Source: Bordetella genomosp. 12 (GTDB lineage: Bacteria; Pseudomonadota; Gammaproteobacteria; Burkholderiales; Burkholderiaceae_B). Taken from it: a stretch of 64,000 nt of DNA. Location of the stretch: contig NZ_NEVU01000001.1 in NCBI RefSeq assembly GCF_002261355.1, forward strand, positions 806,001 through 870,000, read 5' to 3'. Both the position numbers and the translations under genes were made by a program. The notes beneath the pieces were generated by a model. That model did no database searches, was not told the origin of the DNA, and was given only the letters and a program-made list of their open reading frames with translations. Below, one piece after another: positions 1 to 64,000 of this stretch (position 1 is its first letter; every line of letters begins with the position of its first letter).

Positions 1-66
1 TTCGAGGAGGGCATCCCGATGGGCAGCCTGTGGTTCAGCAATCATTTTGGCATCGGTAACCCATGA
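1..66 (+). CDS. C-terminal end of an upstream gene, possibly an AAA ATPase
   Basis: An open frame enters from the left edge and ends at TGA 64-66; only 21 residues are visible, finishing SNHFGIGNP. Its stop overlaps the start of the next gene (ATG at 63), so the two are translationally coupled and belong to one operon. DUF4276/TOPRIM-like proteins such as the next gene are commonly encoded just after an AAA or SMC-like ATPase, and the tail motif GSLWFSN is compatible with the end of such an ATPase. That identity is inference: no nucleotide-binding motif lies inside the window. It could be any partner protein. Confidence 0.45.
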   Translation, partial: FEEGIPMGSLWFSNHFGIGNP

Positions 67-701
67 GCTACTTCGAAGTGTTGGTCGAGGGCGGCTCTGA
101 CGTGCCGACCCTTCGGGAGATTCTGACTCGCAAATTTAACCTGGAAGAAGACACGCACTTTCGGATTCATCCACACAAAGGGCGTGGAAAGTTGCCGGGA
201 AATGTGTTGGCACAACCAGACCCGAAGCATCAAGCATTGTTGGAGCAGCTTCCTGCAAAACTGCGCGGATTTGGTCGGTATCTAGGTGATGACTCTTGCG
301 TACTTGTTGTCCTGGACGCGGATGACACTCCCCGCGATGAGCTATTGGCCAGCCTACAAGCAATGCTGGAGCAGCTACCAACGCGGCCTCGACGGGTGCT
401 ATTTCGTCTCGCCATAGAGGAAACCGAAAGTTGGTTCATTGCGGACGAAACTGCGATTCTTGCTGCGTTTCCGAAGGCCAAAGTGCAGAGGCTCCGCAAT
501 ATCGAGCCAGACGCGATAGTTGGCGCATGGGAGACTTTGGCCGATGCTTTGGGGGTCAACAAGCATTTGGTGACTGGCGCGGACAAGTATGCTTGGGCGG
601 AGGCTATTGCACCGCACCTCGACCTTGATAACCCTCGCTCACCCAGCCTCAGAGAGTTGGTTGATGGCGTTCGCCATGAAGTAGCGTTGGATGCAGTATG
701 A
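63..701 (+). CDS. DUF4276-family (TOPRIM-like) protein, probable defence-module partner
   Basis: A 212-residue protein with the layout of DUF4276: an N-terminal LVEGGSD segment (residues 8-14), a central hydrophobic strand ending in acidic LVVLDADD (about 80-87), and IEETESWFIAD (about 118-128), matching the family's usual E-x-W-x-x-AD region. These acidic residues form a TOPRIM-like metal site in related proteins, so a nuclease-type effector role is plausible. It is coupled to the gene ending at 66 and its own stop overlaps the next start at 698 (ATGA), so three reading frames are stacked. ATPase plus TOPRIM-like pairs are known in anti-phage systems (PARIS pairs an ATPase with a DUF4435 protein; OLD/Gabija are related). 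Its function here is inferred. Confidence 0.65.
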   Translation: MSYFEVLVEGGSDVPTLREILTRKFNLEEDTHFRIHPHKGRGKLPGNVLAQPDPKHQALLEQLPAKLRGFGRYLGDDSCVLVVLDADDTPRDELLASLQAMLEQLPTRPRRVLFRLAIEETESWFIADETAILAAFPKAKVQRLRNIEPDAIVGAWETLADALGVNKHLVTGADKYAWAEAIAPHLDLDNPRSPSLRELVDGVRHEVALDAV

Positions 702-911
702 GTCAAATCAAAGCTGTCGAAGCGCCCATCATCAGTTCGCTCATTCGATGAGCCGAAGTTTCACCGGCGCACGGAAGATGCGACGCGACCACAAAAGCGC
801 GAAGGCCGTCGCCCTGCCAGCGACTTCTTTCGCGTGCCGGAACACGCCGGTCGCGGAAAGAAGGCAAAGAAGCAGACCGTACTGTTCGACCAGGATACGA
901 AGGACATGTAA
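698..911 (+). pseudogene. Small third gene of the module, frameshifted
   Basis: An ATG at 698 overlaps the stop of the DUF4276 gene as ATGA, the arrangement of a real coupled gene, but the frame stops after 17 residues at TGA 749-751. Coding-like sequence continues in the +1 frame from about 744 (FDEPKFHRRTEDATRP) to TAA 909-911, ending in a lysine-rich tail and LFDQDTKDM. A single frameshift would join the two parts into a basic protein of about 70 residues. I do not recognise the family. It may be a decayed gene, a programmed frameshift or a sequencing error. Confidence 0.35.
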
Positions 912-1123
912 TGACTCAGCGAACGTGGCTCAGGTGATGCGGCCAAAGCGAAGAATGGCCCGGGTATTCGCGTTGTATGCGTGGTAGTGGGGTGCTTTGG
1001 GAGCGTAGAGTGCCGTGGTTGATTCGGGAGCGGTACGGTATTGCAGATGGTGCGAGCGTTGAGGATTTAATTTCTGCGACTGCTATCAGTGCAGTTGAGG
1101 CTTCTGAGAAAAACAAAAAATAA
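911..1123 (+). pseudogene. Interrupted small ORF
   Basis: The ATG at 911 overlaps the preceding stop (TAATG). The frame reads eight residues to TGA 935-937, then resumes in the same frame to TAA 1121-1123. The last part (RERYGIADGASVEDLI, about residues 36-51) looks like true coding sequence. An internal ATG at 977 would give a free-standing 48-residue ORF. Another frame (SGDAAKAKNGPGIRVV, about 930-975) also looks coding, so at least one frameshift is likely as well as the stop. The family is not recognised. I read it as gene decay at the island edge. Confidence 0.3.
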
Positions 1124-1209
1124 TTTGAGCTACATAAAATATAAATTTGCTTGGTACTGTGCAATATCATAATATCTAGTTGGTTAGATGGGGGCGCTCT
1201 GTCATGTAA

Positions 1210-1380
1210 TCTGGGAAACCTGTTCGAATTTTCTTGCCTGATGCTACGGTCTCAGGTATTCGTCACGTGGAAATGGTAAATGGAACGGAGCGGATGCTGG
1301 CCTGTCCACGTAATCGATTGGATGACTTAAAGAGTCGGCCAGAAACTGCTAAGCGTACGGCCATGGCATCGGTGTGCTAA
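1210..1380 (+). pseudogene. Truncated N-terminus of a GIY-YIG nuclease family protein
   Basis: The frame between TAA 1207-1209 and TAA 1378-1380 encodes a segment reading KPVRIFLPDATVSGIRHVEM and then a CPRNRLDDLKSRPETAKRT stretch. From memory this matches the conserved start of a bacterial GIY-YIG nuclease-like family (typically R-x-FLxDG-x-x-xGxR-x-AEI followed by PRxRLxxLxxRPE and RTG-Y-L). The reading breaks exactly where the GIY-YIG core should begin (after KRT), and no ATG precedes the segment, so this is a fragment lacking its catalytic domain. It sits directly upstream of the SRA-HNH gene, suggesting one restriction gene replaced or invaded another. Confidence 0.5.
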
Positions 1381-1383
1381 AAA

Positions 1384-2271
1384 ATGAAATCTAAGCAAAT
1401 CTTCGGGCATGTTCCAGGCGTTTCGGTTGGAACGACTTTCGATTCTTATAAACAAATGAATCTGATTGGGGTCCACCGTTCGGCAATGGGAGGAATCTCT
1501 GGACCAGGATCTGTTGGTGCCGATTCTATTGTTATCTCGGGAGGCTACGAAGATGATGAGGATATGGGGGACGTTATTGTTTATACCGGTCAGGGAGGGC
1601 GAGATGATTCGGGTAAACATGTCAAAGACCAAGAGCTAACTCGAGGTAACTTGGCGTTAGCTGTGAGTGAAAAAGAAGGTCTGCCACTCCGTGTGATCAG
1701 GGGAAAAGACCCTAAGAGCAAATTCTCTCCCAAACATGGTTACCGATACGATGGCTTATTTACAGTCGCAAGTCATTGGCATGAAATCGGAAAAAGCGGA
1801 TTTAGAGTGTGGCGGTTTCGGCTTGAAAAGATTGATGGTGTATTCGATGTTTCGACCAAGACTGAGGCTGACGTATCTTTGGGCGCAGGTAATCCAAAGC
1901 CAGAGCGTAAGTTGGTCATCGCGCAAAGGGTAGTGCGTGATACGACGTGCTCTAAGGAAATCAAGCGACACTATGATTATCACTGTCAGGTATGCAATGT
2001 GAGGCTTATGACGGCGTCTGGGCCCTATGCAGAGGCTGCCCATATTAGACCGTTAGGAAACCCCCACAATGGTCCAGATACCCCAGAAAACATCATTACC
2101 TTGTGTCCAAATCATCATGTGATGTTCGATCTAGGTGCTTTCTCGATAGAAGAGGATATGACGTTGGTTGGTGCTGACGGTGTTCTTACAGTGAAAAAAG
2201 GGCACGAAATCAGTAAAGAGTACTTGAAGTATCATCGCGACCATTATTTTGATCGGATTAAATACGACTGA
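1384..2271 (+). CDS. SRA (YDG)-HNH modification-dependent restriction endonuclease
   Basis: A 295-residue protein in two parts. Residues 5-160 form an SRA/YDG domain (FGHVPGVSVGTTF, the GIS-GP segment, ISGGYEDDED, IVYTGQGG, and YDGLF at 122-126), a fold that flips out 5-methyl- or 5-hydroxymethylcytosine. Residues 196-250 form an HNH nuclease: CxxC at 201-204, AAHIRPLG at 218-225, N236, and CPNHH at 241-245. The fusion is a known type IV-like architecture that cuts modified, usually foreign, DNA. The gene appears intact, begins three bases after the stop of the GIY-YIG fragment, and is visibly AT-richer than the metabolic genes that follow, consistent with horizontal acquisition. Confidence 0.9.
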   Translation: MKSKQIFGHVPGVSVGTTFDSYKQMNLIGVHRSAMGGISGPGSVGADSIVISGGYEDDEDMGDVIVYTGQGGRDDSGKHVKDQELTRGNLALAVSEKEGLPLRVIRGKDPKSKFSPKHGYRYDGLFTVASHWHEIGKSGFRVWRFRLEKIDGVFDVSTKTEADVSLGAGNPKPERKLVIAQRVVRDTTCSKEIKRHYDYHCQVCNVRLMTASGPYAEAAHIRPLGNPHNGPDTPENIITLCPNHHVMFDLGAFSIEEDMTLVGADGVLTVKKGHEISKEYLKYHRDHYFDRIKYD

Positions 2272-2678
2272 TTGGATTGGTATTTTTATTGTCGTGTCGA
2301 GGACGAGTCTTAGGGGCAGTGCGACCATAACCCTGTTTTCAGTGCCGATTTGGATTGGAGAAATTACAGTAGTCCTGCCGGGAAATTCGATGGGTCATAC
2401 ATTTTCGTGTAGGGATTTTCGCCAGTTTTATCGGATGCGAGGGAGACCGCGGTTCGGCCTACGGGCAGCTCTGCTCGGGCTACCGAAAGCTTGGGGCGTA
2501 TAGCTGGCGCTCGTGCTGGATTCGCGATCTTTGATTCACGGCATCTGGCGAGTTTCCCCCTTGCGACACATTTAGAGGAGACGCTCAAGTTCTCTTGAGC
2601 ATCCCCCCAGAAGACGGGGCCCGAGGAGCGATCTGGCAGTTCGTTTCCGACGGACGTCGCCCGGTCTCGCAGCGGCGT
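2272..2678. other. Non-coding junction between defence remnants and catabolic operon
   Basis: About 400 bases between the plus-strand SRA-HNH gene and the end of the minus-strand TTT receptor gene. Short open frames exist on both strands but none has a recognisable domain or good ribosome-binding site. The composition moves from AT-rich to the GC-rich background across this stretch, as expected for an island boundary. I see no tRNA, direct repeat or integrase marking an attachment site. Confidence 0.5.
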
Positions 2679-3659
2679 TTAGTCGATAACAGCACCCGAT
2701 GCCCGCACCAGCTTGCCCAGGCGCTCATATTCCTCATTCGAAAAGGTGCGCAGGCCTTCGCGGGTGGTCGGTGCAGGTTGAGCGCCCCGTTCTTCCAGTT
2801 GTGCGCGAACCGTCGGGTCAGCCAAGACTTTTCTTACTGTCGCGTTCATCTTGTCCAGTACCGCTGACGGAGTGCCCTTAGGTGCATAGAGGGCGTCCCA
2901 AGCAAAGAACGAGTACCCTGGAACGCCTGCCTCCGCCACCGTCGGGATATCAGGATTGGAGGCTAACCGTTCATCGGTCGTCACGGCCAATGCACGCAGA
3001 CGTTTCGCCTTAATCTGTGGCGCCACATTGGGCATGACATCGATGAGGAGCGAGAGTCGCCCTCCCATGAGATCTGTCATGGCGGCAGCCCCCCCCTTGT
3101 AGGGGATGTGGACGATATTAACCCCCGTCATTTGTTTTAGCAGCTCACAGGCCAGATGGGACGTGGTCCCATTGCCTGCGGAGCCACAGGTCAAGACACC
3201 GGGCTTGGCTCTTGCGGCAGCCAAGAGATCAGTCAGATTCTGGTACGGTTCGTCGGGGTTGACGACAACGGCGGCAGCAATTGTTGTTAGTCTCGAAATG
3301 GGTTCGAAATCGGTGCGCGAGAAACCGGTGTTCTTATAGAGCCAGTGATTGATAGCTTGTGTGCCGTTGGTCGCGTAGGCCAAGGTGTAGCCATTAGGTT
3401 CGGCACGCGAGGCCGTGGCGCTACCAATGTTGCCCCCCGCTCCAGGTCGGTTTTCTATCACGATCGTCTGGCCCAGTTCTTGCATGATGGGCCCGGCCAT
3501 TAGCCGTGCGAGAGTGTCAGCACCTCCGCCTGCGGGGAAGGGCACGATCATGTTAATGGAGCGACTGGGCCAGGTTTCCGCGCTGCTGGGCGAGGCGAAG
3601 ACCATACAGCTTACGATACTGGCCGCCCATAAGGCAGCGCGGGATTTGGTGCGTTTCAT
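2679..3659 (-). CDS. TTT-family (Bug) solute-binding receptor
   Basis: A 326-residue periplasmic receptor of the tripartite tricarboxylate transporter family. An N-terminal signal peptide ends near SSAETWPSRSI. The mature part begins with the family signature IVPFPAGGGADTLARL, followed by VIENRPGAGGNIG and the ligand-loop motif HIPYKGGAAAMTDLMGG. It is the last gene of the minus-strand aromatic operon, 82 bases after hpaI, so it probably captures the substrate or an intermediate. No TctA/TctB membrane genes are in the window, so it must work with a transporter encoded elsewhere, as is usual for the expanded Bug families of Bordetella and its relatives. The ligand is unknown. Confidence 0.9.
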   Translation of the reverse strand: MKRTKSRAALWAASIVSCMVFASPSSAETWPSRSINMIVPFPAGGGADTLARLMAGPIMQELGQTIVIENRPGAGGNIGSATASRAEPNGYTLAYATNGTQAINHWLYKNTGFSRTDFEPISRLTTIAAAVVVNPDEPYQNLTDLLAAARAKPGVLTCGSAGNGTTSHLACELLKQMTGVNIVHIPYKGGAAAMTDLMGGRLSLLIDVMPNVAPQIKAKRLRALAVTTDERLASNPDIPTVAEAGVPGYSFFAWDALYAPKGTPSAVLDKMNATVRKVLADPTVRAQLEERGAQPAPTTREGLRTFSNEEYERLGKLVRASGAVID

Positions 3660-3741
3660 GCTTTAGTCTCCTCGATTTCGGGTATTGGCCTTATCCCGGC
3701 CTTAGTGTTTATGAGCGGCCGATGAGTTTCAGCCTTTGGGG

Positions 3742-4539
3742 TTAGTAGATGCCTGCGGTGCCGCTTGAGGCTGAGCGCCCGTGGCGTGCAGCGAGATCTG
3801 TCGCCGCTCGTGCTAGTAGCGTGGCGTCCACACCGACCGCAGTGAAAGCGCAGCCGCATTGGATGTAGCGTTCTGCGAGTTGATGATCGCTTGTCAGGAT
3901 TCCTGCTGCCTTGCCTCCTTTGCGAATACTGGCAATGGCGCTCTCTATGGTCTCCTGGATCACGGGGTGATTTGGCTGACCAAGATAGCCGTAGTCTGCC
4001 GCCAGATCTGCCGGCCCGATAAATACTCCGTCCACGCCGTCCACGTCGCAGATCTCGTCCAGTGCCTCAATGCCGCGGCGTGTTTCGACCTGCACCAACG
4101 TACAAATAGTCGCTTCGACTTCGGCCAAATACCTGGGTAACCGATTCCAACGAGATGCCCGGGCCAGGGCGCTGCCTACGCCTCGTACTCCCATAGGTGG
4201 ATAACGCATGGCCGCTACGGCAGCTGCCGCCTCTTGGGCACTCTGAATCATGGGGACGAGTAAGGTACGAGCCCCCAAATCAAGCAGGCGCTTGATCTCC
4301 ACCGGGTCATTCCAGGCGGGTCGTACCACCGGCTCTAGTGGGTATGCCGCGAGGACTTGCAGCTGTGTCAGGATGCTGTCCAAGGTGTTGGGAGCATGTT
4401 CGCCATCGATGAGCAGCCAGTCGAAACCGGCGCCTGCGACCACTTCGGCAGCGTAGCTATTGGCCAGGCCCAGCCACAGGCCAATCTGCGACTCGCCACG
4501 CAATAGCGCAGCCTTAAAGGTGTTGTCGGGGGTGCGCAT
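3742..4539 (-). CDS. hpaI: 4-hydroxy-2-oxoheptanedioate aldolase
   Basis: A 265-residue class II pyruvate aldolase cleaving 4-hydroxy-2-oxoheptanedioate to pyruvate and succinate semialdehyde in the homoprotocatechuate pathway. It follows E. coli HpaI closely over its length, with [27 protein letters not shown], the catalytic-arginine region [17 protein letters not shown], and the metal-site region [14 protein letters not shown]. An in-frame ATG further upstream (4701) lies inside hpaH and is not used; ATG 4539, five bases after the hpaH stop, gives the family length. Its presence with hpaH but without hpaB-hpaG is unusual and suggests that the two enzymes serve a C7 product of a different ring cleavage. 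Confidence 0.92.
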
Positions 4540-4544
4540 GGGAG

Positions 4545-5351
4545 TTACTCGAAGCGGCAGCTGACGGTGCCCAAAGGACCGTAGTCGACATAGAAAACGT
4601 CTCCCCGCTCGGCATAGACTGGGCGCGTGAACGAGCCGCTGAGAATAATCTGGCCGCTTTCCAAAGCGACGTCGTGGTCGGACAGCCGGTTGGCCAGCCA
4701 AACGACGCCATTGGCGGGGTGATTCAAGACGCCCGCGGCGAGCCCCGTCTCTTCGATTACCGCATTTCGCGAGAGGATCGCACCCACCCAGCGCAGATCA
4801 ATGTCATTCACTTTAACGGGCCGCCCGCCCAACACCACGCCGGCGTTGGCCGCGTTATCGGCAATCGTATCGAAGACTTTGCGAGGGCGGCGTGACTCGG
4901 GGTCGATCTGGTGGGAGCGCGCGTCGATGATCTCTAGCGCTGGGATGACATAGCGAACGGCATCCAGAACGTCGAATAACGTGACGTCAGGGCCACGCAG
5001 CGGTCTGTCGAGGATGAAGGCCAACTCTACCTCCAGCCGGGGGACGATGAAGCGATCGCGGGGGATTGCCGCTGCCTCTGTGAATATCATGTCATCGAGC
5101 AGGGCACCGAAGTCCGGTTCGTCGATCTGTGAGGACAGTTGCATGGCGCGCGATGTGAGCCCGATCTTGTGGCCGACTAGACGGCGCCCCTCGGCTTGTT
5201 TGATTTCAAGCCAACGGCGCTGGATAGCGTATCCGTCGGCGATGTCCATATCAGGATGATCCAGCGAGATCTGGCGGATCTGCGTACGAGTGCGTTCAGC
5301 CTCGTGCAGGCGGTGCGCGATCGCGTCAACGGTAAGGGCGTTCAAGGCCAT
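4545..5351 (-). CDS. hpaH: 2-oxohept-4-ene-1,7-dioate hydratase
   Basis: A 268-residue fumarylacetoacetase-fold hydratase, nearly collinear with E. coli HpaH (267 residues). Motifs: [35 protein letters not shown] (metal-binding acids), [10 protein letters not shown] and [12 protein letters not shown]. It adds water to 2-oxohept-4-ene-1,7-dioate to give the substrate of HpaI, encoded immediately downstream. The close match separates it from the shorter-substrate hydratases of catechol meta-cleavage (MhpD/XylJ). It belongs to the operon running from 12169 to 2679. Confidence 0.92.
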
Positions 5352-5381
5352 GGTTGCTCTCGATGAAAAGGGGAAGAAAGA

Positions 5382-5795
5382 TCAGCGCAGCTCAGGTGGC
5401 AAATGACGTTTGCTGGTCCGGCTGGTGAACCGCCATCCCTCGGGGGTAAGTCGCAACTCATCCATGCAGGAGCGGATCGCGACCAGGCGGGGGGCTTCAT
5501 CGCCCCGGCGGCCGTCGTAGGCGACTAGGTAAAAATGCACTTGTACGCGGTCGGAAGCCGTCATCTCAGCTCGCAAGTTGCTGACGATGTGAGCAGTCTC
5601 ACGCGCGGGATCGCGCTGTGCCAACGCTGCAGCTACGCCTGCCGGGCCTACCAGAGCTTGTCCTTGGCGATGCCAGATGCCATCGTGGTCCATGAGAGCC
5701 GCAACGGCCTCATGGCGGCGCTGATCCAGCGCTGCAAAGAAGTTCAGTACCTGCTCGCCAGCTTGCTGGCGGAGGGGAAGAAGCGCATCACTCAT
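5382..5795 (-). CDS. SnoaL-like / NTF2-fold small protein
   Basis: A 137-residue protein of the SnoaL/NTF2 alpha+beta cone fold: an N-terminal helix (VLNFFAALDQRRHEAVAALM), a short strand with DGIWHRQG, and C-terminal strands with SCMDELRLTPEGWRF. Such proteins act as small hydratases or isomerases, or as structural relatives of Rieske oxygenase beta subunits. The start overlaps the reductase stop as ATGA (5792-5795), so expression is coupled to the oxygenase. The operon already has a proper beta subunit (8645-9136), so this is probably an accessory enzyme acting on a pathway intermediate. Its substrate is unknown. Confidence 0.7.
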   Translation of the reverse strand: MSDALLPLRQQAGEQVLNFFAALDQRRHEAVAALMDHDGIWHRQGQALVGPAGVAAALAQRDPARETAHIVSNLRAEMTASDRVQVHFYLVAYDGRRGDEAPRLVAIRSCMDELRLTPEGWRFTSRTSKRHLPPELR

Positions 5796-7012
5796 ATCGG
5801 TACTCCATGCTCAATTTCTGTATCGCAGACCTGGAAGTTATCGTCAGGAGGGACAGCGCTTTGTTCGACCCATTTTCTAGCTGCTCGGAACTCGCGGCCG
5901 GCATCGATCCCGACGGCGACGACCGCCGCGCCTTCGGTGCTTTGACCGATGAAAAGTTGTCCGCCGTTGCTCAGGCGCTTCGAGATGGTTCTACGCGCTA
6001 GGCCTGGAAATCCGGAGATTTGGATTAAATGGTCGTATTGCTCGGACCAAAGCAGCGGTATGGGCGTGTATTTCACGTCCTGGCCCAGCATTGCCTGTGC
6101 TGCCGCCACGCCCTGATCTTGCGCGTTCTGCCAAGATTCCAACCGCAAGCCCTGGGTTGATCGGGGGTGAGCAAGCAAGGCAACGTCGCCCGCTGCAAAA
6201 ATGTGAGGATCAGAGGTGCGGCAGGCGCCGTCTACGCGAACGCCGCGAGCGCAGTCCAGCCCTGCTTCGCGTGCCAATTCATCATTAGGCGTCATGCCGA
6301 CGGCCAGCAAGACTAGGTCGGCCTCGAGGGGTGGGCCTGCGCTTAACACTGTTTCGATCCCGGCGGCGCTGCGGCTCAGGCCGGTAACGCAGCAGTTAAG
6401 ATGTACTGTGACTCCGGCGGCTTCGTGCCGGCGCTGCAGATATGTCGAAACCGGGAGCATGACGCTGCGGGAACACAGCCGTGGCGCTGCTTCGATTATC
6501 GTGACTTCGCAACCCAGCGCACGGGCGGTCGCGGCCGCCTCTAGCCCGATCCACCCGCCACCGATGATCGCCACCCGTGCGCGGGCATTGAACGCCTGGC
6601 GTAAAGCTATTGCATCGTCGATCGAGCGCAACACGCAGGAGTGCTCAATGCCAGGGATGAGCGGTCTGAAAGGGCGACCACCTGTGGCTAAAAGGAGTTT
6701 TTCGTACGTGATGTATCGGCCGTCCGCGCATTGCACGCGGCGAGCTGCGGGATCGATCATCTCGACCCTTAACTGCGGCAGGAACTCGATGCCGTGCGTG
6801 TGCATTTCTGCTTTGCTCAGCAGTTCAATGTCGTTGGTAGAGGTGGTTCCTGTAATCAGGCCTTTTGACAGCGGCGGGCGTTCGTAGGGGTAGTGCGGCT
6901 CGACGCCGCACAACACGATACGGCCAGTGTGGCCTTGCTCCCGTAGTGTGCGGGCCGCCCATGCGCCCGTCTGGCCGGCGCCCACGATCAGCATTGTGTT
7001 TGAATTGCTCAT
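5792..7012 (-). CDS. FAD-dependent ferredoxin reductase of the Rieske oxygenase
   Basis: A 406-residue class II pyridine-nucleotide-disulfide-type reductase. An FAD-binding VGAGQTGAWAA lies near residues 10-20, an NAD-binding IGGGWIGLEAAATAR near 150-165, and the second FAD signature with AAGDVALL near 275. A C-terminal reductase domain (about 320-400) contains PLLWSEQYD. It passes electrons from NAD(P)H to the Rieske ferredoxin encoded just upstream, whose stop overlaps its start (ATGA at 7009-7012). It resembles the reductases of toluene, biphenyl and salicylate hydroxylase systems that lack a plant-type [2Fe-2S] domain. Confidence 0.9.
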   Translation of the reverse strand: MSNSNTMLIVGAGQTGAWAARTLREQGHTGRIVLCGVEPHYPYERPPLSKGLITGTTSTNDIELLSKAEMHTHGIEFLPQLRVEMIDPAARRVQCADGRYITYEKLLLATGGRPFRPLIPGIEHSCVLRSIDDAIALRQAFNARARVAIIGGGWIGLEAAATARALGCEVTIIEAAPRLCSRSVMLPVSTYLQRRHEAAGVTVHLNCCVTGLSRSAAGIETVLSAGPPLEADLVLLAVGMTPNDELAREAGLDCARGVRVDGACRTSDPHIFAAGDVALLAHPRSTQGLRLESWQNAQDQGVAAAQAMLGQDVKYTPIPLLWSEQYDHLIQISGFPGLARRTISKRLSNGGQLFIGQSTEGAAVVAVGIDAGREFRAARKWVEQSAVPPDDNFQVCDTEIEHGVPI

Positions 7013-7338
7013 GCCGAATCGCCGAGGAGAAACACGGTTCCATCCTCAACGCGCACGTCGTAACAGCGGAGGGGGGTCGTTACCGGGGGGCATTGTGGCT
7101 TGCCGCTGGAGATATCAAAGACACCCTGATGTAGCGGGCACTCGATGGTGCCGTCTTCTACCCAGCCCTCAGCCAAACTGGCATTTCCATGGGGGCACTT
7201 GTCCTGAGTGGCGCAGATCCGACCTTGTAGGTTGTAGAGGCAGACCGCCTCGCCGTCGAGCGTTACGCGTAGGGTCTGCGTGTCGGGAGATATGTCTTTG
7301 ACGAGGGCTACCGGCTGCCATGTTTTTGCTTCCGCCAT
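7009..7338 (-). CDS. Rieske [2Fe-2S] ferredoxin of the oxygenase
   Basis: A 109-residue soluble Rieske ferredoxin with the cluster ligands C48-x-H50 (KCPHG) and C67-x2-H70 (ECPLHQG), 16 residues apart as in bacterial three-component oxygenases. It shuttles electrons from the FAD reductase to the oxygenase alpha subunit. It begins two bases after the alpha-subunit stop and overlaps the reductase start by four bases, so alpha, ferredoxin and reductase are made together. A ferredoxin of this type could also be a nitrite-reductase small subunit, but the neighbours exclude that. Confidence 0.92.
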   Translation of the reverse strand: MAEAKTWQPVALVKDISPDTQTLRVTLDGEAVCLYNLQGRICATQDKCPHGNASLAEGWVEDGTIECPLHQGVFDISSGKPQCPPVTTPLRCYDVRVEDGTVFLLGDSA

Positions 7339-7340
7339 GA

Positions 7341-8630
7341 TCAGTAACCCATCGCTTGACGGTAATACTGGTAGAACGAGCGGATAAGAACTTCCGTAAC
7401 CATGTAATCTGCGGGCTCAGTATCACGCCCACCCATTTCGATGACGCCGCGCTCGTTGGGATAGCCCGTGACACCTATCTGGCACTGGGTCAGCATTTCG
7501 CTATCGTCCATTGAGACAAACCCAGCAGGTCCAAGAAGGTTTGCGTGTTTTAGGCGCAAACGCGTCATTTCCTCATCGTCGTCCTCGTAACCGTAGTAGG
7601 TAAAGACCAACTCATGTTCTGTGGGGCTGCGAGGAATAACATGGCGGGTTTTGAGGGAATTGGCTTGAATGCCGAACTGGGCTGCTGGGAAAACCCAGGC
7701 ACCACCTACCCGACCGCGGTTGAACTCTGCACGCGGCGTTACGGTTTCGAGGTCCAGCAGCTCCAAGTCATTGCGAAAGCGGCTCATCTCAGATGTCGCC
7801 TCGGTGACTTTCTTACCCTCGTTGTGCGAGACCATTACACTATGTGCCCCACCTCCAGTCGGGATGCACTCTGATTTTGAATCGGCGCGCCACAGACCGA
7901 AGGTGATGTAGAAAGTGTGCAGCAAGGTAGCGTGGTACGGGTCCTTGAGATTCTCAAGGTACATCTTCCAGTTGCTAGGAATTAGTTGGCGGCTGTAACC
8001 CAGCAGCTTGAGTTTTTTCCCGGGCAACATATGGTCGATCTCTGCCAGCACTTCGGCGCCGCAGTAGTCTTCGAAGCTCGGTGCTTCGTCTGAGAATGTC
8101 GCCCAGATTGATCCGCCTCGATTGACGCTGCGGAGTTTTCGAATCCCGTTCTTCTTGGGGTCGAAGTCACGTGGCATTCCCCCCTTGCCCATCGCTCCAC
8201 GGCGGAACGGGACGCCCTGCAGGTTGCCATTCAGATCGTAGTTCCACTGATGGTAGGGACAGGTGAAGTCTGCGACTTTGCCAGTGTTTTGCCAGCAGAT
8301 CTGGGCGCCGCGGTGCGCACAGCGATTTTCCAGAACAGCTATCTCGCCGCTTTCGGTGCGCACCATGATGACCGGGCTCGTTCCGATCCAGTTGCGCTTA
8401 TAGCAGCCGATGTCAGGGACTTCGCACTCCAGGCCGATGTAGTTCCAGGTATTGCCGTTGAAGAAGATATCCATCTCCTTCTGGAAAACAGCCGGATCGG
8501 TATATACCCAATTTGGAATCCGGGTATGCCCTCCGTCTGGCCACCGGCGTTCGATATGAATGGGTTGCTCGGCTGCGGCCGGCGCATGCGAGGCACAAGC
8601 CTCATGAGATTCGTTGTGAGTGCAGGACAT
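7341..8630 (-). CDS. Rieske oxygenase large subunit, salicylate 5-hydroxylase (NagG)-like
   Basis: A 429-residue ring-hydroxylating oxygenase alpha subunit. The Rieske cluster ligands are C104-x-H106 and C124-x2-H127 (RCAHRG, TCPYHQW). The mononuclear iron site is D230-PYH233-x4-H238 in LENLKDPYHATLLHTF, with a later acidic residue in VSMDDSEM. By recall the overall layout, including QGVPFRRG, FGLWRADSKSE, ANLLGPAGFVS and VIEMGG, follows NagG of salicylate 5-hydroxylase more closely than naphthalene or benzoate dioxygenases. An upstream ATG (8717) lies inside the beta gene; ATG 8630, 14 bases past the beta stop, is preferred although its ribosome-binding site is weak. The substrate is probably a 2-substituted benzoate. 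Confidence 0.88.
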   Translation of the reverse strand: MSCTHNESHEACASHAPAAAEQPIHIERRWPDGGHTRIPNWVYTDPAVFQKEMDIFFNGNTWNYIGLECEVPDIGCYKRNWIGTSPVIMVRTESGEIAVLENRCAHRGAQICWQNTGKVADFTCPYHQWNYDLNGNLQGVPFRRGAMGKGGMPRDFDPKKNGIRKLRSVNRGGSIWATFSDEAPSFEDYCGAEVLAEIDHMLPGKKLKLLGYSRQLIPSNWKMYLENLKDPYHATLLHTFYITFGLWRADSKSECIPTGGGAHSVMVSHNEGKKVTEATSEMSRFRNDLELLDLETVTPRAEFNRGRVGGAWVFPAAQFGIQANSLKTRHVIPRSPTEHELVFTYYGYEDDDEEMTRLRLKHANLLGPAGFVSMDDSEMLTQCQIGVTGYPNERGVIEMGGRDTEPADYMVTEVLIRSFYQYYRQAMGY

Positions 8631-8644
8631 GGTCGATTCCAGAA

Positions 8645-9136
8645 TCAAATGGGCACAATGAGCGAGGTGCGGACACGATAGTTGTCGTAGACACAGTCGC
8701 GGCGCGCCAAACGCCAACCGTCATTTGTTTGCCGCCAGATGTCGAGATAGCGCCCCACCATGTTCAGGCTGGGCTCCCGATCAGACAGCGACTCCATGAT
8801 GGCAAAGTTGGCCTGCGCTTCCACCTCTTCGCCACGCCGTTTACGCACCTGCACTCCGCTTATGAAGTGCCGCAGGGAACGCGGTTCGAACATCGTCGTC
8901 TCGCGCAATGCTGTGACTCGGTCTTTGAGCATGTTTTTGTTCATGCAGTAGATCAGGCCAAGCGGTAGACCAGCATCGTGGTTCTCGCGAGATAGGACTC
9001 GATAGTGGCTGTCTTCGGTAAAAAAATCGGGCCAAGATTCTAGGTCGCCTTCGTCCAAGCAGAAGGCATAGTCATCGTAGAGATCGCGAAGCGCAGCGCG
9101 CAGTTCACGAGTATCGAGCTCGTCATGTTTCGACAT
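8645..9136 (-). CDS. Rieske oxygenase small (beta) subunit
   Basis: A 163-residue NTF2-fold beta subunit of an aromatic-ring hydroxylase. Features: YDDYAFCLDEGDLESWPDFF, the HYRVLSREN strand, a helix with LKDRVTALR, and the C-terminal GWRLARRDCVYDN typical of these subunits. It packs with the alpha subunit encoded 14 bases downstream and has a structural role. An in-frame ATG at 9346 lies within the cupin gene; ATG 9136 gives the usual length of 160-170 residues and follows the cupin stop by 26 bases. Confidence 0.87.
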   Translation of the reverse strand: MSKHDELDTRELRAALRDLYDDYAFCLDEGDLESWPDFFTEDSHYRVLSRENHDAGLPLGLIYCMNKNMLKDRVTALRETTMFEPRSLRHFISGVQVRKRRGEEVEAQANFAIMESLSDREPSLNMVGRYLDIWRQTNDGWRLARRDCVYDNYRVRTSLIVPI

Positions 9137-9162
9137 AGCGTTAAGTATCCGTGCGTAGTGAG

Positions 9163-10263
9163 TCAGCGGGCCGCAGTAAGCTGCGCCCGATTGCTTTCGA
9201 ATCCACTCTGGCTGCCCAACGCGAGGATGGGTTCCTGCAAGCGTTCCTGCCAGATCAGTGATTCCATTGCGATCTGCAAGGGATGGTCCTGGACGGTCAA
9301 CGACGATGTCGTACTGTTTTTTGTGTGGTGCGAGTGCATTGCCCATCCCGGTGCCGACAAGATCAGATCGCCAGCCTTCCAGTCAAGACGCACGCCATTG
9401 ACCTTGCTATAGCCCTCTCCGCGGAGGTAATAGTTGATGGCCGATGAGCTGTGGCGGTGCGGGACATGATGGTTGTCGGGCGGCGAACTGGAAATTGTGG
9501 CGAAGAAGCTGTGCGTCGTGCCAATCCTGCGTTCCGTCGCCGGGTTATAGAGCACAAAAAGACGGCGGCCGTTATAGCCCTTTGCGATGTCCTCCACGGA
9601 GGGGAGGTGCTCTGCCACGCTTGCATATGGCCAGTGCAAAGCTTTGGACTCCAATACGTCGATGTCGATCAGCCATTCATAGCCGAGGAGACGAGCGCCT
9701 TCCGTGCCAACCGGCGCATTGAGCGCCAGGTCTCGCGCGCGCGCGGATCCGGCTTGCGGGCCTTCACGACGAGTGGTGTTGGCATCCGATGGTGGTACAT
9801 CGCCGTCGAACTCCTCCACGAAATGCACTTCCAACTTTTCCAGAAGTGGGGCATTGGAGTATGAGAGTCGAACCCAGGGTACTTGGCCCTCATTGCGGTA
9901 ACTGTGTACCTGCATGGACGGCGTGTTCCATACATCCCATTTCCCAATGGAGAAGGTGCGGCCCCCGACACTTGCTACGCCTTCTCCGCTGATACAGATC
10001 TCCAGCATGTTGGAGTTCTTACGCAGTTTTCTGGTGCTTTCTCCGGGATTGACGACGTTGATCGTGACATCGGTTCCGGGCGCAAGGCCCAGGCCGGGGG
10101 CTGTAGCCAGCGGATGAACGATGAGGCTTGCTCTGCGGCCATTATCAGGACGCGCGGCGTCGATAAGACGCTCGATCTCCAGATCGATATCCTCTTTGGC
10201 AATCACGATAGATGGCCACATAGTCTGTTGGCGGGGCGAGTTCCCGCTCACGTCCACGAACAT
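9163..10263 (-). CDS. Bicupin ring-cleavage dioxygenase-like protein (gentisate/salicylate type)
   Basis: A 366-residue double-cupin protein of the gentisate 1,2-dioxygenase superfamily. The N-terminal cupin (about 65-145) lacks the usual H-x-H: the expected position reads GESTRKLRKNS. The C-terminal cupin (about 240-325) has H269-R-H271, a following INYYLRGEG strand and H310 in APGWAMHSHH, so the likely iron site is in the second domain, unlike classical gentisate and salicylate dioxygenases where it is in the first. AAGGAGA precedes ATG 10263. Beside a salicylate 5-hydroxylase-type oxygenase it probably cleaves the hydroxylated aromatic acid between the carboxyl-bearing and neighbouring carbon. 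The substrate is inferred. Confidence 0.78.
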   Translation of the reverse strand: MFVDVSGNSPRQQTMWPSIVIAKEDIDLEIERLIDAARPDNGRRASLIVHPLATAPGLGLAPGTDVTINVVNPGESTRKLRKNSNMLEICISGEGVASVGGRTFSIGKWDVWNTPSMQVHSYRNEGQVPWVRLSYSNAPLLEKLEVHFVEEFDGDVPPSDANTTRREGPQAGSARARDLALNAPVGTEGARLLGYEWLIDIDVLESKALHWPYASVAEHLPSVEDIAKGYNGRRLFVLYNPATERRIGTTHSFFATISSSPPDNHHVPHRHSSSAINYYLRGEGYSKVNGVRLDWKAGDLILSAPGWAMHSHHTKNSTTSSLTVQDHPLQIAMESLIWQERLQEPILALGSQSGFESNRAQLTAAR

Positions 10264-10319
10264 GGTGTTCTCCTTGCTTGATGGCGAGTCGAACTCGCCA
10301 GTTTTTTTGAGGGGCGAAA

Positions 10320-11315
10320 TCAGCGCGATAACAGCAGGTTCTCGCGAGTCTGAGGCGTCAGACGTTGACCCAGGTTTCTTTCACAAGCCATTTGGTAAAC
10401 CACGCGTGCCAAGGCAAGATCGGACAGTCCCATGCCCATGGCCTTGAATACCGTCAGTTGCGCTTCGGGTGGACGTTGGTATTTTCTGGCGAGCAGATCT
10501 GACAGCACCTCGACCCCCTCCCAGGGGGCGGCGCCAGAACCGTAACGTTCACGCAGCTCACGCGATCCGCGGCGTGCATTCTCGATGTCGTCGACGACGA
10601 CCAGATCTGCGCTGTCGAAGACGTCTTGTGCAAACTCGGCTCGGGCCGGCAGGATGGCGCCTATGGCATTCAGGTGTTGGCAGTCGCGCAGGGAAACTGC
10701 ATCGACAAACGGTTCTTCAGCGCGGGTGATCAACGTCACAATCTGTGCGCCATCGAGAGCCTGCTCCAGGCTCCCGACGGCTTCTATCGCAAAGTCGTAG
10801 CGCTCTCGTGCTTGCCGAACGAAGGTTTCTCGCTTCTCCGCAGTTGGGCTATAGACACGTAGAGACTGCGGCGTGCGGACGGCGGCCAACGCCGCTAACT
10901 GTGTGACGGCCTGTGGGCCCGTTCCGATCAACGCGGCGCACTGTGGAGCTTCAGGTGCCAACGTGCGGGTGGCCAACCCAGTGATGGCTGCCGTGCGCAA
11001 CATTCCGAGCGCCCGAGCTTCGATCACTGCCAACAGTGTCCCGCGGGCCGCATCGAACAAAGTGAAGATGGACCCTCCCCCCTGTCGCGTATGCACCCAG
11101 GTTTTGAAACCACAGACGCCGTCTTCTCCGGTGATCACCGATCCCAGGGCGTGCATTGAACTGCCTTCTCCCCACGTCGCAAGCGCCTTTGGGACATTGC
11201 GGGCTTGCCCCTGTCCCTGCAAGGACAGCGTAGCGGCTAGCGCTTCGATTGCTGCCGGCATGTCCAGTGCACCCACTACGTCGGCTTCTGATAGATACCG
11301 CATGGTTTGGCTCAT
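10320..11315 (-). CDS. Ornithine cyclodeaminase / mu-crystallin family protein
   Basis: A 331-residue NAD(P)-binding protein of the ornithine cyclodeaminase/mu-crystallin family: an N-terminal YLSEADVVGALDM, the substrate-side FKTWVHTR, a Rossmann motif ALIGTGPQAVTQLAAL (about 115-130) and a C-terminal VFKAMGMGLSDLALA. Members act as cyclodeaminases, ketimine reductases or imine-forming dehydrogenases. The start at 11315 overlaps the hydrolase stop as ATGA, which favours it over the longer ATG at 11333. Its place inside an aromatic operon suggests a nitrogen-bearing substrate or an imine intermediate, but nothing in the sequence fixes the reaction. Confidence 0.85.
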   Translation of the reverse strand: MSQTMRYLSEADVVGALDMPAAIEALAATLSLQGQGQARNVPKALATWGEGSSMHALGSVITGEDGVCGFKTWVHTRQGGGSIFTLFDAARGTLLAVIEARALGMLRTAAITGLATRTLAPEAPQCAALIGTGPQAVTQLAALAAVRTPQSLRVYSPTAEKRETFVRQARERYDFAIEAVGSLEQALDGAQIVTLITRAEEPFVDAVSLRDCQHLNAIGAILPARAEFAQDVFDSADLVVVDDIENARRGSRELRERYGSGAAPWEGVEVLSDLLARKYQRPPEAQLTVFKAMGMGLSDLALARVVYQMACERNLGQRLTPQTRENLLLSR

Positions 11316-12169
11316 TCCACGTCCTGCCCGCATTGAGGTTCATCTATCACTGGGTTGACCAACCGACCGACGCCGGGAATGTCGATTTCGAATACGTCGC
11401 CCGGTTTCAGGAAACGTGGCGGCTTACGCGTGGCGCCGATACCCTCCGGTGTGCCGGTGGCAATTACGTCACCCGGGGCCAGAGTCGTAAAGCTGCTGAT
11501 GTAGGAGATCAGGGCAGGGATGGAGAAAATCAGGTCGGCAACACTGCCGTCCTGCATCAAGTCGCCATTGAGGAAGGAGCGCACTCGTAGCGAGGCTGGA
11601 TCAGGTACTTCGTCCGCAGTGACAATCCACGGGCCGAGTGCTCCGGAACGGTCAAAGTTCTTGCCTGGCGTGACCTGCGCGTTGTGTTTTTGATAGTCAC
11701 GAACCGAGTTTTCGGCCATACAGGTGTAACCGGCGATGTGGGCCTTTGCTTGCTCCATTGGAATATGGCGGCCACCACGACCGATTACGACAGCCAACTC
11801 GGCTTCGAAATCCAGCATCTCCGAAGCGCGAGGGCGCCAAACGGGCTGCTCCGATCCCACCAACGAGTCTGCGTATCGGATGAACACGGAAGGATGCCGG
11901 GGGAGTTCTCGGCCGGCCTCCAGGACATGACGGCCATAGTTGAGCCCTACACAGATGATCTTTCGCGGTGCCACTACCGGAGTCAGCCACTGCAACCCGG
12001 CAACGTCGAGCAAGGGGGCTGCCTCTTGGGTGGCTCGGGCGATTTGATCCAACCCCGCATCCAAGGCACTGACCACATCGGGCCAATGGGACGTCATGAG
12101 GCGGATGTGCTGGCCCTCCCTGACGCCCCAGGCGTGGGCACCAGCGTGTACGAAGCTTTGAAGCTTCAT
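11312..12169 (-). CDS. Fumarylacetoacetate hydrolase family protein
   Basis: A 285-residue FAH-fold hydrolase or isomerase. Motifs: KIICVGLNYGRHVLE, the metal-binding LDFEAELAVVIGR, GYTCMAENSVRDYQ, and the C-terminal IATGTPEGIGATRKP and LKPGDVFEIDIPGVG. Relatives hydrolyse fumarylpyruvate or fumarylacetoacetate, or act as oxaloacetate decarboxylases or HpaG-like isomerases. It is the first gene of the operon, with GAGGAGA before ATG 12169. In the gentisate pathway a fumarylpyruvate hydrolase would finish the route after ring cleavage, which fits the NagG-like oxygenase, but then HpaH and HpaI would be superfluous. The exact reaction is open. Confidence 0.86.
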   Translation of the reverse strand: MKLQSFVHAGAHAWGVREGQHIRLMTSHWPDVVSALDAGLDQIARATQEAAPLLDVAGLQWLTPVVAPRKIICVGLNYGRHVLEAGRELPRHPSVFIRYADSLVGSEQPVWRPRASEMLDFEAELAVVIGRGGRHIPMEQAKAHIAGYTCMAENSVRDYQKHNAQVTPGKNFDRSGALGPWIVTADEVPDPASLRVRSFLNGDLMQDGSVADLIFSIPALISYISSFTTLAPGDVIATGTPEGIGATRKPPRFLKPGDVFEIDIPGVGRLVNPVIDEPQCGQDVE

Positions 12170-12213
12170 TTTGTCTCCTCGAGTTCACGCCCTGAAAAAC
12201 ATTCCAGCGACGC

Positions 12214-12328
12214 TTTGCATGCAATGGCGGCGAAATAGCCCGTCCACTGCTCCTTTTTTTCTATATTGCATGCAATTATGTGTTTTAACAAGCCTGGTGA
12301 CCTAGAAAAAACCCTCATTGCATGCAAT
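12214..12328. promoter_or_regulatory. Three TTGCATGCAA palindromic operators at helical spacing
   Basis: The divergent control region between the hydrolase gene (ATG 12169, minus strand) and the GntR gene holds three copies of the perfect palindrome TTGCATGCAA at 12215-12224, 12266-12275 and 12318-12327. The second and third extend to the 12-base ATTGCATGCAAT. Spacing is 51 and 52 bases, close to five helical turns, so all three face the same side of the helix. Palindromes of this size are typical operators for FCD-type GntR regulators. The third overlaps an alternative ATG at 12322, and the region is conspicuously AT-rich. I infer autoregulation plus control of the aromatic operon, with looping possible. 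Confidence 0.8.
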
Positions 12329-12366
12329 CCGCCGATACACTGTCCCTAGTTAGAGGAGAAGACTGC

Positions 12367-13101
12367 ATGGCCGCTCAAATCGATAAGGTCATTTCAGAAT
12401 TGCGCGACATGATTCTTTCGGGAGAAATCGCTCCCGGGGAACGCATCGTCGAACTGCAGTTCGCCGCAAGATTGGGGGTGTCCCGTACACCATTGCGCAT
12501 CGCCATGACCGAGCTGGAAACAGAGGGTTTGCTCGAGCGGCTGCCGTCACGCGGCTTTCGCGTGCGAGCGTTTACGGTCGATGAAATTGGTGATGCGGTG
12601 GAGGTTCGTGGTGTCTTGGAGGGCATGGCTGTTCGCCTGCTGGCCGAACGTGGCGTGCCCGAGGATGTGTTGGCCAACTTGACTGAAACTGTCGAGGCCG
12701 GACGGCAATTGCTTGCTCCTGCTGCCCGCGATCCCAAGGCGCTCGTAGATGCCCGAGCTTGGGGGCGCATCAATCAGCGTTTTCACGACATTATTTGTCA
12801 GGCCGCAGGCAATCGTGCGCTATTGTCAGCGCTAGAGCACAACAACAAGACGCCGCTCGCCGGACCGGCAGCGTTGACCCTGCCCTCCACGCCGTCCATG
12901 CTCGAGACTCCCTATGTACTGCGCGCTCAGGCTGATCACGAAGACCTCTTGCGTGCGATCACGCGGCGGGAGTCCTCTCGAGCCGAAAACATCATGCGTG
13001 AGCACGCGCACCGCAGCCGCGAGAACAAACGCGTCATGCTCGAATCCATCAAGACGGAGCGTCATAGCATGGCTTTGAGCGCCGAGTCCGTGACGCGCTG
13101 A
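12367..13101 (+). CDS. GntR-family (FCD-type) regulator of the aromatic operon
   Basis: A 244-residue regulator. The N-terminal winged helix (about 3-70) has the GntR hallmarks LRDMILSGEIAPGERI, LAARLGVSRTPLR-like FAARLGVSRTPLR and LLERLPSRGFRV. The C-terminal all-helical FCD domain (about 80-215) carries the metal/ligand residues in VRGVLEGMAVRL, NQRFHDIICQAAGN and a later DHEDLLRAI with AENIMREH. ATG 12367 is chosen because AGGAG lies at 12353-12357; the longer start at 12322 falls inside an operator. It is transcribed divergently from the aromatic operon and probably represses it until a pathway acid binds. Confidence 0.88.
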   Translation: MAAQIDKVISELRDMILSGEIAPGERIVELQFAARLGVSRTPLRIAMTELETEGLLERLPSRGFRVRAFTVDEIGDAVEVRGVLEGMAVRLLAERGVPEDVLANLTETVEAGRQLLAPAARDPKALVDARAWGRINQRFHDIICQAAGNRALLSALEHNNKTPLAGPAALTLPSTPSMLETPYVLRAQADHEDLLRAITRRESSRAENIMREHAHRSRENKRVMLESIKTERHSMALSAESVTR

Positions 13102-13319
13102 TTGCTTCGGAGTGGAAGCGGCGAAGGACCTTTCTTACTGGGACTTCATGGGATGAGTGGCGGGGGAGTGGGAGCGCTATCCGCGCGTGGTGTGCGCAAG
13201 GGCGGTGGGTCGATGTGGTGCATGCCGTCGGCGCGGCCGGAACGATGGGCATTCTGCGCGCGACAGCGTCGCGCCCCGAGCGGTGTCGCGCATGCTCAGG
13301 CCCCGCCGCGCGGGCGGCG

Positions 13320-15734
13320 TTACCAGCGATAGGCCGCGGTCATGATGACGGTTCGGCGTTCGCCATATCCGCAGCTGTAGGCGTCGCAGTTGCGGCCGAT
13401 GTAGGTGCGGTCGGTGAGGTTGCGCACGTTCAGTGCGAGCGTCCAGTGTTGGTAGCCGTAGCTCAGCATGGCGTCGAACAGGGTATAGGAGGGGATCTTG
13501 GCGGGCGCGGTTTCGTTGGCGCCGTGCGTGGATCCCACGAAGCGCACGCCCGCGCCGGCTTTCAGGCCGTTGCTGAAGCGGTAGTCGGTCCAGAAGGAGA
13601 TCTGGTTGCGCGGGGTGGCGACCAGTTGTTTGCCGATCTGGTCGGGGTCGCTGCTGGCGGTGACTTTGGCTTCCGGGGTCCAGGTGTAGGCGAGGATGGT
13701 GTTGATGTTGGGGAGCGGGCGGAAGTTTGCCTCGAGTTCCACACCGCGCACGCGGACTTCGCCTGTTTGCATGGGGACGAAGCCCTGGCCGAAGGTGATG
13801 ACGTTTTTGCGGCGCAGGTCGAAGATCGCGGCGCTGTACATGTCGCGCGTGCCGGGCGGCTGGTAGCGCAGGCCGATTTCATACTGCGCGCCGGTTTCGG
13901 GTTTGAAGGGGCGGCTGGTGGAGGGGTCGATGGTCGTGGTGGGCGAGAAGGAGTCGGCGTAGCTGACGTAGGGCGCCAGTCCGTTGGGCGCGAGGTAGAC
14001 CAGGCCGGCCCGGCCGCTGAATTTGTTGTCCGTCTGGTTGACGTTGCTGCCGTCGAGGTAGCTGTGCGATTTGACTTTGGCGGTGTCGTAGCGCCCGCCC
14101 AGTGTGGCGACCCAGTTTTCGCGCCATTTGATCTGGTCTTGCAGGTAGAAGCCGGTCTGCGCCAGCCGGGTATGTGCGTCGATGTAGGCATCCGGGATGG
14201 TGATGGCCTGGCCATAGACCGGCGCGTAGATGTCCAGCGACGGCGCGGCCCCAAAGTAGCTGCGTTGTTTGTAGTCGCCGTGCTGGTAGTCCAGGCCCAG
14301 GAGCAGGGTGTGCTGCCAGTCGGCCGAGCCCAGTTTGGCCTGCACTTGGTTGTCGATCGTGAAGACGCGGCCGTTTTCCGGGCTGCCGAATACGTAGCGT
14401 TCGACTTCGCGGTAGTTGGCCGGATCCTTGGGGTTGTTGGGGTTGGTGGTGATGAAGCCGCCTTGATAAACCTGGCGGTAGTCGGTCTCGATCTTGCTGA
14501 AGCGGGCGTTCTGGCGGACGGTGAGGGCGTCGTTGAGGCGGTGCTCGAAGAGGTAGCCCACTGACCATTGGGTTTGATTGAAGCGGTCGAAGTCCGGTTC
14601 GCCCACGAAGGTCGAAGTGGGGATGCGGCCGTTGGGGTTGGACAGAAGCGTGGCGTCGGGCGGCAGGAAGCCGTAAGAGTTGCCGGCGTCGATGCGGAAG
14701 TAGTGGCTGAGCAGCGTCAGGGTGGTGTCGCTGGAGGGTTTCAGCGTGATGGCCGGCGCGATGTAGTAGCGATCGTCTTTGACGTGGTCGACCTGGGTGT
14801 TGCTGTCCAGCCCCAGCGCCGTCAGGCGGTAGAGCACTTTGCCGTCTTCGTCCACGGGGCCGGAGAAGTCGCCCGCGATCTGGCGGCGCGAGTGGTTGCC
14901 GATCTGGGCCTGCAGTTCGTGCAGCGGTTCTTCGGTCGGCCGTTTGCTCACGATGTTGACCATGCCGCCCGGCGAGTTCTGGCCGTAGAGCACGGAGGCC
15001 GGGCCGCGCAGGACTTCGATGCGTTCGGCGCCGTAGGTTTCGGTGCGCCAGACCGAGTAGCCGGCGTTGTTGCGCAATTGCATGCCATCCAGGTAGAAGC
15101 CTGGCGAGTAGGCGTCAAAGCCCCGGATGGAGAGCCAGTCGTAGCGGGTGTCGAAGCTGTCGAAGGCTTTGACGCCCGGGGTGTAGGTCAGGGCGTCGGT
15201 GACGCGCGTGGCGCCCAGGGCCTCCATGCGATCGGCCGTGATCACCGAGATGGATTGGGGCGTTTCGACGATGGGGGTGTCGGTTTTGGTGCCGGTGGCG
15301 CTGAGGCGGGCCACGTAGCCCTCCACATGGCCGGATGCGGTCTCCTGAAAGTCTCCCGTGACCGCCACCGCTGGCAGGGTGGTGGCGCCCGCGCCCGAGG
15401 GCGCGGCTTTGATGATGGCGATGTTGCCGTCGAGGTGCGCTTCCAGTCCGCTGCCGGCGAGCAATTGGGTCAGCGCCTGGCGGGCGGTGAATTTGCCCGA
15501 CAGCGCCGGGGCCGTCTTGGCCGCCACCAGGTCGGGATGCACCAGCAATTGCAGATGGGCTTGGCGGGCCAGTTCGTTCAGCGCGCTGCCCAGCGCTTGG
15601 GCGGGCAGGGAGATCTCGACCGGGGTTTCGGCCGGCGCGGTCTGGGCGGCGGCCGGCTCCGTGGCGGCGAGGGCGGTCGTGCCCAGTGCGAGGGCAATGA
15701 CCAGGGAAAGAGGGGGCAGGCTCGGGGGCAACAT
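13320..15734 (-). CDS. TonB-dependent siderophore receptor with signalling (STN) domain
   Basis: An 804-residue outer-membrane receptor. After a signal peptide (ending near AAAQTAP) comes an STN domain (about 35-105: ISLPAQALGSALNELARQA), which contacts the anti-sigma factor in the periplasm. Then comes the plug (TPQSISVITADRME, YGQNSPGGMVNIVSKRP) and a 22-strand barrel ending in the aromatic AYRW. The layout is that of FecA/FpvA-type siderophore transducers. An alternative ATG at 15773 would add 13 residues before the signal peptide. The anti-sigma and sigma genes lie just upstream on the same strand, forming a surface-signalling cassette. The siderophore is unknown. Confidence 0.93.
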   Translation of the reverse strand: MLPPSLPPLSLVIALALGTTALAATEPAAAQTAPAETPVEISLPAQALGSALNELARQAHLQLLVHPDLVAAKTAPALSGKFTARQALTQLLAGSGLEAHLDGNIAIIKAAPSGAGATTLPAVAVTGDFQETASGHVEGYVARLSATGTKTDTPIVETPQSISVITADRMEALGATRVTDALTYTPGVKAFDSFDTRYDWLSIRGFDAYSPGFYLDGMQLRNNAGYSVWRTETYGAERIEVLRGPASVLYGQNSPGGMVNIVSKRPTEEPLHELQAQIGNHSRRQIAGDFSGPVDEDGKVLYRLTALGLDSNTQVDHVKDDRYYIAPAITLKPSSDTTLTLLSHYFRIDAGNSYGFLPPDATLLSNPNGRIPTSTFVGEPDFDRFNQTQWSVGYLFEHRLNDALTVRQNARFSKIETDYRQVYQGGFITTNPNNPKDPANYREVERYVFGSPENGRVFTIDNQVQAKLGSADWQHTLLLGLDYQHGDYKQRSYFGAAPSLDIYAPVYGQAITIPDAYIDAHTRLAQTGFYLQDQIKWRENWVATLGGRYDTAKVKSHSYLDGSNVNQTDNKFSGRAGLVYLAPNGLAPYVSYADSFSPTTTIDPSTSRPFKPETGAQYEIGLRYQPPGTRDMYSAAIFDLRRKNVITFGQGFVPMQTGEVRVRGVELEANFRPLPNINTILAYTWTPEAKVTASSDPDQIGKQLVATPRNQISFWTDYRFSNGLKAGAGVRFVGSTHGANETAPAKIPSYTLFDAMLSYGYQHWTLALNVRNLTDRTYIGRNCDAYSCGYGERRTVIMTAAYRW

Positions 15735-15753
15735 CAACGCAATCTCCGCAACG

Positions 15754-15776
15754 GTAGTCACAATAAGAATCACTAC
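15754..15776 (-). promoter_or_regulatory. AT-rich inverted repeat before the first TonB receptor
   Basis: Read on the minus strand, GTAGTGATTCTTATTGTGAC followed by TAC has matching GTAGT/ACTAC arms and an AT-rich core resembling a degenerate Fur box. It lies 20-40 bases upstream of the receptor start, between the anti-sigma gene and the receptor, where either a Fur operator or the ECF-sigma-dependent promoter of the receptor is expected. Confidence 0.35.
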
Positions 15777-15900
15777 CCATGAAGACGCACCAGCGTCGAA
15801 ACAGTTGAGGTCGATTTACAAATTTCTTGAATGCTTTTTGGGGAGCCGGGGATTGCGGGTCAGTGTGAGGCGGGGCCGCCCCGCAGCGGCCCGCTGCCCG

Positions 15901-17019
15901 CTATGGGGCGGAAACGATCTCGGTGCTGCCTTGGCGTTTGACCAGGCGCACCGGCAAGACCTGGGGCAAGGCCTTGGCGAAGGCCCCGGCCTGGCGCAGG
16001 TCGAAGCTGCCGTTCACGCGCAGGGCGGCGACGTTAGGGTCGTCGATGGTCAGGCCGGTCGCGGCATAGCGTTCGAATTCGGCCAATGCCAGGGCCAAGG
16101 GGGTGCTTTCAAAGTTGGCGCGGTGTTCGCGCCATGGCATCAGGCCGCCGGGAGCCTGCGCCGTGACGGGGCCCAGGTGACCCGCGGCATCCGCCCGGAT
16201 GGATTGGCCCGCCGTCAGCTCCACGGCGCCGGGCGGGGTCGCGCCGGTGGCCAGAGCGGGCGCGACGCGCACGCGGCCTTCTTCGACGACGACGTTGACG
16301 CTGCCGGCGTCGAGCCCCGTCTGGGTGTTGCGCACGGAGAAACGGGTGCCCACGACGGTAATGCGCAGGGGGCCGGCCAGCACGTCGAAGGGACGGCCGG
16401 CGTCGGGTTGCACCTGGAACAGGGCCTGGCCTTCCGGCAGCAGCACTTCGCGTCGTTGCGGCGTGAGCCGTACGTCGGCGCGGGTCGCGGTGTCCAGTTG
16501 CAGGGTACTGCCATCAGGCAGGCGGACCTCCAATTGCTGGCCGCGCGCGGTGACATAGGTGTGGGCGTAGCCCCAGGGGTTGAGCCATTGATGCCAGCCT
16601 ATCCAGGCGGCGCCGGCGACGGCCAGGGCTACGCCGGCCGCGGCCATGCCGGAGAAAAGTCGGCTGGCGCCGGCTCGCGCGGCGCGGCGGGCCGGTCGAG
16701 CGGGCGCGGCAGGCGTCGGGCGCGGGGCGGCGCCCAGGCGGCTGACGTCGGCGGCCGGCAAGCTGGCCAGCCGGCGCCAGACGGTGTCCAGCTGATCGAA
16801 GGCGGCCTGGTGGGCGGGCGCCTCGGCCAGCCATTGTTGGAATTCGGCTTCTTCACCGGCGCTCAGGCCATCCTGGCGGCGAACCTGCCAGCTCGCCGCC
16901 ATGAGCGTCAGTGCATCCTGACTCTGTGCAAACGTGGCGAACTCGCGCGCCTCGTCGTTGGCCAGGGCGGCCGAGGACGAGGAGGCGGGGCGGTCGTTCA
17001 CGGATGAATGCAGGGTCAT
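15901..17019 (-). CDS. FecR-family anti-sigma / signal transducer
   Basis: A 372-residue inner-membrane regulator. The cytoplasmic N-terminus has the FecR_N helix pattern (WQVRRQDGLSAGEEAEFQQWLAEAPAHQAAFDQLD, about 45-80). A single membrane segment follows (AAAGVALAVAGAAWIGW, about 126-142), then the periplasmic FecR domain with LPDGSTLQLDTATRADV, LLPEGQALFQV and VVGTRFSVR. The C-terminal part contacts the STN domain of the receptor. The gene starts 12 bases after the sigma-factor stop. It relays siderophore binding to release or activate the sigma factor. Confidence 0.92.
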   Translation of the reverse strand: MTLHSSVNDRPASSSSAALANDEAREFATFAQSQDALTLMAASWQVRRQDGLSAGEEAEFQQWLAEAPAHQAAFDQLDTVWRRLASLPAADVSRLGAAPRPTPAAPARPARRAARAGASRLFSGMAAAGVALAVAGAAWIGWHQWLNPWGYAHTYVTARGQQLEVRLPDGSTLQLDTATRADVRLTPQRREVLLPEGQALFQVQPDAGRPFDVLAGPLRITVVGTRFSVRNTQTGLDAGSVNVVVEEGRVRVAPALATGATPPGAVELTAGQSIRADAAGHLGPVTAQAPGGLMPWREHRANFESTPLALALAEFERYAATGLTIDDPNVAALRVNGSFDLRQAGAFAKALPQVLPVRLVKRQGSTEIVSAP

Positions 17020-17031
17020 GGCGTCAGGGTA

Positions 17032-17523
17032 CTAGTTCTTGAGCCGGTCTTCGCAGGCTTTGCACGCCAGCACGGCGCGAATGATGTGCTGCGCCACCAT
17101 GTTTTTGGAGATTCCCATGCGCTCGGCGATTTCCTGGTGCGACAGGCCTTCGAACCGGTTCAGGACAAAGGCTTCGCGGCAGCGTGCCGGCAGGGCGTCG
17201 ATGGTGGCCAGGATGGCTTCGGCGTGCTGGCGGTATTCGTACACCGCGTCCGGTTGCTGATGGCGGGGCGAGGCCAGCGCCTCGGTGTGCGCGTCGCTGT
17301 CGATGTCGTCGTGGTCGCGGACTTCATTGCGCCGATGCTGATCGATCATCAGGCGGCGCGCCGTTTGATGCAGCAGCGCACGAGGTTCGGGGATGGGTTG
17401 GCCGGACTGCTGGATCGCCAGGACGCGGGCGTAGCTTTCCTGCACGACATCGGTCGCCGCATCGCGGCTTTTGACCGTGCGGGCGCAGAAATTCAGCAGT
17501 TCGCGGTAGTAGCGCTCGAGCAC
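17032..17523 (-). CDS. ECF sigma factor, FecI type
   Basis: A 163-residue extracytoplasmic-function sigma factor. Region 2 spans roughly 5-70 (YYRELLNFCARTVKSRDAATDVVQESYARVL, then ARRLMIDQHRR). Region 4 spans about 105-155 (LPARCREAFVLNRFEGLSHQEIAERMGISKNMVAQHI). No ATG is suitably placed; GTG 17523 gives the usual FecI N-terminus (LERYYREL). It should direct transcription of the TonB receptor two genes downstream. A Fur-like site lies about 80-110 bases upstream, so iron starvation probably sets the level of the whole cassette. Confidence 0.92.
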   Translation of the reverse strand: MLERYYRELLNFCARTVKSRDAATDVVQESYARVLAIQQSGQPIPEPRALLHQTARRLMIDQHRRNEVRDHDDIDSDAHTEALASPRHQQPDAVYEYRQHAEAILATIDALPARCREAFVLNRFEGLSHQEIAERMGISKNMVAQHIIRAVLACKACEDRLKN

Positions 17524-17601
17524 GGGGCGGGCGATGCCAAGGGGGTGAATTCCCGGTGGCGGTCTGGGACCGCTGCGCGGCGACGGCCAACCTGATTGTC
17601 G

Positions 17602-17631
17602 TAATGATGATGGGAATTTTTCTCATTATCG
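17602..17631. promoter_or_regulatory. Fur-box-like site upstream of the first sigma gene
   Basis: The AT-rich stretch TAATGATGATGG, then GAATTTTTCTCATTATCG, stands out in a GC-rich background and carries TAATGA/TCATTA inverted arms with GATAATGA on the minus strand, like the Fur consensus GATAATGATAATCATTATC. It is in the promoter region of the sigma-factor gene, which is where Fur control of FecI-type cassettes usually acts. Confidence 0.6.
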
Positions 17632-17734
17632 CAGATCACGGTCGATTGTCCAGCCACGCCGCGGGCAGGTTCGCGCGGGGAACGAGGGCGCGGCCCCCTC
17701 GCGGGCGCAGGGGCAGCGCCGACGGGGGCGGGCG

Positions 17735-20206
17735 TCAGTAGGTGGCGCGGACGGTCAGCATGGCGTTGCGGCCGGGCCCGAGGTGGTTGTAGCCCGAGCC
17801 CACGTAGTCGTAGTAATAACGATCGAAGAGGTTGGTGACCGACAGCGAGAGCTGTACGTTGCGGTCGACCTTGTAGCCGATGGCCGCGCTGGTGATGGCG
17901 TAGCCGCCTTGCCGCCAATCCTGAAATCCCGTGGCGCTGACCGCGGTCACTCCGCCGCCCACACTCCATTGCTCCAGGCTGCCCGGCAGGCGGTAGTTGG
18001 CCCAGAGTTTGAACATGTGCTTGGGGGTGTACTGGCTGAAGTTGCTGTTGGACGCGTTGTCGTCAAAGACCTGGGTGTTCAGGTAGGTGTAGCCACCCGA
18101 GAGGGTCAGGCTGTCCGTGAGCTGGCCGGAGGCCATGATTTCGGCGCCCTGCACGCGTGCCGACCCGGCGGGGACGTAGTAGTTGTGGTCCGTGGGGTCC
18201 TGGACGATGCGGTTTTTCTGGGTGCCGCGGAAGATGGCGGCCGAGGCATTGAGCTTGCCTTCGAAGTATTCGCCCTTGATGCCCAGTTCGTACTGGCGGC
18301 CCTCCAGGGGTTTCATGAGGTTGCCCGTTTTGTCGGTGACGTTTCTGGGCGTGAAGACGGTGGAGTAGCTCAGATACGCGGAGTAGGTTTTGTCGATGTC
18401 GTAGATGAGGCCGGCAAACGGCGTGAGCTTGTTGTGATAACCGTAGCCGGTCGAGGCGCTCGAGAACGCGCCATTGTTGTTGTAGTCGTTAGTCGTGGAG
18501 TCTTTGTACCAGGCCATTCTGCCGCCCAGCACCAGGGTGAGCGGGTCGGCCAGGCTGAATCTGGCGTTGGCGTAGACGCCATAGTTTTCCGCCGTTTGCC
18601 TTTGCCGGTCTTCATAGACGCCGCCGCCGGTGGTCTGCCAGTCGAAGCCCGGCATGAGATAGGAGGTCGCGAATGAGGTGGTGAAGATGTCCCACGGTTC
18701 ATTCAGGTCGCTCTTCAGGTCCAGTTTGTAGTAGTTGGCGCCGATGGTCAGGTGGTGCTTGCGCTGAAACAGGGTGAAGGGGCCGTCCGCGTAGAGGTCA
18801 TAGGCCTGCTCGTGACGGCTGTAGGGCGAGTAGGCCGCCCAGGCGAGGAAGGTCTGGGTGGCGGGGTCCATCGCGCTGGCGGCCCAGGTGTTGTGATTCA
18901 GCGTGCGGGTATCGGAGTAGTGGCCCGCCAGCTTGAGCGTCCAGTCATTTTCCAGCCGGTGGCTGATGTTGGCGAAGACGGTGGCGACGTCGTTCGTGTA
19001 GCGCTGCCACGGCGGATAAAAGGAGGAATTCGAGCGCGAAGGTTGGCTGAGTTTGCCGCCCTCTTCGTTCGGAAAGCCGGTGTCCGGCCGGCCGCTGTCG
19101 GCTTCATAGCTCGCACCCAGTTGCACGAGGGTGCGCGGCGCGATGTCGGCCTCGAGGATGCCGTACACCGACGTGCCTTTGTCGAAGGTGCCGTTGTCAT
19201 AGCCGAGCCGCTGCCAGGAGACCACGCCCCGGCCGCGCAGGGTGCCGGCTTCGTTGAGCGGCCCGGTCGCGTCGATCTGCCCGATGTAGGTGTCGTGGGT
19301 GCCGATGCTGGCGGAGCTGTTCAGGGCGAAGTCTTTGCCGGGCTGCTTGTGGACGACGTTGATGGTGCCGCCCGCGCCGCCCAGGCCGCCATACAGCCCG
19401 GCCGCGCCATGCAGCACTTCGACGCGGTCATACAGGGCCGAGTTCTGTTGGGGCATCAGGTCGATGGTGGTGGGAATCCCGTCGACGTTGTAGTTCGTGA
19501 TCTGCCACCCCCGGGAGTAGGCCTGGGAGCCGAGAAAGGGGGTAGGCAGGCCCCGGATGACGGTCACGCCGGGCGAGCGATCCACGACGTCGGCGATGGT
19601 GCTCAGGTTCTGCGCCTGGATCTGTGCCTGGGTAATGACGTTGACCGATTGCGGGATCTCGCGCTGGGCCAGCGGTGTTTTGGAGCCCACGGTCGTCGGT
19701 GGGTTCAGCCGCTCGGCTTCGGTGTTGTTGCCGGTGACGGCGATGGCCGGCAATGTCGCCGCGCCGCCTGCGGCGGCCTCGGGCCGTGGGCGCAAGGTGT
19801 ATTCGCCCGTGGCGTCGCGCACGGCTTGCATGCCGGTGCCGTCGAGCAGACGCGCCAGGGCGTCGTCCCGGCTGTAGCGCCCGCGCAGGCCAGCGGTGCT
19901 CAGGCCGGCGGTGATGCGGGCGTCGACTGACAGCGCCGCGCCGGATTGTTGGCCGAAGCGCACCAGGGCCTGGTCCAGCGAGCCGGCTGGGATGTCGAAG
20001 TCTTGCCAGGCTTGGGCGGGGGCGGTCGCGGGCTGCGCGAGGGCCGCCTGGGGCGCCAAGCCGAGCGGGGCTGCCGCGGCGGCCCATAGCAGCGTGCGGG
20101 CGAACGGTGTCAGGGCCGGCAGCCGGGGGCGGCGCGGGAGCGACGCGCGCGCGCGCTGAAGGCGGGAGACCGAGAGATGGGGCGATGGGGCCCGGCTGGC
20201 GACCAT
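17735..20206 (-). CDS. Second TonB-dependent siderophore receptor with STN domain
   Basis: An 823-residue outer-membrane receptor with a long basic leader before the signal peptide (cut near AALAQPAT). The STN domain is at about 65-115 (FDIPAGSLDQALVRFGQQSG). The plug includes IPQSVNVITQAQIQ and GLGGAGGTINVVHKQP, and the barrel ends in the aromatic VRATY. The sequence style (SRGWQITNYNVDGIPT) is that of FhuE/FpvA-like hydroxamate or pyoverdine receptors. It is clearly different from the first receptor, so the ligand probably differs too. It is the distal gene of the cassette starting at 21985, separated from its anti-sigma gene by 160 bases containing a stem-loop. Confidence 0.93.
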   Translation of the reverse strand: MVASRAPSPHLSVSRLQRARASLPRRPRLPALTPFARTLLWAAAAAPLGLAPQAALAQPATAPAQAWQDFDIPAGSLDQALVRFGQQSGAALSVDARITAGLSTAGLRGRYSRDDALARLLDGTGMQAVRDATGEYTLRPRPEAAAGGAATLPAIAVTGNNTEAERLNPPTTVGSKTPLAQREIPQSVNVITQAQIQAQNLSTIADVVDRSPGVTVIRGLPTPFLGSQAYSRGWQITNYNVDGIPTTIDLMPQQNSALYDRVEVLHGAAGLYGGLGGAGGTINVVHKQPGKDFALNSSASIGTHDTYIGQIDATGPLNEAGTLRGRGVVSWQRLGYDNGTFDKGTSVYGILEADIAPRTLVQLGASYEADSGRPDTGFPNEEGGKLSQPSRSNSSFYPPWQRYTNDVATVFANISHRLENDWTLKLAGHYSDTRTLNHNTWAASAMDPATQTFLAWAAYSPYSRHEQAYDLYADGPFTLFQRKHHLTIGANYYKLDLKSDLNEPWDIFTTSFATSYLMPGFDWQTTGGGVYEDRQRQTAENYGVYANARFSLADPLTLVLGGRMAWYKDSTTNDYNNNGAFSSASTGYGYHNKLTPFAGLIYDIDKTYSAYLSYSTVFTPRNVTDKTGNLMKPLEGRQYELGIKGEYFEGKLNASAAIFRGTQKNRIVQDPTDHNYYVPAGSARVQGAEIMASGQLTDSLTLSGGYTYLNTQVFDDNASNSNFSQYTPKHMFKLWANYRLPGSLEQWSVGGGVTAVSATGFQDWRQGGYAITSAAIGYKVDRNVQLSLSVTNLFDRYYYDYVGSGYNHLGPGRNAMLTVRATY

Positions 20207-20273
20207 GATGCGGATTCCTCTATGCGATGCGGGGTGGGTTAGGGGAGCACCTGAGAGGGGAAAGACGATGTAT

Positions 20274-20303
20274 CTCGCGGGCTTCCAAGAGGTAAGCCGC
20301 GAG
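20274..20303. repeat. Stem-loop between anti-sigma gene and receptor gene
   Basis: CTCGCGGGCTT and AAGCCGCGAG are inverted copies with one bulged G and a loop of about 9 bases. It sits in the 160-base spacer between the FecR-like gene and the receptor gene. On the minus strand it is not followed by a T run, so it is more likely an mRNA processing or stability element than a strong terminator. Confidence 0.4.
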
Positions 20304-20366
20304 AGCGGGAAAAAACTGCCGGTTTAAGTTGTAACGGCGACGGCAGGCCGGGGAAGCGGCGGCGGA

Positions 20367-21437
20367 TCAGCGGCCGGCGACCGTGATCCAGTAGCGGGTG
20401 TAACGCTGCACGCGCACGGGCAGGCGCCGCTCCAGTGCGTCCAGGATACGCTCGGTGGCCTGCGGCCCGTCCAGGGGCCAGACGCCGGTGATGCGCAGGT
20501 CGGCCACCGCCGGCGCGCAGCGCAGCCGGCCCGTGCGGTAGCGGCTGAGTTCGGCAAGAAACGCTTGCAGACGCATGCTCTCGGCCGCGAACGCGTCTTG
20601 TATCCACGCCAGCCGTTCGGGCTGGACCGCCATGGGCGTATCGATGGCCTCCCGAGTGAAGCTGACTTGCTGCCCGGCGTGGATGCGCTGGGCGGCCGCG
20701 GCGGCAGCGGGGCGGACTTCGACCGCGCCTTCGGTGACGGCCAGGCGCGTGACCGCCGGGCCGCTGTCATCGGCATCGCGGCGGACGGTAAAGCGGGTGC
20801 CCATGGGCACGAGTTCGCCGTCGTCCGTGATGACGACGAGTGGCCGGTGCATGCGGTCTTTGCCGGTGGACACGAGGATTTCGCCGTTGCGCAGCACGAT
20901 GCGGCGCTGGTGGGCGTTGAAGCGGATATCGACGGCGGTGTCGGTATTGAGCGACAGACGCGTGCCGTCGGCGAGCATCAGATGGCGGCGTTGGCCGACG
21001 GCGGTGTGCTCATCGGCCAGGGCCGCGGCGAGCTGGCTGCGCCAGGCCCATTGATCCTGGGCCAGGTAAAGGCCGGCGCCGGCCGCGCCCATCCATGCCA
21101 GCCGTTTAAGGGCCTGGCGGCGGTTGGACAGCGCCGCCAGCCGCGTCAATGTGGCCTGCGTTACGGCCGGGGCCACGCGGGCCTTGCTGTCCTGCAGGCG
21201 CTGCCCCATGTTCTGCAGGCGCGCCCAGGCCAGGGCATGATCGGGCTGGGCGTCGCGCCAGCGGGCGAAGGCCGCGCGGTCCTGGTCGGTGGCGACGCCG
21301 GAGGCCAGCTGGGCGTACCACGTCACGGCCTGCTCGATGACAGGGTCGGGAATGGGCCGCGCGTGCGCGTCGAGCGGGACGGGGATCTCGTGGTCTGGCC
21401 CGGCGGCGAGCAGGCGAGCGCGAACGCTTTCATCCAT
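20367..21437 (-). CDS. Second FecR-family anti-sigma / signal transducer
   Basis: A 356-residue FecR-type protein. The N-terminal cytoplasmic part has VIEQAVTWYAQLASGVATDQDRAAFARWRDAQPDHALAW. A hydrophobic segment near residues 112-125 (LAWMGAAGAGLYLA) is weak for a membrane span. The periplasmic domain has LADGTRLSLNTDTAVDIRF, LRNGEILVSTG and VPMGTRFTVRRD. It starts at ATG 21437, eight bases after the sigma stop; an earlier in-frame ATG (21476) lies inside the sigma gene. It pairs with the sigma factor at 21446-21985 and the receptor at 17735-20206. Confidence 0.9.
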   Translation of the reverse strand: MDESVRARLLAAGPDHEIPVPLDAHARPIPDPVIEQAVTWYAQLASGVATDQDRAAFARWRDAQPDHALAWARLQNMGQRLQDSKARVAPAVTQATLTRLAALSNRRQALKRLAWMGAAGAGLYLAQDQWAWRSQLAAALADEHTAVGQRRHLMLADGTRLSLNTDTAVDIRFNAHQRRIVLRNGEILVSTGKDRMHRPLVVITDDGELVPMGTRFTVRRDADDSGPAVTRLAVTEGAVEVRPAAAAAAQRIHAGQQVSFTREAIDTPMAVQPERLAWIQDAFAAESMRLQAFLAELSRYRTGRLRCAPAVADLRITGVWPLDGPQATERILDALERRLPVRVQRYTRYWITVAGR

Positions 21438-21445
21438 GGCCAGCT

Positions 21446-21985
21446 TCAGCCCTGCGCGTAGAGCGTTTTGTAGCACTGGGCCATGGCGCGCACCATGGCC
21501 TTTTGCACGACGTTGACGCTGACGCCCAGTTGCTGGGCGATCTGCGGGTAGGTCAGCCCCTCGATCTGGGACAGCAGAAAGATGCTGCTGACCCGCGCGG
21601 GCAGGCCATCGAGCAGGCTGGCGATGTCTTCGAGGGTTTCGAGAATCAGCGCGCGCTGTTCGAGGGAGTACACCGTGGCTTCGGGTTGGGCGGCCAAGGC
21701 CTGCAGCCAGGCGCGCTCGACGGCCTGGTGGCGCCAGTGGCTGACGACCAGGCCGTGGGCGATGGTGGTCAGGTAGCTGCGGGGTTCACGGATGGCGTCG
21801 CGATCGCGCGCCCGGAGCACGCGCACAAAGGTGTCGTGCGCGAGATCCGCTGCGTCGAAGGAGTTGCCGAGCTTGCGGCGCAGCCACCCGAGCAACCATC
21901 CGTGATGCTCGCCATAGAGGACTTCGACGTGAGAAGAGGAGGGATCGGGCACGATCTGGTCTGCGATGCCGTCCCCGACATCCAT
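21446..21985 (-). CDS. Second ECF sigma factor, FecI type
   Basis: A 179-residue ECF sigma factor: region 2 at about 20-90 (LYGEHHGWLLGWLRRKLGNSFDAADLAHDTFVRVL, SYLTTIAHGLVVSHWRHQ) and region 4 at about 118-172 (LDGLPARVSSIFLLSQIEGLTYPQIAQQLGVSVNVVQKAM). The motif YGEHHGWLLGWLRRKLG is characteristic of the FecI/PvdS-like siderophore sigma group. A very good Fur-like site lies directly upstream of ATG 21985. It should drive the downstream FecR-like and receptor genes. Confidence 0.93.
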   Translation of the reverse strand: MDVGDGIADQIVPDPSSSHVEVLYGEHHGWLLGWLRRKLGNSFDAADLAHDTFVRVLRARDRDAIREPRSYLTTIAHGLVVSHWRHQAVERAWLQALAAQPEATVYSLEQRALILETLEDIASLLDGLPARVSSIFLLSQIEGLTYPQIAQQLGVSVNVVQKAMVRAMAQCYKTLYAQG

Positions 21986-21990
21986 GATCT

Positions 21991-22015
21991 AAATGGGAAT
22001 GAATATCAATTATCG
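21991..22015. promoter_or_regulatory. Fur-box-like operator upstream of the second sigma gene
   Basis: Read on the minus strand, GATAATTGATATTCATTCCC followed by ATTTA matches the Fur hexamer pattern (GATAAT-GATATT-CATTCC) well and is the most AT-rich segment nearby. It lies 5-30 bases upstream of the sigma start, so repressor binding there would block transcription of the whole signalling cassette when iron is plentiful. Confidence 0.7.
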
Positions 22016-22162
22016 CAGAAGCGGGGATTTCCGCAAAGAGTTGTGAGTAAACGTTGCTTGGCGGCATCAGCGCGCGTGGGGGTGCCGCGGCGCGGCCCGC
22101 CCCGGTTTTTGCCCTGTTTCGTAAAGCACGGCACGCCGCGCGCCCGTCCTCGGCGTTTTTTC

Positions 22163-22172
22163 GTACTAGTAC
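22163..22172. promoter_or_regulatory. GTACTAGTAC palindrome before the first response regulator
   Basis: A perfect 10-base palindrome preceded by six T residues, about 107 bases upstream of the response-regulator start. A near copy (TTTTTGGTACTAGTCC) occurs at 22967-22982, upstream of the phosphodiesterase gene. CTAG is usually rare in GC-rich proteobacterial genomes, so two copies in neighbouring promoter regions suggest a binding site, perhaps of the response regulator itself. Confidence 0.4.
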
Positions 22173-22278
22173 GGCCGCTTTCTCGTCAGGATGCGAACAA
22201 GTACGAGAGGGCGGCCCGGGGCGCGGAATTACAGTTGTCATCTCTCGTGCCGGACATGGCAAAAAAAGGCAATGCACG

Positions 22279-22938
22279 ATGACAATTTCTTTAATTCTCG
22301 CGGATGACCACCCTACGCTCATCGCGGGTCTGAAGTACGAACTCACGCAGTTTCGCACCATTTCCGTGCTCGGCACGGCCAGCAATTCCACCGAGATATT
22401 CGCGCTGCTCGAACGTTATCCCTGCGATTTGCTGGTGACGGATTATGTGATGCCGGGCGGTGACTTTGGCGATGGGATGAAGATGGTCTCATCGCTGCGC
22501 AGGCGCTATCCGGATCTGAAAATCATTGTGTTCACGACGATAGAGAATCGCGCCGTCGTGGCCGAGGTGGTCAGAACCGGCGCCAACGCCGTGCTGAGCA
22601 AGGCCGATGTGATCGATCACATGATCTCGGCCATCCATGCGGTCTATGCGGGGGCGACATATCTGTCGCCCAAGTTCAGACCCGCCGCCATCAGTGGCGG
22701 GGCGATGGACGCTGCTGCGCAAAGAAAGCTGTCGCGGCGCGAAGCGGAGGTGATCCGCCTCTATGTCTCCGGGGTGTCGGTCAGCGAAATCGCGAGCCGT
22801 TTCAATCGCAGCAAGCAGACGGTGAGCTCGCAGAAGGCCAGCGCCATGCGCAAGCTGGGAATAGAGCGGGACGTCGAGTTGTTCAAATTCGCCTATGAAA
22901 CCGGCCTGCTGAGCGTAAGCGGCAGCAACGAGGACTAG
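22279..22938 (+). CDS. NarL/FixJ-type response regulator 1
   Basis: A 219-residue two-domain response regulator. The receiver (1-125) has the acidic pair D9-D10 (LILADDHP), phosphoacceptor D55 (LLVTDYVMPGG), T86-T87 and K108 (VLSKAD). The LuxR-type helix-turn-helix (about 150-208) reads KLSRREAEVIRLYVSGVSVSEIA then SKQTVSSQKASAMRKLGI. The long open frame back to 22054 is non-coding in character; ATG 22279 starts the canonical receiver. It is a close paralogue of the regulator at 24383-25057, sharing the DYxMPGGxxGDG loop and the HTH. Likely phosphodonors are the two hybrid kinases downstream. Confidence 0.93.
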   Translation: MTISLILADDHPTLIAGLKYELTQFRTISVLGTASNSTEIFALLERYPCDLLVTDYVMPGGDFGDGMKMVSSLRRRYPDLKIIVFTTIENRAVVAEVVRTGANAVLSKADVIDHMISAIHAVYAGATYLSPKFRPAAISGGAMDAAAQRKLSRREAEVIRLYVSGVSVSEIASRFNRSKQTVSSQKASAMRKLGIERDVELFKFAYETGLLSVSGSNED

Positions 22939-22966
22939 CGATGCGCACGATCCGGGCCGCGCTGCA

Positions 22967-22982
22967 TTTTTGGTACTAGTCC
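22967..22982. promoter_or_regulatory. Second ACTAGT-centred motif, before the EAL gene
   Basis: TTTTTGGTACTAGTCC repeats the motif seen at 22157-22172 (T run, then GTACTAGT) in the 205-base gap between response regulator 1 and the EAL-domain gene. The rest of the gap shows no other clear element. Confidence 0.35.
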
Positions 22983-23143
22983 GATTGTTGGCCCCCAGGG
23001 CGCCGCCCATACTTGTTCTGTCGCCGCGCACGCCGGCCTTCCTGAAACCCTGACGCCCGACCCGGGCGCGATGGCGCGCGCGCCTGCGCGCTCGCGTCTG
23101 GGTCGTCCGTGGCGCCCTTATTGCAACCCGTGGGACCTTCATC

Positions 23144-24382
23144 ATGGACAACGCACTCGTGAAATCTGTACCCGCGTTTGCCGGCGGAGCGGTCGTGGTC
23201 GTGCTGGGGCGGCAGCGCGCGCTTGATGCGGTGTGGCAGCGCGTGCGCGCTCATGATGCCGTGGCCGCGCTGCACCACTGTCCGGATCTGGATGTGCTGA
23301 TGAACTGGGTGCGTGGCGGGGGCGTGGATGTGATCGTCTGCGATGTCACGGATGGCCGCAGCGAAGGCCTGTGGGTGCCGTCGCGCATGTTGCGCCAGGC
23401 CCGTCAGGCGCAGCGCCTGCCCAAGGTGCTGTGGATCAGCGATATGCCGGCTTGCGCGCTCGACCCGTTCGCGGCGCTGTGGCAGGAGCAGGGGGTGCGG
23501 ATACGCACGGCGGCGCCCGACGAGGACGTGTCGCAGGCGGTGTTGCGCTGCCTGACGTCGGCCCCGCGCGCGGTGGAGCTGCCGGCCGAGGTCATGAGCG
23601 AGCGCGACGAGCAGTTGGTGGCCGCGCTGGCCGGTGCCGACACCGGGCAGGCGCGCATCGTGTTGCAGCCGCAAAAGGAGTTGTCGACTGGCCGGATCGT
23701 CGGCGCCGAAGCGCTCATCCGCTGGCGGCAGCCGGCGCTGGGCGACATTCCGGTCGAAGACATGCTGCGCGACGTCGCGCGTCTGTCATTGGGGCCGATG
23801 CTGTTCCATTTCGTGACCGAACGCGCCATCGCCCTGCAATTGCAGCTGGTCGGGGCCGGGATTTATACGCGGTTATCGGTCAATGCCTCGGTGGCGACGC
23901 TCGCCATGCCGGGGGTGGTCAACAGCCTGGATGCGCGGGTGCGTGACCGGGGGCTGTCGGCCGGCCTGCTGAACATCGAAGTGACCGAGCGTGGCCTGAT
24001 CGCCGATATGGCGGCGGTGAAAACGGGGCTGCTGCGGCTGCGGGCGCGGGGGTTCGGGATCAGCATGGATGACTTCGGCACCGGCTCTTCGAGCCTGGAG
24101 CGTCTGGTGCTGCTGCCGTTTGACGAGATCAAGATCGACCGCGTGTTCGTGCAGCGCTTGCCGTTTGACGCGGCGTCGCGCGCCGTGGTGTCGGCCGCGC
24201 TGGAGCTGGGGCGGGTGATCGGTGCGTCGGTGGTGGCCGAGGGGATAGAGACCGCCGAGCAGGCACGGTATGCGCAGGACCTGGGTTGCCTGACCGGGCA
24301 GGGCTACGGGCTGGACCGGCCGATGGAGGTTGACGCCTATGTGCGCAAAGTCGACGCGTACGGCAGCCGGACGAGCCCCTGA
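23144..24382 (+). CDS. EAL-domain c-di-GMP phosphodiesterase with degenerate receiver
   Basis: A 412-residue protein in two parts. Residues 15-140 resemble a receiver: the phosphoacceptor position is kept (VIVCD67) but the acidic pair after the first strand is gone (VVVVLGRQ), so ordinary phosphorylation is unlikely. Residues 155-405 form an EAL domain with E189-A-L191, N247, E279-VTE, D309-D310 in MDDFGTGSSSLERL, K330-IDR, E366 in VVAEGIET and Q386, the full set for Mg-dependent cleavage of c-di-GMP to pGpG. The order receiver-EAL is that of RocR of Pseudomonas. It ends immediately before the convergent stop of response regulator 2 and probably lowers c-di-GMP to modulate the nearby fimbriae. 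Confidence 0.92.
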   Translation: MDNALVKSVPAFAGGAVVVVLGRQRALDAVWQRVRAHDAVAALHHCPDLDVLMNWVRGGGVDVIVCDVTDGRSEGLWVPSRMLRQARQAQRLPKVLWISDMPACALDPFAALWQEQGVRIRTAAPDEDVSQAVLRCLTSAPRAVELPAEVMSERDEQLVAALAGADTGQARIVLQPQKELSTGRIVGAEALIRWRQPALGDIPVEDMLRDVARLSLGPMLFHFVTERAIALQLQLVGAGIYTRLSVNASVATLAMPGVVNSLDARVRDRGLSAGLLNIEVTERGLIADMAAVKTGLLRLRARGFGISMDDFGTGSSSLERLVLLPFDEIKIDRVFVQRLPFDAASRAVVSAALELGRVIGASVVAEGIETAEQARYAQDLGCLTGQGYGLDRPMEVDAYVRKVDAYGSRTSP

Positions 24383-25057
24383 TCAACCGGTATCCGGGTC
24401 GGGCGGCGGCTTTTCCGCCGCGGCCACGAGGCCGGTTTCGAAGGCAAAGCGGAAGAGGTCCGCATCGCGCTCGATGCCCAGCTTGCGCATGGCGCTGGAC
24501 TTCTGGCTGCTGATGGTTTGCTTGGAGCGGTTCAGGTGTGCCGCGATTTCGTTGATGGATTGCCCCGAGGTGAACAGGCGCACGACTTCGAGTTCGCGTT
24601 TGGTCAGATCGGGGCCGGATCGTGCGGGCTGGTTGCGGCTGTCGCCCATCTGTGACGGATTGCTGGTCGGGAAGTAGTTCGCGCCCGCATAGACGGCGTG
24701 GATGGCGGAGATCAGATAGCGGATCTCCATCGACTTGCCGATGACTGAATGCACGCCGAGCTTGAACAGCTCCTGCACGATGGCCGGGCTGTCCAGCGTG
24801 GTGAAGACAATGATTTTCGTGCCGGGGTAGTTGCGGCGCAAATAGGAAACAAAGGAGATCCCATCGCCGTAAGCGCCGCCCGGCATGGCGTAGTCGGTCA
24901 CCAGCACGTCACAGGGCACGGTATCGAGCAGCGCGATCAATTGCCCCGAGTCGCGCGCCAGACCCTCGACCTTGAGCGTGGCGACGGCCTGCAATTCGTG
25001 CTTGATGCCGGAAAGCAGGGCGGGATGATCATCGGCGAGCAGGACGTGGATCTTCAT
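24383..25057 (-). CDS. NarL/FixJ-type response regulator 2
   Basis: A 224-residue response regulator paralogous to the one at 22279. The receiver has D9-D10 (LLADDHPALLSGIKHEL), D55 (VLVTDYAMPGG), T86-T87 and K108 (VIGKSM). The C-terminal LuxR-type HTH reads LTKRELEVVRLFTSGQSINEIA and SKQTISSQKSSAMRKLGI. ATG 25057 gives the canonical start; an upstream frame to 25204 is not supported. The gene is convergent with the EAL gene (adjacent stops) and divergent from the first hybrid kinase (25292), so a 234-base promoter region is shared with the kinase. Confidence 0.93.
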   Translation of the reverse strand: MKIHVLLADDHPALLSGIKHELQAVATLKVEGLARDSGQLIALLDTVPCDVLVTDYAMPGGAYGDGISFVSYLRRNYPGTKIIVFTTLDSPAIVQELFKLGVHSVIGKSMEIRYLISAIHAVYAGANYFPTSNPSQMGDSRNQPARSGPDLTKRELEVVRLFTSGQSINEIAAHLNRSKQTISSQKSSAMRKLGIERDADLFRFAFETGLVAAAEKPPPDPDTG

Positions 25058-25291
25058 GGCGACGGTTGGCCTTGGGCAAATATCAAGGGGCGAGGGTCGG
25101 CAACGCCAGGCGCCGCGCGGTAAACGGTAAGGACGAGCGGCCGTCCGTGGAATGCAAACTGCTCGGGTGCAGCTTCGGGGCGCGCAGCAGGCTTTGAAGA
25201 ACAACGTGATGGATCCCGCTCTCCGTCTCCCATTACCGGGAAGCAGATCCGCAATGGGAAGGGGTGCGCCTACAAGGCAACCTTAGCACGC

Positions 25292-28084
25292 ATGACTGTC
25301 GATAGAAACCTCACCATTCTTGCCCGCATCCGGCGTTTCCAGCGGTTTTTGCTCTTTGGCGGCGGGCTGTTGTGTACGCTGATCGCGATTTTCCTGCTCG
25401 CCTGGGGGGTGAACGCCACGCTGGAGGCGTCCTTGCAGGCCAAGCGGCGCGCTTTTGCAACCAGCTACGACTTTGTCCAGCACTTCGGGCGGCAGGGCGT
25501 GATCGCCCCGGAAAGACTGAGCGGCAGGCAGGGCCTGGCCGTGCTGGTCGACCGGCAGGGGGATACGGATGCCCGGCAGGGCGATTGTGTGTCGCACGCC
25601 TGTCCGCTGACGCAGAAGACCATCACCCGGCTGGCCGCCAGCGCGGGCGGCCAGGTCAAGGAAGAACGGGCCGACGGCCTGCTGCTGCTCTACCGCCGGC
25701 TGCCGGATTCGCGGGTGCTGATCCATGCCTACTCGCCGCACGGGCTGAGCGCGACGGCCAGCGGCAATGTCGTCATCGATCTGATGCTGACGCTGCCTAC
25801 CCTGGCGATGATGTGGCTGTTGCTGCTCTCGCTGAAACTGCGGGTTTTCCGCCCGCTGTTGGAGTGGTCGCGCCGCGTTTACGAGGGCGACCGGCTCAGC
25901 CGGGCGCTGATCGATACCGCGCCGGTCGGTCTGGGGGTGATCGCCACCGATAACGGCAAGGTGCTGATGCGCAGCCCCGTGATGGCGGAGCTGGCCCGGC
26001 GGATCGCGCCTGCCGAAGAGACCTTGGCGGAGCGCTGTCTGCAGCAGTATGCAAGCCACGTGAGCAGCGGCGACGCCAGCTGGCGGCATGGCGTGTTCAA
26101 TCAGGATTTCCGGTTCGACACGCATGACCACAACGGGCTGGAGTTGTCGGTCAGCATGGTGCGGGCCCGCTACCAGGGCAAAAGCGTGCTGGTGACGGCG
26201 TTTACCGACGTGACGGCCAAGACGCGGGTGGAGCAGCAGTTGCGCAAGGCGCGGCAGGCCGCGATCTCGGCCAACGCGGCCAAGTCCGCCTTTCTGGCGG
26301 CGATGAGCCATGAGATCCGCACGCCCATGAATGCCATCCTCGGCAATCTGGAGCTGTTGTCTCAATCCTCCCTGACGCCGGAGCAGAGCGAGCGGCTGCG
26401 CACGATCTGGGATTCTTCGGAGGGGCTGCTGGCCGTGGTCAACGACGTACTGGATTTCTCGAAGATCGAGGCCGGCGAGTTGCGGCTCGAGCGCATCGAG
26501 TTCGACGCGGTGGGCGTCTTGGGCCAGGCGATGAGGTTGTTCCTGCCTGCCGCCCGCGCCAAGTCGCTGTGCATGACGGGCTGGTTTGGCGAGGCGGTGG
26601 AGCTGCCGATGGCCGGTGATCCCACCCGGCTAGGGCAGATCATCAACAATCTGCTGTCGAACGCCATCAAGTTCACGCCTGCCGGCGAGGTCGATCTGTG
26701 CCTGGCGCTCGAGCAGGAAGCCGGCTGGATCACCATCGAGGTCCGCGACACGGGGATAGGCATGTCCGCTGAGCAGATGAGCCGATTGTTCCGGCCCTTC
26801 AGCCAGGGCGATGTCACGGTCAACCGGCGCTTTGGCGGCACGGGGCTGGGCCTGGCGCTGTCGCACCGGCTGGCGCAGGCCATGGGCGGCGCGCTATCGG
26901 TGCGCAGCGTGGCCGGGCAGGGCAGTGTGTTCACGCTGCGGCTGCCTTTGGAGGAGGCGCCCGGCGCGCCGCAAATGCCGCATTTCGATGGCCAGCACGT
27001 GCTGGTGCTCAGCGCCTGCCCCACGGCGAGCCTGCGCCTTGAAGCCGCCTTGCGCGCCTGGGGCCTGCGGCCTCAGATGTGTGCCGATCCGGGGCTGCTG
27101 GATCCGCACGCCATCCAGGCGGCCTCGGCGGTCGTGCTGTGGGCCGATACGGCCAACTGGCCGCCCGAGCACGAAAACCGGGTGATCGAGCTCTCGCACT
27201 GGGTGATCGATTGCGCCGCGGATGGGCCCTGCGATCCTTTGGTGATGGGCCGCGTGCTGAAGACCTCCAGTATTGGTCTGGGCGGTCTGGCGGCGAGCCT
27301 GGGGCATGCTTTGCTCGGCGCGCCGCTCAACGGCAGCGGACTCAAACGGGCGTACTTCGAGCGTGCGCTGCGTATCCTGGTCGTCGAAGACGACGCCATG
27401 AGCCGCACCTTGCTGGAGGATCAGTTGCGGATGCTGGGGTGCGAGCCGGTCTGCGTCGAGGACGGGTCGCGGGCATTGGCCTGCCTGGAAGGCGCCGCCT
27501 TCGATATCCTGTTGACGGATCTGACCATGCCCGGGCTGGACGGCTACACCGTCGCCGAGCATGCGAGCGCGCGCTGGCCCGATATGCCCATTATTGCCGC
27601 CAGCGCGCATGTGGCCTCGCAGGAGCGCGCGCGCTGCCGGCTGGCGGGCGTGGCGGTGGTGTTGAGCAAGCCGCTGGCGCAGACGCAGCTGGCGCAGGCA
27701 ATTTCGGAAGTCACGGGCGAGCGGATAAGATACTTGCATGTGCGCGCCGGGGCGGCGGCCGGCGATATCGCGGCGGCCAAAGACTGGGAGGGCTTGTACG
27801 CCAAGGCCTGCCAGACATCGCTGGCCAGGCTGCGATTGGCGCGCCAGGGCGGAGACGTCATCGTTCTGCTGGCCGAGTTGCACACTTTGCGGGGCATGCT
27901 GTCCATCTTCGGCGAGAACAAGCTGGGCCGTGTCGTGTGCCAGGTCGAGGCCTACCTCAAGGCCGAGGGCGGTCTGGCCGTATCGGGATCGCTGCTGGAT
28001 TCCATAGAAGAACAGCTGGAGGGCGCCGCTGACGGCGGCGCAGACGGTTCAAGGAATGGCCAGACGCCGCGCGCGCCTGGATGA
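25292..28084 (+). CDS. Hybrid sensor histidine kinase 1 with receiver and Hpt
   Basis: A 930-residue membrane kinase. Layout: TM1 about 20-40, a small periplasmic domain 41-158 with a cysteine pair (C99, C104), TM2 about 159-183, a PAS-like domain 203-312, HisKA with H340 (MSHEIRTPMN), HATPase with N-box near 453, DTGIGM at 486-491 and GGTGLGLAL at 515-523, a degenerate receiver-like domain 565-680, a true receiver 694-808 with D743 (LLTDLTMPG), and a C-terminal Hpt with H864 (ELHTLRGML). This is the complete phosphorelay of an unorthodox kinase and needs a separate response regulator, supplied by the NarL-type neighbours. It lacks the Venus-flytrap sensors of BvgS. Confidence 0.93.
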   Translation: MTVDRNLTILARIRRFQRFLLFGGGLLCTLIAIFLLAWGVNATLEASLQAKRRAFATSYDFVQHFGRQGVIAPERLSGRQGLAVLVDRQGDTDARQGDCVSHACPLTQKTITRLAASAGGQVKEERADGLLLLYRRLPDSRVLIHAYSPHGLSATASGNVVIDLMLTLPTLAMMWLLLLSLKLRVFRPLLEWSRRVYEGDRLSRALIDTAPVGLGVIATDNGKVLMRSPVMAELARRIAPAEETLAERCLQQYASHVSSGDASWRHGVFNQDFRFDTHDHNGLELSVSMVRARYQGKSVLVTAFTDVTAKTRVEQQLRKARQAAISANAAKSAFLAAMSHEIRTPMNAILGNLELLSQSSLTPEQSERLRTIWDSSEGLLAVVNDVLDFSKIEAGELRLERIEFDAVGVLGQAMRLFLPAARAKSLCMTGWFGEAVELPMAGDPTRLGQIINNLLSNAIKFTPAGEVDLCLALEQEAGWITIEVRDTGIGMSAEQMSRLFRPFSQGDVTVNRRFGGTGLGLALSHRLAQAMGGALSVRSVAGQGSVFTLRLPLEEAPGAPQMPHFDGQHVLVLSACPTASLRLEAALRAWGLRPQMCADPGLLDPHAIQAASAVVLWADTANWPPEHENRVIELSHWVIDCAADGPCDPLVMGRVLKTSSIGLGGLAASLGHALLGAPLNGSGLKRAYFERALRILVVEDDAMSRTLLEDQLRMLGCEPVCVEDGSRALACLEGAAFDILLTDLTMPGLDGYTVAEHASARWPDMPIIAASAHVASQERARCRLAGVAVVLSKPLAQTQLAQAISEVTGERIRYLHVRAGAAAGDIAAAKDWEGLYAKACQTSLARLRLARQGGDVIVLLAELHTLRGMLSIFGENKLGRVVCQVEAYLKAEGGLAVSGSLLDSIEEQLEGAADGGADGSRNGQTPRAPG

Positions 28085-28127
28085 GCACCGATGCTGCAAC
28101 CCCAATCTCAGACCATGATGAGCTGAC

Positions 28128-31100
28128 ATGAGTGTCCAAAAGAGCGAACCGAGTCCCGTGCTGGCGCGTCTTCGCCGCTACCAGCATGCGTTGCTGATTG
28201 GCGGCGGCGTCATCATTACCGCGTCCATCATCGTGGCGAGTCTGGTGGAGATCGGCGCGTCCGCGCAGGCCTATCTGACGCACACGAAGGAAGCCATCGA
28301 GGAAGATGTGCGCAGGTCCTTCGACGTCACCACGCAGGCGATCGCGACCTTGCGGCAGAACGTAGGCAACATCGAGTCGGCCTGGGCCGAGGCTTCCCGA
28401 GCGCAACCCGACGCGGCGCTGGCGCTGGGCCAGGATAATGTTCTGCGCGTGCAGCCCACGCCGGATGTGCCGCCCTTGCTGGTCATCCATGATGGCGGCA
28501 CGCCCGATGCCGCCGTGACGCAGCGCTTCGCGCAGGTGGCGCAACGCATGGCCGCGACCGCCAGCGCCGCGGCCGCGCGCAACGGCGGTTCGCTGGCGGC
28601 CTACGTGTTCAGCCCCGACAAGAAATACATCATCCTGTCCGCGCTGCCCTGGGGCGGGCCGCCATGGCAGGACCGCATCCTGAAAAACCCGCCTGCCCTG
28701 TTCGCGGCGCTGACGTCTTCCGACGGGCAAGACATCACGTTCGCGCCTTCCGCGGAGGGGCTGGTGTCGACGGCGGCGCCGCGCATGCGCTGGTTGCCGC
28801 CGTATCGCAGCCCCTTGTCGGGCAGGGATGCCGTACGCATCGCGGCCCAGCTCAAGGACGCCGACGGCGGTCCCATCGGCACGCTGGTTTATGAAATGCC
28901 GCTGACCACCTTGCTCGAACTGCTGCCTTCGGGAGCGGTGGGTGGCGCCTGCCTGTTGCTCGCGAGCGACCATTCCGAAGTCGCCCGCTGTCCGGCGGAT
29001 GCGCGATTCGGCCAATCGCAGGCGGGCACGGCAGACCTGCAGCATGTCGATCCGTCCTCGGGCAAAGGCCTGGCCCTGGGCGCGGTGATGAAGACCTGGC
29101 CCTTCGGGCCCACTGGCTGGACGCTGGTCCATGTGCAGTCATGGCGGGAGATCCTGGCCGGCGTGCGGGATCAGGTCGCGGTGACGGTCGCGACCTCCGT
29201 GCTCATCATTGCTCTGGTCTGGGTGCTGTTGCTGCTGGTCAAGCGGCGCGTGCTGACGCCGGCGGTGCGTCAGTCGCAACGGGTGTTCGACAGCGAACAG
29301 CTCAGCCGCACCCTGGTGCAGACCGCGCCCGTCGGGCTGGGACTGATCGCCAGAGAGGATGGCGAGGTGCTCTTGCACAGCCCTGCCATGGCGGCGCTGA
29401 CGGCCAAGGTGAACGAGGCCGGCGGGAGTCTGCCGCAGGCACTCTTGCAGAACTACCGCGAGCAGAACGGTGATGCGGAGGCGGCCGCGCCGCCGGCCGA
29501 GCCGCGGATTCTGCGCAGCGATCTGGTGTTCCCGCTCGACGCGGGCCGCCGCCTGGATTTGTCGGTCGGCATGGTGGGCGCGCGCTACCAGGGGCAGGAG
29601 GTGCTGGTCGCGGCCATCACCGACGTGACGCGGAACAAAGAGCTCGAGATCGAGTTGAGCAACGCGCGCCTGGCCGCCGAACACGCCAACGCCGCCAAAT
29701 CGGCGTTTCTGGCGGCCATGAGTCATGAGATCCGCACGCCGCTCAATGCCATCCTGGGCAATCTGGAGCTGCTGACCTATTCGCCCCTGAACGAGACGCA
29801 GCGCGATCGCCTGGACGTCATCCGCAGCGCCTCTGGCGGATTGATGGCGCTGGTCGATGATGTCCTGGATTTTTCCAAGATCGAGGCCGGTGAGCTGGCG
29901 CTGGAAGATCTGGATTACGACCTGATGGAGCTGGCCGCGGATGCGCTGCGGGTGTTCGCGCCCTTGGCCAAGGACAAGGGCCTGGCCCTGCATGGCGAAT
30001 TGGGCGCCGAGGTGGCGCTGCCCATGCGCGGCGATCCGCTGCGGGTGCGCCAGGTGCTGAACAATCTGCTGTCCAACGCGATCAAGTTCACCGCGACCGG
30101 CGCGGTGACGTTACAGGTTGCGCGCGATGATGCGCGCTCCGAGGTGACGGTCACGGTCACGGATACGGGGATAGGCATGACGGCCGGCCAGGTGCAGGAG
30201 CTGTTCCAGGATTTCCGGCAGATGGATCCCAGCATCGGGCGCCGTTTCGGCGGCACCGGGCTGGGCCTGGCGCTGTGCCGGCGTTTGACGCATGCCATGC
30301 AAGGCACTCTCGTGGCCCGTAGCCGGCTGGGCGAGGGCAGCGCTTTCGCGGTGACCTTGCCGCGGGGGGCATTCAGCGCGACGCTGCAGCCGCCTCGTTT
30401 CGAGGGCCAACGGATATTGCTGCTGACGGCCGCGCCCGCGGAGCGCGACGCGGTGTCGCAAGTGCTGGCCGGCTGGGGACTGCTGGTCGCGGCCTACGGG
30501 CATCCTGCCCTGGTCCAGACGCGCGAGGCCGAAGACGCCGAGGCCCTGGTCTTCTGGGGCGGGCGAGAAACATGGCATCCCGAGGATGAGCGACGGTTGG
30601 CCGACGAGGCCAGCTGGGTCATCGACGGCACCGAGGACGGGCCTGGCTACCCCATCGCATCGGGGCGCGTGGTGGCCGTCTCCACATTCGGGTTGCGGGC
30701 CTTGGCCGATGGCTTGCGCTATGCCTTGCTGGGCGAAGCCCCCGCGGTGCGCGAAGCGCCGCTGCGCAAGCTCGCGCAGCGGCTGCGGGTGTTGGTGGTC
30801 GAAGACAATGCCTTCAATCGCCAGCTTTTCATGGATCAACTGGAGCTGCTGGGCTGCCTGCCCACGGCGGCGCACGATGCGGGCGCGGCGCTCGAACAAC
30901 TGACCCAGGCCGCTTTCGATGTACTGCTGACGGACCTGGCCATGCCCGGCAGAGACGGTTTTTCCCTGACCCGGCTGGTGCGGCAGCGCTGGCCCGATAT
31001 GCCGGTATTGGCCGCCACCGCCAACGTCACGCCGCAGAAGCTCGAGCAGGCCGGGCTGGCCGGTATTTCCAGGGTATTGGCCAAGCCGGTGTCATTGGCC

Positions 31101-31619
31101 GAGCTGGCCGGCGCCCTGGCGCAGTTGGCCGGCCCGGGGCGGGTGGACAGCGCCGCCGCCGGTCCCGGGCCGCTCGGCGGGCGCCCGCTGCCGGAAGAGA
31201 CCTGGCGCGCTTATGTGCAGGCGTGTGAAGCCTCGGTGCAGCGCTTGCAGTTTGCGGCCAAGCGGGGCGACGTGGACACCCTGCTGGCCGAACTGCACTC
31301 GGTGCAGGGGGCCTGCCGTGTGTTCGGCTTCGACCACATAGGCGCGTGCTGCGCGCAGGCCGAGCACGCCTTGCGACAGCGCGGCGCCTTGGAGGATCCG
31401 GAGACGGTGCAAGCGCTTTGCGATGCGCTGCAGGCCACGGCCACGCGGGATCCTGCCTGCCTGTCGAATCAGGCGCAGCGCCTCGACCGCAAGCTGAGGG
31501 AGCGTGCGGAGGGATCCGCCGACGGCGGCGCGCACGACACGACGCGCGCGCTCTCGCGCATCTTGCTCGCTTCCTTGCGCGATCTCGATCGCACCCACGC
31601 GCAAACGCACAAGGCCTAG
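28128..31619 (+). CDS. Hybrid sensor histidine kinase 2 with receiver and Hpt
   Basis: An 1163-residue paralogue of the preceding kinase, 43 bases downstream. TM1 is at about 20-42. The periplasmic domain is larger (43-345, probably a double-Cache/CSS-like fold with C275 and C288), and TM2 lies about 349-371. A PAS-like domain spans 392-500, HisKA has H533 (MSHEIRTPLN), HATPase has TDTGIGM at 678-684 and GGTGLGLAL at 708-716, then come a degenerate receiver 758-870, a receiver with D936 (LLTDLAMPG) and an Hpt with H1057 (ELHSVQGAC). Kinase cores are very similar while sensor domains differ, so two signals appear to feed one output. A GC-rich stem-loop follows the stop. Confidence 0.93.
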   Translation: MSVQKSEPSPVLARLRRYQHALLIGGGVIITASIIVASLVEIGASAQAYLTHTKEAIEEDVRRSFDVTTQAIATLRQNVGNIESAWAEASRAQPDAALALGQDNVLRVQPTPDVPPLLVIHDGGTPDAAVTQRFAQVAQRMAATASAAAARNGGSLAAYVFSPDKKYIILSALPWGGPPWQDRILKNPPALFAALTSSDGQDITFAPSAEGLVSTAAPRMRWLPPYRSPLSGRDAVRIAAQLKDADGGPIGTLVYEMPLTTLLELLPSGAVGGACLLLASDHSEVARCPADARFGQSQAGTADLQHVDPSSGKGLALGAVMKTWPFGPTGWTLVHVQSWREILAGVRDQVAVTVATSVLIIALVWVLLLLVKRRVLTPAVRQSQRVFDSEQLSRTLVQTAPVGLGLIAREDGEVLLHSPAMAALTAKVNEAGGSLPQALLQNYREQNGDAEAAAPPAEPRILRSDLVFPLDAGRRLDLSVGMVGARYQGQEVLVAAITDVTRNKELEIELSNARLAAEHANAAKSAFLAAMSHEIRTPLNAILGNLELLTYSPLNETQRDRLDVIRSASGGLMALVDDVLDFSKIEAGELALEDLDYDLMELAADALRVFAPLAKDKGLALHGELGAEVALPMRGDPLRVRQVLNNLLSNAIKFTATGAVTLQVARDDARSEVTVTVTDTGIGMTAGQVQELFQDFRQMDPSIGRRFGGTGLGLALCRRLTHAMQGTLVARSRLGEGSAFAVTLPRGAFSATLQPPRFEGQRILLLTAAPAERDAVSQVLAGWGLLVAAYGHPALVQTREAEDAEALVFWGGRETWHPEDERRLADEASWVIDGTEDGPGYPIASGRVVAVSTFGLRALADGLRYALLGEAPAVREAPLRKLAQRLRVLVVEDNAFNRQLFMDQLELLGCLPTAAHDAGAALEQLTQAAFDVLLTDLAMPGRDGFSLTRLVRQRWPDMPVLAATANVTPQKLEQAGLAGISRVLAKPVSLAELAGALAQLAGPGRVDSAAAGPGPLGGRPLPEETWRAYVQACEASVQRLQFAAKRGDVDTLLAELHSVQGACRVFGFDHIGACCAQAEHALRQRGALEDPETVQALCDALQATATRDPACLSNQAQRLDRKLRERAEGSADGGAHDTTRALSRILLASLRDLDRTHAQTHKA

Positions 31620-31622
31620 CAC

Positions 31623-31651
31623 GCGCCGGGTTGACGGGGCCATCCCGGCGC
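31623..31651. terminator. Stem-loop after the second kinase gene
   Basis: GCGCCGGG (31623-31630) and CCCGGCGC (31644-31651) form a perfect 8-bp GC stem with a 13-base loop, four bases past the stop codon. No T run follows, so termination may depend on other factors. It separates the kinase genes from the fimbrial operon. Confidence 0.45.
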
Positions 31652-32039
31652 ACGGCAGGGGGCGTATCGGCGCCATGATCTGGCGTGGCTTGCCCACAGG
31701 CGTCGCCACGCCCGCGCGCGACTCCGTCGGCGCCGCTTTCGCGGTGCTGGCGAACGATTTTCGCCAAGCTTGAACACCGCGGCGCCGCGCGTGTTTTACC
31801 GGTTTATTGACACAACACAAGCCGGGGACGCCAGTCCTGTAAACCACGGGGATATTTCAGACCTGTCCTATATAGCCGGACGGGCGGAATGCCTAATATC
31901 GTTTCGGCCAGACAGGTGAAATCAATCCACCTAAAAAGCACATCAGTCCGCGAGGCTCGATGGGGCGTGCTGGCACAAGCGGCTGCGGGACATCTGTCAT
32001 CGGCCGAGTTTCCGAAACTTAACCTTTAGGTAAACCAAC
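31652..32039 (+). promoter_or_regulatory. Upstream region of the fimbrial operon
   Basis: About 390 non-coding bases, AT-richer than the surroundings in their second half. A TTGACA lies at 31807-31812 and a TATATA-like stretch near 31869-31874, but no pair has proper spacing, so I do not assign a promoter. There is no long homopolymeric C tract of the kind causing phase variation in Bordetella fim2/fim3. A near-palindrome TTAACCTTTAGGTAA lies just before the first gene. As the region between the regulators and the fimbriae, it is where a response-regulator site would be expected. Confidence 0.4.
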
Positions 32040-32585
32040 ATGAAAGCACTCATTCCAGCTCTCGCACTCGGTGGTCTGCTGGGCCTGTCGTCGATGGCGC
32101 ACGCAGCTGACGGCACCATCACTATCAACGGCGTCGTCGAAGACACGACTTGCTCGATCAATGGTGGCACCGCCGGTTCGTCCTACAGCAAGACCATCAC
32201 GCTGCCGTCGGTCAACGCCAGCTCGCTGACCTCCCCCGGCCAAACCGCTGGTACGTCGCAACCGGCCGACCTGCATTTCGCGCTGTCGGGCTGCACCTCG
32301 GGTGTCAAGGCGATCGCCTCGTTCGAGAACGGTTCCAAGGTCAACCAGGATTCCGGCAACCTGATCAACAGCGGCACCGCCGAGAACGTTGAAGTCCAGC
32401 TGCTGAACGGCAACATGGCGCCGATCAACATCACCACCAACTCCAACAACACGATGGATTCCAACGGTGCGGCGATCACCGGTGGCGTGGCGGATCTGAA
32501 GTACTTCGCCCGTTACTACGCCACGGGTCAGGCCACGGCCGGTACCGTGAACACCTCGGTCAACTTCACGATGCAGTACCAGTAA
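32040..32585 (+). CDS. Major fimbrial subunit (type 1 pilin family)
   Basis: A 181-residue pilin. A signal peptide is cut after AHA at residue 22, leaving a mature protein starting ADGTITING. C38 and C85 (TTCSI, SGCTS) can form the conserved pilin disulfide. The C-terminus VNFTMQYQ carries the penultimate tyrosine and alternating hydrophobics of the chaperone-binding G strand, and the early GTITINGVV strand serves as donor strand. It is the first gene of a four-gene chaperone-usher operon arranged like the Bordetella fimABCD locus. It is the likely shaft protein of a surface fimbria. Confidence 0.92.
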   Translation: MKALIPALALGGLLGLSSMAHAADGTITINGVVEDTTCSINGGTAGSSYSKTITLPSVNASSLTSPGQTAGTSQPADLHFALSGCTSGVKAIASFENGSKVNQDSGNLINSGTAENVEVQLLNGNMAPINITTNSNNTMDSNGAAITGGVADLKYFARYYATGQATAGTVNTSVNFTMQYQ

Positions 32586-32595
32586 GCGCACGTGC

Positions 32596-32627
32596 AAGGA
32601 GGCGCTTACGGTCATGGGCGCCTCCTT
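32596..32627 (+). terminator. Stem-loop after the major subunit gene
   Basis: AAGGAGGCGC (32596-32605) and GCGCCTCCTT (32618-32627) form a perfect 10-bp stem with a 12-base loop, 10 bases past the pilin stop and 36 before the chaperone start. In pap- and fim-type operons hairpins here stop or protect most transcripts, so far more pilin than chaperone and usher is made. With no T run, partial termination or mRNA stabilisation are both possible. Confidence 0.6.
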
Positions 32628-32662
32628 CTACAACAGACAGGTGATCGGTTTAAGGGTAGAAA

Positions 32663-33409
32663 ATGAAGCTCCCCAAGAAATTGAAACTAGGATTCGGGCT
32701 GGCATGCCTGCTGTTGGCGGGCGGAGCGGATGCAAGCGTAATTATCGGCGGCACTCGGGTGGTCTATCCGCTCGACCAGCGCGAAGTCACGGTGAGGCTG
32801 GAGAACGACAGCGCCTCGCCTTCGCTGGTGCAAGTGTGGCTGGACAACGGTGAACAGAATGCACAACCGGGTGATGTCAAAGCACCCTTTGTCATTACGC
32901 CTCCGATATTCCGTATGGATGCCAAGAAGCGCCAGACGCTGCGCATCATGCATACGGGCGGCGAAGCATTGCCGCAGGATCGCGAGTCGGTATATTGGTT
33001 GAACGTATTGGATATCCCTCCCAAGCCGGATGTGGCGCCGGGAACCAATACGATGCAAGTGGCCTATCGCACGCGCGTCAAGCTGTTCGTGCGGCCTGAC
33101 AATCTGCCGGGCAAGGCCGACGAGGCGCCCGCGCAACTCGACTGGAAAATCGTCGATGGACAGGGCGGCAAGGGCCAGTCCCTGAGTGTCTCGAATCCCA
33201 CCCCTTATCACGTCTCGTTCAGCCAGATCACGGTGCAGAGCGGGGGTCAGACGTTCAAGAATGAAGTGGGCGGCATGGTGGCACCCAAAGCCACGCAAGT
33301 GCTTCCCGTCACCAACATGAAGGCCGTGTCCGCGGGCGCCAAAGTGAAGTACAGCGCCATCAACGATTACGGCGGCGCCATTGTGGGCGAAGCCACGCTA
33401 GGCCGCTAG
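32663..33409 (+). CDS. Periplasmic fimbrial chaperone (PapD-like)
   Basis: A 248-residue chaperone. The signal peptide ends at GGADA, followed by the FGL/FGS-type start SVIIGGTRVVYP, whose arginine binds pilin C-termini. The G1 strand region VITPPIFRMDAKKRQTLRI holds the conserved lysine, and YWLNVLDIPP is the family signature. The second immunoglobulin-like domain covers about 150-245. It folds pilins by donor-strand complementation and delivers them to the usher encoded 60-120 bases downstream. It corresponds in position to Bordetella FimB. Confidence 0.93.
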   Translation: MKLPKKLKLGFGLACLLLAGGADASVIIGGTRVVYPLDQREVTVRLENDSASPSLVQVWLDNGEQNAQPGDVKAPFVITPPIFRMDAKKRQTLRIMHTGGEALPQDRESVYWLNVLDIPPKPDVAPGTNTMQVAYRTRVKLFVRPDNLPGKADEAPAQLDWKIVDGQGGKGQSLSVSNPTPYHVSFSQITVQSGGQTFKNEVGGMVAPKATQVLPVTNMKAVSAGAKVKYSAINDYGGAIVGEATLGR

Positions 33410-33531
33410 CGCGCGGCGGCTGCCGCGCGCGGCCAGGCGCGATTTCTTCTCCTTTCGTTTTCAATCTGAACGTGGTGAGCACGGGCGGTGTATGCGCACG
33501 CCTGTCGATCCGCAGCAGGACATGCCAGATC

Positions 33532-36228
33532 GTGAAGCAGACTCCGCAATTCCCGTCTTGGACCAGAACCGCCCTCTCGATGGCTTTGGCCCGCCTGTAC
33601 CCCAGCGTGGCGACAGTGGTGAGCGCCTGCCTGCTCGTGGGGGGCGTGCAAGCGGCGGAAGTGGCCACGGTGCCAGCGCCGGAAGCCGACCCCGCTGTCG
33701 TGACGTTTGATGAGTCCTTTCTGCGCGTGGATTCCGCGCAGCACGTCGACGTGACGCGCTTTGCGCGCGGCAACCCGGTCTCGCCGGGGGTTTACTCGGT
33801 GGACATCTTCGTCAACGACGAGCGCGTCGCCCGCCAGCCTGTCCGGTTTCAGGCGAACCGCGCCGGTGCGGGGTCGCAGCCCTGTCTGACGCGCACGCTG
33901 CTGGATACGCTGGGGGTGGATTTCAGCAAGGTGCCTTCGGGCAATACCGCCGCCAGCGTGGGGGAGTGTGTCGACCTGGCCCGCGCGGTGCCCGGCGCCA
34001 AGGTGGACTTCGATTTCTCGGATCAGCAATTGATGTTGACCGTGCCGCAGATGTATATGCGTAACACGGTGCGCGGCTACGTGCCCCCGGAACTGTGGCA
34101 GGACGGTGTGACCGCCGGCTTTGTCAGCTACAACGCCAATACCTATCACACCAGCGGCTCGGGCTTTAGCTCCACGCAGAATTATCTGGGCCTGAACGCC
34201 GGCTTCAATCTGGGCGGCTGGCGCCTGCGGCATCAATCATCGCTGACGCAGTCTTCCGGCAATTCCTCGCATTTCGATAACTACGCGACCTATTTGCAGC
34301 ACGACGTGACGGCGCTGAAGTCGCAAGTGACGCTGGGCGACGGCGCGACGACGGGCGATGTGTTCGATAGCGTGCAGTTCCGCGGCGTGCAGATCGCGTC
34401 GGAAGACCGCATGTTGCCCGACTCCCAGCGCGGCTATGCGCCGGTGGTGCGCGGTACGGCGGACTCCAACGCCCGCGTCACGATCCGGCAGAACAATCAG
34501 GTCATCTACGAGACCAGTGTTTCGCCGGGGCCGTTCGAGATCCGGGACCTGTACGCCACCGGTTATGGCGGCAATCTGGACGTCACCGTGACCGAAGCCG
34601 GGGGAAGGACCAAGACCTTCACCGTGCCCTTTGCGTCGGTGACGCAGTCGCTGCGCCAGGGCGTGACGCGGTTCTCGGGCACGGCGGGCCAGTTGCGCAA
34701 TCTGGGCTTTGACCACAAGCCGAAGTTCGGGCAGTTCACCGTGCAGCACGGGTTGAGCAATATGTGGACGCTGTATGGCGGGGGAGTCGGCAGCAGCGGC
34801 TACGCCTCGGCCAACCTTGGGGTGGCCGCCAATACCAGCCTGGGTGCGGTCTCGGTCGACGTGACGGGCGCGCAAACCCATGTGCCGGGGCAGAGCACGA
34901 TGCGCGGCACGAGCTGGCGCCTGGGCTACAACAAGTTCATCGATCCCACGAACACCAATATCGCGCTGGCGGCCTACCGCTACTCGACGGAGAACTATCT
35001 GAGCCTGACCGATGCCTCGTGGGTGCGCGAGTTGGCGCGGCGCAACGAGGATATCCGGTCGCGTTACCGGCAGAAGAACCGGCTGCAACTGACCCTGAAC
35101 CAGAACTTCAAGTATGGCGGCAGCGTCTTCGTCAGCGCCTCGGCGCAACAGTACTGGAATCGCGGCGGCAGCGACACGTTCTATCAGGCCGGTTACACCG
35201 ACAGCTTCAAGTACGGCTCCTACAGCCTGAGCGCCGGGCGCACGCGCAGCTGGGACGGCACCATGTCCAACCAGTTCATGGTCAGCCTGAGCATCCCGCT
35301 TGGTCGCACCCAGCACGCCCCCATGCTGTCGACCAGTCTGTCCCGGTCGGGCGGCGATACGCAGATGCAGACCAGCCTGAGCGGCTCGCTGGGCGAGACC
35401 AACGAGTACTCGTACAACGCCTACGGCACCTATGCGTCGGGCAATGCCAGCCATTCGACCGACGCGGGGGTCAGCGGCACCTACCGTGCGCCGTATGCGC
35501 AGATCACGGCGTCGGGCAGCAGCGGCAGGGACACCAACCAGGTTTCCGCCGGTATCAGCGGGTCCATCGTGGCTCACCCGGGCGGCGTGACTCTGTCGCA
35601 GATGGTGGGTGACACCTTTGGCGTGGTCGAGGCGCCGGGCGCCGAGGGGGCTCGCGTGCTGAGCGCACCCGGGGTCGAGATCAACAGCAGCGGCTACGCG
35701 GTTGTGCCTTATCTGACGCCGTACGGCAGCAATATGGTGGATATCGATCCGAAGGGGACGTCCACCGAGGTCGAGTTCGAATCCACGTCGGAAGAAGCGG
35801 TGCCGCGCCTGGGTTCGGTGGTCATGCTCAAGTACAAGATGGTGAGCGGCCGGGCAGCCTTGATCCGCGCCCCGCTGGCCAATGATGCGCCTTTGCCTTT
35901 CGGTGCCGATGTGGTGGACGAGAAGGGCGTGAGCGTGGGGGTCGTCGCCCAGGACAGCCAGATTTTTGCGCGCGGCCTGGAGCCCAAGGGCAGCTTGTTC
36001 GTGAAGTGGGGCCAAGGCTCGCACAAGCAGTGCCGGATCGACTACCAACTGCCGCAAGACAAGCCCCAATCCCGGGCCGCCTACCTCTCCCTGCAATTGC
36101 AGTGCGTGGCGGTTGGCGACGGGTCGCCGGGCCATTCCAACCATCTGGAGGGGGGCCGGCCGGGTCATGACGCCACGCCCCACGCCAAGCGCGTATCTGC
36201 CTCCGCAACTGATAAGCAGGAGCAGTGA
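33532..36228 (+). CDS. Outer-membrane fimbrial usher
   Basis: A roughly 898-residue usher. A signal peptide (YPSVATVVSACLLVGGVQA) precedes the N-terminal domain (about 45-170: VDVTRFARGNPVSPGVYSVDIFVN, with paired cysteines), then a 24-strand barrel with plug (PVVRGTADSNARVTIRQN), and the C-terminal domains with a cysteine pair (QCRIDYQLP, LQLQC). Starts are uncertain: GTG 33472 (longest), GTG 33532 (AGGA 14 bases upstream) and ATG 33580 (direct signal peptide). The stop overlaps the adhesin start. It corresponds in position to Bordetella FimC. Confidence 0.92.
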   Translation: MKQTPQFPSWTRTALSMALARLYPSVATVVSACLLVGGVQAAEVATVPAPEADPAVVTFDESFLRVDSAQHVDVTRFARGNPVSPGVYSVDIFVNDERVARQPVRFQANRAGAGSQPCLTRTLLDTLGVDFSKVPSGNTAASVGECVDLARAVPGAKVDFDFSDQQLMLTVPQMYMRNTVRGYVPPELWQDGVTAGFVSYNANTYHTSGSGFSSTQNYLGLNAGFNLGGWRLRHQSSLTQSSGNSSHFDNYATYLQHDVTALKSQVTLGDGATTGDVFDSVQFRGVQIASEDRMLPDSQRGYAPVVRGTADSNARVTIRQNNQVIYETSVSPGPFEIRDLYATGYGGNLDVTVTEAGGRTKTFTVPFASVTQSLRQGVTRFSGTAGQLRNLGFDHKPKFGQFTVQHGLSNMWTLYGGGVGSSGYASANLGVAANTSLGAVSVDVTGAQTHVPGQSTMRGTSWRLGYNKFIDPTNTNIALAAYRYSTENYLSLTDASWVRELARRNEDIRSRYRQKNRLQLTLNQNFKYGGSVFVSASAQQYWNRGGSDTFYQAGYTDSFKYGSYSLSAGRTRSWDGTMSNQFMVSLSIPLGRTQHAPMLSTSLSRSGGDTQMQTSLSGSLGETNEYSYNAYGTYASGNASHSTDAGVSGTYRAPYAQITASGSSGRDTNQVSAGISGSIVAHPGGVTLSQMVGDTFGVVEAPGAEGARVLSAPGVEINSSGYAVVPYLTPYGSNMVDIDPKGTSTEVEFESTSEEAVPRLGSVVMLKYKMVSGRAALIRAPLANDAPLPFGADVVDEKGVSVGVVAQDSQIFARGLEPKGSLFVKWGQGSHKQCRIDYQLPQDKPQSRAAYLSLQLQCVAVGDGSPGHSNHLEGGRPGHDATPHAKRVSASATDKQEQ

Positions 36229-37304
36229 TGAAGTCTGTGTTCAAGGTATTCCGTCAACCCATCGGCGGGGCGGGCGCCGCGCGGCGCGGCAAAGGCTTGT
36301 TGGCCGCCGTCGCGGGGGTGTTGGCGACGTTTTTTCTCGCCGCGCCCGCGCTCGCGGACTGCACGGCGGTGAGGCTGCCGGACCTCAACGTCAATTTTCC
36401 GCCCACGCTGGTGATCCCGCCGAACATCGCAGCCAATACGGAGCTCGCCACGATCACCGTGGCCGTCCCGGGTACGGCGCAGGGCGTGCAATACGCGACC
36501 TGCACAGGGAATACCTACTACTCTTACTACTGGCAGATCAAGTCGAACTCGTACGTGGCTAACAACGTCGGCTCGACCTCGATCGATGGCGTGGGCTATA
36601 CCGCCAGCCTGTCCGGCGTCAGCTCCAGCCCCATCTGGATGGACAAGCAGATCAATACCCTCGACAAGGAGATGAAGTTTCTTTCGCAGGTTTATGTGAC
36701 GGTGAAACTCATCGCCACGAAGTCGACCATCGGGACGGGCAAACTGACGTTGAATCCGCGCGGGACCGGCGTGGCCAATACCGTGGCTACGTTCTTTGCC
36801 GGCAATGGCACGGCCGGCAACTCGGTGGTGTTCAACGTGACCATGCTGCCCAACGTCACCACGATCAGTTCGGGGTCATGTTCGGTGGTCAACAGCGCGA
36901 TTCCGGTCACGTTGGATCCCGTCTTCACCACTGCGTTTTCCGGGGTGAACAGCACGGCGGGTGAAAAGCCCTTCTCCATCAACCTGACTTGCCCGACCTC
37001 CATCAGCGGTGTCTATATGACCCTGACGGATAGCGCCAATCGATCCAACCTGACGGACAAGCTCACCTTGACCCAGGCCTCCACGGCGAGCGGTGTCGCC
37101 TTGCAGATCCTGGACCCATCGGGGTCGCCGATCTCTTACGGCGCCGACTCCATCTCCTCGGGCAACCCGAACCAATGGTATGCCGGTAAACCCGTCAGCG
37201 GGAAGTTGAACGTGCCACTGAAGGCCAGGTACATCAAAACGGACACGCAGATCAAGGGCGGCACGGTCAACGGGCTGGCGACGTTTACGATGTCTTATCA
37301 GTAG
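36228..37304 (+). CDS. Fimbrial tip adhesin
   Basis: A 358-residue two-domain adhesin. A long basic leader and signal peptide end at APALA-D. The N-terminal receptor-binding domain is about 45-200, starting CTAVRLPDLNVNFPP. The C-terminal pilin domain has a cysteine pair (SGSCSVV, NLTCPTS) and ends in the donor-strand motif GLATFTMSYQ with penultimate tyrosine. The ATG at 36228 overlaps the usher stop (TGATG) and follows AGGAG. It matches the position and layout of Bordetella FimD; the binding target is unknown. Confidence 0.87.
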   Translation: MKSVFKVFRQPIGGAGAARRGKGLLAAVAGVLATFFLAAPALADCTAVRLPDLNVNFPPTLVIPPNIAANTELATITVAVPGTAQGVQYATCTGNTYYSYYWQIKSNSYVANNVGSTSIDGVGYTASLSGVSSSPIWMDKQINTLDKEMKFLSQVYVTVKLIATKSTIGTGKLTLNPRGTGVANTVATFFAGNGTAGNSVVFNVTMLPNVTTISSGSCSVVNSAIPVTLDPVFTTAFSGVNSTAGEKPFSINLTCPTSISGVYMTLTDSANRSNLTDKLTLTQASTASGVALQILDPSGSPISYGADSISSGNPNQWYAGKPVSGKLNVPLKARYIKTDTQIKGGTVNGLATFTMSYQ

Positions 37305-37310
37305 AGCCAA

Positions 37311-37332
37311 GCGGGGCGGCGCGCCGCCCCGC
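37311..37332. terminator. GC-rich palindrome between fimbrial and liv operons
   Basis: GCGGGGCGGC (37311-37320) and its exact complement (37323-37332) are separated by two bases, forming a long GC hairpin 7 bases after the adhesin stop and 27 before the convergent livM stop. It could terminate both transcripts. No T run is present, so the strength is uncertain. Confidence 0.5.
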
Positions 37333-37358
37333 CCCGCCTGGGCGCCGTCTCGTGCCCG

Positions 37359-38321
37359 TCAGGCCGTGGTCCTGGCGTCCTGCTCGCGTTCGAGCCGGGC
37401 CGTGCGGCGCTTTTCGACTTCGCCCATGATGCCGGCGCGAAAGACGGAGACGCAGACGATGAAGATGACGCCGATCACGACGGTGATGGGCAGATCCAGA
37501 TCGGCGAGATAGCTTTCCAGTGACACGACCACCGTGGCGCCGACCAGGGGGCCGAGCAGCGTGCCGATCCCTCCGATCAGCGCCATGAGGATGACCTCGC
37601 CGGAGGTCTGCCATTGCACGTCCAGCAGAGACGCCACCTGAAACGCCATGGCTTTGGTGGCGCCGGCCATGCCGGCCAGCGTCGCCGAGGCGACGAAGGC
37701 GACGAGTTTGTACCTGGCGGTCCGGTAGCCCAGGGAGATGGCGCGCGTTTCATTGTCGCGGATGGCCCGCAGGACCGTGCCGAATGGCGATCGCAGAATG
37801 CGCCAGCTCGTATACGCCCCCAGCAGAAAAATCGCCAGCACGAGATAGTAGGTCGTGAGGTTGCTGCTCAGATCGAGCCAACCCAGTGCCTTGCCGCGCG
37901 GCACGCCCTGGATGCCGTCCTCGCCTCCGGTCTGCGGAATCTGCACGCACAGAAAGTAAAAAAGTTGGGCCAGGGCCAGGGTGATCATCGCGAAGTAAAT
38001 CCCCTGGCGCCGGATCGCCACCAATCCGAACAGCAGACCGAGCACGGCAGCGCTGACGGTACCGGCCAGAATGCCCAGCAGGGGATCGGCGTTCAGGTAT
38101 TTGATGGTGTAGGCCGATACGTAAGCGCCGCAGCCCAGGAAGGCGGCGTGCCCGAAGGACAGCAGGCCGGCGCCGCCCAGCAACAGGTCGAAGGCGATGG
38201 CAAACAGCGCGAAGCACAGGATCTTGATCAGAAACGCGGGGTAAATCAGGACAGGGGCGATCAGCAACAGGCCGATGCCCAGCGCCAGATAGAGGGCGAG
38301 GTCTTTGCGGACAGTCATCAT
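37359..38321 (-). CDS. livM: Branched-chain amino acid-type ABC permease LivM
   Basis: A 320-residue inner-membrane permease with about nine hydrophobic helices and the LivM signatures LLSFGHAAFLGCGAYVSAY and the cytoplasmic EAA-like loop SPFGTVLRAIRDNETRAISLGY. The start ATG 38321 overlaps the livH stop (ATGA). It forms the channel with LivH and is energised by LivG and LivF. The operon order is CitE-like, livG, livF, livH, livM on the minus strand. Given the neighbours, an organic acid or aromatic/aliphatic amide is as likely as an amino acid. Confidence 0.93.
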   Translation of the reverse strand: MMTVRKDLALYLALGIGLLLIAPVLIYPAFLIKILCFALFAIAFDLLLGGAGLLSFGHAAFLGCGAYVSAYTIKYLNADPLLGILAGTVSAAVLGLLFGLVAIRRQGIYFAMITLALAQLFYFLCVQIPQTGGEDGIQGVPRGKALGWLDLSSNLTTYYLVLAIFLLGAYTSWRILRSPFGTVLRAIRDNETRAISLGYRTARYKLVAFVASATLAGMAGATKAMAFQVASLLDVQWQTSGEVILMALIGGIGTLLGPLVGATVVVSLESYLADLDLPITVVIGVIFIVCVSVFRAGIMGEVEKRRTARLEREQDARTTA

Positions 38322-39205
38322 TGCTCCCTCCCGAACAGGCCTTTGGGACTGAAGAACAGCACCAGCACCATGAGCACGAAGATCACGGTGTTGGCGGCTT
38401 CCGGATAAAACAGTTTCGTGGCCGCCTCGATCAGCCCGACGAGGTAGCCCGTGGCGATGGCCGCGCCGATGGATCCCATGCCACCGATCACGATGACGGC
38501 AAACACGACGATCAGCAGGTTCTGCCCCATGAGCGGGCTGACCTGATAGATGGGGGCCGCCAGCACGCCGGCCAGCGCGGCCAGCGCCGCGCCCAGCCCA
38601 TAGGTGAGGGTCATCAGCAAGGGCACGTTGATCCCGAAGGTCTGCACCAGGATGGGGTTTTCCGTGGCCGCGCGCAGGTAGGCCCCGAACTGCGTGCGCT
38701 CGATGATCCACCACACGGCAAAGCAGATCAGCAGCGAGGCCAGTACGATGAAGCCGCGGTAGGCCGGCAGGAACATGAATCCCAGGTCCAGGGCGCCTTG
38801 CAGGCTTTCCGGCGGCGCATAGGGTTGCCCGCCCGAGCCGAACCAGTAACGGAACAAGCCTTCGGCGACCAGCGCCACGCCGAACGTCAGCAGCAGGCCG
38901 TAGAGATGGTCGGATTGATACAGGCGCGCCAGCAGCAGCCTTTCAATCAGCACCCCGAGCAGGCCCACGCACAGCGGCGCCAGGACGAGGGAGAGCCAGA
39001 AGCCTACGCCGAAGTAGTTCAGCAGCAGCCAGGCGGCGAAAGCGCCGAGCATGTATTGCGCGCCGTGGGCCATGTTGATGACCCGCAGCATGCCGAAGAT
39101 CACCGCCAGGCCGAGGCTGAGCAGCGCGTAGAAAGACCCGTTGATCAGGCCCAGCAACAACTGGCCGTAGAGCGCCGCAGTCGGAATGCCAAATAAAGTG
39201 GTCAT
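38318..39205 (-). CDS. livH: Branched-chain amino acid-type ABC permease LivH
   Basis: A 295-residue permease with about eight membrane helices and typical LivH motifs: LLLGLINGSFYALLSLGLAVIFG near the N-terminus, MLRVINMAHGAQYMLGAF, ENPILVQTFGIN and VIVIGGMGSIGAAIATGYLVG. It pairs with LivM, whose start overlaps its stop, and follows livF by 11 bases. No solute-binding protein is in the same operon; two LivK-like proteins are encoded at 48637 and 55537. Confidence 0.93.
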   Translation of the reverse strand: MTTLFGIPTAALYGQLLLGLINGSFYALLSLGLAVIFGMLRVINMAHGAQYMLGAFAAWLLLNYFGVGFWLSLVLAPLCVGLLGVLIERLLLARLYQSDHLYGLLLTFGVALVAEGLFRYWFGSGGQPYAPPESLQGALDLGFMFLPAYRGFIVLASLLICFAVWWIIERTQFGAYLRAATENPILVQTFGINVPLLMTLTYGLGAALAALAGVLAAPIYQVSPLMGQNLLIVVFAVIVIGGMGSIGAAIATGYLVGLIEAATKLFYPEAANTVIFVLMVLVLFFSPKGLFGREQ

Positions 39206-39216
39206 GGTTCACGCCT

Positions 39217-39924
39217 TCAGGCAAGCCCGAGCAGGGCGGTCAGTTGGGTGTGACGGCCTTCGAGTTCGGCGCTGACGAAGGTGTCGGCGATACGGCCGTG
39301 CTCCATCACGTAGTAGCGGTCGGCCACTTTGCGGGCGAAATGGAAGTTCTGTTCGACGAGCAGAATCGTCATGCCGCGCGCTTTGAGCGTGTGGATCAGG
39401 GCGCCGATGCGCTGCACGATGACCGGGGCCAGGCCTTCGGTGGGTTCGTCGAGCAGGATGATGTCGACGCCCGTGCGCAGAATCCGCGCGATGGCCAGCA
39501 TTTGCTGTTCGCCGCCCGACAGGCGGGTCCCGGGGCTGTGGCGGCGTTCGTACAGGTTGGGAAACAGCGCATAGATCTCTTCCAGGCTCATGCCGCCGGG
39601 TTTTTTCACGGGAGGCAGCACGAGATTCTCGGCCACGGTCAGGCTGGCGAAGATGCCGCGCTCCTCGGGCACGAAGCCGATGCCGTAATCGGCGATGTGG
39701 TGCAGGGCGCAATGGCTGGCGTCCCTGCCGCCGATGCGGATCTCGCCGCGCCGCTTGCGCAGCACACCGAGGATGGACTTGAGCGTCGTGGTCTTGCCCG
39801 CGCCATTGCGGCCCAGCAGGGCGACGACCTCGCCAGGCTGCAGCGACAGCGACACGCCGTGAAGCACATGGCTTTCGCCGTACCAGGCGTGCAGGTCGCG
39901 CACGTCGATGGCGGATTCAGTCAT
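39217..39924 (-). CDS. livF: ABC transporter ATPase LivF
   Basis: A 235-residue ATPase. Walker A is LLGRNGAGKTTTLKSI, the signature is RLSGGEQQMLAIAR, Walker B is DIILLDEPTEGLAP, and the switch histidine region is ILLVEQNFHFA. ATG 39924 lies within the end of livG (8-base overlap); the in-frame ATG at 39948 would extend deeper into livG and lacks support. It energises the LivH/LivM channel with LivG. Confidence 0.93.
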   Translation of the reverse strand: MTESAIDVRDLHAWYGESHVLHGVSLSLQPGEVVALLGRNGAGKTTTLKSILGVLRKRRGEIRIGGRDASHCALHHIADYGIGFVPEERGIFASLTVAENLVLPPVKKPGGMSLEEIYALFPNLYERRHSPGTRLSGGEQQMLAIARILRTGVDIILLDEPTEGLAPVIVQRIGALIHTLKARGMTILLVEQNFHFARKVADRYYVMEHGRIADTFVSAELEGRHTQLTALLGLA

Positions 39925-40705
39925 CGTCGACTCCGATATAGGCTTCACGTACGCGCGGCAGGTTGCTGACTTCGGTGTAGCTGCCCTGGGCGATGACTTT
40001 GCCGCGTTCCAGAACGGTGACGTGGTCGCACAGCGCGGCTACGACCGGGAGGTTGTGCTCGACCATGACCACGGTCCGGCCCCTGGCGGCCTTGCGGATC
40101 AGGTCGCGCACGGCATCGACGTCCTCGTGCGCCATGCCCGCCATGGGCTCGTCCAGCAGCATGATCCGGGGCTCGAGCGCCAGTGTGGCCGCCAGTTCGA
40201 GTGCGCGTTTGCGCCCATAGGAAAGCGTGCCGGCGCGCACGTTGGCGAAGGCCGTCAGGCCCACGTCGGCCAGCAGGGCCATGGCCCGGTCGTTGAGCGC
40301 GTCCAGCCGGCGCGGCGAGGCCAGCATCTGGGTGGCCAGGCCGGCCTGCCGCTGCAGCGCGACGCGCAGGTTGTCGCGGGTGCTCAGGCTGTCGAAGATG
40401 GCCGAGATCTGAAACGACCGCACCAGGCCGCGCCGCGCGATCTCGGCGGGTTTCAGCGCGGTCACGTCCTGGCCATCGAGCAGAATCCGGCCGCTGCTGG
40501 GCGCGAGAAACTTGCTCAGCAGGTTGAAGACGGTCGTTTTGCCCGCGCCATTAGGGCCGATCAGGCCGTGGATACTGCCTTCGCGCACGCTGATGTCCAC
40601 GCCGTCCACTGCCGTGAATCCACGGAAGTCGCGGCGCAGGCCGCGCCCCTCCAGGATGGCGGGCGCGGACGCTTCGCGTGCCGAGTCCGGATGCTGCTTG
40701 TGCAT
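39917..40705 (-). CDS. livG: ABC transporter ATPase LivG
   Basis: A 262-residue ATPase. Walker A is LIGPNGAGKTTVFNLL, the signature region is TLSYGRKRALELAATLA (LSYG replaces the usual LSGG, as is common in LivG), Walker B is RIMLLDEPMAGMAHED, and VVMVEHNLPVV is the switch. It ends overlapping livF and starts 30 bases after the CitE-like gene, so import is co-transcribed with a C-C lyase. Confidence 0.92.
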   Translation of the reverse strand: MHKQHPDSAREASAPAILEGRGLRRDFRGFTAVDGVDISVREGSIHGLIGPNGAGKTTVFNLLSKFLAPSSGRILLDGQDVTALKPAEIARRGLVRSFQISAIFDSLSTRDNLRVALQRQAGLATQMLASPRRLDALNDRAMALLADVGLTAFANVRAGTLSYGRKRALELAATLALEPRIMLLDEPMAGMAHEDVDAVRDLIRKAARGRTVVMVEHNLPVVAALCDHVTVLERGKVIAQGSYTEVSNLPRVREAYIGVDDD

Positions 40706-40735
40706 GGGGCACCCCCAGGATGTCAGTGCGCGGGC

Positions 40736-41608
40736 TTACTGCCCGGCCTGGGCCAGCAGGCGCTTGGCCTGTTTGAGGTGCGGCATGTCGAGCATTTTGC
40801 CTTTGAGGCCGACCGTTCCGGTGCCTTGCGTCTGGAAGGCCTCGACGACCTGGCGCGCGTAGGCGATCTCCTCGGCGCTGGGAGTGAAGGCGAGGTTGAT
40901 GACATCCACCTGGTCGGGATGGATGGCGACCTTGGCGGTAAAGCCCGCCCGGCGGGCCGCCGCCGCGTCCTTGGCCAGCCCTTCGGGGTCTTTGTAATCG
41001 ACCCAGAGGGTGTCGACGGGTTCGACGCCCGCGGCCCGGGCGCCGAGCAGGCAGGCCGACCGCGCGTTGCGGTAGGTGTGCTCCAGTGTGCCGTCTTCCT
41101 GCCGGTTGCTCGACGCGCCCACCGCGGCGGCCAGGTCTTCGGCGCCCCAGGTCAGGCCGGACAGGCGCGGGCTGCACCCGATATAGCTGTGCATGGTCAG
41201 GACCGACTCCGGCGTTTCGGTGGCCACCGGCACGATGGTGATGGCCCCCGCGGGCACGCCGTCGCGTTCTTCCAGGGCGGTCAGGTAGTGGTCCAGCCGG
41301 GCCACGTCGGCGCCGCCGCGCGTTTTGGGCAAGAGGATGGTCTGGGGTTGGCCGCCGGCGACCGCCACCAGATCGGCCAGGGCGGCCGGGTGGTCCAGCG
41401 CGTTGATGCGGACCCAGAGTTGCTGCTTGCGCGTGGCGGCGGGATGGGCATCCAGGAATTCGCGCACCATGCGCCGGGCAATGCCGGCCTTCTCGGCGGA
41501 AACCGAATCCTCGAGATCCAGAATGAGGACGTCGGCATGGGTCTGCACCGCTTTGGCGAACTTGCGCTCGCTGTCTCCGGGTACGAACAGCAGTGATCGA
41601 ATGGCCAT
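40736..41608 (-). CDS. CitE-like acyl-CoA lyase (HpcH/HpaI aldolase fold)
   Basis: A 290-residue CitE/malyl-CoA lyase-type protein: RSLLFVPGDSERKFAKA, DVLILDLEDSVSAEKAG (metal-binding acid), WVRINALD, TILLPKTRGGADV, and VPVATETPESVL with the catalytic glutamate. C-terminal IHPDQVDVINLAFTP is typical. Relatives split malyl-, citramalyl- or hydroxymethylglutaryl-type CoA esters. It heads the liv operon and is divergent from the acyl-CoA dehydrogenase operon, so it may perform the final C-C cleavage of that pathway. The in-frame ATG at 41665 is in the promoter region; 41608 fits the family start. Confidence 0.87.
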   Translation of the reverse strand: MAIRSLLFVPGDSERKFAKAVQTHADVLILDLEDSVSAEKAGIARRMVREFLDAHPAATRKQQLWVRINALDHPAALADLVAVAGGQPQTILLPKTRGGADVARLDHYLTALEERDGVPAGAITIVPVATETPESVLTMHSYIGCSPRLSGLTWGAEDLAAAVGASSNRQEDGTLEHTYRNARSACLLGARAAGVEPVDTLWVDYKDPEGLAKDAAAARRAGFTAKVAIHPDQVDVINLAFTPSAEEIAYARQVVEAFQTQGTGTVGLKGKMLDMPHLKQAKRLLAQAGQ

Positions 41609-41660
41609 GTTGCTTGTCTCCAGCGTTCGAGTTTGTGTGCGGCAGATTTCATCACACCAT

Positions 41661-41681
41661 TTCAATCATTTCAATGGTTCA
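41661..41681. promoter_or_regulatory. Probable GntR operator in the divergent CitE/acyl-CoA dehydrogenase promoter
   Basis: TTCAATCATT followed by TCAATGGTTCA is very AT-rich for this genome. The 10-mer TTCAATCATT recurs exactly at 51186-51195, and an AATGGTT core recurs at 51156 and 51282, both next to the GntR gene at 51324. The site is flanked by the starts at 41608 and 41766, where a repressor could control both operons. Confidence 0.5.
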
Positions 41682-41765
41682 TTTTTTAAAAAGATTGAGA
41701 TAAGATGATTTCGCAGGCCGGTCAGACCGGCCGCCGAAGGTCCAAGAACAATCAGGAGACTCACC

Positions 41766-42950
41766 ATGGAGCAGGTGCAGGCGGCCGCGGAGCTGGGCAG
41801 TTGGGAGATGCCCGGGGAACTCCGCATGCTGGAGGAAACTGTCAGGCGTTTTATGCGCCAGGAGGTGGCGCCGTTGGAGGACAGGCTGGAGCACGACGCC
41901 TATGCCCTGCCGCCGGCCGACCTGGCCCGATTGCAGGCCAAGGCGCGAGAGCTGGGCCTGTGGTGCGTGCAAAGCCCCGAGGCCTACGGGGGCGCGGGGT
42001 TGAACCTGCTGGGCCAATGCATTGTCGCGGAGGAGTCCGCCAAGTGCCGCATGGGCGCTTACATTCCGGCTTGCGGGGCCTTCGGTTTCGATCCTCCCAG
42101 CATCATCTTCGGCGGAACGCCGGAACAGATACGCAAGTACGCGGTGCCTGCCATCGAACGTGGCGAGAAGGCGTTTTTTGCCATCAGCGAACCGGGCGGC
42201 GGGTCGGACCCGGCCCGGGCGATCCAGACGCGGGCGGAGCGTGTGGGCGATCACTATGTGCTCAACGGCACCAAGATCTGGATCACCGCGGCAAGCGAGT
42301 CGCGCTGGGGGGTGGCATTCGCGCGCACCGGGCCAGGCCGGGATGGTGTGACGGCCTTCATCATCAATATGGATCGCCCCGGCGTGTCCACCAAGGTGAT
42401 TCCGGTGATACGCGCCTATGCGCCGTATGAGCTGCACTTCAATGACTACAAAGTGCCGCTGGAGGATGTGCTGGGCGAAGTGGGCAAGGGGTTCGCGCTG
42501 GTGGATCGCCTGCTGGTGCATGGGCGCGTGCCTTATGCGGCCGGCACGCTGGGCATCGCCCAGGCCGCGCTCGAGATCGCCATCGATTGGGCGCGTCAGC
42601 GCAGCACGTTCGGTGCCTTGCTGGCCGACCGGCAAGCGGTGCAATGGATGATCGCCGATTCGGAAATCGAGTTGCGCGCCGCGCGGCTGCTGGTCTATCA
42701 GGCCGCCTGGAAGGCCGACCGGGGTCAGGACATCAAGGTGGATGCCTCCATCGCGAAGGTCTGCGCCACGGAGACCGCCGGGCGGGTCGTCGACCGCTGC
42801 ATTCAGATTCTGGGCGGGATGGGCGTGGCCTGCGAAATGCCGCTGGAGCGCTGGTACCGCGAACTGCGCATCAAGCGCATCGGCGAAGGTCCCTCGGAAG
42901 TGCAGCGCATGGTGGTCGCCCGCCATCTGCTTGGCAACCGATCCAAATAA
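41766..42950 (+). CDS. Acyl-CoA dehydrogenase
   Basis: A 394-residue FAD flavoprotein. The N-terminal helical part (1-120), the FAD/substrate-binding middle (AFFAISEPGGGSDPARAIQTRA, LNGTKIWITAA), and the C-terminal four-helix part ending in IGEGPSEVQRMVVARHLLG are all present, so it appears intact. It introduces a double bond into an acyl-CoA and passes electrons to ETF. It is the first gene of a tightly packed plus-strand operon with an enoyl-CoA hydratase, a CoA-transferase, a keto acid cleavage enzyme, a quinone reductase-like protein and an amidohydrolase. The motif spacing is like the glutaryl/short-branched-chain type; the substrate is unknown. Confidence 0.92.
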   Translation: MEQVQAAAELGSWEMPGELRMLEETVRRFMRQEVAPLEDRLEHDAYALPPADLARLQAKARELGLWCVQSPEAYGGAGLNLLGQCIVAEESAKCRMGAYIPACGAFGFDPPSIIFGGTPEQIRKYAVPAIERGEKAFFAISEPGGGSDPARAIQTRAERVGDHYVLNGTKIWITAASESRWGVAFARTGPGRDGVTAFIINMDRPGVSTKVIPVIRAYAPYELHFNDYKVPLEDVLGEVGKGFALVDRLLVHGRVPYAAGTLGIAQAALEIAIDWARQRSTFGALLADRQAVQWMIADSEIELRAARLLVYQAAWKADRGQDIKVDASIAKVCATETAGRVVDRCIQILGGMGVACEMPLERWYRELRIKRIGEGPSEVQRMVVARHLLGNRSK

Positions 42951-42966
42951 CGCGAACGGAGCATTC

Positions 42967-43740
42967 ATGTCCATCGATTACACCGTCGAAGACGGCATTG
43001 CCGTCATTACGATCAACCGTCCCGAACGCATGAACGCCATGGACCTGGAGCACTACCAGGCCCTGTCCGCCGCCTGGCAGCGGGTGCGCGACGATTCGCA
43101 GGTCCGCGTGGCCATCATTACCGGCGCCGGCGATCGCGCCTTCACCGCCGGGGCGGACATCAAAACCTTTGTCTCCGCGCCTTCTCCCTGGGATGAGATG
43201 TGGTTGACGCAGCGCGATCAACTGCTCAATCGCGGGCTCGAGGTCTGGAAGCCGGTCATCGCGGCCGTCAACGGCTTGTCGCTGGGCGGCGGAACGACGC
43301 TGTTGTTCGCCACCGATATCCGCGTCGCGGCCGAGCACGCGACGTTCAGCCTGGCCGAGGTCAAGCGCGGCATCGTGGCCGGCAATGGCGGCACGCAGCG
43401 GGTGATGTCGCAGATTCCCTATGCCTTGGCGATGGAGCTGACGCTGACCGGCGATGCGATCGATGCGCAGACGGCGCTGCGCTGGGGGCTGATCAACAAA
43501 GTGGTGCCGCGCGAGCAGTTGATGGACGCGGCCATGGCCTATGCCAGGCGGATCGCGGTCAATGCGCCGTTGGCGGTGCAGGCGGCCAAGGAGCTGGCCT
43601 TGCGCAGCCGCGATATGGACCTGAACACCGGATTGCGGGTCGAGGCCCTGGTGAACCGGCTGCTGCAGGAAACCGCCGATGCCAAGGAGGGGCCCGCGGC
43701 GTTTGCCGAGAAGCGTCCGGCGCGCTTCGAGGGGCGGTGA
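42967..43740 (+). CDS. Enoyl-CoA hydratase/isomerase family protein
   Basis: A 257-residue crotonase-fold enzyme. Oxyanion-hole segments are RAFTAGADIKTF (about 55-66) and VNGLSLGGGTTLLFATDIRVAAE (about 99-121), followed by EVKRGIVAGNGGTQRV. ATG 42967 follows the dehydrogenase by 16 bases and has GGAG upstream; the longer open frame to 42742 lies inside the dehydrogenase. It should hydrate or isomerise the product of the acyl-CoA dehydrogenase. Confidence 0.9.
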   Translation: MSIDYTVEDGIAVITINRPERMNAMDLEHYQALSAAWQRVRDDSQVRVAIITGAGDRAFTAGADIKTFVSAPSPWDEMWLTQRDQLLNRGLEVWKPVIAAVNGLSLGGGTTLLFATDIRVAAEHATFSLAEVKRGIVAGNGGTQRVMSQIPYALAMELTLTGDAIDAQTALRWGLINKVVPREQLMDAAMAYARRIAVNAPLAVQAAKELALRSRDMDLNTGLRVEALVNRLLQETADAKEGPAAFAEKRPARFEGR

Positions 43741-43742
43741 GC

Positions 43743-44939
43743 ATGAGCCGCGAGCTGCCTTTGCATGGCGTGACGGTGATCGATCTGGGGCAGATCTATA
43801 ACGGCCCCTACGCGACCTTCCTGATGGCGATGGCCGGTGCCCGCGTCATCAAGGTCGAGCCTCCGGGAGGCGAGAACCTGCGCCGGCGCAGCGTCGTGGG
43901 CGGCGCGGCGCTGCCTTTCGCCATGCTCAATTCCAACAAGCGGTTTGTCTCGCTCAACCTCAAGGAGCAGCGCGGCCGCGAGATCCTGCGCACCATGGTC
44001 CGGCGCAGCGATGCCTTGCTGGAGAACTTCGCGCCCGGGGTGATGGACCGCCTGGGCGTGGGTTACGACGCGCTGCGCGAGATCAATCCCCGTCTGATCT
44101 ACGCCTCGGGGTCGGGGTATGGCCTGTCCGGGCCTTACCGGGACTTGCCCGCCATGGATCTCACGGTGCAGGCGGCCTCGGGCATCATGAGCGTGACGGG
44201 CTTCCCCGACCGGTCTCCGGTGCGCGCGGGCCCGGCCGTCTGTGACTTCTCGGGCGGCGTGCATCTGTACGGCGCGGTCATGACCGCGCTGTTCGAGCGC
44301 GAGCGCACGGGCCTGGGCCGGCGCGTCGAGGTCGCCATGCTGGAAGCCGTCTACGCCTCGCTCAGTTCCAGCCTGGGGTTGTGGTACGGCTCCGGGGGCG
44401 AGGCGCCGGCGCGCACCGGCAACCGCCATGGCGGCCTGGCCGAATCGCCCTACAACGTCTATCCGGCCGCCGATGGCCATATCGCGATTCTGTGTGTCGG
44501 CGAAACGCATTGGAAGAGCCTGCTGACCGCCCTGGACCGCGAGGATCTGCTGCAGGACGAGCGCTTCTCCACCCTCGCGGGCCGTGTCGCGCACATGGAA
44601 ACGGTCGACGCGCTGGTCGGCGAGTTCACCGCGGGCCTGAGCAAGGCCGAGTTGATGCGGCGCCTGCAGGCCCAGCGCGTGCCGTGCGCGGCGGTTCGCG
44701 ATCTGGAGGAGGTCACGTCGGATCCTCACCTGCACGAGCGCGGCTTTCTGGAAGAGGTCGATCATCCGCAATACGGGCGCGTCACGCTGCCCCGCTCGCC
44801 CATGCGTTACGAAGACTCCGCGCTGCCGGCCATCGAGCCCAGCGCGGAGCTGGGGGCGCACAACGAAGACATCTACGGCGGATGGCTGGGCATGCCGGCG
44901 GCCGACTTGCAGGCCTTGCGCGCCGACGGTGTGATCTGA
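43743..44939 (+). CDS. CaiB/BaiF family (class III) CoA-transferase
   Basis: A 398-residue class III CoA-transferase. Key parts: TVIDLGQIYNGPYATFLMAMAGARVIKVEPPGG, NSNKRFVSLNLK, the catalytic aspartate in AMDLTVQAASGIMSVTG, and AVCDFSGGVHLYGA. It begins two bases after the hydratase stop. It would activate the imported acid by moving CoA from another thioester such as succinyl-CoA. The N-terminal Rossmann-like and C-terminal parts are complete. Confidence 0.92.
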   Translation: MSRELPLHGVTVIDLGQIYNGPYATFLMAMAGARVIKVEPPGGENLRRRSVVGGAALPFAMLNSNKRFVSLNLKEQRGREILRTMVRRSDALLENFAPGVMDRLGVGYDALREINPRLIYASGSGYGLSGPYRDLPAMDLTVQAASGIMSVTGFPDRSPVRAGPAVCDFSGGVHLYGAVMTALFERERTGLGRRVEVAMLEAVYASLSSSLGLWYGSGGEAPARTGNRHGGLAESPYNVYPAADGHIAILCVGETHWKSLLTALDREDLLQDERFSTLAGRVAHMETVDALVGEFTAGLSKAELMRRLQAQRVPCAAVRDLEEVTSDPHLHERGFLEEVDHPQYGRVTLPRSPMRYEDSALPAIEPSAELGAHNEDIYGGWLGMPAADLQALRADGVI

Positions 44940-44965
44940 ACCCGCTATCCCTTCAGGAGACAACC

Positions 44966-45898
44966 ATGGCCACCAGCCGAAAAGTCATCATTTCATGCGC
45001 CGTGACCGGCGCCATCCATACGCCCTCCATGTCCCGCTATCTGCCCGTCACCGCCGCGCAGATCGCCGACGATGCGGTAGCCGCCGCCGAGGCAGGCGCG
45101 GCGATTCTGCATCTGCACGCGCGCGATCCGGGCAATGGCAAGCCGGATCAACGGCCGGAGGCCTTTGCGCCGTTTCTGGCCGACATCCGGCGCCGCAGCC
45201 AGGCCGTGGTGAACATCACGACGGGAGGCAGTCCCTATATGACGGTCGAGGAGCGCCTGCGGCCGACGGCGACGTTCAAGCCCGAGCTGGCGTCGCTGAA
45301 CATGGGGTCGATGAACTTCGGCCTGTTCCATCTGCTGGATAAGTACAAGGACTTCCAGCATGCCTGGGAGCGCGAGCATCTGGAGAACTCGCGCGAGCTG
45401 GTGTTTCGCAATACCTTCAAGGATATCGAGCACATTCTCCAAACCGGCACGGCCAACGGCACGCGTTTCGAGTTCGAGTGCTATGACACCAGCCATCTCT
45501 ATACGCTGCGGCATTTTCTCGACCGGGGGCTGGTCAAGGGGCCGCTGTTCATTCAGACGGTCTTCGGGATACTGGGCGGCATTGGCACCCATCCGGAGGA
45601 CGTGCAGCATCTGCGGCGCACGGCAGACCGCTTGTTCGGCGACCAGTATCAGTGGTCGGTGCTCGGCGCGGGCGCGGCCCAGATGAAGGTGGCGGCGATC
45701 GCGCTGGCCGGCGGCGGGAACGTGCGTGTTGGGCTGGAGGACTCGCTGTGGGCCGGCCCCGGGCGCTTGGCCACGGGCAGTGCCGAGCAGGTGCGCATCG
45801 TGCGTCAAGTGATCGAAAGCATGGGCATGTCGGTCGCCACGCCGGATGAGGCGCGCCAGATGCTCGCGCTCAAGGGCGGCGACGCCGTCGCCTTCTGA
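44966..45898 (+). CDS. Beta-keto acid cleavage enzyme (BKACE, DUF849)
   Basis: A 310-residue TIM-barrel enzyme of the DUF849/Kce family. The zinc motif is H-x-H in AILHLHARDP, with NITTGGSPYMTVEER, ASLNMGSMNFG, ECYDTSHLY, QTVFGILGGIGTHPED and NVRVGLEDSLW as family signatures. AGGAGA at 44955-44960 precedes ATG 44966. These enzymes condense a beta-keto acid with acetyl-CoA and split it into acetoacetate and a new CoA ester (Kce acts on 3-keto-5-aminohexanoate). The exact keto acid is not deducible here. Confidence 0.92.
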   Translation: MATSRKVIISCAVTGAIHTPSMSRYLPVTAAQIADDAVAAAEAGAAILHLHARDPGNGKPDQRPEAFAPFLADIRRRSQAVVNITTGGSPYMTVEERLRPTATFKPELASLNMGSMNFGLFHLLDKYKDFQHAWEREHLENSRELVFRNTFKDIEHILQTGTANGTRFEFECYDTSHLYTLRHFLDRGLVKGPLFIQTVFGILGGIGTHPEDVQHLRRTADRLFGDQYQWSVLGAGAAQMKVAAIALAGGGNVRVGLEDSLWAGPGRLATGSAEQVRIVRQVIESMGMSVATPDEARQMLALKGGDAVAF

Positions 45899-45913
45899 TC
45901 CGCCAGGTGCGCG

Positions 45914-46603
45914 ATGAATGTCCTGATCGTGTTCGCCCACCCCGAGCCGGCCAGTTTCAGCGGGGCGTTGCGGGACACCGCCTGCGCCACGCTTAAAGCG
46001 CTGGGACATCAGCTGCAGGTTTCCGACCTGTATCGCATGGAGTTTTCCGCCGTGGGCGATGTGGACGACTTTGTCCATGATGTCTGCGATACGCCGTTCG
46101 ATTATCAGTCCGAGCAGCGCCTGGCCCACCAGCGCGGCAGCTATTGCGCGGAGATTGCCGCCGAGCAGGAGAAATTGCGCTGGTGCGATCTGGTGATGCT
46201 GAACTTCCCGCTGTGGTGGTTCGGTCCGCCGGCCATTCTCAAGGGCTGGATAGACCGCGTCATGTCCGTGGGCTTTGCCTATGATGCCGACCGGCGCTTC
46301 GAGCGCGGCGCGCTGAGCGGCCGCCAGGCCATGGTGACCATCACGACGGGCAGTCCGGCCGCGCGGTTTTCGCTGGACAGCCCGCGCGCCTACACCGATC
46401 TCGCGGGAACGCTATTGCCCTTGAACAAGGGGCTGTTTCCTTATGTCGGCATGACGGCCTTGCCGCCGTTTGCCGCCTACGCCGTGGCCAAGGTCGATCC
46501 CGAGGCGCGGGCGGACTATCTGCGGCAGTATCGCGCCCATCTGATCGCTCAGATCGGGCGCGCGCAGCCAGGCGGCGCATGCCCGCCAGGAGAACCCTCA
46601 TGA
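45914..46603 (+). CDS. NAD(P)H:quinone oxidoreductase-like flavodoxin-fold protein
   Basis: A 229-residue flavodoxin-2 family protein related to NQO1/ribosyldihydronicotinamide dehydrogenase and MdaB/KefF: MNVLIVFAHPEPASFSGAL (FMN/FAD phosphate site), LVMLNFPLWWFGPPAILKGWIDRV, and VTITTGSPAARF. It probably catalyses two-electron reduction of a quinone or an activated C=C or nitro group. It follows the keto acid cleavage gene by 15 bases and overlaps the amidohydrolase start (ATGA). Confidence 0.87.
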   Translation: MNVLIVFAHPEPASFSGALRDTACATLKALGHQLQVSDLYRMEFSAVGDVDDFVHDVCDTPFDYQSEQRLAHQRGSYCAEIAAEQEKLRWCDLVMLNFPLWWFGPPAILKGWIDRVMSVGFAYDADRRFERGALSGRQAMVTITTGSPAARFSLDSPRAYTDLAGTLLPLNKGLFPYVGMTALPPFAAYAVAKVDPEARADYLRQYRAHLIAQIGRAQPGGACPPGEPS

Positions 46604-47655
46604 GTCATCCCGCCTATATCGGCAACCAGCCGCGCAACAGTGCCGACCTGGGACGTTGGCTGGGGCGCCGCGCGCGCGAAGCCGCCTTGGAGCCGGAGCT
46701 GCCCATCATCGATGCGCACCACCATTTGTGGGATTTCCCCGCCGTGGGGAACCGCTATCTGTTGCCCGATTATCTGGCCGATGTGCAGGGCGGGCACAAC
46801 ATCGTCGCCAGCGTCTACGTCGAGGCCGCCGCCATGTGGCGGGCTGACGGCCCCGAGGCCTTGCGCCCGGTCGGAGAGGTGGAGTTCGCCGCGGGGATGG
46901 CCGCCATGGCCGACAGCGGCACCTATGGCCCTTGCCGGATCGCCGCGGCCATCGTGGCGCACGCCGATTTGCGGCTGGGCGCGCAGGTGCGCGAGGTGCT
47001 GCTCGCGCAGCAGGCGGCGGCGGGCGGGCGCCTGCGCGGTATACGCCATCAGGTCGCGCATGCCACCGGCGCCGTGGGGAAGTACATCAAACATCCCGTG
47101 GACGCCGACCTCATGTACCAGGCCGGGTTTCGGGCGGGGGTCGCGCAACTGGCGCCGTTGGGCTTGAGCTTCGATGCCTGGCTGTACCATCCGCAGCTCG
47201 CCGGCCTGCGGGACTTGGCGCGCGCGTTTCCCGACACCGTCATCGTGCTCAACCACGTGGGCGGCGTGCTGGGCGTGGACGCCTACGCTGGCCGGCAGGC
47301 GCAGGCCTTTGCGCAGTGGAGCGAGCAGATGGCCGCCTTGGCCGACTGCCCGAATGTGGTCGTCAAGCTGGGCGGGATGGGCATGCCGGTGTTCGGCTTC
47401 GGGTTTGAGACGGGCGACGGCCCGCCTACCTCCGCGCAATTGGCCGAGCGCTGGCAGCCGTACATCGAGCGGTGCATCGGGCTTTTCGGCGCGCAACGCT
47501 GTCTCTTCGAGAGCAATTTTCCGGTGGATCGCCAGTCCTGCGACTACAACGCCTTGTGGAATGCGTTCAAGCTTGCGACGCAATCCCTGCCATCGGCAGA
47601 CCGCCGGGCCGTCTTCATGGAAACGGCCCGGCGCGTGTACCGCATCGCGATCTAA
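46600..47655 (+). CDS. Amidohydrolase-2 family hydrolase (PDC-lactonase-like)
   Basis: A 351-residue TIM-barrel hydrolase of the amidohydrolase_2 family: metal H-x-H in IIDAHHHLWDFPAVG, a VYVEAA strand, later HQVAHATG, LNHVGGVLG with a conserved histidine, and FESNFPVDRQS with the catalytic aspartate. The family includes L-rhamnono- and fuconolactonases, 2-pyrone-4,6-dicarboxylate lactonase and ACMS decarboxylase. ATG 46600 overlaps the previous stop and follows AGGAGA; the ATG at 46579 has no such site. It is the last gene of the operon and its stop overlaps by four bases the convergent TTT receptor stop. Confidence 0.88.
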   Translation: MSHPAYIGNQPRNSADLGRWLGRRAREAALEPELPIIDAHHHLWDFPAVGNRYLLPDYLADVQGGHNIVASVYVEAAAMWRADGPEALRPVGEVEFAAGMAAMADSGTYGPCRIAAAIVAHADLRLGAQVREVLLAQQAAAGGRLRGIRHQVAHATGAVGKYIKHPVDADLMYQAGFRAGVAQLAPLGLSFDAWLYHPQLAGLRDLARAFPDTVIVLNHVGGVLGVDAYAGRQAQAFAQWSEQMAALADCPNVVVKLGGMGMPVFGFGFETGDGPPTSAQLAERWQPYIERCIGLFGAQRCLFESNFPVDRQSCDYNALWNAFKLATQSLPSADRRAVFMETARRVYRIAI

Positions 47656-48623
47656 AGCACCGATACGCCCGCATCGCGGGTCAGCTTGCCCCACAGGTCC
47701 AACTGGGCGCGGATGTAGGCCGAGAACTCCTGCGGTGTGCCCGGCGCCGGCAGCATGCCCATGCTGTCGAAGAACTGCCGGGTGTCGGGGGCCTGCAGCG
47801 CGGCGACGAAGGCGGCATTGACCTTGTTCACGATGGCCGGCGGGGTGCCGGCCGGCGCGAACAGGCCGACCCAGGAAGCGAATTCATAGCCGTCCACGCC
47901 TGACTCGGCCAGCGGCGCCACGTCCGGACTGGACGGCAGACGCTGCCGGCTCGTGACCCCCAAGGCGCGCAGTTTGCCGCTCTCCAGATAGGGGCGCGTG
48001 ACCATGACATCGGTGATCATGTAGTCCAGGCGTCCGCCGATCAGATCCGTGACGGCTTGCGGCGTGCCGGCGTAGGGGACGCCCAGACTCTGGATCCCGG
48101 TGAGCGACTTGAGCAGTTGCGCGGCGGCCAGCCCGCCGGAATTGCCGGTGCCGTAGTTCAGCTTGCCGGGGTTCTCGCGCGCGTAGCGCAGGAACTCCGT
48201 CATGTTGCGGGCAGGCAGGTCGGCGCGCACCACCATCATGAGCGGGTTGGACGTCAGCTGCGTCACCGGACTGAAGTCCTTGACCGGGTCGTAGCCGATG
48301 TCCTTCATCATGTAGACATTGGCGGCGTGGGTCGAGTTGGTGCCGAGCAGCAGCGTGTAGCCGTCGGGCTTGGCGCGCGCGACCTCGCGCGCGGCCACGC
48401 TGCCCTGCGCGCCCACTTTGGGCTCGACCACGATGGGTTGGCCCAGCGTGGCGCTGGCCTGCTTGCCCAGGTAGCGCGCGATGATGTCCGAGCCGGATCC
48501 GGCCGGAAAGGAGATGACCAGCCGGATGGGGCGGTCGGGATAGTTGGCCGCCGGGTCGGCGGCCACGGCCGGGCCGGCCGTGGCGGCGGCGAGCGCGAAG
48601 GCGGTCAGGGTGCGGATGAGCAT
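47652..48623 (-). CDS. TTT-family (Bug) solute-binding receptor
   Basis: A 323-residue periplasmic receptor. The signal peptide ends at AVAADPA; the mature protein begins YPDRPIRLVISFPAGSGSDIIAR, and VVEPKVGAQGSVAAREVA and GVPYAGTPQAVTDLIGG are family motifs. It differs from the usual pattern in SGSD instead of GGxD in the first loop. It is downstream of the LivK-like gene on the minus strand by 13 bases, giving two different receptor types in one transcript. The ligand is unknown. Confidence 0.92.
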   Translation of the reverse strand: MLIRTLTAFALAAATAGPAVAADPAANYPDRPIRLVISFPAGSGSDIIARYLGKQASATLGQPIVVEPKVGAQGSVAAREVARAKPDGYTLLLGTNSTHAANVYMMKDIGYDPVKDFSPVTQLTSNPLMMVVRADLPARNMTEFLRYARENPGKLNYGTGNSGGLAAAQLLKSLTGIQSLGVPYAGTPQAVTDLIGGRLDYMITDVMVTRPYLESGKLRALGVTSRQRLPSSPDVAPLAESGVDGYEFASWVGLFAPAGTPPAIVNKVNAAFVAALQAPDTRQFFDSMGMLPAPGTPQEFSAYIRAQLDLWGKLTRDAGVSVL

Positions 48624-48636
48624 GGCGTGTCTCCGC

Positions 48637-49848
48637 TCAGGGCTTGACCAAGGGGCATTCGCTTTCGGACAGCGGCCAGTAGATCTGGTCGGCCGGCAGC
48701 GTGGACAGGATCTTGTAATAGTCCCAAGGCCCTTTCGATTCCTGCGGCGTCTTGACCTGCGCGACCAGCATGTCGTGCAGCATCACGCCATCCTCGCGCA
48801 GTTTGCCATTGTGGGTGAAGACGTCGTCGACGGGCAGTTCCCGCATTTTCTTCATGACCGTCATGGCGTCGGTGGTGCCGGCGGCCTGCACCGCTTTCAG
48901 ATAGTGACCCACGCTGGAGTAGACGCTGGCCTGCACCATGGTCGGCATGGCTTTGCGGATATCGTAGAAACGTTTGGCCCAGGCGCGGGTTTCATCGTTC
49001 TGGTCCCAGTAGAACGAGGTCGTCAGCACCAGGCCCTGGGCGCGTTGCAGCCCGAGCGCATGGATGTCGGTCAGGAAGGTGATGAAGGAGACCACTTTCT
49101 GCTTGCCGCGTGTCAGGCCGAATTCCTGCGCCTGCTTGATGGCGGTCACCAGATCCGCGCCGCCCGTGGCCAGCGCCACCACATCGGCGCCCGAGGCCTG
49201 GGCCTGCAGCAGATAAGACGAGAAATCTGTGGTGTTCAGCGGATGCCGCACTTTGCCGACCACCGTGCCGCCGTTGGCCTCGACGTACTTGGTGGCGTCA
49301 CGCTCCAGGGCGTGGCCGAAGGTATAGTCCACGGTGATGAAGAACCATTTCTTGCCGCCTTCCTTCATGGCGCCCTTGACGGTGCTCATGGCCTGGGACT
49401 TGGTGTTCCATGCCCACACCGCGCCGACGGGCGAGCAGGCCGAGTTCACCAGGGATTCGGTACCGGAGGCCGAGGTCAGGACGACGGCCTTGCGCGATTC
49501 CGTGGCGGCCTGCTGAATCGCCAGGGCCGCGGCGCTCGAGGCAATGTCGGCCAGCGCGGTGACGCCTTCGTTGTCCATCCATTTGCGGGCCAGGCTGGAG
49601 GCGATCTCGACTTTGTTCTGGTGATCCGCGCAGAGAATTTCGATGGGGCGATCGAGGACCTTGCCGCCGAAATCCGTGGCGGCCATTTTGGCGGCGGCGC
49701 AAGACCCCGCGCCGCCCAGGGCGCTGAACGTGCCGCCCATGTCGCTGAGCAAACCGATCTTCACGGGCTGGGCCATCGCGCCGGCAGCAACGCCGGCTCC
49801 CACCAACCAGACTGCGGCCAGCTTAGCCAGATGCGCACTTATCTTCAT
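48637..49848 (-). CDS. LivK-like ABC transporter solute-binding protein
   Basis: A 403-residue periplasmic-binding protein of the branched-chain amino acid/amide (type I) group. The signal peptide ends at AMAQP; the mature part starts VKIGLLSDMGGTFSALGGAGS. The motifs VVLTSASGTESLVNSACSP, FFITVDYTFGHALERDA and YYKILSTLPADQIY are typical. AAGGAGA precedes ATG 49848; the longer frame to 50013 lies in the CoA-transferase. The transporter operon at 37.4-40.7 kb has no receptor, so this protein may serve it. It is similar to the receptor at 55537 (same YWDQN and ESKG-WD segments). Confidence 0.92.
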   Translation of the reverse strand: MKISAHLAKLAAVWLVGAGVAAGAMAQPVKIGLLSDMGGTFSALGGAGSCAAAKMAATDFGGKVLDRPIEILCADHQNKVEIASSLARKWMDNEGVTALADIASSAAALAIQQAATESRKAVVLTSASGTESLVNSACSPVGAVWAWNTKSQAMSTVKGAMKEGGKKWFFITVDYTFGHALERDATKYVEANGGTVVGKVRHPLNTTDFSSYLLQAQASGADVVALATGGADLVTAIKQAQEFGLTRGKQKVVSFITFLTDIHALGLQRAQGLVLTTSFYWDQNDETRAWAKRFYDIRKAMPTMVQASVYSSVGHYLKAVQAAGTTDAMTVMKKMRELPVDDVFTHNGKLREDGVMLHDMLVAQVKTPQESKGPWDYYKILSTLPADQIYWPLSESECPLVKP

Positions 49849-49933
49849 GGTGTCTCCTTCTCGGGCCGCTCTCTGTCGGAGCGCCTGGGTATTGCCGCGC
49901 CAACGGGACGCGGCGGCCGTTCTGCTCAATGCG

Positions 49934-51139
49934 TCATGGTTTGCCTGCGGCCCCGGCTTGGGCGCTCTGGGCCACCCCGGCGGACAGCAGGGCGTCGATG
50001 TCGCCGTCGCCATACCCCAGCTCGGCCAGGATCTGGCGCGAATGCTCGCCCAGGCCCGGAGGCGCGCTGCGCATGGCCGGGCGCACCCCGTCGAAGGTGA
50101 CCGGGGCGGCGATGGTTTTTCCCGTCGCGCCTTCCAGCACCATGCCGCGCGCCTGCATGTGCGGGTGGTCGAGTAAATCCTGCAGGCTGTTTAGCGGCGC
50201 GGCGGGTACGCCGGCGGCCGTCAGGCGTTCGAGCCAGTCGGCGCAGGTCCGCGAGCCGATCAGCTGCTGCACCAGGGCGATGGTCTCGGCGGCATGCTTG
50301 ACCCGCGCGCCATTGGTGGCAAAGCGCGGATCGCTGGCGGCTTGCGGCGCTTCGGCGGCTTTGCAGAAGCGATTCCAGAGGTTGTCGTTGGGGATGCCGA
50401 TGAGAATGTCGCGGTCCTGGGCCTGAAAGACCTGATACGGGCAGAGCGAGGGATGGCCGGAGCCCGACTTGCCGGGCAGCTTCCCCGATTGCCAGTAGTT
50501 TTGCAGCGTGTAGCCCAGCAGGCCGGCCGCGCTGTCGAACAGCGAGACCTCGATCGCGGCGCCTTTGCCGGTGCGTTCGCGCTGCACCAGGGCGGCCAGG
50601 ATGCCGGACAAGGCATTCATGCCCGTGGCCTGATCGATGGGCGACATGGGCGAGCGCACCGGGCCGCCGCCGGGTTCGCCCGTGATGGACAGCATGCCGC
50701 TGAAGGCCTGCAGGATCAGGTCGTAACCCGGCAGCGCGCTCAAGGGGCCGTGCTGGCCGTAGCCCGAGATGCTGCAATAGACCAGCCGGGGGTTGACGCC
50801 CAGCAGCGTCTCGCGGCCCACGCCCAGGCGGGCGGCTACGCCCGGCGCGAAGCTTTCGATGACGACGTCCGCGGCGGCTGCGAGCTGGTGCGCGATGCGC
50901 TGGCCCGGCGCCGACTTCAGATCCAGCGCGATGCTGCGTTTATTGCGATTGGCCGACAGGAAGACCGCGCCGCAGCCCTGTGCGTCGTAGGGCGGCCAGT
51001 GCCGCGTTTCGTCGCCAATATCGATCGGCTCGACCTTGGTGACCTCGGCGCCGAAGTCACTCAGCATCTGGGCGCACAGCGGCCCGGCCAAGACTTTGGA
51101 TAGATCCAACACTTTCAACCCAGCCAAAGGAAAATTCAT
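49934..51139 (-). CDS. CaiB/BaiF family (class III) CoA-transferase
   Basis: A 401-residue class III CoA-transferase: LKVLDLSKVLAGPLCAQMLSDFGAEVTKVEP, ANRNKRSIALDLK, the catalytic aspartate in GYDLILQAFSGMLSITG, and SPIDQATGMNALSGILAAL. AAGGACGGAG precedes ATG 51139; the longer ATG at 51190 lies in the promoter. It is the first gene of the minus-strand operon followed by the LivK-like and TTT receptors, divergent from the GntR gene at 51324. It probably attaches CoA to the acid bound by those receptors. Confidence 0.92.
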   Translation of the reverse strand: MNFPLAGLKVLDLSKVLAGPLCAQMLSDFGAEVTKVEPIDIGDETRHWPPYDAQGCGAVFLSANRNKRSIALDLKSAPGQRIAHQLAAAADVVIESFAPGVAARLGVGRETLLGVNPRLVYCSISGYGQHGPLSALPGYDLILQAFSGMLSITGEPGGGPVRSPMSPIDQATGMNALSGILAALVQRERTGKGAAIEVSLFDSAAGLLGYTLQNYWQSGKLPGKSGSGHPSLCPYQVFQAQDRDILIGIPNDNLWNRFCKAAEAPQAASDPRFATNGARVKHAAETIALVQQLIGSRTCADWLERLTAAGVPAAPLNSLQDLLDHPHMQARGMVLEGATGKTIAAPVTFDGVRPAMRSAPPGLGEHSRQILAELGYGDGDIDALLSAGVAQSAQAGAAGKP

Positions 51140-51155
51140 TCTCCGTCCTTGGTTT

Positions 51156-51290
51156 AATGGTTTATGTATTACATTCATCAAAAGGTTCAATCATTATTGA
51201 AAGTGACGCTCGCGAAGTCAATCGGTGCAAAGCCGGGGGTCGCGGGCTGGCGACTGGAAGGGGATGGCTTTGGCGCAATACAATGGTTTA
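51156..51290. promoter_or_regulatory. AT-rich GntR operator candidates in the 51 kb divergent promoter
   Basis: The 184-base gap between the CoA-transferase and GntR starts holds two copies of AATGGTTTA (51156-51164 and 51282-51290) and TTCAATCATT at 51186-51195, the last identical to 41661-41670. Such AT-rich blocks are rare in this GC-rich window and fit a FadR-type repressor controlling its own gene and the divergent operon. Confidence 0.5.
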
Positions 51291-51323
51291 AGAGATGGAT
51301 ATTTCAACCATAAGGAATTCAAC

Positions 51324-52055
51324 ATGGCGTTTGGCGAATCCGACACGCTGGGCTTGATCGATGTCCCCAAATCCTGCGACATGCTGGCTTCGCGTCTGCG
51401 CAATCAAATCCTGTCCGGGGTCTATCCGGCCGGCACGCAGTTGCCCGCGGAACGGGATCTCGTCAGCCAGACAGGCTTGAGCCGCAATGCCATCCGGGAG
51501 GGCTTGCGCATTCTCGAGGCCGAGGGCCTGGTGCAGACGCGCCTGGGGCGCTATGGCGGCTCTTTCGTGTGCCAGCCTTCAGACGAAATGTTTGCGCGCC
51601 ACTTCCGGGTCTATGCGCGGGGCCGCAAATTGCCGCTGGAAGCCCTGCTCGAGGCGCGCGAGTCCCTGGAGCCGCGCATCGCCATGCTGGCCGCGGCCAA
51701 TCGCAATTCCGACGACCTGGCCGAATTGCAGGGGGTGCTGGATCGCCTGGCGGCTCCGCCCGCGCAGGATCCCGCCACCTTTCTCGCCGAGACGCGGCAC
51801 TGGATCTACGGCGTGGCCACCGCCAGTCACAATGAGCTGCTACGCGTGTTCATGACCTCGCTGGCCGAACTGATCCACGATCTGTCCGGGCTGGAGGATT
51901 TCACGTCCGAAGCCAGCCGCAAGGAGATCATCCATATCTACCAGCGTATCTTTCAGGCGATCGCCGACGGCGATGTCGCGGCGGCCGGCCGCCGCGCGGA
52001 GCGGCACGTCAAGGCCTATTCGGAGCGCGCGCGCAAAGCGGGGATGACCCTCTAG
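51324..52055 (+). CDS. GntR-family FadR/FCD-type regulator
   Basis: A 243-residue regulator. The winged helix (about 15-85) has LRNQILSGVYPAGTQLPAERDLVSQTGLSRNAIREGLRILEAEGLV, and an FCD ligand domain (about 100-235) has LEARESLEPRIAMLAAANR, ETRHWIYGVATASHNELL and a C-terminal RRAERHVKAY. ATG 51324 has AAGGAA upstream. It is a paralogue of the regulator at 59449-60207 (shared PKSCDxLA, QTGLSR, GRYGGS). It probably represses the divergent CoA-transferase operon and, through shared sites, the 41.6 kb promoter. Confidence 0.9.
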   Translation: MAFGESDTLGLIDVPKSCDMLASRLRNQILSGVYPAGTQLPAERDLVSQTGLSRNAIREGLRILEAEGLVQTRLGRYGGSFVCQPSDEMFARHFRVYARGRKLPLEALLEARESLEPRIAMLAAANRNSDDLAELQGVLDRLAAPPAQDPATFLAETRHWIYGVATASHNELLRVFMTSLAELIHDLSGLEDFTSEASRKEIIHIYQRIFQAIADGDVAAAGRRAERHVKAYSERARKAGMTL

Positions 52056-52069
52056 GCAGCCCCAAGGCC

Positions 52070-52813
52070 CTAGCGGCCGCCCGCGACGTCCACCACGGTG
52101 CCATGGATGTAAGAGGCCGCGGGCGAGGCCAGCCACAGCACCGCCTCAGCCACTTCGTCCGGGGTGCCGGAGCGTTGCAGCGGTGTGGTGCGGGCCAGCG
52201 TTTCCATGGCGTCGAGGCCGCCGTGGATGTCGTGGATCTGCGTCTGGATCAAACCGGGCCGCACGGCATTGACCCGGATGCCTTGGGTGCCCACTTCCTT
52301 GGCCAGCGCCAGCGTGAAGGCGTCGATGGCGCCCTTGCTGGCGGCATAGTGGCAGCCGCCGGCCAACCCGCCCAGGCGCGCGGCGACGGACGAGAGATTG
52401 ATGATCGCGCCGCCCTTGCCGCCTGTCTGGGTGGACATGCGTTGGACCGCCTGCCTGGCGCAGAAGAACATGCTGAAGACATTGGCGCGAAACAGGCGTT
52501 CCAGTTCGCCCGCGTCCATGTCCCGCACCAGGCAGTGGCCCAGCATGCCGGCGTTGTTCACCAGCACATCCACGGGGCCCAATTGCCGGTCGACGTCGAG
52601 AAAGAGGCGTTCGACCTCCTGCTCCTGGCCGACGTCGGCCTGCACGGCGATGGCGCGGCCCCCTGCCGCGCGGATGCGGTCCACCACGGCTTCGGCGGCG
52701 GCGGCATCCCGGCGGTAGTTCACGGCGACGGCATATCCCTGGCCGGCGGCCATGGCGGCGATGGCTGCCCCGATGCCGCGGCCCGCGCCCGTGATCAGAA
52801 CGATCTTGGTCAT
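52070..52813 (-). CDS. Short-chain dehydrogenase/reductase
   Basis: A 247-residue classical SDR: the cofactor motif TGAGRGIG (residues 8-15), NNAG near 87, the catalytic serine in INLSSVAARLG and Y-x3-K in YAASKGA. It resembles FabG-type 3-oxoacyl reductases and sugar or hydroxyacid dehydrogenases. It is the last gene of the minus-strand AtuA operon, 22 bases after a TTT receptor gene. Confidence 0.9.
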   Translation of the reverse strand: MTKIVLITGAGRGIGAAIAAMAAGQGYAVAVNYRRDAAAAEAVVDRIRAAGGRAIAVQADVGQEQEVERLFLDVDRQLGPVDVLVNNAGMLGHCLVRDMDAGELERLFRANVFSMFFCARQAVQRMSTQTGGKGGAIINLSSVAARLGGLAGGCHYAASKGAIDAFTLALAKEVGTQGIRVNAVRPGLIQTQIHDIHGGLDAMETLARTTPLQRSGTPDEVAEAVLWLASPAASYIHGTVVDVAGGR

Positions 52814-52835
52814 GGTTGGTCCTGCGTGCGTGGGT

Positions 52836-53795
52836 TCATTGCGGCTCGATGCCGGCTTTCTTGACCAGGTCCGCCCACTTGTCGATCTCCACGTCGATGA
52901 AGCGCTTGAGCGTCACCGGATCCTGGTAGGCCGGCGCGATGCCGTTGTCGATCATGCGTTGGTTCAGCGCGGGCTGCGCCAGCACATCGTGGGCGACGTG
53001 GGTCAGTCGGTCGACGACCTCCACGGGCAGGCCGGCGGGGCCGACCAGGGCGAACCAGGCGGTGATGTCAAAGCCCGGCAGCGTCTCGGCCAGGGGCTGC
53101 CAGCCAGGCGTCAGCGGGCTTTCGGATTGCGAGGTGATGGCGATGGCCTTGAGCTTGCCGCCCTTGGCCTGCGCGATCGCGTTGGCGGCGTCGACGAAGG
53201 TGAAGTCCAGGGTGCCGCCCAGGACATCGACCACGGCATCCGGAATGCCTTTGTACGGCACGGCCAGCACGTCCAGGCCGGCTTCCGACTTCAGCATGGC
53301 CAGCGAGACCTGGGAGCTGGACGAGCCGAAGCCGGCAGTCAGCTTGCCGGGATGCTTGCGGACATGGTCGATGAATTCGCGCGCATTGTCGGCGGGGAAG
53401 TCCTTGCGGACCATCAGCACGAGCAGATTGGCCCCCAGCCCGGCAATGGGCGTGAAGTCTTTGCGGGGATCGTAGGGCAGGTTCTTGAAGAGACTGGCGT
53501 TGGCCGCGATGGCGGTGTTGGCGCTGATCATGAGCGTGTAGCCGTCGCGCTTGGCGTCGGTCAGGGTGCCCACGGCGATGATGCCCTGCGCGCCGGGGCG
53601 GTTTTCCACGACCATCGGCTGGCCCAATACTTTTTGCATGTCGGCGCTGACCATGCGGGCGAGCTGATCGGTTGCGCTGCCGGCCGGGAAGGGCACCAGC
53701 ACGCGGATGGGCCGCTCGGGGTAGCCGGCGGCAGCCGCGGCGCCAGCGGTGAGCACGGCCAGGGTGGCGGCCAGGACACGGACGAAGCTTTTCAT
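52836..53795 (-). CDS. TTT-family (Bug) solute-binding receptor
   Basis: A 319-residue periplasmic receptor. The signal peptide ends at AAAAG; the mature start YPERPIRVLVPFPAGSATDQLARM has SATD in the ligand loop, where most Bug proteins have GGxxD. VVENRPGAQGIIAVGTL and AVPYKGIPDAVVDVLGG follow. It lies between the AtuA pair and the SDR and probably captures the acid degraded by them. The transporter subunits are not in the window. Confidence 0.92.
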   Translation of the reverse strand: MKSFVRVLAATLAVLTAGAAAAAGYPERPIRVLVPFPAGSATDQLARMVSADMQKVLGQPMVVENRPGAQGIIAVGTLTDAKRDGYTLMISANTAIAANASLFKNLPYDPRKDFTPIAGLGANLLVLMVRKDFPADNAREFIDHVRKHPGKLTAGFGSSSSQVSLAMLKSEAGLDVLAVPYKGIPDAVVDVLGGTLDFTFVDAANAIAQAKGGKLKAIAITSQSESPLTPGWQPLAETLPGFDITAWFALVGPAGLPVEVVDRLTHVAHDVLAQPALNQRMIDNGIAPAYQDPVTLKRFIDVEIDKWADLVKKAGIEPQ

Positions 53796-53811
53796 GGGAA
53801 TCTCCAGTGCG

Positions 53812-54162
53812 TTACCGCGAGGCGCCGTGAGGGGGGGAAAGCGGGTTCTGATCGATCCGCAGGGTCAGTAAATGAAAGGACAGCGATTTGCCATGCAGAT
53901 CGAGGTCGAGGGAGTCATTGACCCCGCCGTCCAGGATGTCTTCGATGACGAAGTTCATGGCGCCCAGGCGCGGCAGCAGATAGCGCCGCACGCGGGTCGG
54001 GTTGCGATAGGCAAAGTGTTGCGCCACCCGTTGCTCGGTCACTTGCGCCACCAGCCAGGGATAGTCTTGCGGCTGGTAGGCAATGAGGCTGATGTTGGAG
54101 TGATTGCCTTTGTCGCCCGTGCGAGCGTGAGCCAGTTCATAAAGCAGGGTCTGAGTCATCAT
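53812..54162 (-). CDS. AtuA-associated small protein
   Basis: A 116-residue protein matching the small domain or stand-alone subunit that accompanies AtuA-family (DUF1446) proteins: LLYELAHARTGDKGNHSNISLIAY, then VRRYLLPRLGAMNFVIEDILDGGVNDSL and LHGKSLSFHLLTLRI. In other organisms the domain is fused to the C-terminus of AtuA. Here it is a separate gene whose start overlaps the AtuA stop (ATGA at 54159-54162). The longer frame to 54288 lies inside AtuA. Its biochemical role is not established. Confidence 0.85.
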   Translation of the reverse strand: MMTQTLLYELAHARTGDKGNHSNISLIAYQPQDYPWLVAQVTEQRVAQHFAYRNPTRVRRYLLPRLGAMNFVIEDILDGGVNDSLDLDLHGKSLSFHLLTLRIDQNPLSPPHGASR

Positions 54163-55517
54163 GATGTCGGCGCGGTGAGGTGATAGGAGGCGGGGGCGAG
54201 TTCGCGCGGGACCATGAAGTTGCGCATCTCCAGCCGTCTGCGTTTGCTGACTTTGACGCCGCCGCCGCCGGCCGGGCCGCCCGTCCACAGGGCCGTCACC
54301 TCGCGGTGCAATCTATCGATCAAAGCGGGATCGTCATGGCGCGCCGCGGCCCTGAGCCTGACGTCGGTGGCCTGGCCCACGGGCGTGCTGGCCAGCATAT
54401 GGCCGCGATCGTCGCCGAGGATGCTGCACACGCCGATCAGGTCGAAACGCAGTTGCAGCAGCTCGCCGAGCCGCTTGTCCAGCACCGCCATGGCCAGCCG
54501 CGCGCGCGCTTCCGCATTGGGGCCGGCATAGGAAATTTCGGCGTCGCCCGTCCAGCCGCCTTCAAAAAACGCGGCGGCCTTCAGCGTCGGCGGCCGCGGG
54601 TGGCCGCGTACGCCGGCCAGCCTGACGCGGCCCGGCGCAATCTCTTCGACGCTGGCGTCGCTGATGTCGGCCACCACGTCCGGCGTCAGATAGGCCGCGG
54701 GATCATGCACTTCGTAAAGGAGCTGTTCTTTGACGGTCTGGCTGTTGACGATGCCGCCGGTGTCGTCGGCCTTGCTGATGATGCAGGAGCCGTCGGCCTG
54801 CATCTCGGCGATCGGAAAGCCCACGTCGTCCAGGCCCGGGACTTCCTTCTTGCCCGGGTCGGCGTAATAGCCGCCGGAGACTTGCGCGGCGCATTCGAGC
54901 AGATGGCCTGCCATGGTGCCGCCGGCCAGGGCATCCCAGTCCTCGCGTTGCCAGCCGAAGTGGGCGATGGCCGGGCCTAGCGTGAGCGAGGAATCCGCCA
55001 CCCGGCCCGCCACGACGATCTGCGCGCCGGCCGTGATCGCTTCGGCGATTTCGAAGGCGCCCTGATAGACATTGGCGCTGACGAAACGCGCCGCGTCAAA
55101 GCCGCTGCCGAAGCAGTCGCGGATGGGCCCGGCCTGCTGCAAGGGGCCGGACAAGTCATCGCCGGCCAATACGGCGATGCGCGGCGCAGGCAGGCGGAGG
55201 TCGCGGGCCAGACGTTCGATGAGCCGCGCCGCGGCCGGCGGATTGGCCGCGCCGAAGTTGCCGACGATGGTGATGCCGTGGGTGAGGCAGTCGCGCAGGA
55301 TGGGCCGCAGCAGCGGTTCGAGCAGGGCTTCGTAGCCGGCTTGCGGGTCGGCGCGGCGTGCAAGCTGCGCGAAGGCGAGCGTGCGTTCGGCCAGGGTTTC
55401 GAAGATGAGTACGGCCGGGCCGCCGCGCTTTATCAGGGTGCGCACCACCGGCGCAGGCGCATCGAGACGGTCGCCGGAAAAGCCGGCGCCGCATCCTATG
55501 TTCAGGACATCCTTCAT
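54159..55517 (-). CDS. AtuA-family (DUF1446) acyclic terpene utilisation-type protein
   Basis: A 452-residue AtuA-family protein: NIGCGAGFSGDRLDAP at the start, GITIVGNFGAANPPAAA, ISANVYQ-like VSANVYQGAFEIAEAI, VVAGRVADSSLTLGPAIAHFGW, CAAQVSGGYYADPG and TADDTGG-like SKADDTGGIVNSQTVKEQLLYEVHDP. In Pseudomonas atuA belongs to the citronellol/geraniol degradation cluster, but the reaction is not firmly known and many relatives lie in other acid-degradation operons. The accompanying genes here (receptors, SDR) do not include geranyl-CoA carboxylase, so terpene use is not implied. Confidence 0.9.
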   Translation of the reverse strand: MKDVLNIGCGAGFSGDRLDAPAPVVRTLIKRGGPAVLIFETLAERTLAFAQLARRADPQAGYEALLEPLLRPILRDCLTHGITIVGNFGAANPPAAARLIERLARDLRLPAPRIAVLAGDDLSGPLQQAGPIRDCFGSGFDAARFVSANVYQGAFEIAEAITAGAQIVVAGRVADSSLTLGPAIAHFGWQREDWDALAGGTMAGHLLECAAQVSGGYYADPGKKEVPGLDDVGFPIAEMQADGSCIISKADDTGGIVNSQTVKEQLLYEVHDPAAYLTPDVVADISDASVEEIAPGRVRLAGVRGHPRPPTLKAAAFFEGGWTGDAEISYAGPNAEARARLAMAVLDKRLGELLQLRFDLIGVCSILGDDRGHMLASTPVGQATDVRLRAAARHDDPALIDRLHREVTALWTGGPAGGGGVKVSKRRRLEMRNFMVPRELAPASYHLTAPTS

Positions 55518-55536
55518 ATCGGGCTCCAGATCGCGC

Positions 55537-56763
55537 TTAGCGCAGATACTTGCAGGCAGCAGGGTCGGGCGCCTTGAAGGCGTCCTGGCCCGGGATCACG
55601 CTGATCTGTTCCATCAAGTCCCATTCCCCTTTGGATTCGCTGGGCTTTTTCACGCGGAACAAATACATGTCACGCACCAGCCGGCCGTCGGGGCGGATGA
55701 CGCCCTGGCGGGTCATAAAGTCATTGACCGGCGTGGCCTTCATCTGCGCCATCACGGTTGCCGCGTCGGTGCTGCCCGTGGCTTTGACGGCCGCGAGGTA
55801 ATGCATGACGGCGCCATAGGCGCTGGCCTGGTTGGCGTTGGGCATCTTGCCCACGCGCTGCGCATAGCGTTGGGCGAAGGCGCGCGTCGCCTCGTTCTGG
55901 TCCCAGTAAAACGCCTCCGTGACCACGAGATCCTGCCCGGCCTGCAGGCCCAGCGCCTTGACGTCGTGGAAGGTGATGCTGGGCACGGCGATATGCTGGC
56001 CGGCGGCGCGCATGCCGAAGTCCTCGGCCTGCTTGAGCGCGGTCACTGCCTGCATCGTCGTGGTGGTCAGGCCGACCACGGCGGCCTTGGACGCCTGGGC
56101 AGAGAGCAGGTCTGAGCCGTAGTCGGAGGCATCGAAGGGGTGTTTGGTCGCGCCCAGCACTTTGCCGCCGGCAGCCTGCACCATGGCCGTGATGTCGCGC
56201 TGGATGTTCGTGCCGTAGGCGTAGTTGACGGTCAGGAAGTACCAGCTTTTGCGGGCGTCGTCGCCATAGGCGAGGAAGGCGCCGCGCGCCTGGCTGTAGG
56301 TGTCGTAGGTCCAGTGAATGCCGTTCGGAGAGCAGTGCTCGCCCGTCAGGTCATTGCTGCCGGTGCTCAGGAAAATCACCATGCGGTCTTTGTCGCGGGC
56401 CAACTCCTGCACGCCGAGCGCGATGCTGGTGATGCCGACATCGAGGATCAACTGCACATCGCTGTCATACCATTTGCGCGCGATGCCCAAACCCACGTCG
56501 AGTTTGGACAGATGGTCGGCCGCCAGCACTTCGATGGGCCGTCCGAGCACGGTGGCGCCGAAGTCTTCCACCGCCATGCGGGCGCTGATCACCGTGCCTC
56601 GTCCCGAGTAGTCGGCCGCCGGGCCGGACTGGTCGGTGAGCACGCCTATCTTCAAGGGCGCCGGGGTCTGGGCCGCGGCCGGCGCCTGGGGGGCTGTCAA
56701 CGCCAAACCCAGGCAGGCGGCCGCGAACAAACGGCCGGCGCAAAGCGGATTACGGTGCGGCAT
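55537..56763 (-). CDS. LivK-like ABC transporter solute-binding protein
   Basis: A 408-residue type I binding protein. The signal peptide ends at APAAAQTP; the mature part begins LKIGVLTDQSGPAADYSGRGTVIS, with VIFLSTGSNDLTGEHCSPN, YFLTVNYAYGTNIQRDI and VVGLTTTTMQAV. It is paralogous to the receptor at 48637 and heads the minus-strand AtuA operon. A likely GntR operator lies upstream at 56799-56816. Like its paralogue it has no permease genes beside it and may use LivHMGF. Confidence 0.92.
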   Translation of the reverse strand: MPHRNPLCAGRLFAAACLGLALTAPQAPAAAQTPAPLKIGVLTDQSGPAADYSGRGTVISARMAVEDFGATVLGRPIEVLAADHLSKLDVGLGIARKWYDSDVQLILDVGITSIALGVQELARDKDRMVIFLSTGSNDLTGEHCSPNGIHWTYDTYSQARGAFLAYGDDARKSWYFLTVNYAYGTNIQRDITAMVQAAGGKVLGATKHPFDASDYGSDLLSAQASKAAVVGLTTTTMQAVTALKQAEDFGMRAAGQHIAVPSITFHDVKALGLQAGQDLVVTEAFYWDQNEATRAFAQRYAQRVGKMPNANQASAYGAVMHYLAAVKATGSTDAATVMAQMKATPVNDFMTRQGVIRPDGRLVRDMYLFRVKKPSESKGEWDLMEQISVIPGQDAFKAPDPAACKYLR

Positions 56764-56798
56764 GGATGTCTCCGTTGGCGATACTGCGCATCGCTCTT

Positions 56799-56816
56799 AT
56801 GGTCAGACCATTGACT
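56799..56816. promoter_or_regulatory. GntR operator candidate ATGGTCAGACCAT
   Basis: ATGGTCAGACCAT (56799-56811) is a perfect inverted repeat about a central A, of the TGGTNNNACCA kind bound by FadR-type GntR proteins. It continues into GACCATTGACT, which recurs as GACCATTGATT at 60259-60269 beside the GntR gene. The site lies between the LivK-like gene (minus) and the alcohol dehydrogenase gene (plus) and can control both. Confidence 0.6.
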
Positions 56817-56886
56817 GAGTCTATGGTGGATGGTATTTATTGGCCTTCCAAAAGTCAACGCATCATCGACACCGAGGAGACGGGAC

Positions 56887-57948
56887 ATGGCGCAGCAAAT
56901 GCGTTGCTACCAGATCAGGGCGTTTGGCACCGAGTTAAGCGAGGCGGTCGTGGATCTGCCCGCTCTCGAAGGCGCGCAGGTGCGCTTGAAAGTCATCGGC
57001 GCGGGGGTGTGCCACAGCGACGTGCACATCTGCGAAGGCCATTACCAACTCGGAGGCGGCAAGACGCTGTCGTTTGCCGATCGCATCCGGTTTCCGCGCA
57101 CCCTGGGGCATGAGGTCTCGGGCGAGGTGGTGGCGGTCGGGCCGGATGTCGCGCATTTGGCCGTGGGTGATGTATGCCTGGCGTGCTCCTGGATCGGCTG
57201 CATGGAGTGCGACCACTGCCGCCAGGGCCTGGAAAACCTGTGCACGGCGCCGCGCGTGATCGGCGTGAATCGCGATGGCGGCTTCGCGGAATACGTCGAT
57301 CTGCCCGATGAGCGCTATGCGATTCCCTTGGGCGACCTGGATCCGGTCGCGGCCGCGCCCATGGTCTGCTCCGGCCTGACCACGTACAGCGCGCTGAAGA
57401 AGTTCGGCCCTCTGCAGGCGCGGCGGCCGTTGGTCGTGATCGGCGCGGGGGGGCTGGGGCTGATTGCGATCTCGGTGGCGCGCATGCTCGGCGCCACGGG
57501 CGTGGTGACGGTGGAAATCGATCCCGCCCGGCGGCAGGCCGCGCTCGATGCCGGGGCCAGCCACGCCATCGACCCGGCCGCGCCGGATGCGGTGGCGGCC
57601 ATCAAGGCCGCCGTGGGCGGGCAGGTCTGGGGCGTGCTGGATGTGGTCGGCAGTTCTGAGACCGTGCAACTGGCGCTCGATGCGCTGGACAAGGCCGGCC
57701 AGCTCGTCGTGGTGGGCCTGTTTGGCGGCGCCATCTCCATCCCCGTGCCGAGTTTGCCGCTCAAGGTGCTGACGATACAGGGCAGCTATACCGGGTCGCC
57801 GGCGGAGTTGCGCGAGTTCATCGCGCTGGCCCGCCGTCTCGGTCTGCCGCGCGTGCCGCTGGACATCCGGCCGTTGAGCCATGCGCCGCAAGCCTTGAAG
57901 GACTTGCAGCAGGGCAAAGTGGTGGGGCGCATTGTCCTCACGCCGTGA
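56887..57948 (+). CDS. Zinc-dependent alcohol dehydrogenase
   Basis: A 353-residue medium-chain dehydrogenase. Catalytic zinc ligands are C42 (GVCHSDVH) and H75-E76 (LGHEVSGEV). The structural zinc set is C105, C108, C111 and C119 (GCMECDHC...NLC). The NAD-binding motif is GAGGLGLIAISVARMLGA. GAGGAGAC precedes ATG 56887; the upstream ATG at 56830 is in the promoter. It starts a plus-strand pair with the aldehyde dehydrogenase, together oxidising an alcohol to an acid. Confidence 0.92.
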   Translation: MAQQMRCYQIRAFGTELSEAVVDLPALEGAQVRLKVIGAGVCHSDVHICEGHYQLGGGKTLSFADRIRFPRTLGHEVSGEVVAVGPDVAHLAVGDVCLACSWIGCMECDHCRQGLENLCTAPRVIGVNRDGGFAEYVDLPDERYAIPLGDLDPVAAAPMVCSGLTTYSALKKFGPLQARRPLVVIGAGGLGLIAISVARMLGATGVVTVEIDPARRQAALDAGASHAIDPAAPDAVAAIKAAVGGQVWGVLDVVGSSETVQLALDALDKAGQLVVVGLFGGAISIPVPSLPLKVLTIQGSYTGSPAELREFIALARRLGLPRVPLDIRPLSHAPQALKDLQQGKVVGRIVLTP

Positions 57949-57982
57949 ACCGCAACCATCCGTTTGACGAGAAGGGGCAGGT

Positions 57983-59464
57983 ATGACGAGGTCTGACACG
58001 ACGACGCATCCCTATCTGGGAACAGGCGCCAAGGGACATTTGATCGGCGGGCGCGTGTGTCCCGCGCAGGACGGCAGGCTGTTCGATACCTGCAATCCGG
58101 CCACGGGGGAAGTCATTGCGCAACTGGCCCGCGGCACGGAGGCGGATGTGGACGCCGCCGTGCGCACGGCCCGCAAGGCGTTCGAAGGGCCCTGGCGATC
58201 TTGGACGCCTTATCAGCGGCAGGCCTTGCTGTTTCGCGTGCACGAGCTGGTCGACCAACACTATGACGAGCTGGCCTTGCTCGAAACGCTGGACATGGGC
58301 GCGCCGCTGTCGCGCACTCGTGCGTTTCGCGGCTTCATTCTGCAAACGATTCTGCATTACGCCACGCAGACTGCCAATCTGGCCGGCGAAACGTTGCCCA
58401 ACTCCTTGCCTGGCGCGATCACCACGCTCAATCTGCGCACGCCCGCCGGGGTCATCGGCGGCATCATTCCCTGGAACGGGCCGCTGATCAGCCAGTGGTG
58501 GATTCTCGGCGGGGTACTGGCCAGCGGCTGCACCGTGGTGCTCAAGCCCGCCGAGGATGCTTCCCTGAGCGTGCTGCGCGTGGCCGAACTGCTGCACGAG
58601 GCGGGTCTGCCCGAGGGCGTGGTCAATGTCGTGACAGGCATGGGCGCCGAGGCGGGGGCCGCGCTGGCGCGCCATCCCGACGTCGACCGTGTCGCCTTTA
58701 CCGGTTCCACGGCGACGGGGCGCAAGATCATCGAAGCGTCCACGGTCAATATCAAACGCCTGCAGCTCGAGCTCGGCGGCAAATCTCCCGATATCGTGTT
58801 TGCCGACGCCGATCTGGACGTGGCGGTGCCGGGGGCGGCCATGGCCGTGTTCTCCAACAGCGGCCAGGTCTGCTATGCCGGTTCCCGTCTGTTCGTGGAG
58901 CGCAGCATCCACGACGAGTTCGTCGCGCGTCTGACCGCTTTCAGCAAGACGCTGCGCGTGGGCAACGGCCTGGATCCCAAAGTGCAGCTCGGCCCGCTCA
59001 TTTCGGCCCGCCAGCTCGACCGCGTGATGGGTTATATCGACGGCGCGGCGGCCGAAGGTGCCGCGCTGGCCGGCGGCGGCCAACGGCTGGATGGCGATCT
59101 GGCTAAGGGTTATTTCGTGGCGCCCACGATCTTCGCCAACGTCCACAACGAGATGACCATCGCGCGCGAAGAGATATTCGGCCCGGTGATTTCGGTGATT
59201 CCCTTCAATGACGCGGACGAGGCGCTGCGATTGGCCAACGCCACCGACTATGGCTTGGGAGGAGCGGTATGGACCCGTTCCCTGGGCCAGGCCATGAAGA
59301 TGGTCCATGGCGTTCGTTCGGGCACGCTATGGGTCAATTGCTACGGTGTCATCGATCCCGCCGTGGGGTTTGGCGGCACCCGCAGCAGCGGCTACGGGGT
59401 CAAGGGCGGCCTGCATCATCTGGAGGCCTATATGGACACCAAGAGCGTCTATATCAAACCTTGA
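57983..59464 (+). CDS. NAD(P)-dependent aldehyde dehydrogenase
   Basis: A 493-residue aldehyde dehydrogenase with the oxyanion residue N165 (IIPWNGP), glutamate E263 (LELGGKSPD) and catalytic C297 (NSGQVCYAG), and the C-terminal NCYGVIDPAVGFGGTRSSGYG. The length and motifs are those of broad-specificity ALDHs such as phenylacetaldehyde or betaine-aldehyde types. It follows the alcohol dehydrogenase by 34 bases. Its end overlaps by 16 bases the end of the convergent GntR gene. Confidence 0.93.
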   Translation: MTRSDTTTHPYLGTGAKGHLIGGRVCPAQDGRLFDTCNPATGEVIAQLARGTEADVDAAVRTARKAFEGPWRSWTPYQRQALLFRVHELVDQHYDELALLETLDMGAPLSRTRAFRGFILQTILHYATQTANLAGETLPNSLPGAITTLNLRTPAGVIGGIIPWNGPLISQWWILGGVLASGCTVVLKPAEDASLSVLRVAELLHEAGLPEGVVNVVTGMGAEAGAALARHPDVDRVAFTGSTATGRKIIEASTVNIKRLQLELGGKSPDIVFADADLDVAVPGAAMAVFSNSGQVCYAGSRLFVERSIHDEFVARLTAFSKTLRVGNGLDPKVQLGPLISARQLDRVMGYIDGAAAEGAALAGGGQRLDGDLAKGYFVAPTIFANVHNEMTIAREEIFGPVISVIPFNDADEALRLANATDYGLGGAVWTRSLGQAMKMVHGVRSGTLWVNCYGVIDPAVGFGGTRSSGYGVKGGLHHLEAYMDTKSVYIKP

Positions 59465-60207
59465 TCCTGCTGCTTGATCAGGTTGCGCAGTTGCGCGGAA
59501 TAAGCCTGGACGTGACGCGTCATGCGGCGCCGGGCCGCCGCCGCGTCCTGTTTTTCAACCGCGTCGAGAATGCGGGTGTGCGCTTGCAGCACGAGGCTGC
59601 GCACTTCATCGGTGGCGAAGTTGTGCAGCGTCGAGGCTTCGTGAATCAGATTGGCCAGCGAATGCATGAAGGCCTCGAGCAAGGGATTGCGGCTGGCCGC
59701 CGCCAGCCGGCAGTGCCATTTGACGTTTTCTTCGAGGTAGGCCGGCACGTTGTCGTGGGCCTGTTGCAGGCGCCGGTCGATCTCGCGCAGTTCGGCCAGA
59801 TCGGCGTCACTGCGATGCAGCGCCGCCAGCTCGGCGATGGGCGGCTCCACGGCTTCGCGCGCTTCGATGATGGAGGCCAGCGGCAGATGGCTGCCCCGCG
59901 CGAAGAGCGCGATCTGGCGCGCGACGGTGGTGCCGCTGGGCCGGGTGGCGCGCGAGCCGCCATAGCGCCCCGGACGCGTGCTGACCAGCCCTTCGGCCTC
60001 GAGGATGCGCAGCGCCTCGCGTACCGAGCCGCGGCTCAGGCCGGTCTGGTCGACCAGGTCGCGCTCCCCGGGCAGCAGGCTGCCGTCGGGAAAGCTGCCA
60101 TCGAGAATTTTCTGGCGCAAATGATTGGCCAGGACATCGCACGACTTCGGGATGTGCAGCGGTTCCAGGCGGGGCGGGGCGGATGCTTCGGGTTTGTCGA
60201 GTTTCAT
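59449..60207 (-). CDS. GntR-family FadR/FCD-type regulator
   Basis: A 252-residue regulator: winged helix about 20-92 (LRQKILDGSFPDGSLLPGERDLVDQTGLSRGSVREALRILEAEGLV) and FCD domain about 110-240 (EAREAVEPPIAELAALHR, ENVKWHCRLAAASRNPLLEAF, AAARRRMTRHVQAY). It is a paralogue of the regulator at 51324. Starts at 60228 and 60264 are also in frame; none has a clear ribosome-binding site, and 60207 aligns best with the paralogue. It is divergent from the enoyl-CoA hydratase gene at 60305. Confidence 0.89.
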   Translation of the reverse strand: MKLDKPEASAPPRLEPLHIPKSCDVLANHLRQKILDGSFPDGSLLPGERDLVDQTGLSRGSVREALRILEAEGLVSTRPGRYGGSRATRPSGTTVARQIALFARGSHLPLASIIEAREAVEPPIAELAALHRSDADLAELREIDRRLQQAHDNVPAYLEENVKWHCRLAAASRNPLLEAFMHSLANLIHEASTLHNFATDEVRSLVLQAHTRILDAVEKQDAAAARRRMTRHVQAYSAQLRNLIKQQDQGLI

Positions 60208-60258
60208 GGCGGTACCGCGTCGCGGCATGCGGGCCGACCCGACGAAGTTTAATTGTTT

Positions 60259-60269
60259 GACCATTGATT
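60259..60269. promoter_or_regulatory. GntR operator candidate, second GACCATTGA copy
   Basis: GACCATTGATT lies in the short divergent region between the GntR gene and the hydratase gene and matches 10 of 11 bases of GACCATTGACT at 56806-56816. Read on the other strand it gives TCAATGGTC, close to TCAATGGTT at 41671-41679. Autoregulation and control of both neighbouring operons is inferred. Confidence 0.5.
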
Positions 60270-60304
60270 CAACGATAGTAACACCCACCAATCAGGAGAC
60301 AGCG

Positions 60305-61105
60305 ATGGAAAACGGACAGGCGGCAGCGCCGCAACCGTGCGTGCAGTACCGGATCGAGGGCAGTGTGGCGATCATCCAGTTGAACCGGCCCGAGCGGATG
60401 AATGCCCTGACGGTCGAGATGCGCGAGACGCTGGCCGAATTGTGCGGCCAGGCCAACCGCGACCGCGCGGTGCGAGCGGTGGTGCTGTGCGCGGCCGGCC
60501 GGGCTTTCTGCGCCAGCGGCGATGTGTCGAACATGCGCGAATTCAATGTCGACTCCGCGCGCGAGCGTCTGCAACGGGCGCACCGGATGATCCGCGCGCT
60601 GGCCGACATCGATAAGCCGGTCATCGCTGCGGTGCAGGGGGCGGTGGCCGGAATCGGATGGAGCATGGCGCTGGCCTGCGACCTGATCTATGCCGCCGAC
60701 ACGGCATATTTTTCGCAGGTGTTCAAGAACGTCGGGCTGGCGCCCGATGGCGGCGCCCTGCATTTTCTGGCGCAGAACATCGGCCTGCTGCGCGCCAAGG
60801 AGCTGGTGCTGTCGGGCCGCCGCCTGGGCGCGGAGGAAGCCTGCCAGATGGGCCTGGTGACCAGGGTGGTCGGGGCCGATCGGCTTCAGGACGAGGCCCT
60901 GGCCATGGCGGCCACTCTGGCCGAGGGACCGACGCTGGCCTACGGGTTCGGCAAGCGGATGTTCCGGCAGGTCTATGCCCCCGCCCTGGAAACCTATCTC
61001 GATGTCGAGAACTGGGCCCAGACGGCGGCGATCATGAGCGAGGACCACCAGGAAGGGGTGGACGCCTTTTTGAGCAAACGTGCGCCGGTCTTCAAGGGCC
61101 GCTGA
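60305..61105 (+). CDS. Enoyl-CoA hydratase/isomerase family protein
   Basis: A 266-residue crotonase-fold enzyme: GRAFCASGDVSNMREF and VQGAVAGIGWSMALACDLIYAAD are the oxyanion-hole segments, followed by FKNVGLAPDGGALHFL. The aspartate-glycine-glycine pattern (APDGG) in place of EG-type residues is common in isomerase-like members such as PaaG. ATG 60305 has CAGGAGAC upstream. It is co-transcribed with a TTT receptor 13 bases downstream. Confidence 0.9.
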   Translation: MENGQAAAPQPCVQYRIEGSVAIIQLNRPERMNALTVEMRETLAELCGQANRDRAVRAVVLCAAGRAFCASGDVSNMREFNVDSARERLQRAHRMIRALADIDKPVIAAVQGAVAGIGWSMALACDLIYAADTAYFSQVFKNVGLAPDGGALHFLAQNIGLLRAKELVLSGRRLGAEEACQMGLVTRVVGADRLQDEALAMAATLAEGPTLAYGFGKRMFRQVYAPALETYLDVENWAQTAAIMSEDHQEGVDAFLSKRAPVFKGR

Positions 61106-61118
61106 TCAGGAGATCATC

Positions 61119-62090
61119 ATGTCGAGAGCTTGGTTGTGTCGTGCCCTGGCTTGTCTGCTGCTGCCTTTGCTGGCCGCGCCGCCGGCGCTGGCGGGCGCCT
61201 ATCCCGAACGCCCGGTGCGTTTGCTCGTGGGTTATGGCCCCGGCGGGGGCACCGATCTGATCGCGCGTCTGGTGGCGACGCATATTTCTCAGGAGCTGGG
61301 CCAGCCCGTGGTCGTGGAAAACAAGCCCGGCGCGGCCGGCAATATCGCCACCGACCAGACCGCGCGCGCCGCGCCGGATGGCTATACCCTGCTGCTGGCG
61401 GCCAACACCGTCACGATCAACCCGCACATGTACCGCGACATCGCGACCGATCTGGCGCGTGATATGCGGGGGGTGGGCATCGTGGCGACTTCTCCCATCG
61501 TGCTGGTCTCGGGCGCGGCGTCGCCCTTCAAAGGGCTGGAGGGTCTGCTCGCCTACGCCAAAAGCAACCCGGGCAAGGTCAGCTACGGCACGCCCGGCGT
61601 CGGCACGCCGCAGCATCTGGCGGTCGAGCTGCTGATGCATATGACGGGCACCAAGATGACGCATGTTCCGTACAAGGGATCCAGCCAGTCGCTGTCGGAC
61701 CTGCTGGCCGGGCATATTTCCCTGGTGTCGGCGGCGATCAATTCCGCGCAGCCCTTCATCGAGGCCGGCAAGCTGCAAGGCGTGGCCGTCGCCGACGCCC
61801 AGCGCGTGGCGGCCCTGTCTGGCGTGCCCGCCATCGCCGAGATCGTGCCCGGCTACGAAGTGCGGATCTGGTACGGCGTGATGGCGCCGGCGAAGACGCC
61901 GGATGCCGTGGTGACGCGCTTGAACGAGGCGCTGGCCGCCGCCGCCAAACATCCGGAGATGCAGGCGCGCATGCGCGAGATGGGCTATGAACTGGCCTTG
62001 AACAGCCCCGCGGCCATGGATGCCGAAGTTCGCGACGACCTGCAGCGATGGGGCGCCGTCATCAAGGCGGCGGGGCTGAGCCCCAATTAG
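61119..62090 (+). CDS. TTT-family (Bug) solute-binding receptor
   Basis: A 323-residue periplasmic receptor. The signal peptide ends at PPALAGA; the mature part starts YPERPVRLLVGYGPGGGTDLIAR with the canonical GGGTD loop, then VVENKPGAAGNIATDQTA and HVPYKGSSQSLSDLLAG. AGGAGA precedes ATG 61119. It follows the enoyl-CoA hydratase gene and is the fourth such receptor in the window. The ligand is presumably the acid whose CoA ester the hydratase processes. Confidence 0.93.
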   Translation: MSRAWLCRALACLLLPLLAAPPALAGAYPERPVRLLVGYGPGGGTDLIARLVATHISQELGQPVVVENKPGAAGNIATDQTARAAPDGYTLLLAANTVTINPHMYRDIATDLARDMRGVGIVATSPIVLVSGAASPFKGLEGLLAYAKSNPGKVSYGTPGVGTPQHLAVELLMHMTGTKMTHVPYKGSSQSLSDLLAGHISLVSAAINSAQPFIEAGKLQGVAVADAQRVAALSGVPAIAEIVPGYEVRIWYGVMAPAKTPDAVVTRLNEALAAAAKHPEMQARMREMGYELALNSPAAMDAEVRDDLQRWGAVIKAAGLSPN

Positions 62091-62091
62091 T

Positions 62092-62130
62092 GCCGGCGCG
62101 GGCGGCGGCGGGCCGCTGCCCGCGCGCCGG
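62092..62130. terminator. GC-rich inverted repeat between convergent genes
   Basis: GCCGGCGCGGGC (62092-62103) pairs with GCCCGCGCGCCGG (62118-62130) with a two-base bulge. It fills most of the 46-base gap between the TTT receptor stop and the convergent deacetylase stop, a position fitting a bidirectional terminator. No T run is present. Confidence 0.45.
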
Positions 62131-62136
62131 GCGCGC

Positions 62137-63033
62137 TCAGGCGGCGTGCGCCTTGACGTGGCGCACGACCTCGGCGTGGGTGGCGACCCAGGCGCCTTTG
62201 GCGCGCGCGGCCTTGAGGATTTCTTCGAGGATCCAGATCCGCGAGCGCGCGGTGATGACGTGCGGATGCATGGTCAGCTGGAACAGACCGCCGTCCTGCT
62301 CGGCGCCCTCGAGCTCGCGCATGAAGATGTCGAGCACGGCCTGCGGCGGGGTATAGGGCCGCAGGGACTGGAAGCGATGCATGATGAAGTAGACGGCATC
62401 GTCCCGGATCCATTCGACCGGCAGCTCCACCACGCCCGAGGGCTGGCCGTCGAGCAGCAGTTCATAGCAGTCTTCGTCGGCCATGAGGGAGGAGTCGTAC
62501 TCCAGGCCCATTTCGACCGCGATGCGCAGCGTGTGGGGGCTGAAGTCCCAGGAGGGGGTGCGCATGCCGACCGGCCGCACTTTGGTGATGCGCTCGAGCG
62601 CATCCGACGAGCGCAGCAGCAGGTCGCGCTCGGCTTCGTAGGGCAGCACGGAATTCAGCTCGTGAATCCAGCCGTGCAGGCCGATCTCGTGGCCGGCGTC
62701 GATGAGGCGTTGCTGCTCTTCGGGGTAGGTCAGAGCGGCGACGGCGGGGACGTAGAAACTGGCGCGCGCGTCGTAGCGCTGCAGCAGGCGTTCCAGACGG
62801 GGCACGCCGACGCGGGCGCCATACTGGCCCCAGCTCATGCGGCCGATGGATTTGCCGCCTTCGCGCAGCTCGTTGGTCTCGTGGTCGCTGTCAAAGGACA
62901 GGGCGACCGCGAAGGGCGCGCCGCCGGGCCAGGAAGCGGGGCGCAGGCTGCGGCCGGCCCGGACGTGATTGATGGTGTTGCGCCAGGTCTCGTCGGGCCA
63001 TTGCCAGGGTTCGAGGGGGGAGTTGCTGTCCAT
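62137..63033 (-). CDS. Polysaccharide deacetylase-family hydrolase (PuuE-like)
   Basis: A 298-residue NodB-fold hydrolase. The metal site is D-D in LSFDSDHET (about 46-54) plus the H-x3-H of GHEIGLHGWIHE (about 114-125), with VGMRTPSWDFSPHT and a late LTMHPHVITAR. It resembles the PuuE/allantoinase-like and peptidoglycan-deacetylase-like group acting on small amides or imides rather than secreted polymer deacetylases, since no signal peptide is present. It is 23 bases downstream of an SDR gene. The substrate is probably a small amide or N-acyl compound. Confidence 0.88.
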   Translation of the reverse strand: MDSNSPLEPWQWPDETWRNTINHVRAGRSLRPASWPGGAPFAVALSFDSDHETNELREGGKSIGRMSWGQYGARVGVPRLERLLQRYDARASFYVPAVAALTYPEEQQRLIDAGHEIGLHGWIHELNSVLPYEAERDLLLRSSDALERITKVRPVGMRTPSWDFSPHTLRIAVEMGLEYDSSLMADEDCYELLLDGQPSGVVELPVEWIRDDAVYFIMHRFQSLRPYTPPQAVLDIFMRELEGAEQDGGLFQLTMHPHVITARSRIWILEEILKAARAKGAWVATHAEVVRHVKAHAA

Positions 63034-63056
63034 GGATGCTCCGGGGTCTGGATGCG

Positions 63057-63800
63057 TTATTTGCCGCCGTCAACGGACAGAATCTGGCCGTTGATCATGG
63101 CGGAGAGGTCAGAGGCCAGCCACAAGGTGGCGTTGGCGATGTCGGCGGGGGTGGCGAGCTTGCGCAGCGCGATGCCGCGCAGCAAGGCGGCCTGCCCGTC
63201 GGCGCCCATGGCATCCCATTGCCGCTGCGTGGCGGCGTTGGTGATGACAAAGCCCGGCGCCACGGCATTGACGCGCACGCCATGCGGGCCGAGCTCATGG
63301 GCCAGTTGGCGCGTCAGGCCCAGCACGGCGTGTTTGGCCGAGCAATAGGCTTGCACGCCGGTCAGGGAGGCTTGCAGCGCCGCGCCGGAGCTGATGTTGA
63401 CGATGACGCCGCGTCCGGCGGCCTTCATGGCCGCGGCCACGGCGCGGCTCACGGCAAAGGCGGCCCCCAGGTTGATGTCGATGATGGTGTCCCATTGCGC
63501 ATCGCTGACCGCTTCGATGGGTTGCGGCGCCTGGCCCGCCACCCCGCCGGCGTTATTGATCAGGATGTCGACGGCGCCGCCGTTCTCCACGCCGGCGATC
63601 CAGTCGGCCGCGGCGCGGCGGTCACGCAGGTCGACGATTCGGGTGCGGATGTCGTGCTGCGGGTCGAATGCCATGGGGTTGATGTCGCAGGCATGCACCT
63701 GCGCGCCCAGTCGCGCGAAAGCCTCGGCGATCTCCTTGCCAAAGCCCAGCGCGGCGCCGGTGACGGCGACGGTGCGGCCCGTGAAGTCCAGTGTGCTCAT
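63057..63800 (-). CDS. Short-chain dehydrogenase/reductase
   Basis: A 247-residue SDR. The cofactor motif is TGAALGFGKEIA (GxxxGxG), with NNAGG near 88, catalytic serine in VNISSGAALQAS and Y-x3-K in YCSAKHAVLG. The first glycine loop reads GAALGFG, a frequent variant. The start overlaps the stop of the upstream ketopantoate reductase-like gene (ATGA at 63797-63800), so the two are coupled. Confidence 0.91.
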   Translation of the reverse strand: MSTLDFTGRTVAVTGAALGFGKEIAEAFARLGAQVHACDINPMAFDPQHDIRTRIVDLRDRRAAADWIAGVENGGAVDILINNAGGVAGQAPQPIEAVSDAQWDTIIDINLGAAFAVSRAVAAAMKAAGRGVIVNISSGAALQASLTGVQAYCSAKHAVLGLTRQLAHELGPHGVRVNAVAPGFVITNAATQRQWDAMGADGQAALLRGIALRKLATPADIANATLWLASDLSAMINGQILSVDGGK

Positions 63801-64000
63801 GCCGGCACCAGTTCGAGGAGGTTGTCATCCGTCTGGGCGCGCTTGCCTTGTTCGATCTCGCCGATCATGGCGACGAGCTGGCTCAGGATGGGGCAGGGCT
63901 TGCCATGCTGGCGGCCGACGGTGACGACCACGGCGATCATGTCCACTTCGGTCTTGCGTTTGCGGATCGCCAGGTCGCGCCAGACGCCGGAATGGGTCTT
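63797..64000 (-). CDS. C-terminal part of a ketopantoate reductase (PanE/ApbA) family protein
   Basis: Only the last 67 residues are in the window; the gene continues past the right edge. The segment reads KTHSGVWRDLAIRKRKTEVD, then VGRQHGKPCPILSQL and IGEIEQGKR. This matches the C-terminal all-helical domain of the 2-dehydropantoate 2-reductase family (K-x-S-x-x-x-D, KTE-D, and the closing I-x-x-IE-G-R). Family members include true PanE and many catabolic NADP-dependent hydroxyacid dehydrogenases. With an SDR and a deacetylase downstream, a catabolic role is as likely as pantothenate synthesis. Confidence 0.8.
   Translation of the reverse strand, partial: KTHSGVWRDLAIRKRKTEVDMIAVVVTVGRQHGKPCPILSQLVAMIGEIEQGKRAQTDDNLLELVPA

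Follow-up and report, generated by a model that had tools for sequence, protein, structure and literature searches.

BvgASR of Bordetella comprises an unorthodox kinase, a NarL-type regulator and an EAL protein, and the RocS1 kinase of the Roc system itself possesses an SBP_bac_3 and PAS input. According to the available excerpts on Roc, two kinases converge, and a kinase, an HTH regulator and an EAL regulator control cup fimbriae; the regulators RocA1 and RocA2 have different targets (PMC3083521). In Pseudomonas aeruginosa PA14, the accessible passages describe activation of cupD by RcsB, which also raises pvrR, with both PvrS and RcsC acting on RcsB (PMC3842833, PMC2696094). PvrR is described there as functional without its receiver aspartate (PMC3842833). 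For the cable pili of Burkholderia cenocepacia, CblSTR is described, in the portions of the sources available, as possessing two kinases, one of which reaches the pilus regulator via the Hpt domain of the other (PMC4866733, PMC3842833). In a review covering c-di-GMP signalling among the classical Bordetella (PMC12805831), a single passage bore on RocR, PvrR, NarL, REC-EAL or fimbria, and this dealt with BvgA targets.

Here, we analysed a locus within a 64,000-nucleotide stretch of Bordetella genomosp. 12 DNA (the window), drawn from a 4.5-Mb genome in three contigs. An initial annotation, made from the sequence alone, had proposed a distinct two-input fimbrial control system; the observation behind it was confirmed and its interpretation proved right in part. 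We put at roughly 0.57 the probability that, as the sequence suggests, the locus encodes a self-contained phosphorelay and c-di-GMP cassette whose own operator controls the linked fimbriae.

Gene content of the locus

Open reading frame and Pfam calls placed nine genes at 22279-37304, comprising five regulatory genes and a four-gene chaperone-usher operon. The reported grouping of two NarL-type regulators, a receiver-EAL protein, two unorthodox kinases and a complete chaperone-usher operon was thereby confirmed; the "eleven-gene set" named alongside it was a miscount. Directly to the left of the locus (17735-21985) lie genes for a TonB-dependent receptor, FecR and a FecI-type sigma factor. The G+C content is 51-61% in positions 1-12000 of the window and 62-70% in the remainder.

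Regulator 1 (22279-22938, plus strand; RRplus) and regulator 2 (24383-25057, minus strand; RRminus) are RcsB-family receiver-HTH proteins that are 54% identical to each other, both with intact receiver residues. These residues are invariant across six aligned regulators, their roles in the regulators being presumed. RcsB was the best NCBIfam model for both proteins (141.8 and 153.4 bits, below the cut-off of 235 for NF008098) and the closest solved structure to regulator 2, with which that search was run, and the family termed NarL-type in the initial annotation is thus given here as RcsB. In the alignment, the recognition helices of the two regulators are nearly identical.

Kinase 1 (HK1; 25292-28084, plus strand) has a short periplasmic part and kinase 2 (HK2; 28128-31619, plus strand) a dCache-like input part. 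Both possess the arrangement HisKA-HATPase-receiver-Hpt, in which the phospho-His, the receiver Asp and the Hpt His are kept (Hpt Pfam matches of 26.8 and 44.5 bits, respectively), and score 329 and 323 bits against the RcsC model (cut-off 920). The periplasmic part of kinase 1 is likewise short in its nearest relatives, from A. kerstersii and Pseudomonas sp. Au-Pse12, and longer in several more distant members. A 400-residue model of the kinase 2 input part (mean pLDDT 81) resembles dCache chemoreceptor domains, with TM-scores on the query of 0.26-0.51 among the 50 matches listed. Neither kinase gave a Pfam match to SBP_bac_3 (Venus flytrap), so that the earlier separation of this locus from BvgASR holds by the features tested.

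The EAL protein (23144-24382, plus strand) is a predicted c-di-GMP phosphodiesterase in which the EAL catalytic residues are kept. Its receiver had been called degenerate, and this was borne out: no Pfam receiver match was found and, at what we take to be the receiver motif positions, the acidic pair and the lysine are missing and D67 is retained. A receiver fold is nonetheless predicted by the structure model, and among solved proteins RocR comes closest to the EAL protein in both sequence and fold. Within this EAL subfamily the phosphoacceptor position is occupied by E in A. kerstersii and A. veterisilvae and by D in an Achromobacter MAG; the open reading frames of Au-Pse12 and P. delhiensis, where an upstream frame change is possible, encode a shortened receiver. 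Against the PvrR model (cut-off 580), the window protein scored 149 bits over residues 147-401, the EAL part only, and the A. kerstersii and Au-Pse12 proteins 166 and 153 bits. At four one-regulator loci, three from Achromobacter and one from Comamonas, the EAL proteins matched the same model over their own entire length at 432-508 bits, also under the cut-off. At a threshold of E 1e-62, with six candidates scored per genome, the subfamily was detected in 5 of 268 family genomes and 1 of 15 genus genomes.

The fimbrial operon lies wholly on the plus strand. Pfam matches identified a FimA-type major pilin (32040-32585), a PapD-type chaperone (32663-33409) and an outer-membrane usher (33472-36228, with 33580 the likely start by eye). 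The fourth gene (36225-37304) encodes a two-domain tip adhesin with a pilin domain and a weak MrkD-like receptor-binding region below the Pfam cut-off.

On another contig, the source genome also contains a Roc-type locus (L042:7292-13237; G000:C2:1127291-1133236), which encodes a receiver-EAL protein together with a NarL-type regulator and a kinase. The kinase possesses SBP_bac_3 (two stretches) and PAS, and the EAL protein a Pfam receiver (51.9 bits). A Roc-type pair of EAL protein and regulator was present in all six genus mates examined via EAL matches, with an adjacent kinase match in four.

Distribution and neighbours of the cassette

GTDB contigs were scanned with the six-regulator alignment, which returned 185 relatives; the best 80 of these 185 were kept and represent 77 distinct loci. 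A. kerstersii, Pseudomonas sp. Au-Pse12 and Achromobacter G091 share the five regulatory genes with the window, their order and orientation (RRplus-EAL-RRminus-HK1-HK2) being unchanged. An Achromobacter MAG contig ends after the first three cassette genes. In A. veterisilvae, RRplus-EAL-HK1 and RRminus-HK2 reside on two contigs, and in P. delhiensis RRplus-EAL is similarly separated from RRminus and two kinases. B. trematum possesses both regulators, kinase matches and fimbriae, and no EAL match was found in the 33 kb examined.

In the regulator tree, RRplus and RRminus form separate clades of 14 rows each (99/93 and 99/89, respectively). Each clade has representatives from Achromobacter, Pseudomonas, Serratia, Enterobacter, Bordetella and Paraburkholderia, and hence from beta- and gammaproteobacteria, with one RRplus and one RRminus in each of eleven genomes of the tree. 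Divergent RcsB-family regulator pairs from Burkholderia (L102-L104, L107, L109, L111 and L112) form a separate clade pair of their own. A third, more distant RcsB-type regulator is encoded near the cassette in A. kerstersii and G091 (L158:4642-5460 and L167:14123-14818).

The genes beside the cassette vary. In Au-Pse12, genes for a chaperone, an usher and a pilin (the last by eye) directly follow HK2. In A. kerstersii, approximately 12 kb separate the cassette from the nearest usher, which lies on the RRplus side, with the third regulator in between. The gene directly after HK2 in G091 encodes a protein of 1116 residues that contains an autotransporter autochaperone domain; the 39.8 kb examined there yielded no usher match. 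The proposed co-conservation of the whole gene set thus applies to the five regulatory genes and not always to the fimbriae. In Serratia Ag1, RRminus and RRplus flank a type I secretion operon (an ABC transporter above the LssB cut-off, HlyD and OEP), and a similar ABC transporter gene lies upstream of RRplus in Enterobacter and P. delhiensis. In the latter, an open reading frame of Ig-like repeats, interrupted by the contig end, follows RRminus. A. kerstersii also possesses a second copy of the RRplus-EAL pair, accompanied by a fimbrial subunit gene (L169:2945-6880), before which lie two operator-like sites.

The window regulators are nearer to those of Achromobacter than to those of B. trematum, suggesting transfer or differential loss; together with the presence of the EAL subfamily in a single genus genome, the tree suggests that the cassette may have been gained by transfer. 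Relatives of the right-flank permease in genus mates are only 49-59% identical, so no empty site was demonstrated there. In the plasmid collection, the best places for regulator 2 (980 records) were below 60% identity, as were those for the EAL protein among the matches listed (at least 5000 records). A P. aeruginosa plasmid encodes a 46% identical regulator adjoining other fimbriae. Nothing comparable to a two-RcsB adhesin cassette was found in the literature searched, among the matches listed.

A candidate 16-bp operator

The region upstream of regulator 1 contains a near-palindrome of 16 bp, TCGGACCAGTACGAAA; in this region, GTACTAGTAC is followed 34 bp on by an inverted partner. The paired candidate sites of this region (22159-22174, minus strand, and 22193-22208, plus strand) both belonged to the matrix training set. 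Such pairs, 33-34 bp apart (start to start) and with each site scoring at least 20 bits, are present in six of seven cassette RRplus promoters; that of Au-Pse12 has a single site. No pair of sites of at least 11 bits at 30-40 bp occurred in 1,018,977 background bases, most cassette sites having trained the matrix.

A strict pattern gave four matches in the 4.5-Mb genome, three of them in the locus, from which the pattern was itself drawn, and the fourth inside an open reading frame resembling a branched-chain amino-acid permease (by eye). The looser pattern ACNAGTACGA occurred 26 times in the genome, twice at the locus, and its reversed control 88 times. Enrichment of 8-mers across 66 regulator upstream regions did not recover the operator. 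The paired pattern was present in 9 of 68 regulator upstream regions compared with 102 of 1360 random windows, indicating that this pattern does not extend to the regulator family as a whole. Three operator-like sites in steps of 59-60 bp lie upstream of a regulator gene in Paraburkholderia dinghuensis (L085:13124-13258).

Individual promoters were assessed with a matrix built from RRplus promoter sites of other loci (the tested locus being held out) and 3000 dinucleotide shuffles per region; results are given below as shuffles out of 3000. The test regions were chosen after the best matrix matches had been listed, so the matrix was held out but the choice of regions was not, and the shuffle p values do not come from a blind test. 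Several Achromobacter loci among those tested are close kin.

Matches were obtained in seven of eight RRplus-EAL intergenic regions. In the window, the candidate site upstream of the EAL gene (22969-22984, minus strand), which lay outside the training set of the test, gave 0; the remaining six gave 0 (L080), 2 (L081), 7 (L082), 7 (L093), 0 (L168) and 6 (L169). The eighth, from P. delhiensis, had no site. Between HK2 and the next gene, matches were found before fimA in the window (29) and in Au-Pse12 (47) and before the autotransporter gene in G091 (2), with a combined Fisher p of 2.2e-5 for regions picked post hoc. The fimA site (31855-31870, minus strand), tested with a matrix lacking any site of the locus, is the weakest of the window's four; with an RRplus-only matrix it gave p 0.07-0.09 and ranked only 16th in the window.

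The A. kerstersii fimbrial region gave 10, with a site before a small open reading frame preceding the pilin gene (by eye), and its second-copy fimbrial subunit promoter gave 1. The type I secretion ABC-transporter promoters, again selected post hoc, gave 1 (Serratia Ag1), 13 (Enterobacter CC120223-11) and 0 (P. delhiensis). The better-scoring strand was opposite to the gene in 13 of 13 promoters: three HK2-adjacent adhesin, three secretion and seven EAL promoters. Further matches were found in P. dinghuensis (RRplus, 4; RRplus to chaperone, 20), Achromobacter Root83 (regulator, 2) and the RRminus/HK1 regions of A. kerstersii (3) and G091 (13). Middling values were obtained for P. delhiensis RRplus (37) and RRminus (122), S. 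oryzae RRminus (89), the Root83 regulator-to-chaperone region (87) and the Roc-type EAL gene (108).

No site was found at the window RRminus/HK1 promoter (1575), downstream of HK2 in A. kerstersii (2952), before the source genome's two other fimbrial operons (709 and 1813), at Serratia RRplus (2723), at Enterobacter RRplus (1576) and RRminus (2956), at the P. delhiensis giant adhesin promoter (777), at the RRplus promoters of Burkholderia SRS-W-2-2016 (991) and P. sejongensis (434), or between RRplus and fimA in B. trematum (p 0.28). Also negative were the Roc-type regulator promoter (1657), the region after RRminus in S. oryzae (2596) and the G002 kinase-to-fimbriae region (p 0.12). In Au-Pse12, the RRminus/HK1 region was negative within narrow bounds (599), and widening these brings in a site at 9860.

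Proposed mechanism and alternatives

The mechanism that we propose is modelled on the RcsB-cupD-pvrR circuit of PA14, as far as the available passages describe it (PMC3842833, PMC2696094). Phosphate would flow from two membrane kinases, whose input is a dCache-like sensor in one and a short part in the other, via their receiver and Hpt domains to the two RcsB-family regulators. Given their near-identical recognition helices, both regulators probably read the same 16-bp operator, either as homodimers or together. The operator before regulator 1 would confer autoregulation; as it also precedes the EAL gene and, less surely, fimA, one signal would raise the fimbriae and the c-di-GMP-lowering phosphodiesterase together. 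The phosphodiesterase may thereby act as a delayed brake, its dose probably set by transcription since the active site of its receiver is partly lost.

The two kinase-regulator pairs could instead form insulated pathways, kept separate and acting at different sites, with only one regulator controlling the fimbriae. The window RRminus/HK1 promoter, which has no operator, is consistent with such a division, as are the separate clades of RRplus and RRminus, whose functions may have diverged, and the precedent of RocA1 and RocA2 in the available text on Roc (PMC3083521). However, the nearly identical recognition helices, the adjacency of two kinases that both possess Hpt and the presence of an RRminus/HK1 site in A. 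kerstersii and G091 argue against it, and we consider insulation unlikely. A further reading, whereby the fimbrial operon is a mere neighbour of a cassette that controls itself and c-di-GMP, and is reached, if at all, via c-di-GMP, would accommodate the weakness of the fimA site, the distant usher of A. kerstersii and the lack of an usher match in G091. Against it stands the recurrence of adhesin or secretion genes beside the regulators, with sites that outscore shuffles whether the setting is fimbrial, autotransporter or type I secretion, and we judge it improbable.

Were the locus an ordinary PvrSR/RcsCB system carrying one additional regulator gene, the same types of part and linked fimbriae would be expected, as the accessible account of that system describes (PMC2696094). 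Against this, the window EAL protein matches the PvrR model in its EAL part only, whereas those of the four one-regulator loci match it over their full length. Furthermore, L128 and L126, the one-regulator loci whose kinases were scanned, each have one kinase without Hpt, compared with Hpt on both window kinases, and the regulators of those loci fall outside the RRplus and RRminus clades; this explanation therefore appears very improbable. Orthology to Roc/Sad could draw on the standing of RocR as the best solved relative of the EAL protein, but was rejected because a Roc-type locus sits elsewhere in the same genome, in agreement with the initial annotation. The kinase of that locus has the SBP_bac_3 and PAS matches that the window kinases lack, and we regard a Roc/Sad orthologue or a BvgASR-like system as exceedingly improbable.

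Returning to the self-contained cassette, the unexpected part is an operator that, on present sequence evidence, seems common to the regulatory genes and to unlike adhesion systems. We tentatively suggest, at odds somewhat short of even, that the RcsB-family regulator pair, the unorthodox kinases and their 16-bp operator constitute a horizontally moving module, placed before unrelated adhesion systems (fimbriae, an autotransporter and type I secretion beside giant adhesins), in which the EAL brake, its receiver decaying, is optional. If true, one cassette with its own DNA site would serve several unrelated adhesion machines, and the operator could serve to predict the surface structure that a bacterium couples to c-di-GMP. 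Two RcsB-type paralogues would have been retained together across genera, rendering signal integration at one operator directly testable, and the EAL protein would provide a natural example of a response regulator with a decaying receiver, perhaps because transcription sets its dose.

Comparison with known systems

A distinct two-kinase, two-regulator fimbrial control system, as first proposed, is a reasonable inference, and the following comparisons define in what respects it is distinct. BvgASR differs in the Venus-flytrap input of its kinase, for which neither window kinase gave a match, the kinase 2 model being dCache-like. The enteric RcsB/RcsC proteins share the regulator family and have a similar kinase core; however, the window proteins fall below the RcsB cut-off (142 and 153 of 235) and the RcsC cut-off (329 and 323 of 920), and Hpt is fused to both window kinases, unlike in enteric RcsC. 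Compared by description, the available portions of the CblSTR accounts name one regulator and no EAL protein, whereas the window has two regulators and an EAL protein (PMC4866733, PMC3842833).

Roc/Sad is alike in combining a kinase, an HTH regulator and an EAL regulator with fimbriae as the target, as the available text describes (PMC3083521). The Roc-type locus of the source genome possesses an SBP_bac_3 and PAS kinase and a Pfam-positive EAL receiver, and the window proteins have neither. The duplication of kinases and regulators noted by the initial annotation is true of the locus but does not set it apart from Roc, for which two kinases and two regulators are described in the accessible text (PMC3083521).

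That annotation also took physical linkage of the target operon as a distinguishing mark and overlooked the closest known system, PvrSR/RcsCB-CupD of P. aeruginosa PA14 (PAPI-1), in which, according to the parts of the sources available, an RcsB-family regulator, an EAL protein and two kinases are already linked to chaperone-usher fimbriae (PMC2696094, PMC3842833). In Alcaligenes, loci L126 and L127 show a Pvr/Rcs-like arrangement, with genes for a chaperone and an usher in a row with those for two kinases, a single RcsB-type regulator and an EAL protein; in L126, the match of the last to the PvrR model covers position 111 onward. By description, within the same partial accounts, PA14 has one RcsB compared with two RcsB-type regulators in the window; PvrS is listed without Hpt (a hybrid and an unorthodox kinase), compared with Hpt on both window kinases; and the PvrR receiver is described as not degenerate, in contrast to that of the window EAL protein, which is not a full-length member of the PvrR family. 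The cupD cluster is described as five genes with two chaperones in a different gene order, compared with four genes and one chaperone here. To the PA14 scheme of a regulator that activates both the fimbriae and the EAL gene, with the EAL protein acting antagonistically, the counterpart observed in the window is an operator pattern common to these promoters. The locus is thus best read, from its sequence, as a putative adhesin-control cassette of the Pvr/Rcs kind, portable between genomes, that differs in its two RcsB-type regulators, in possessing Hpt on both kinases and in its EAL protein.
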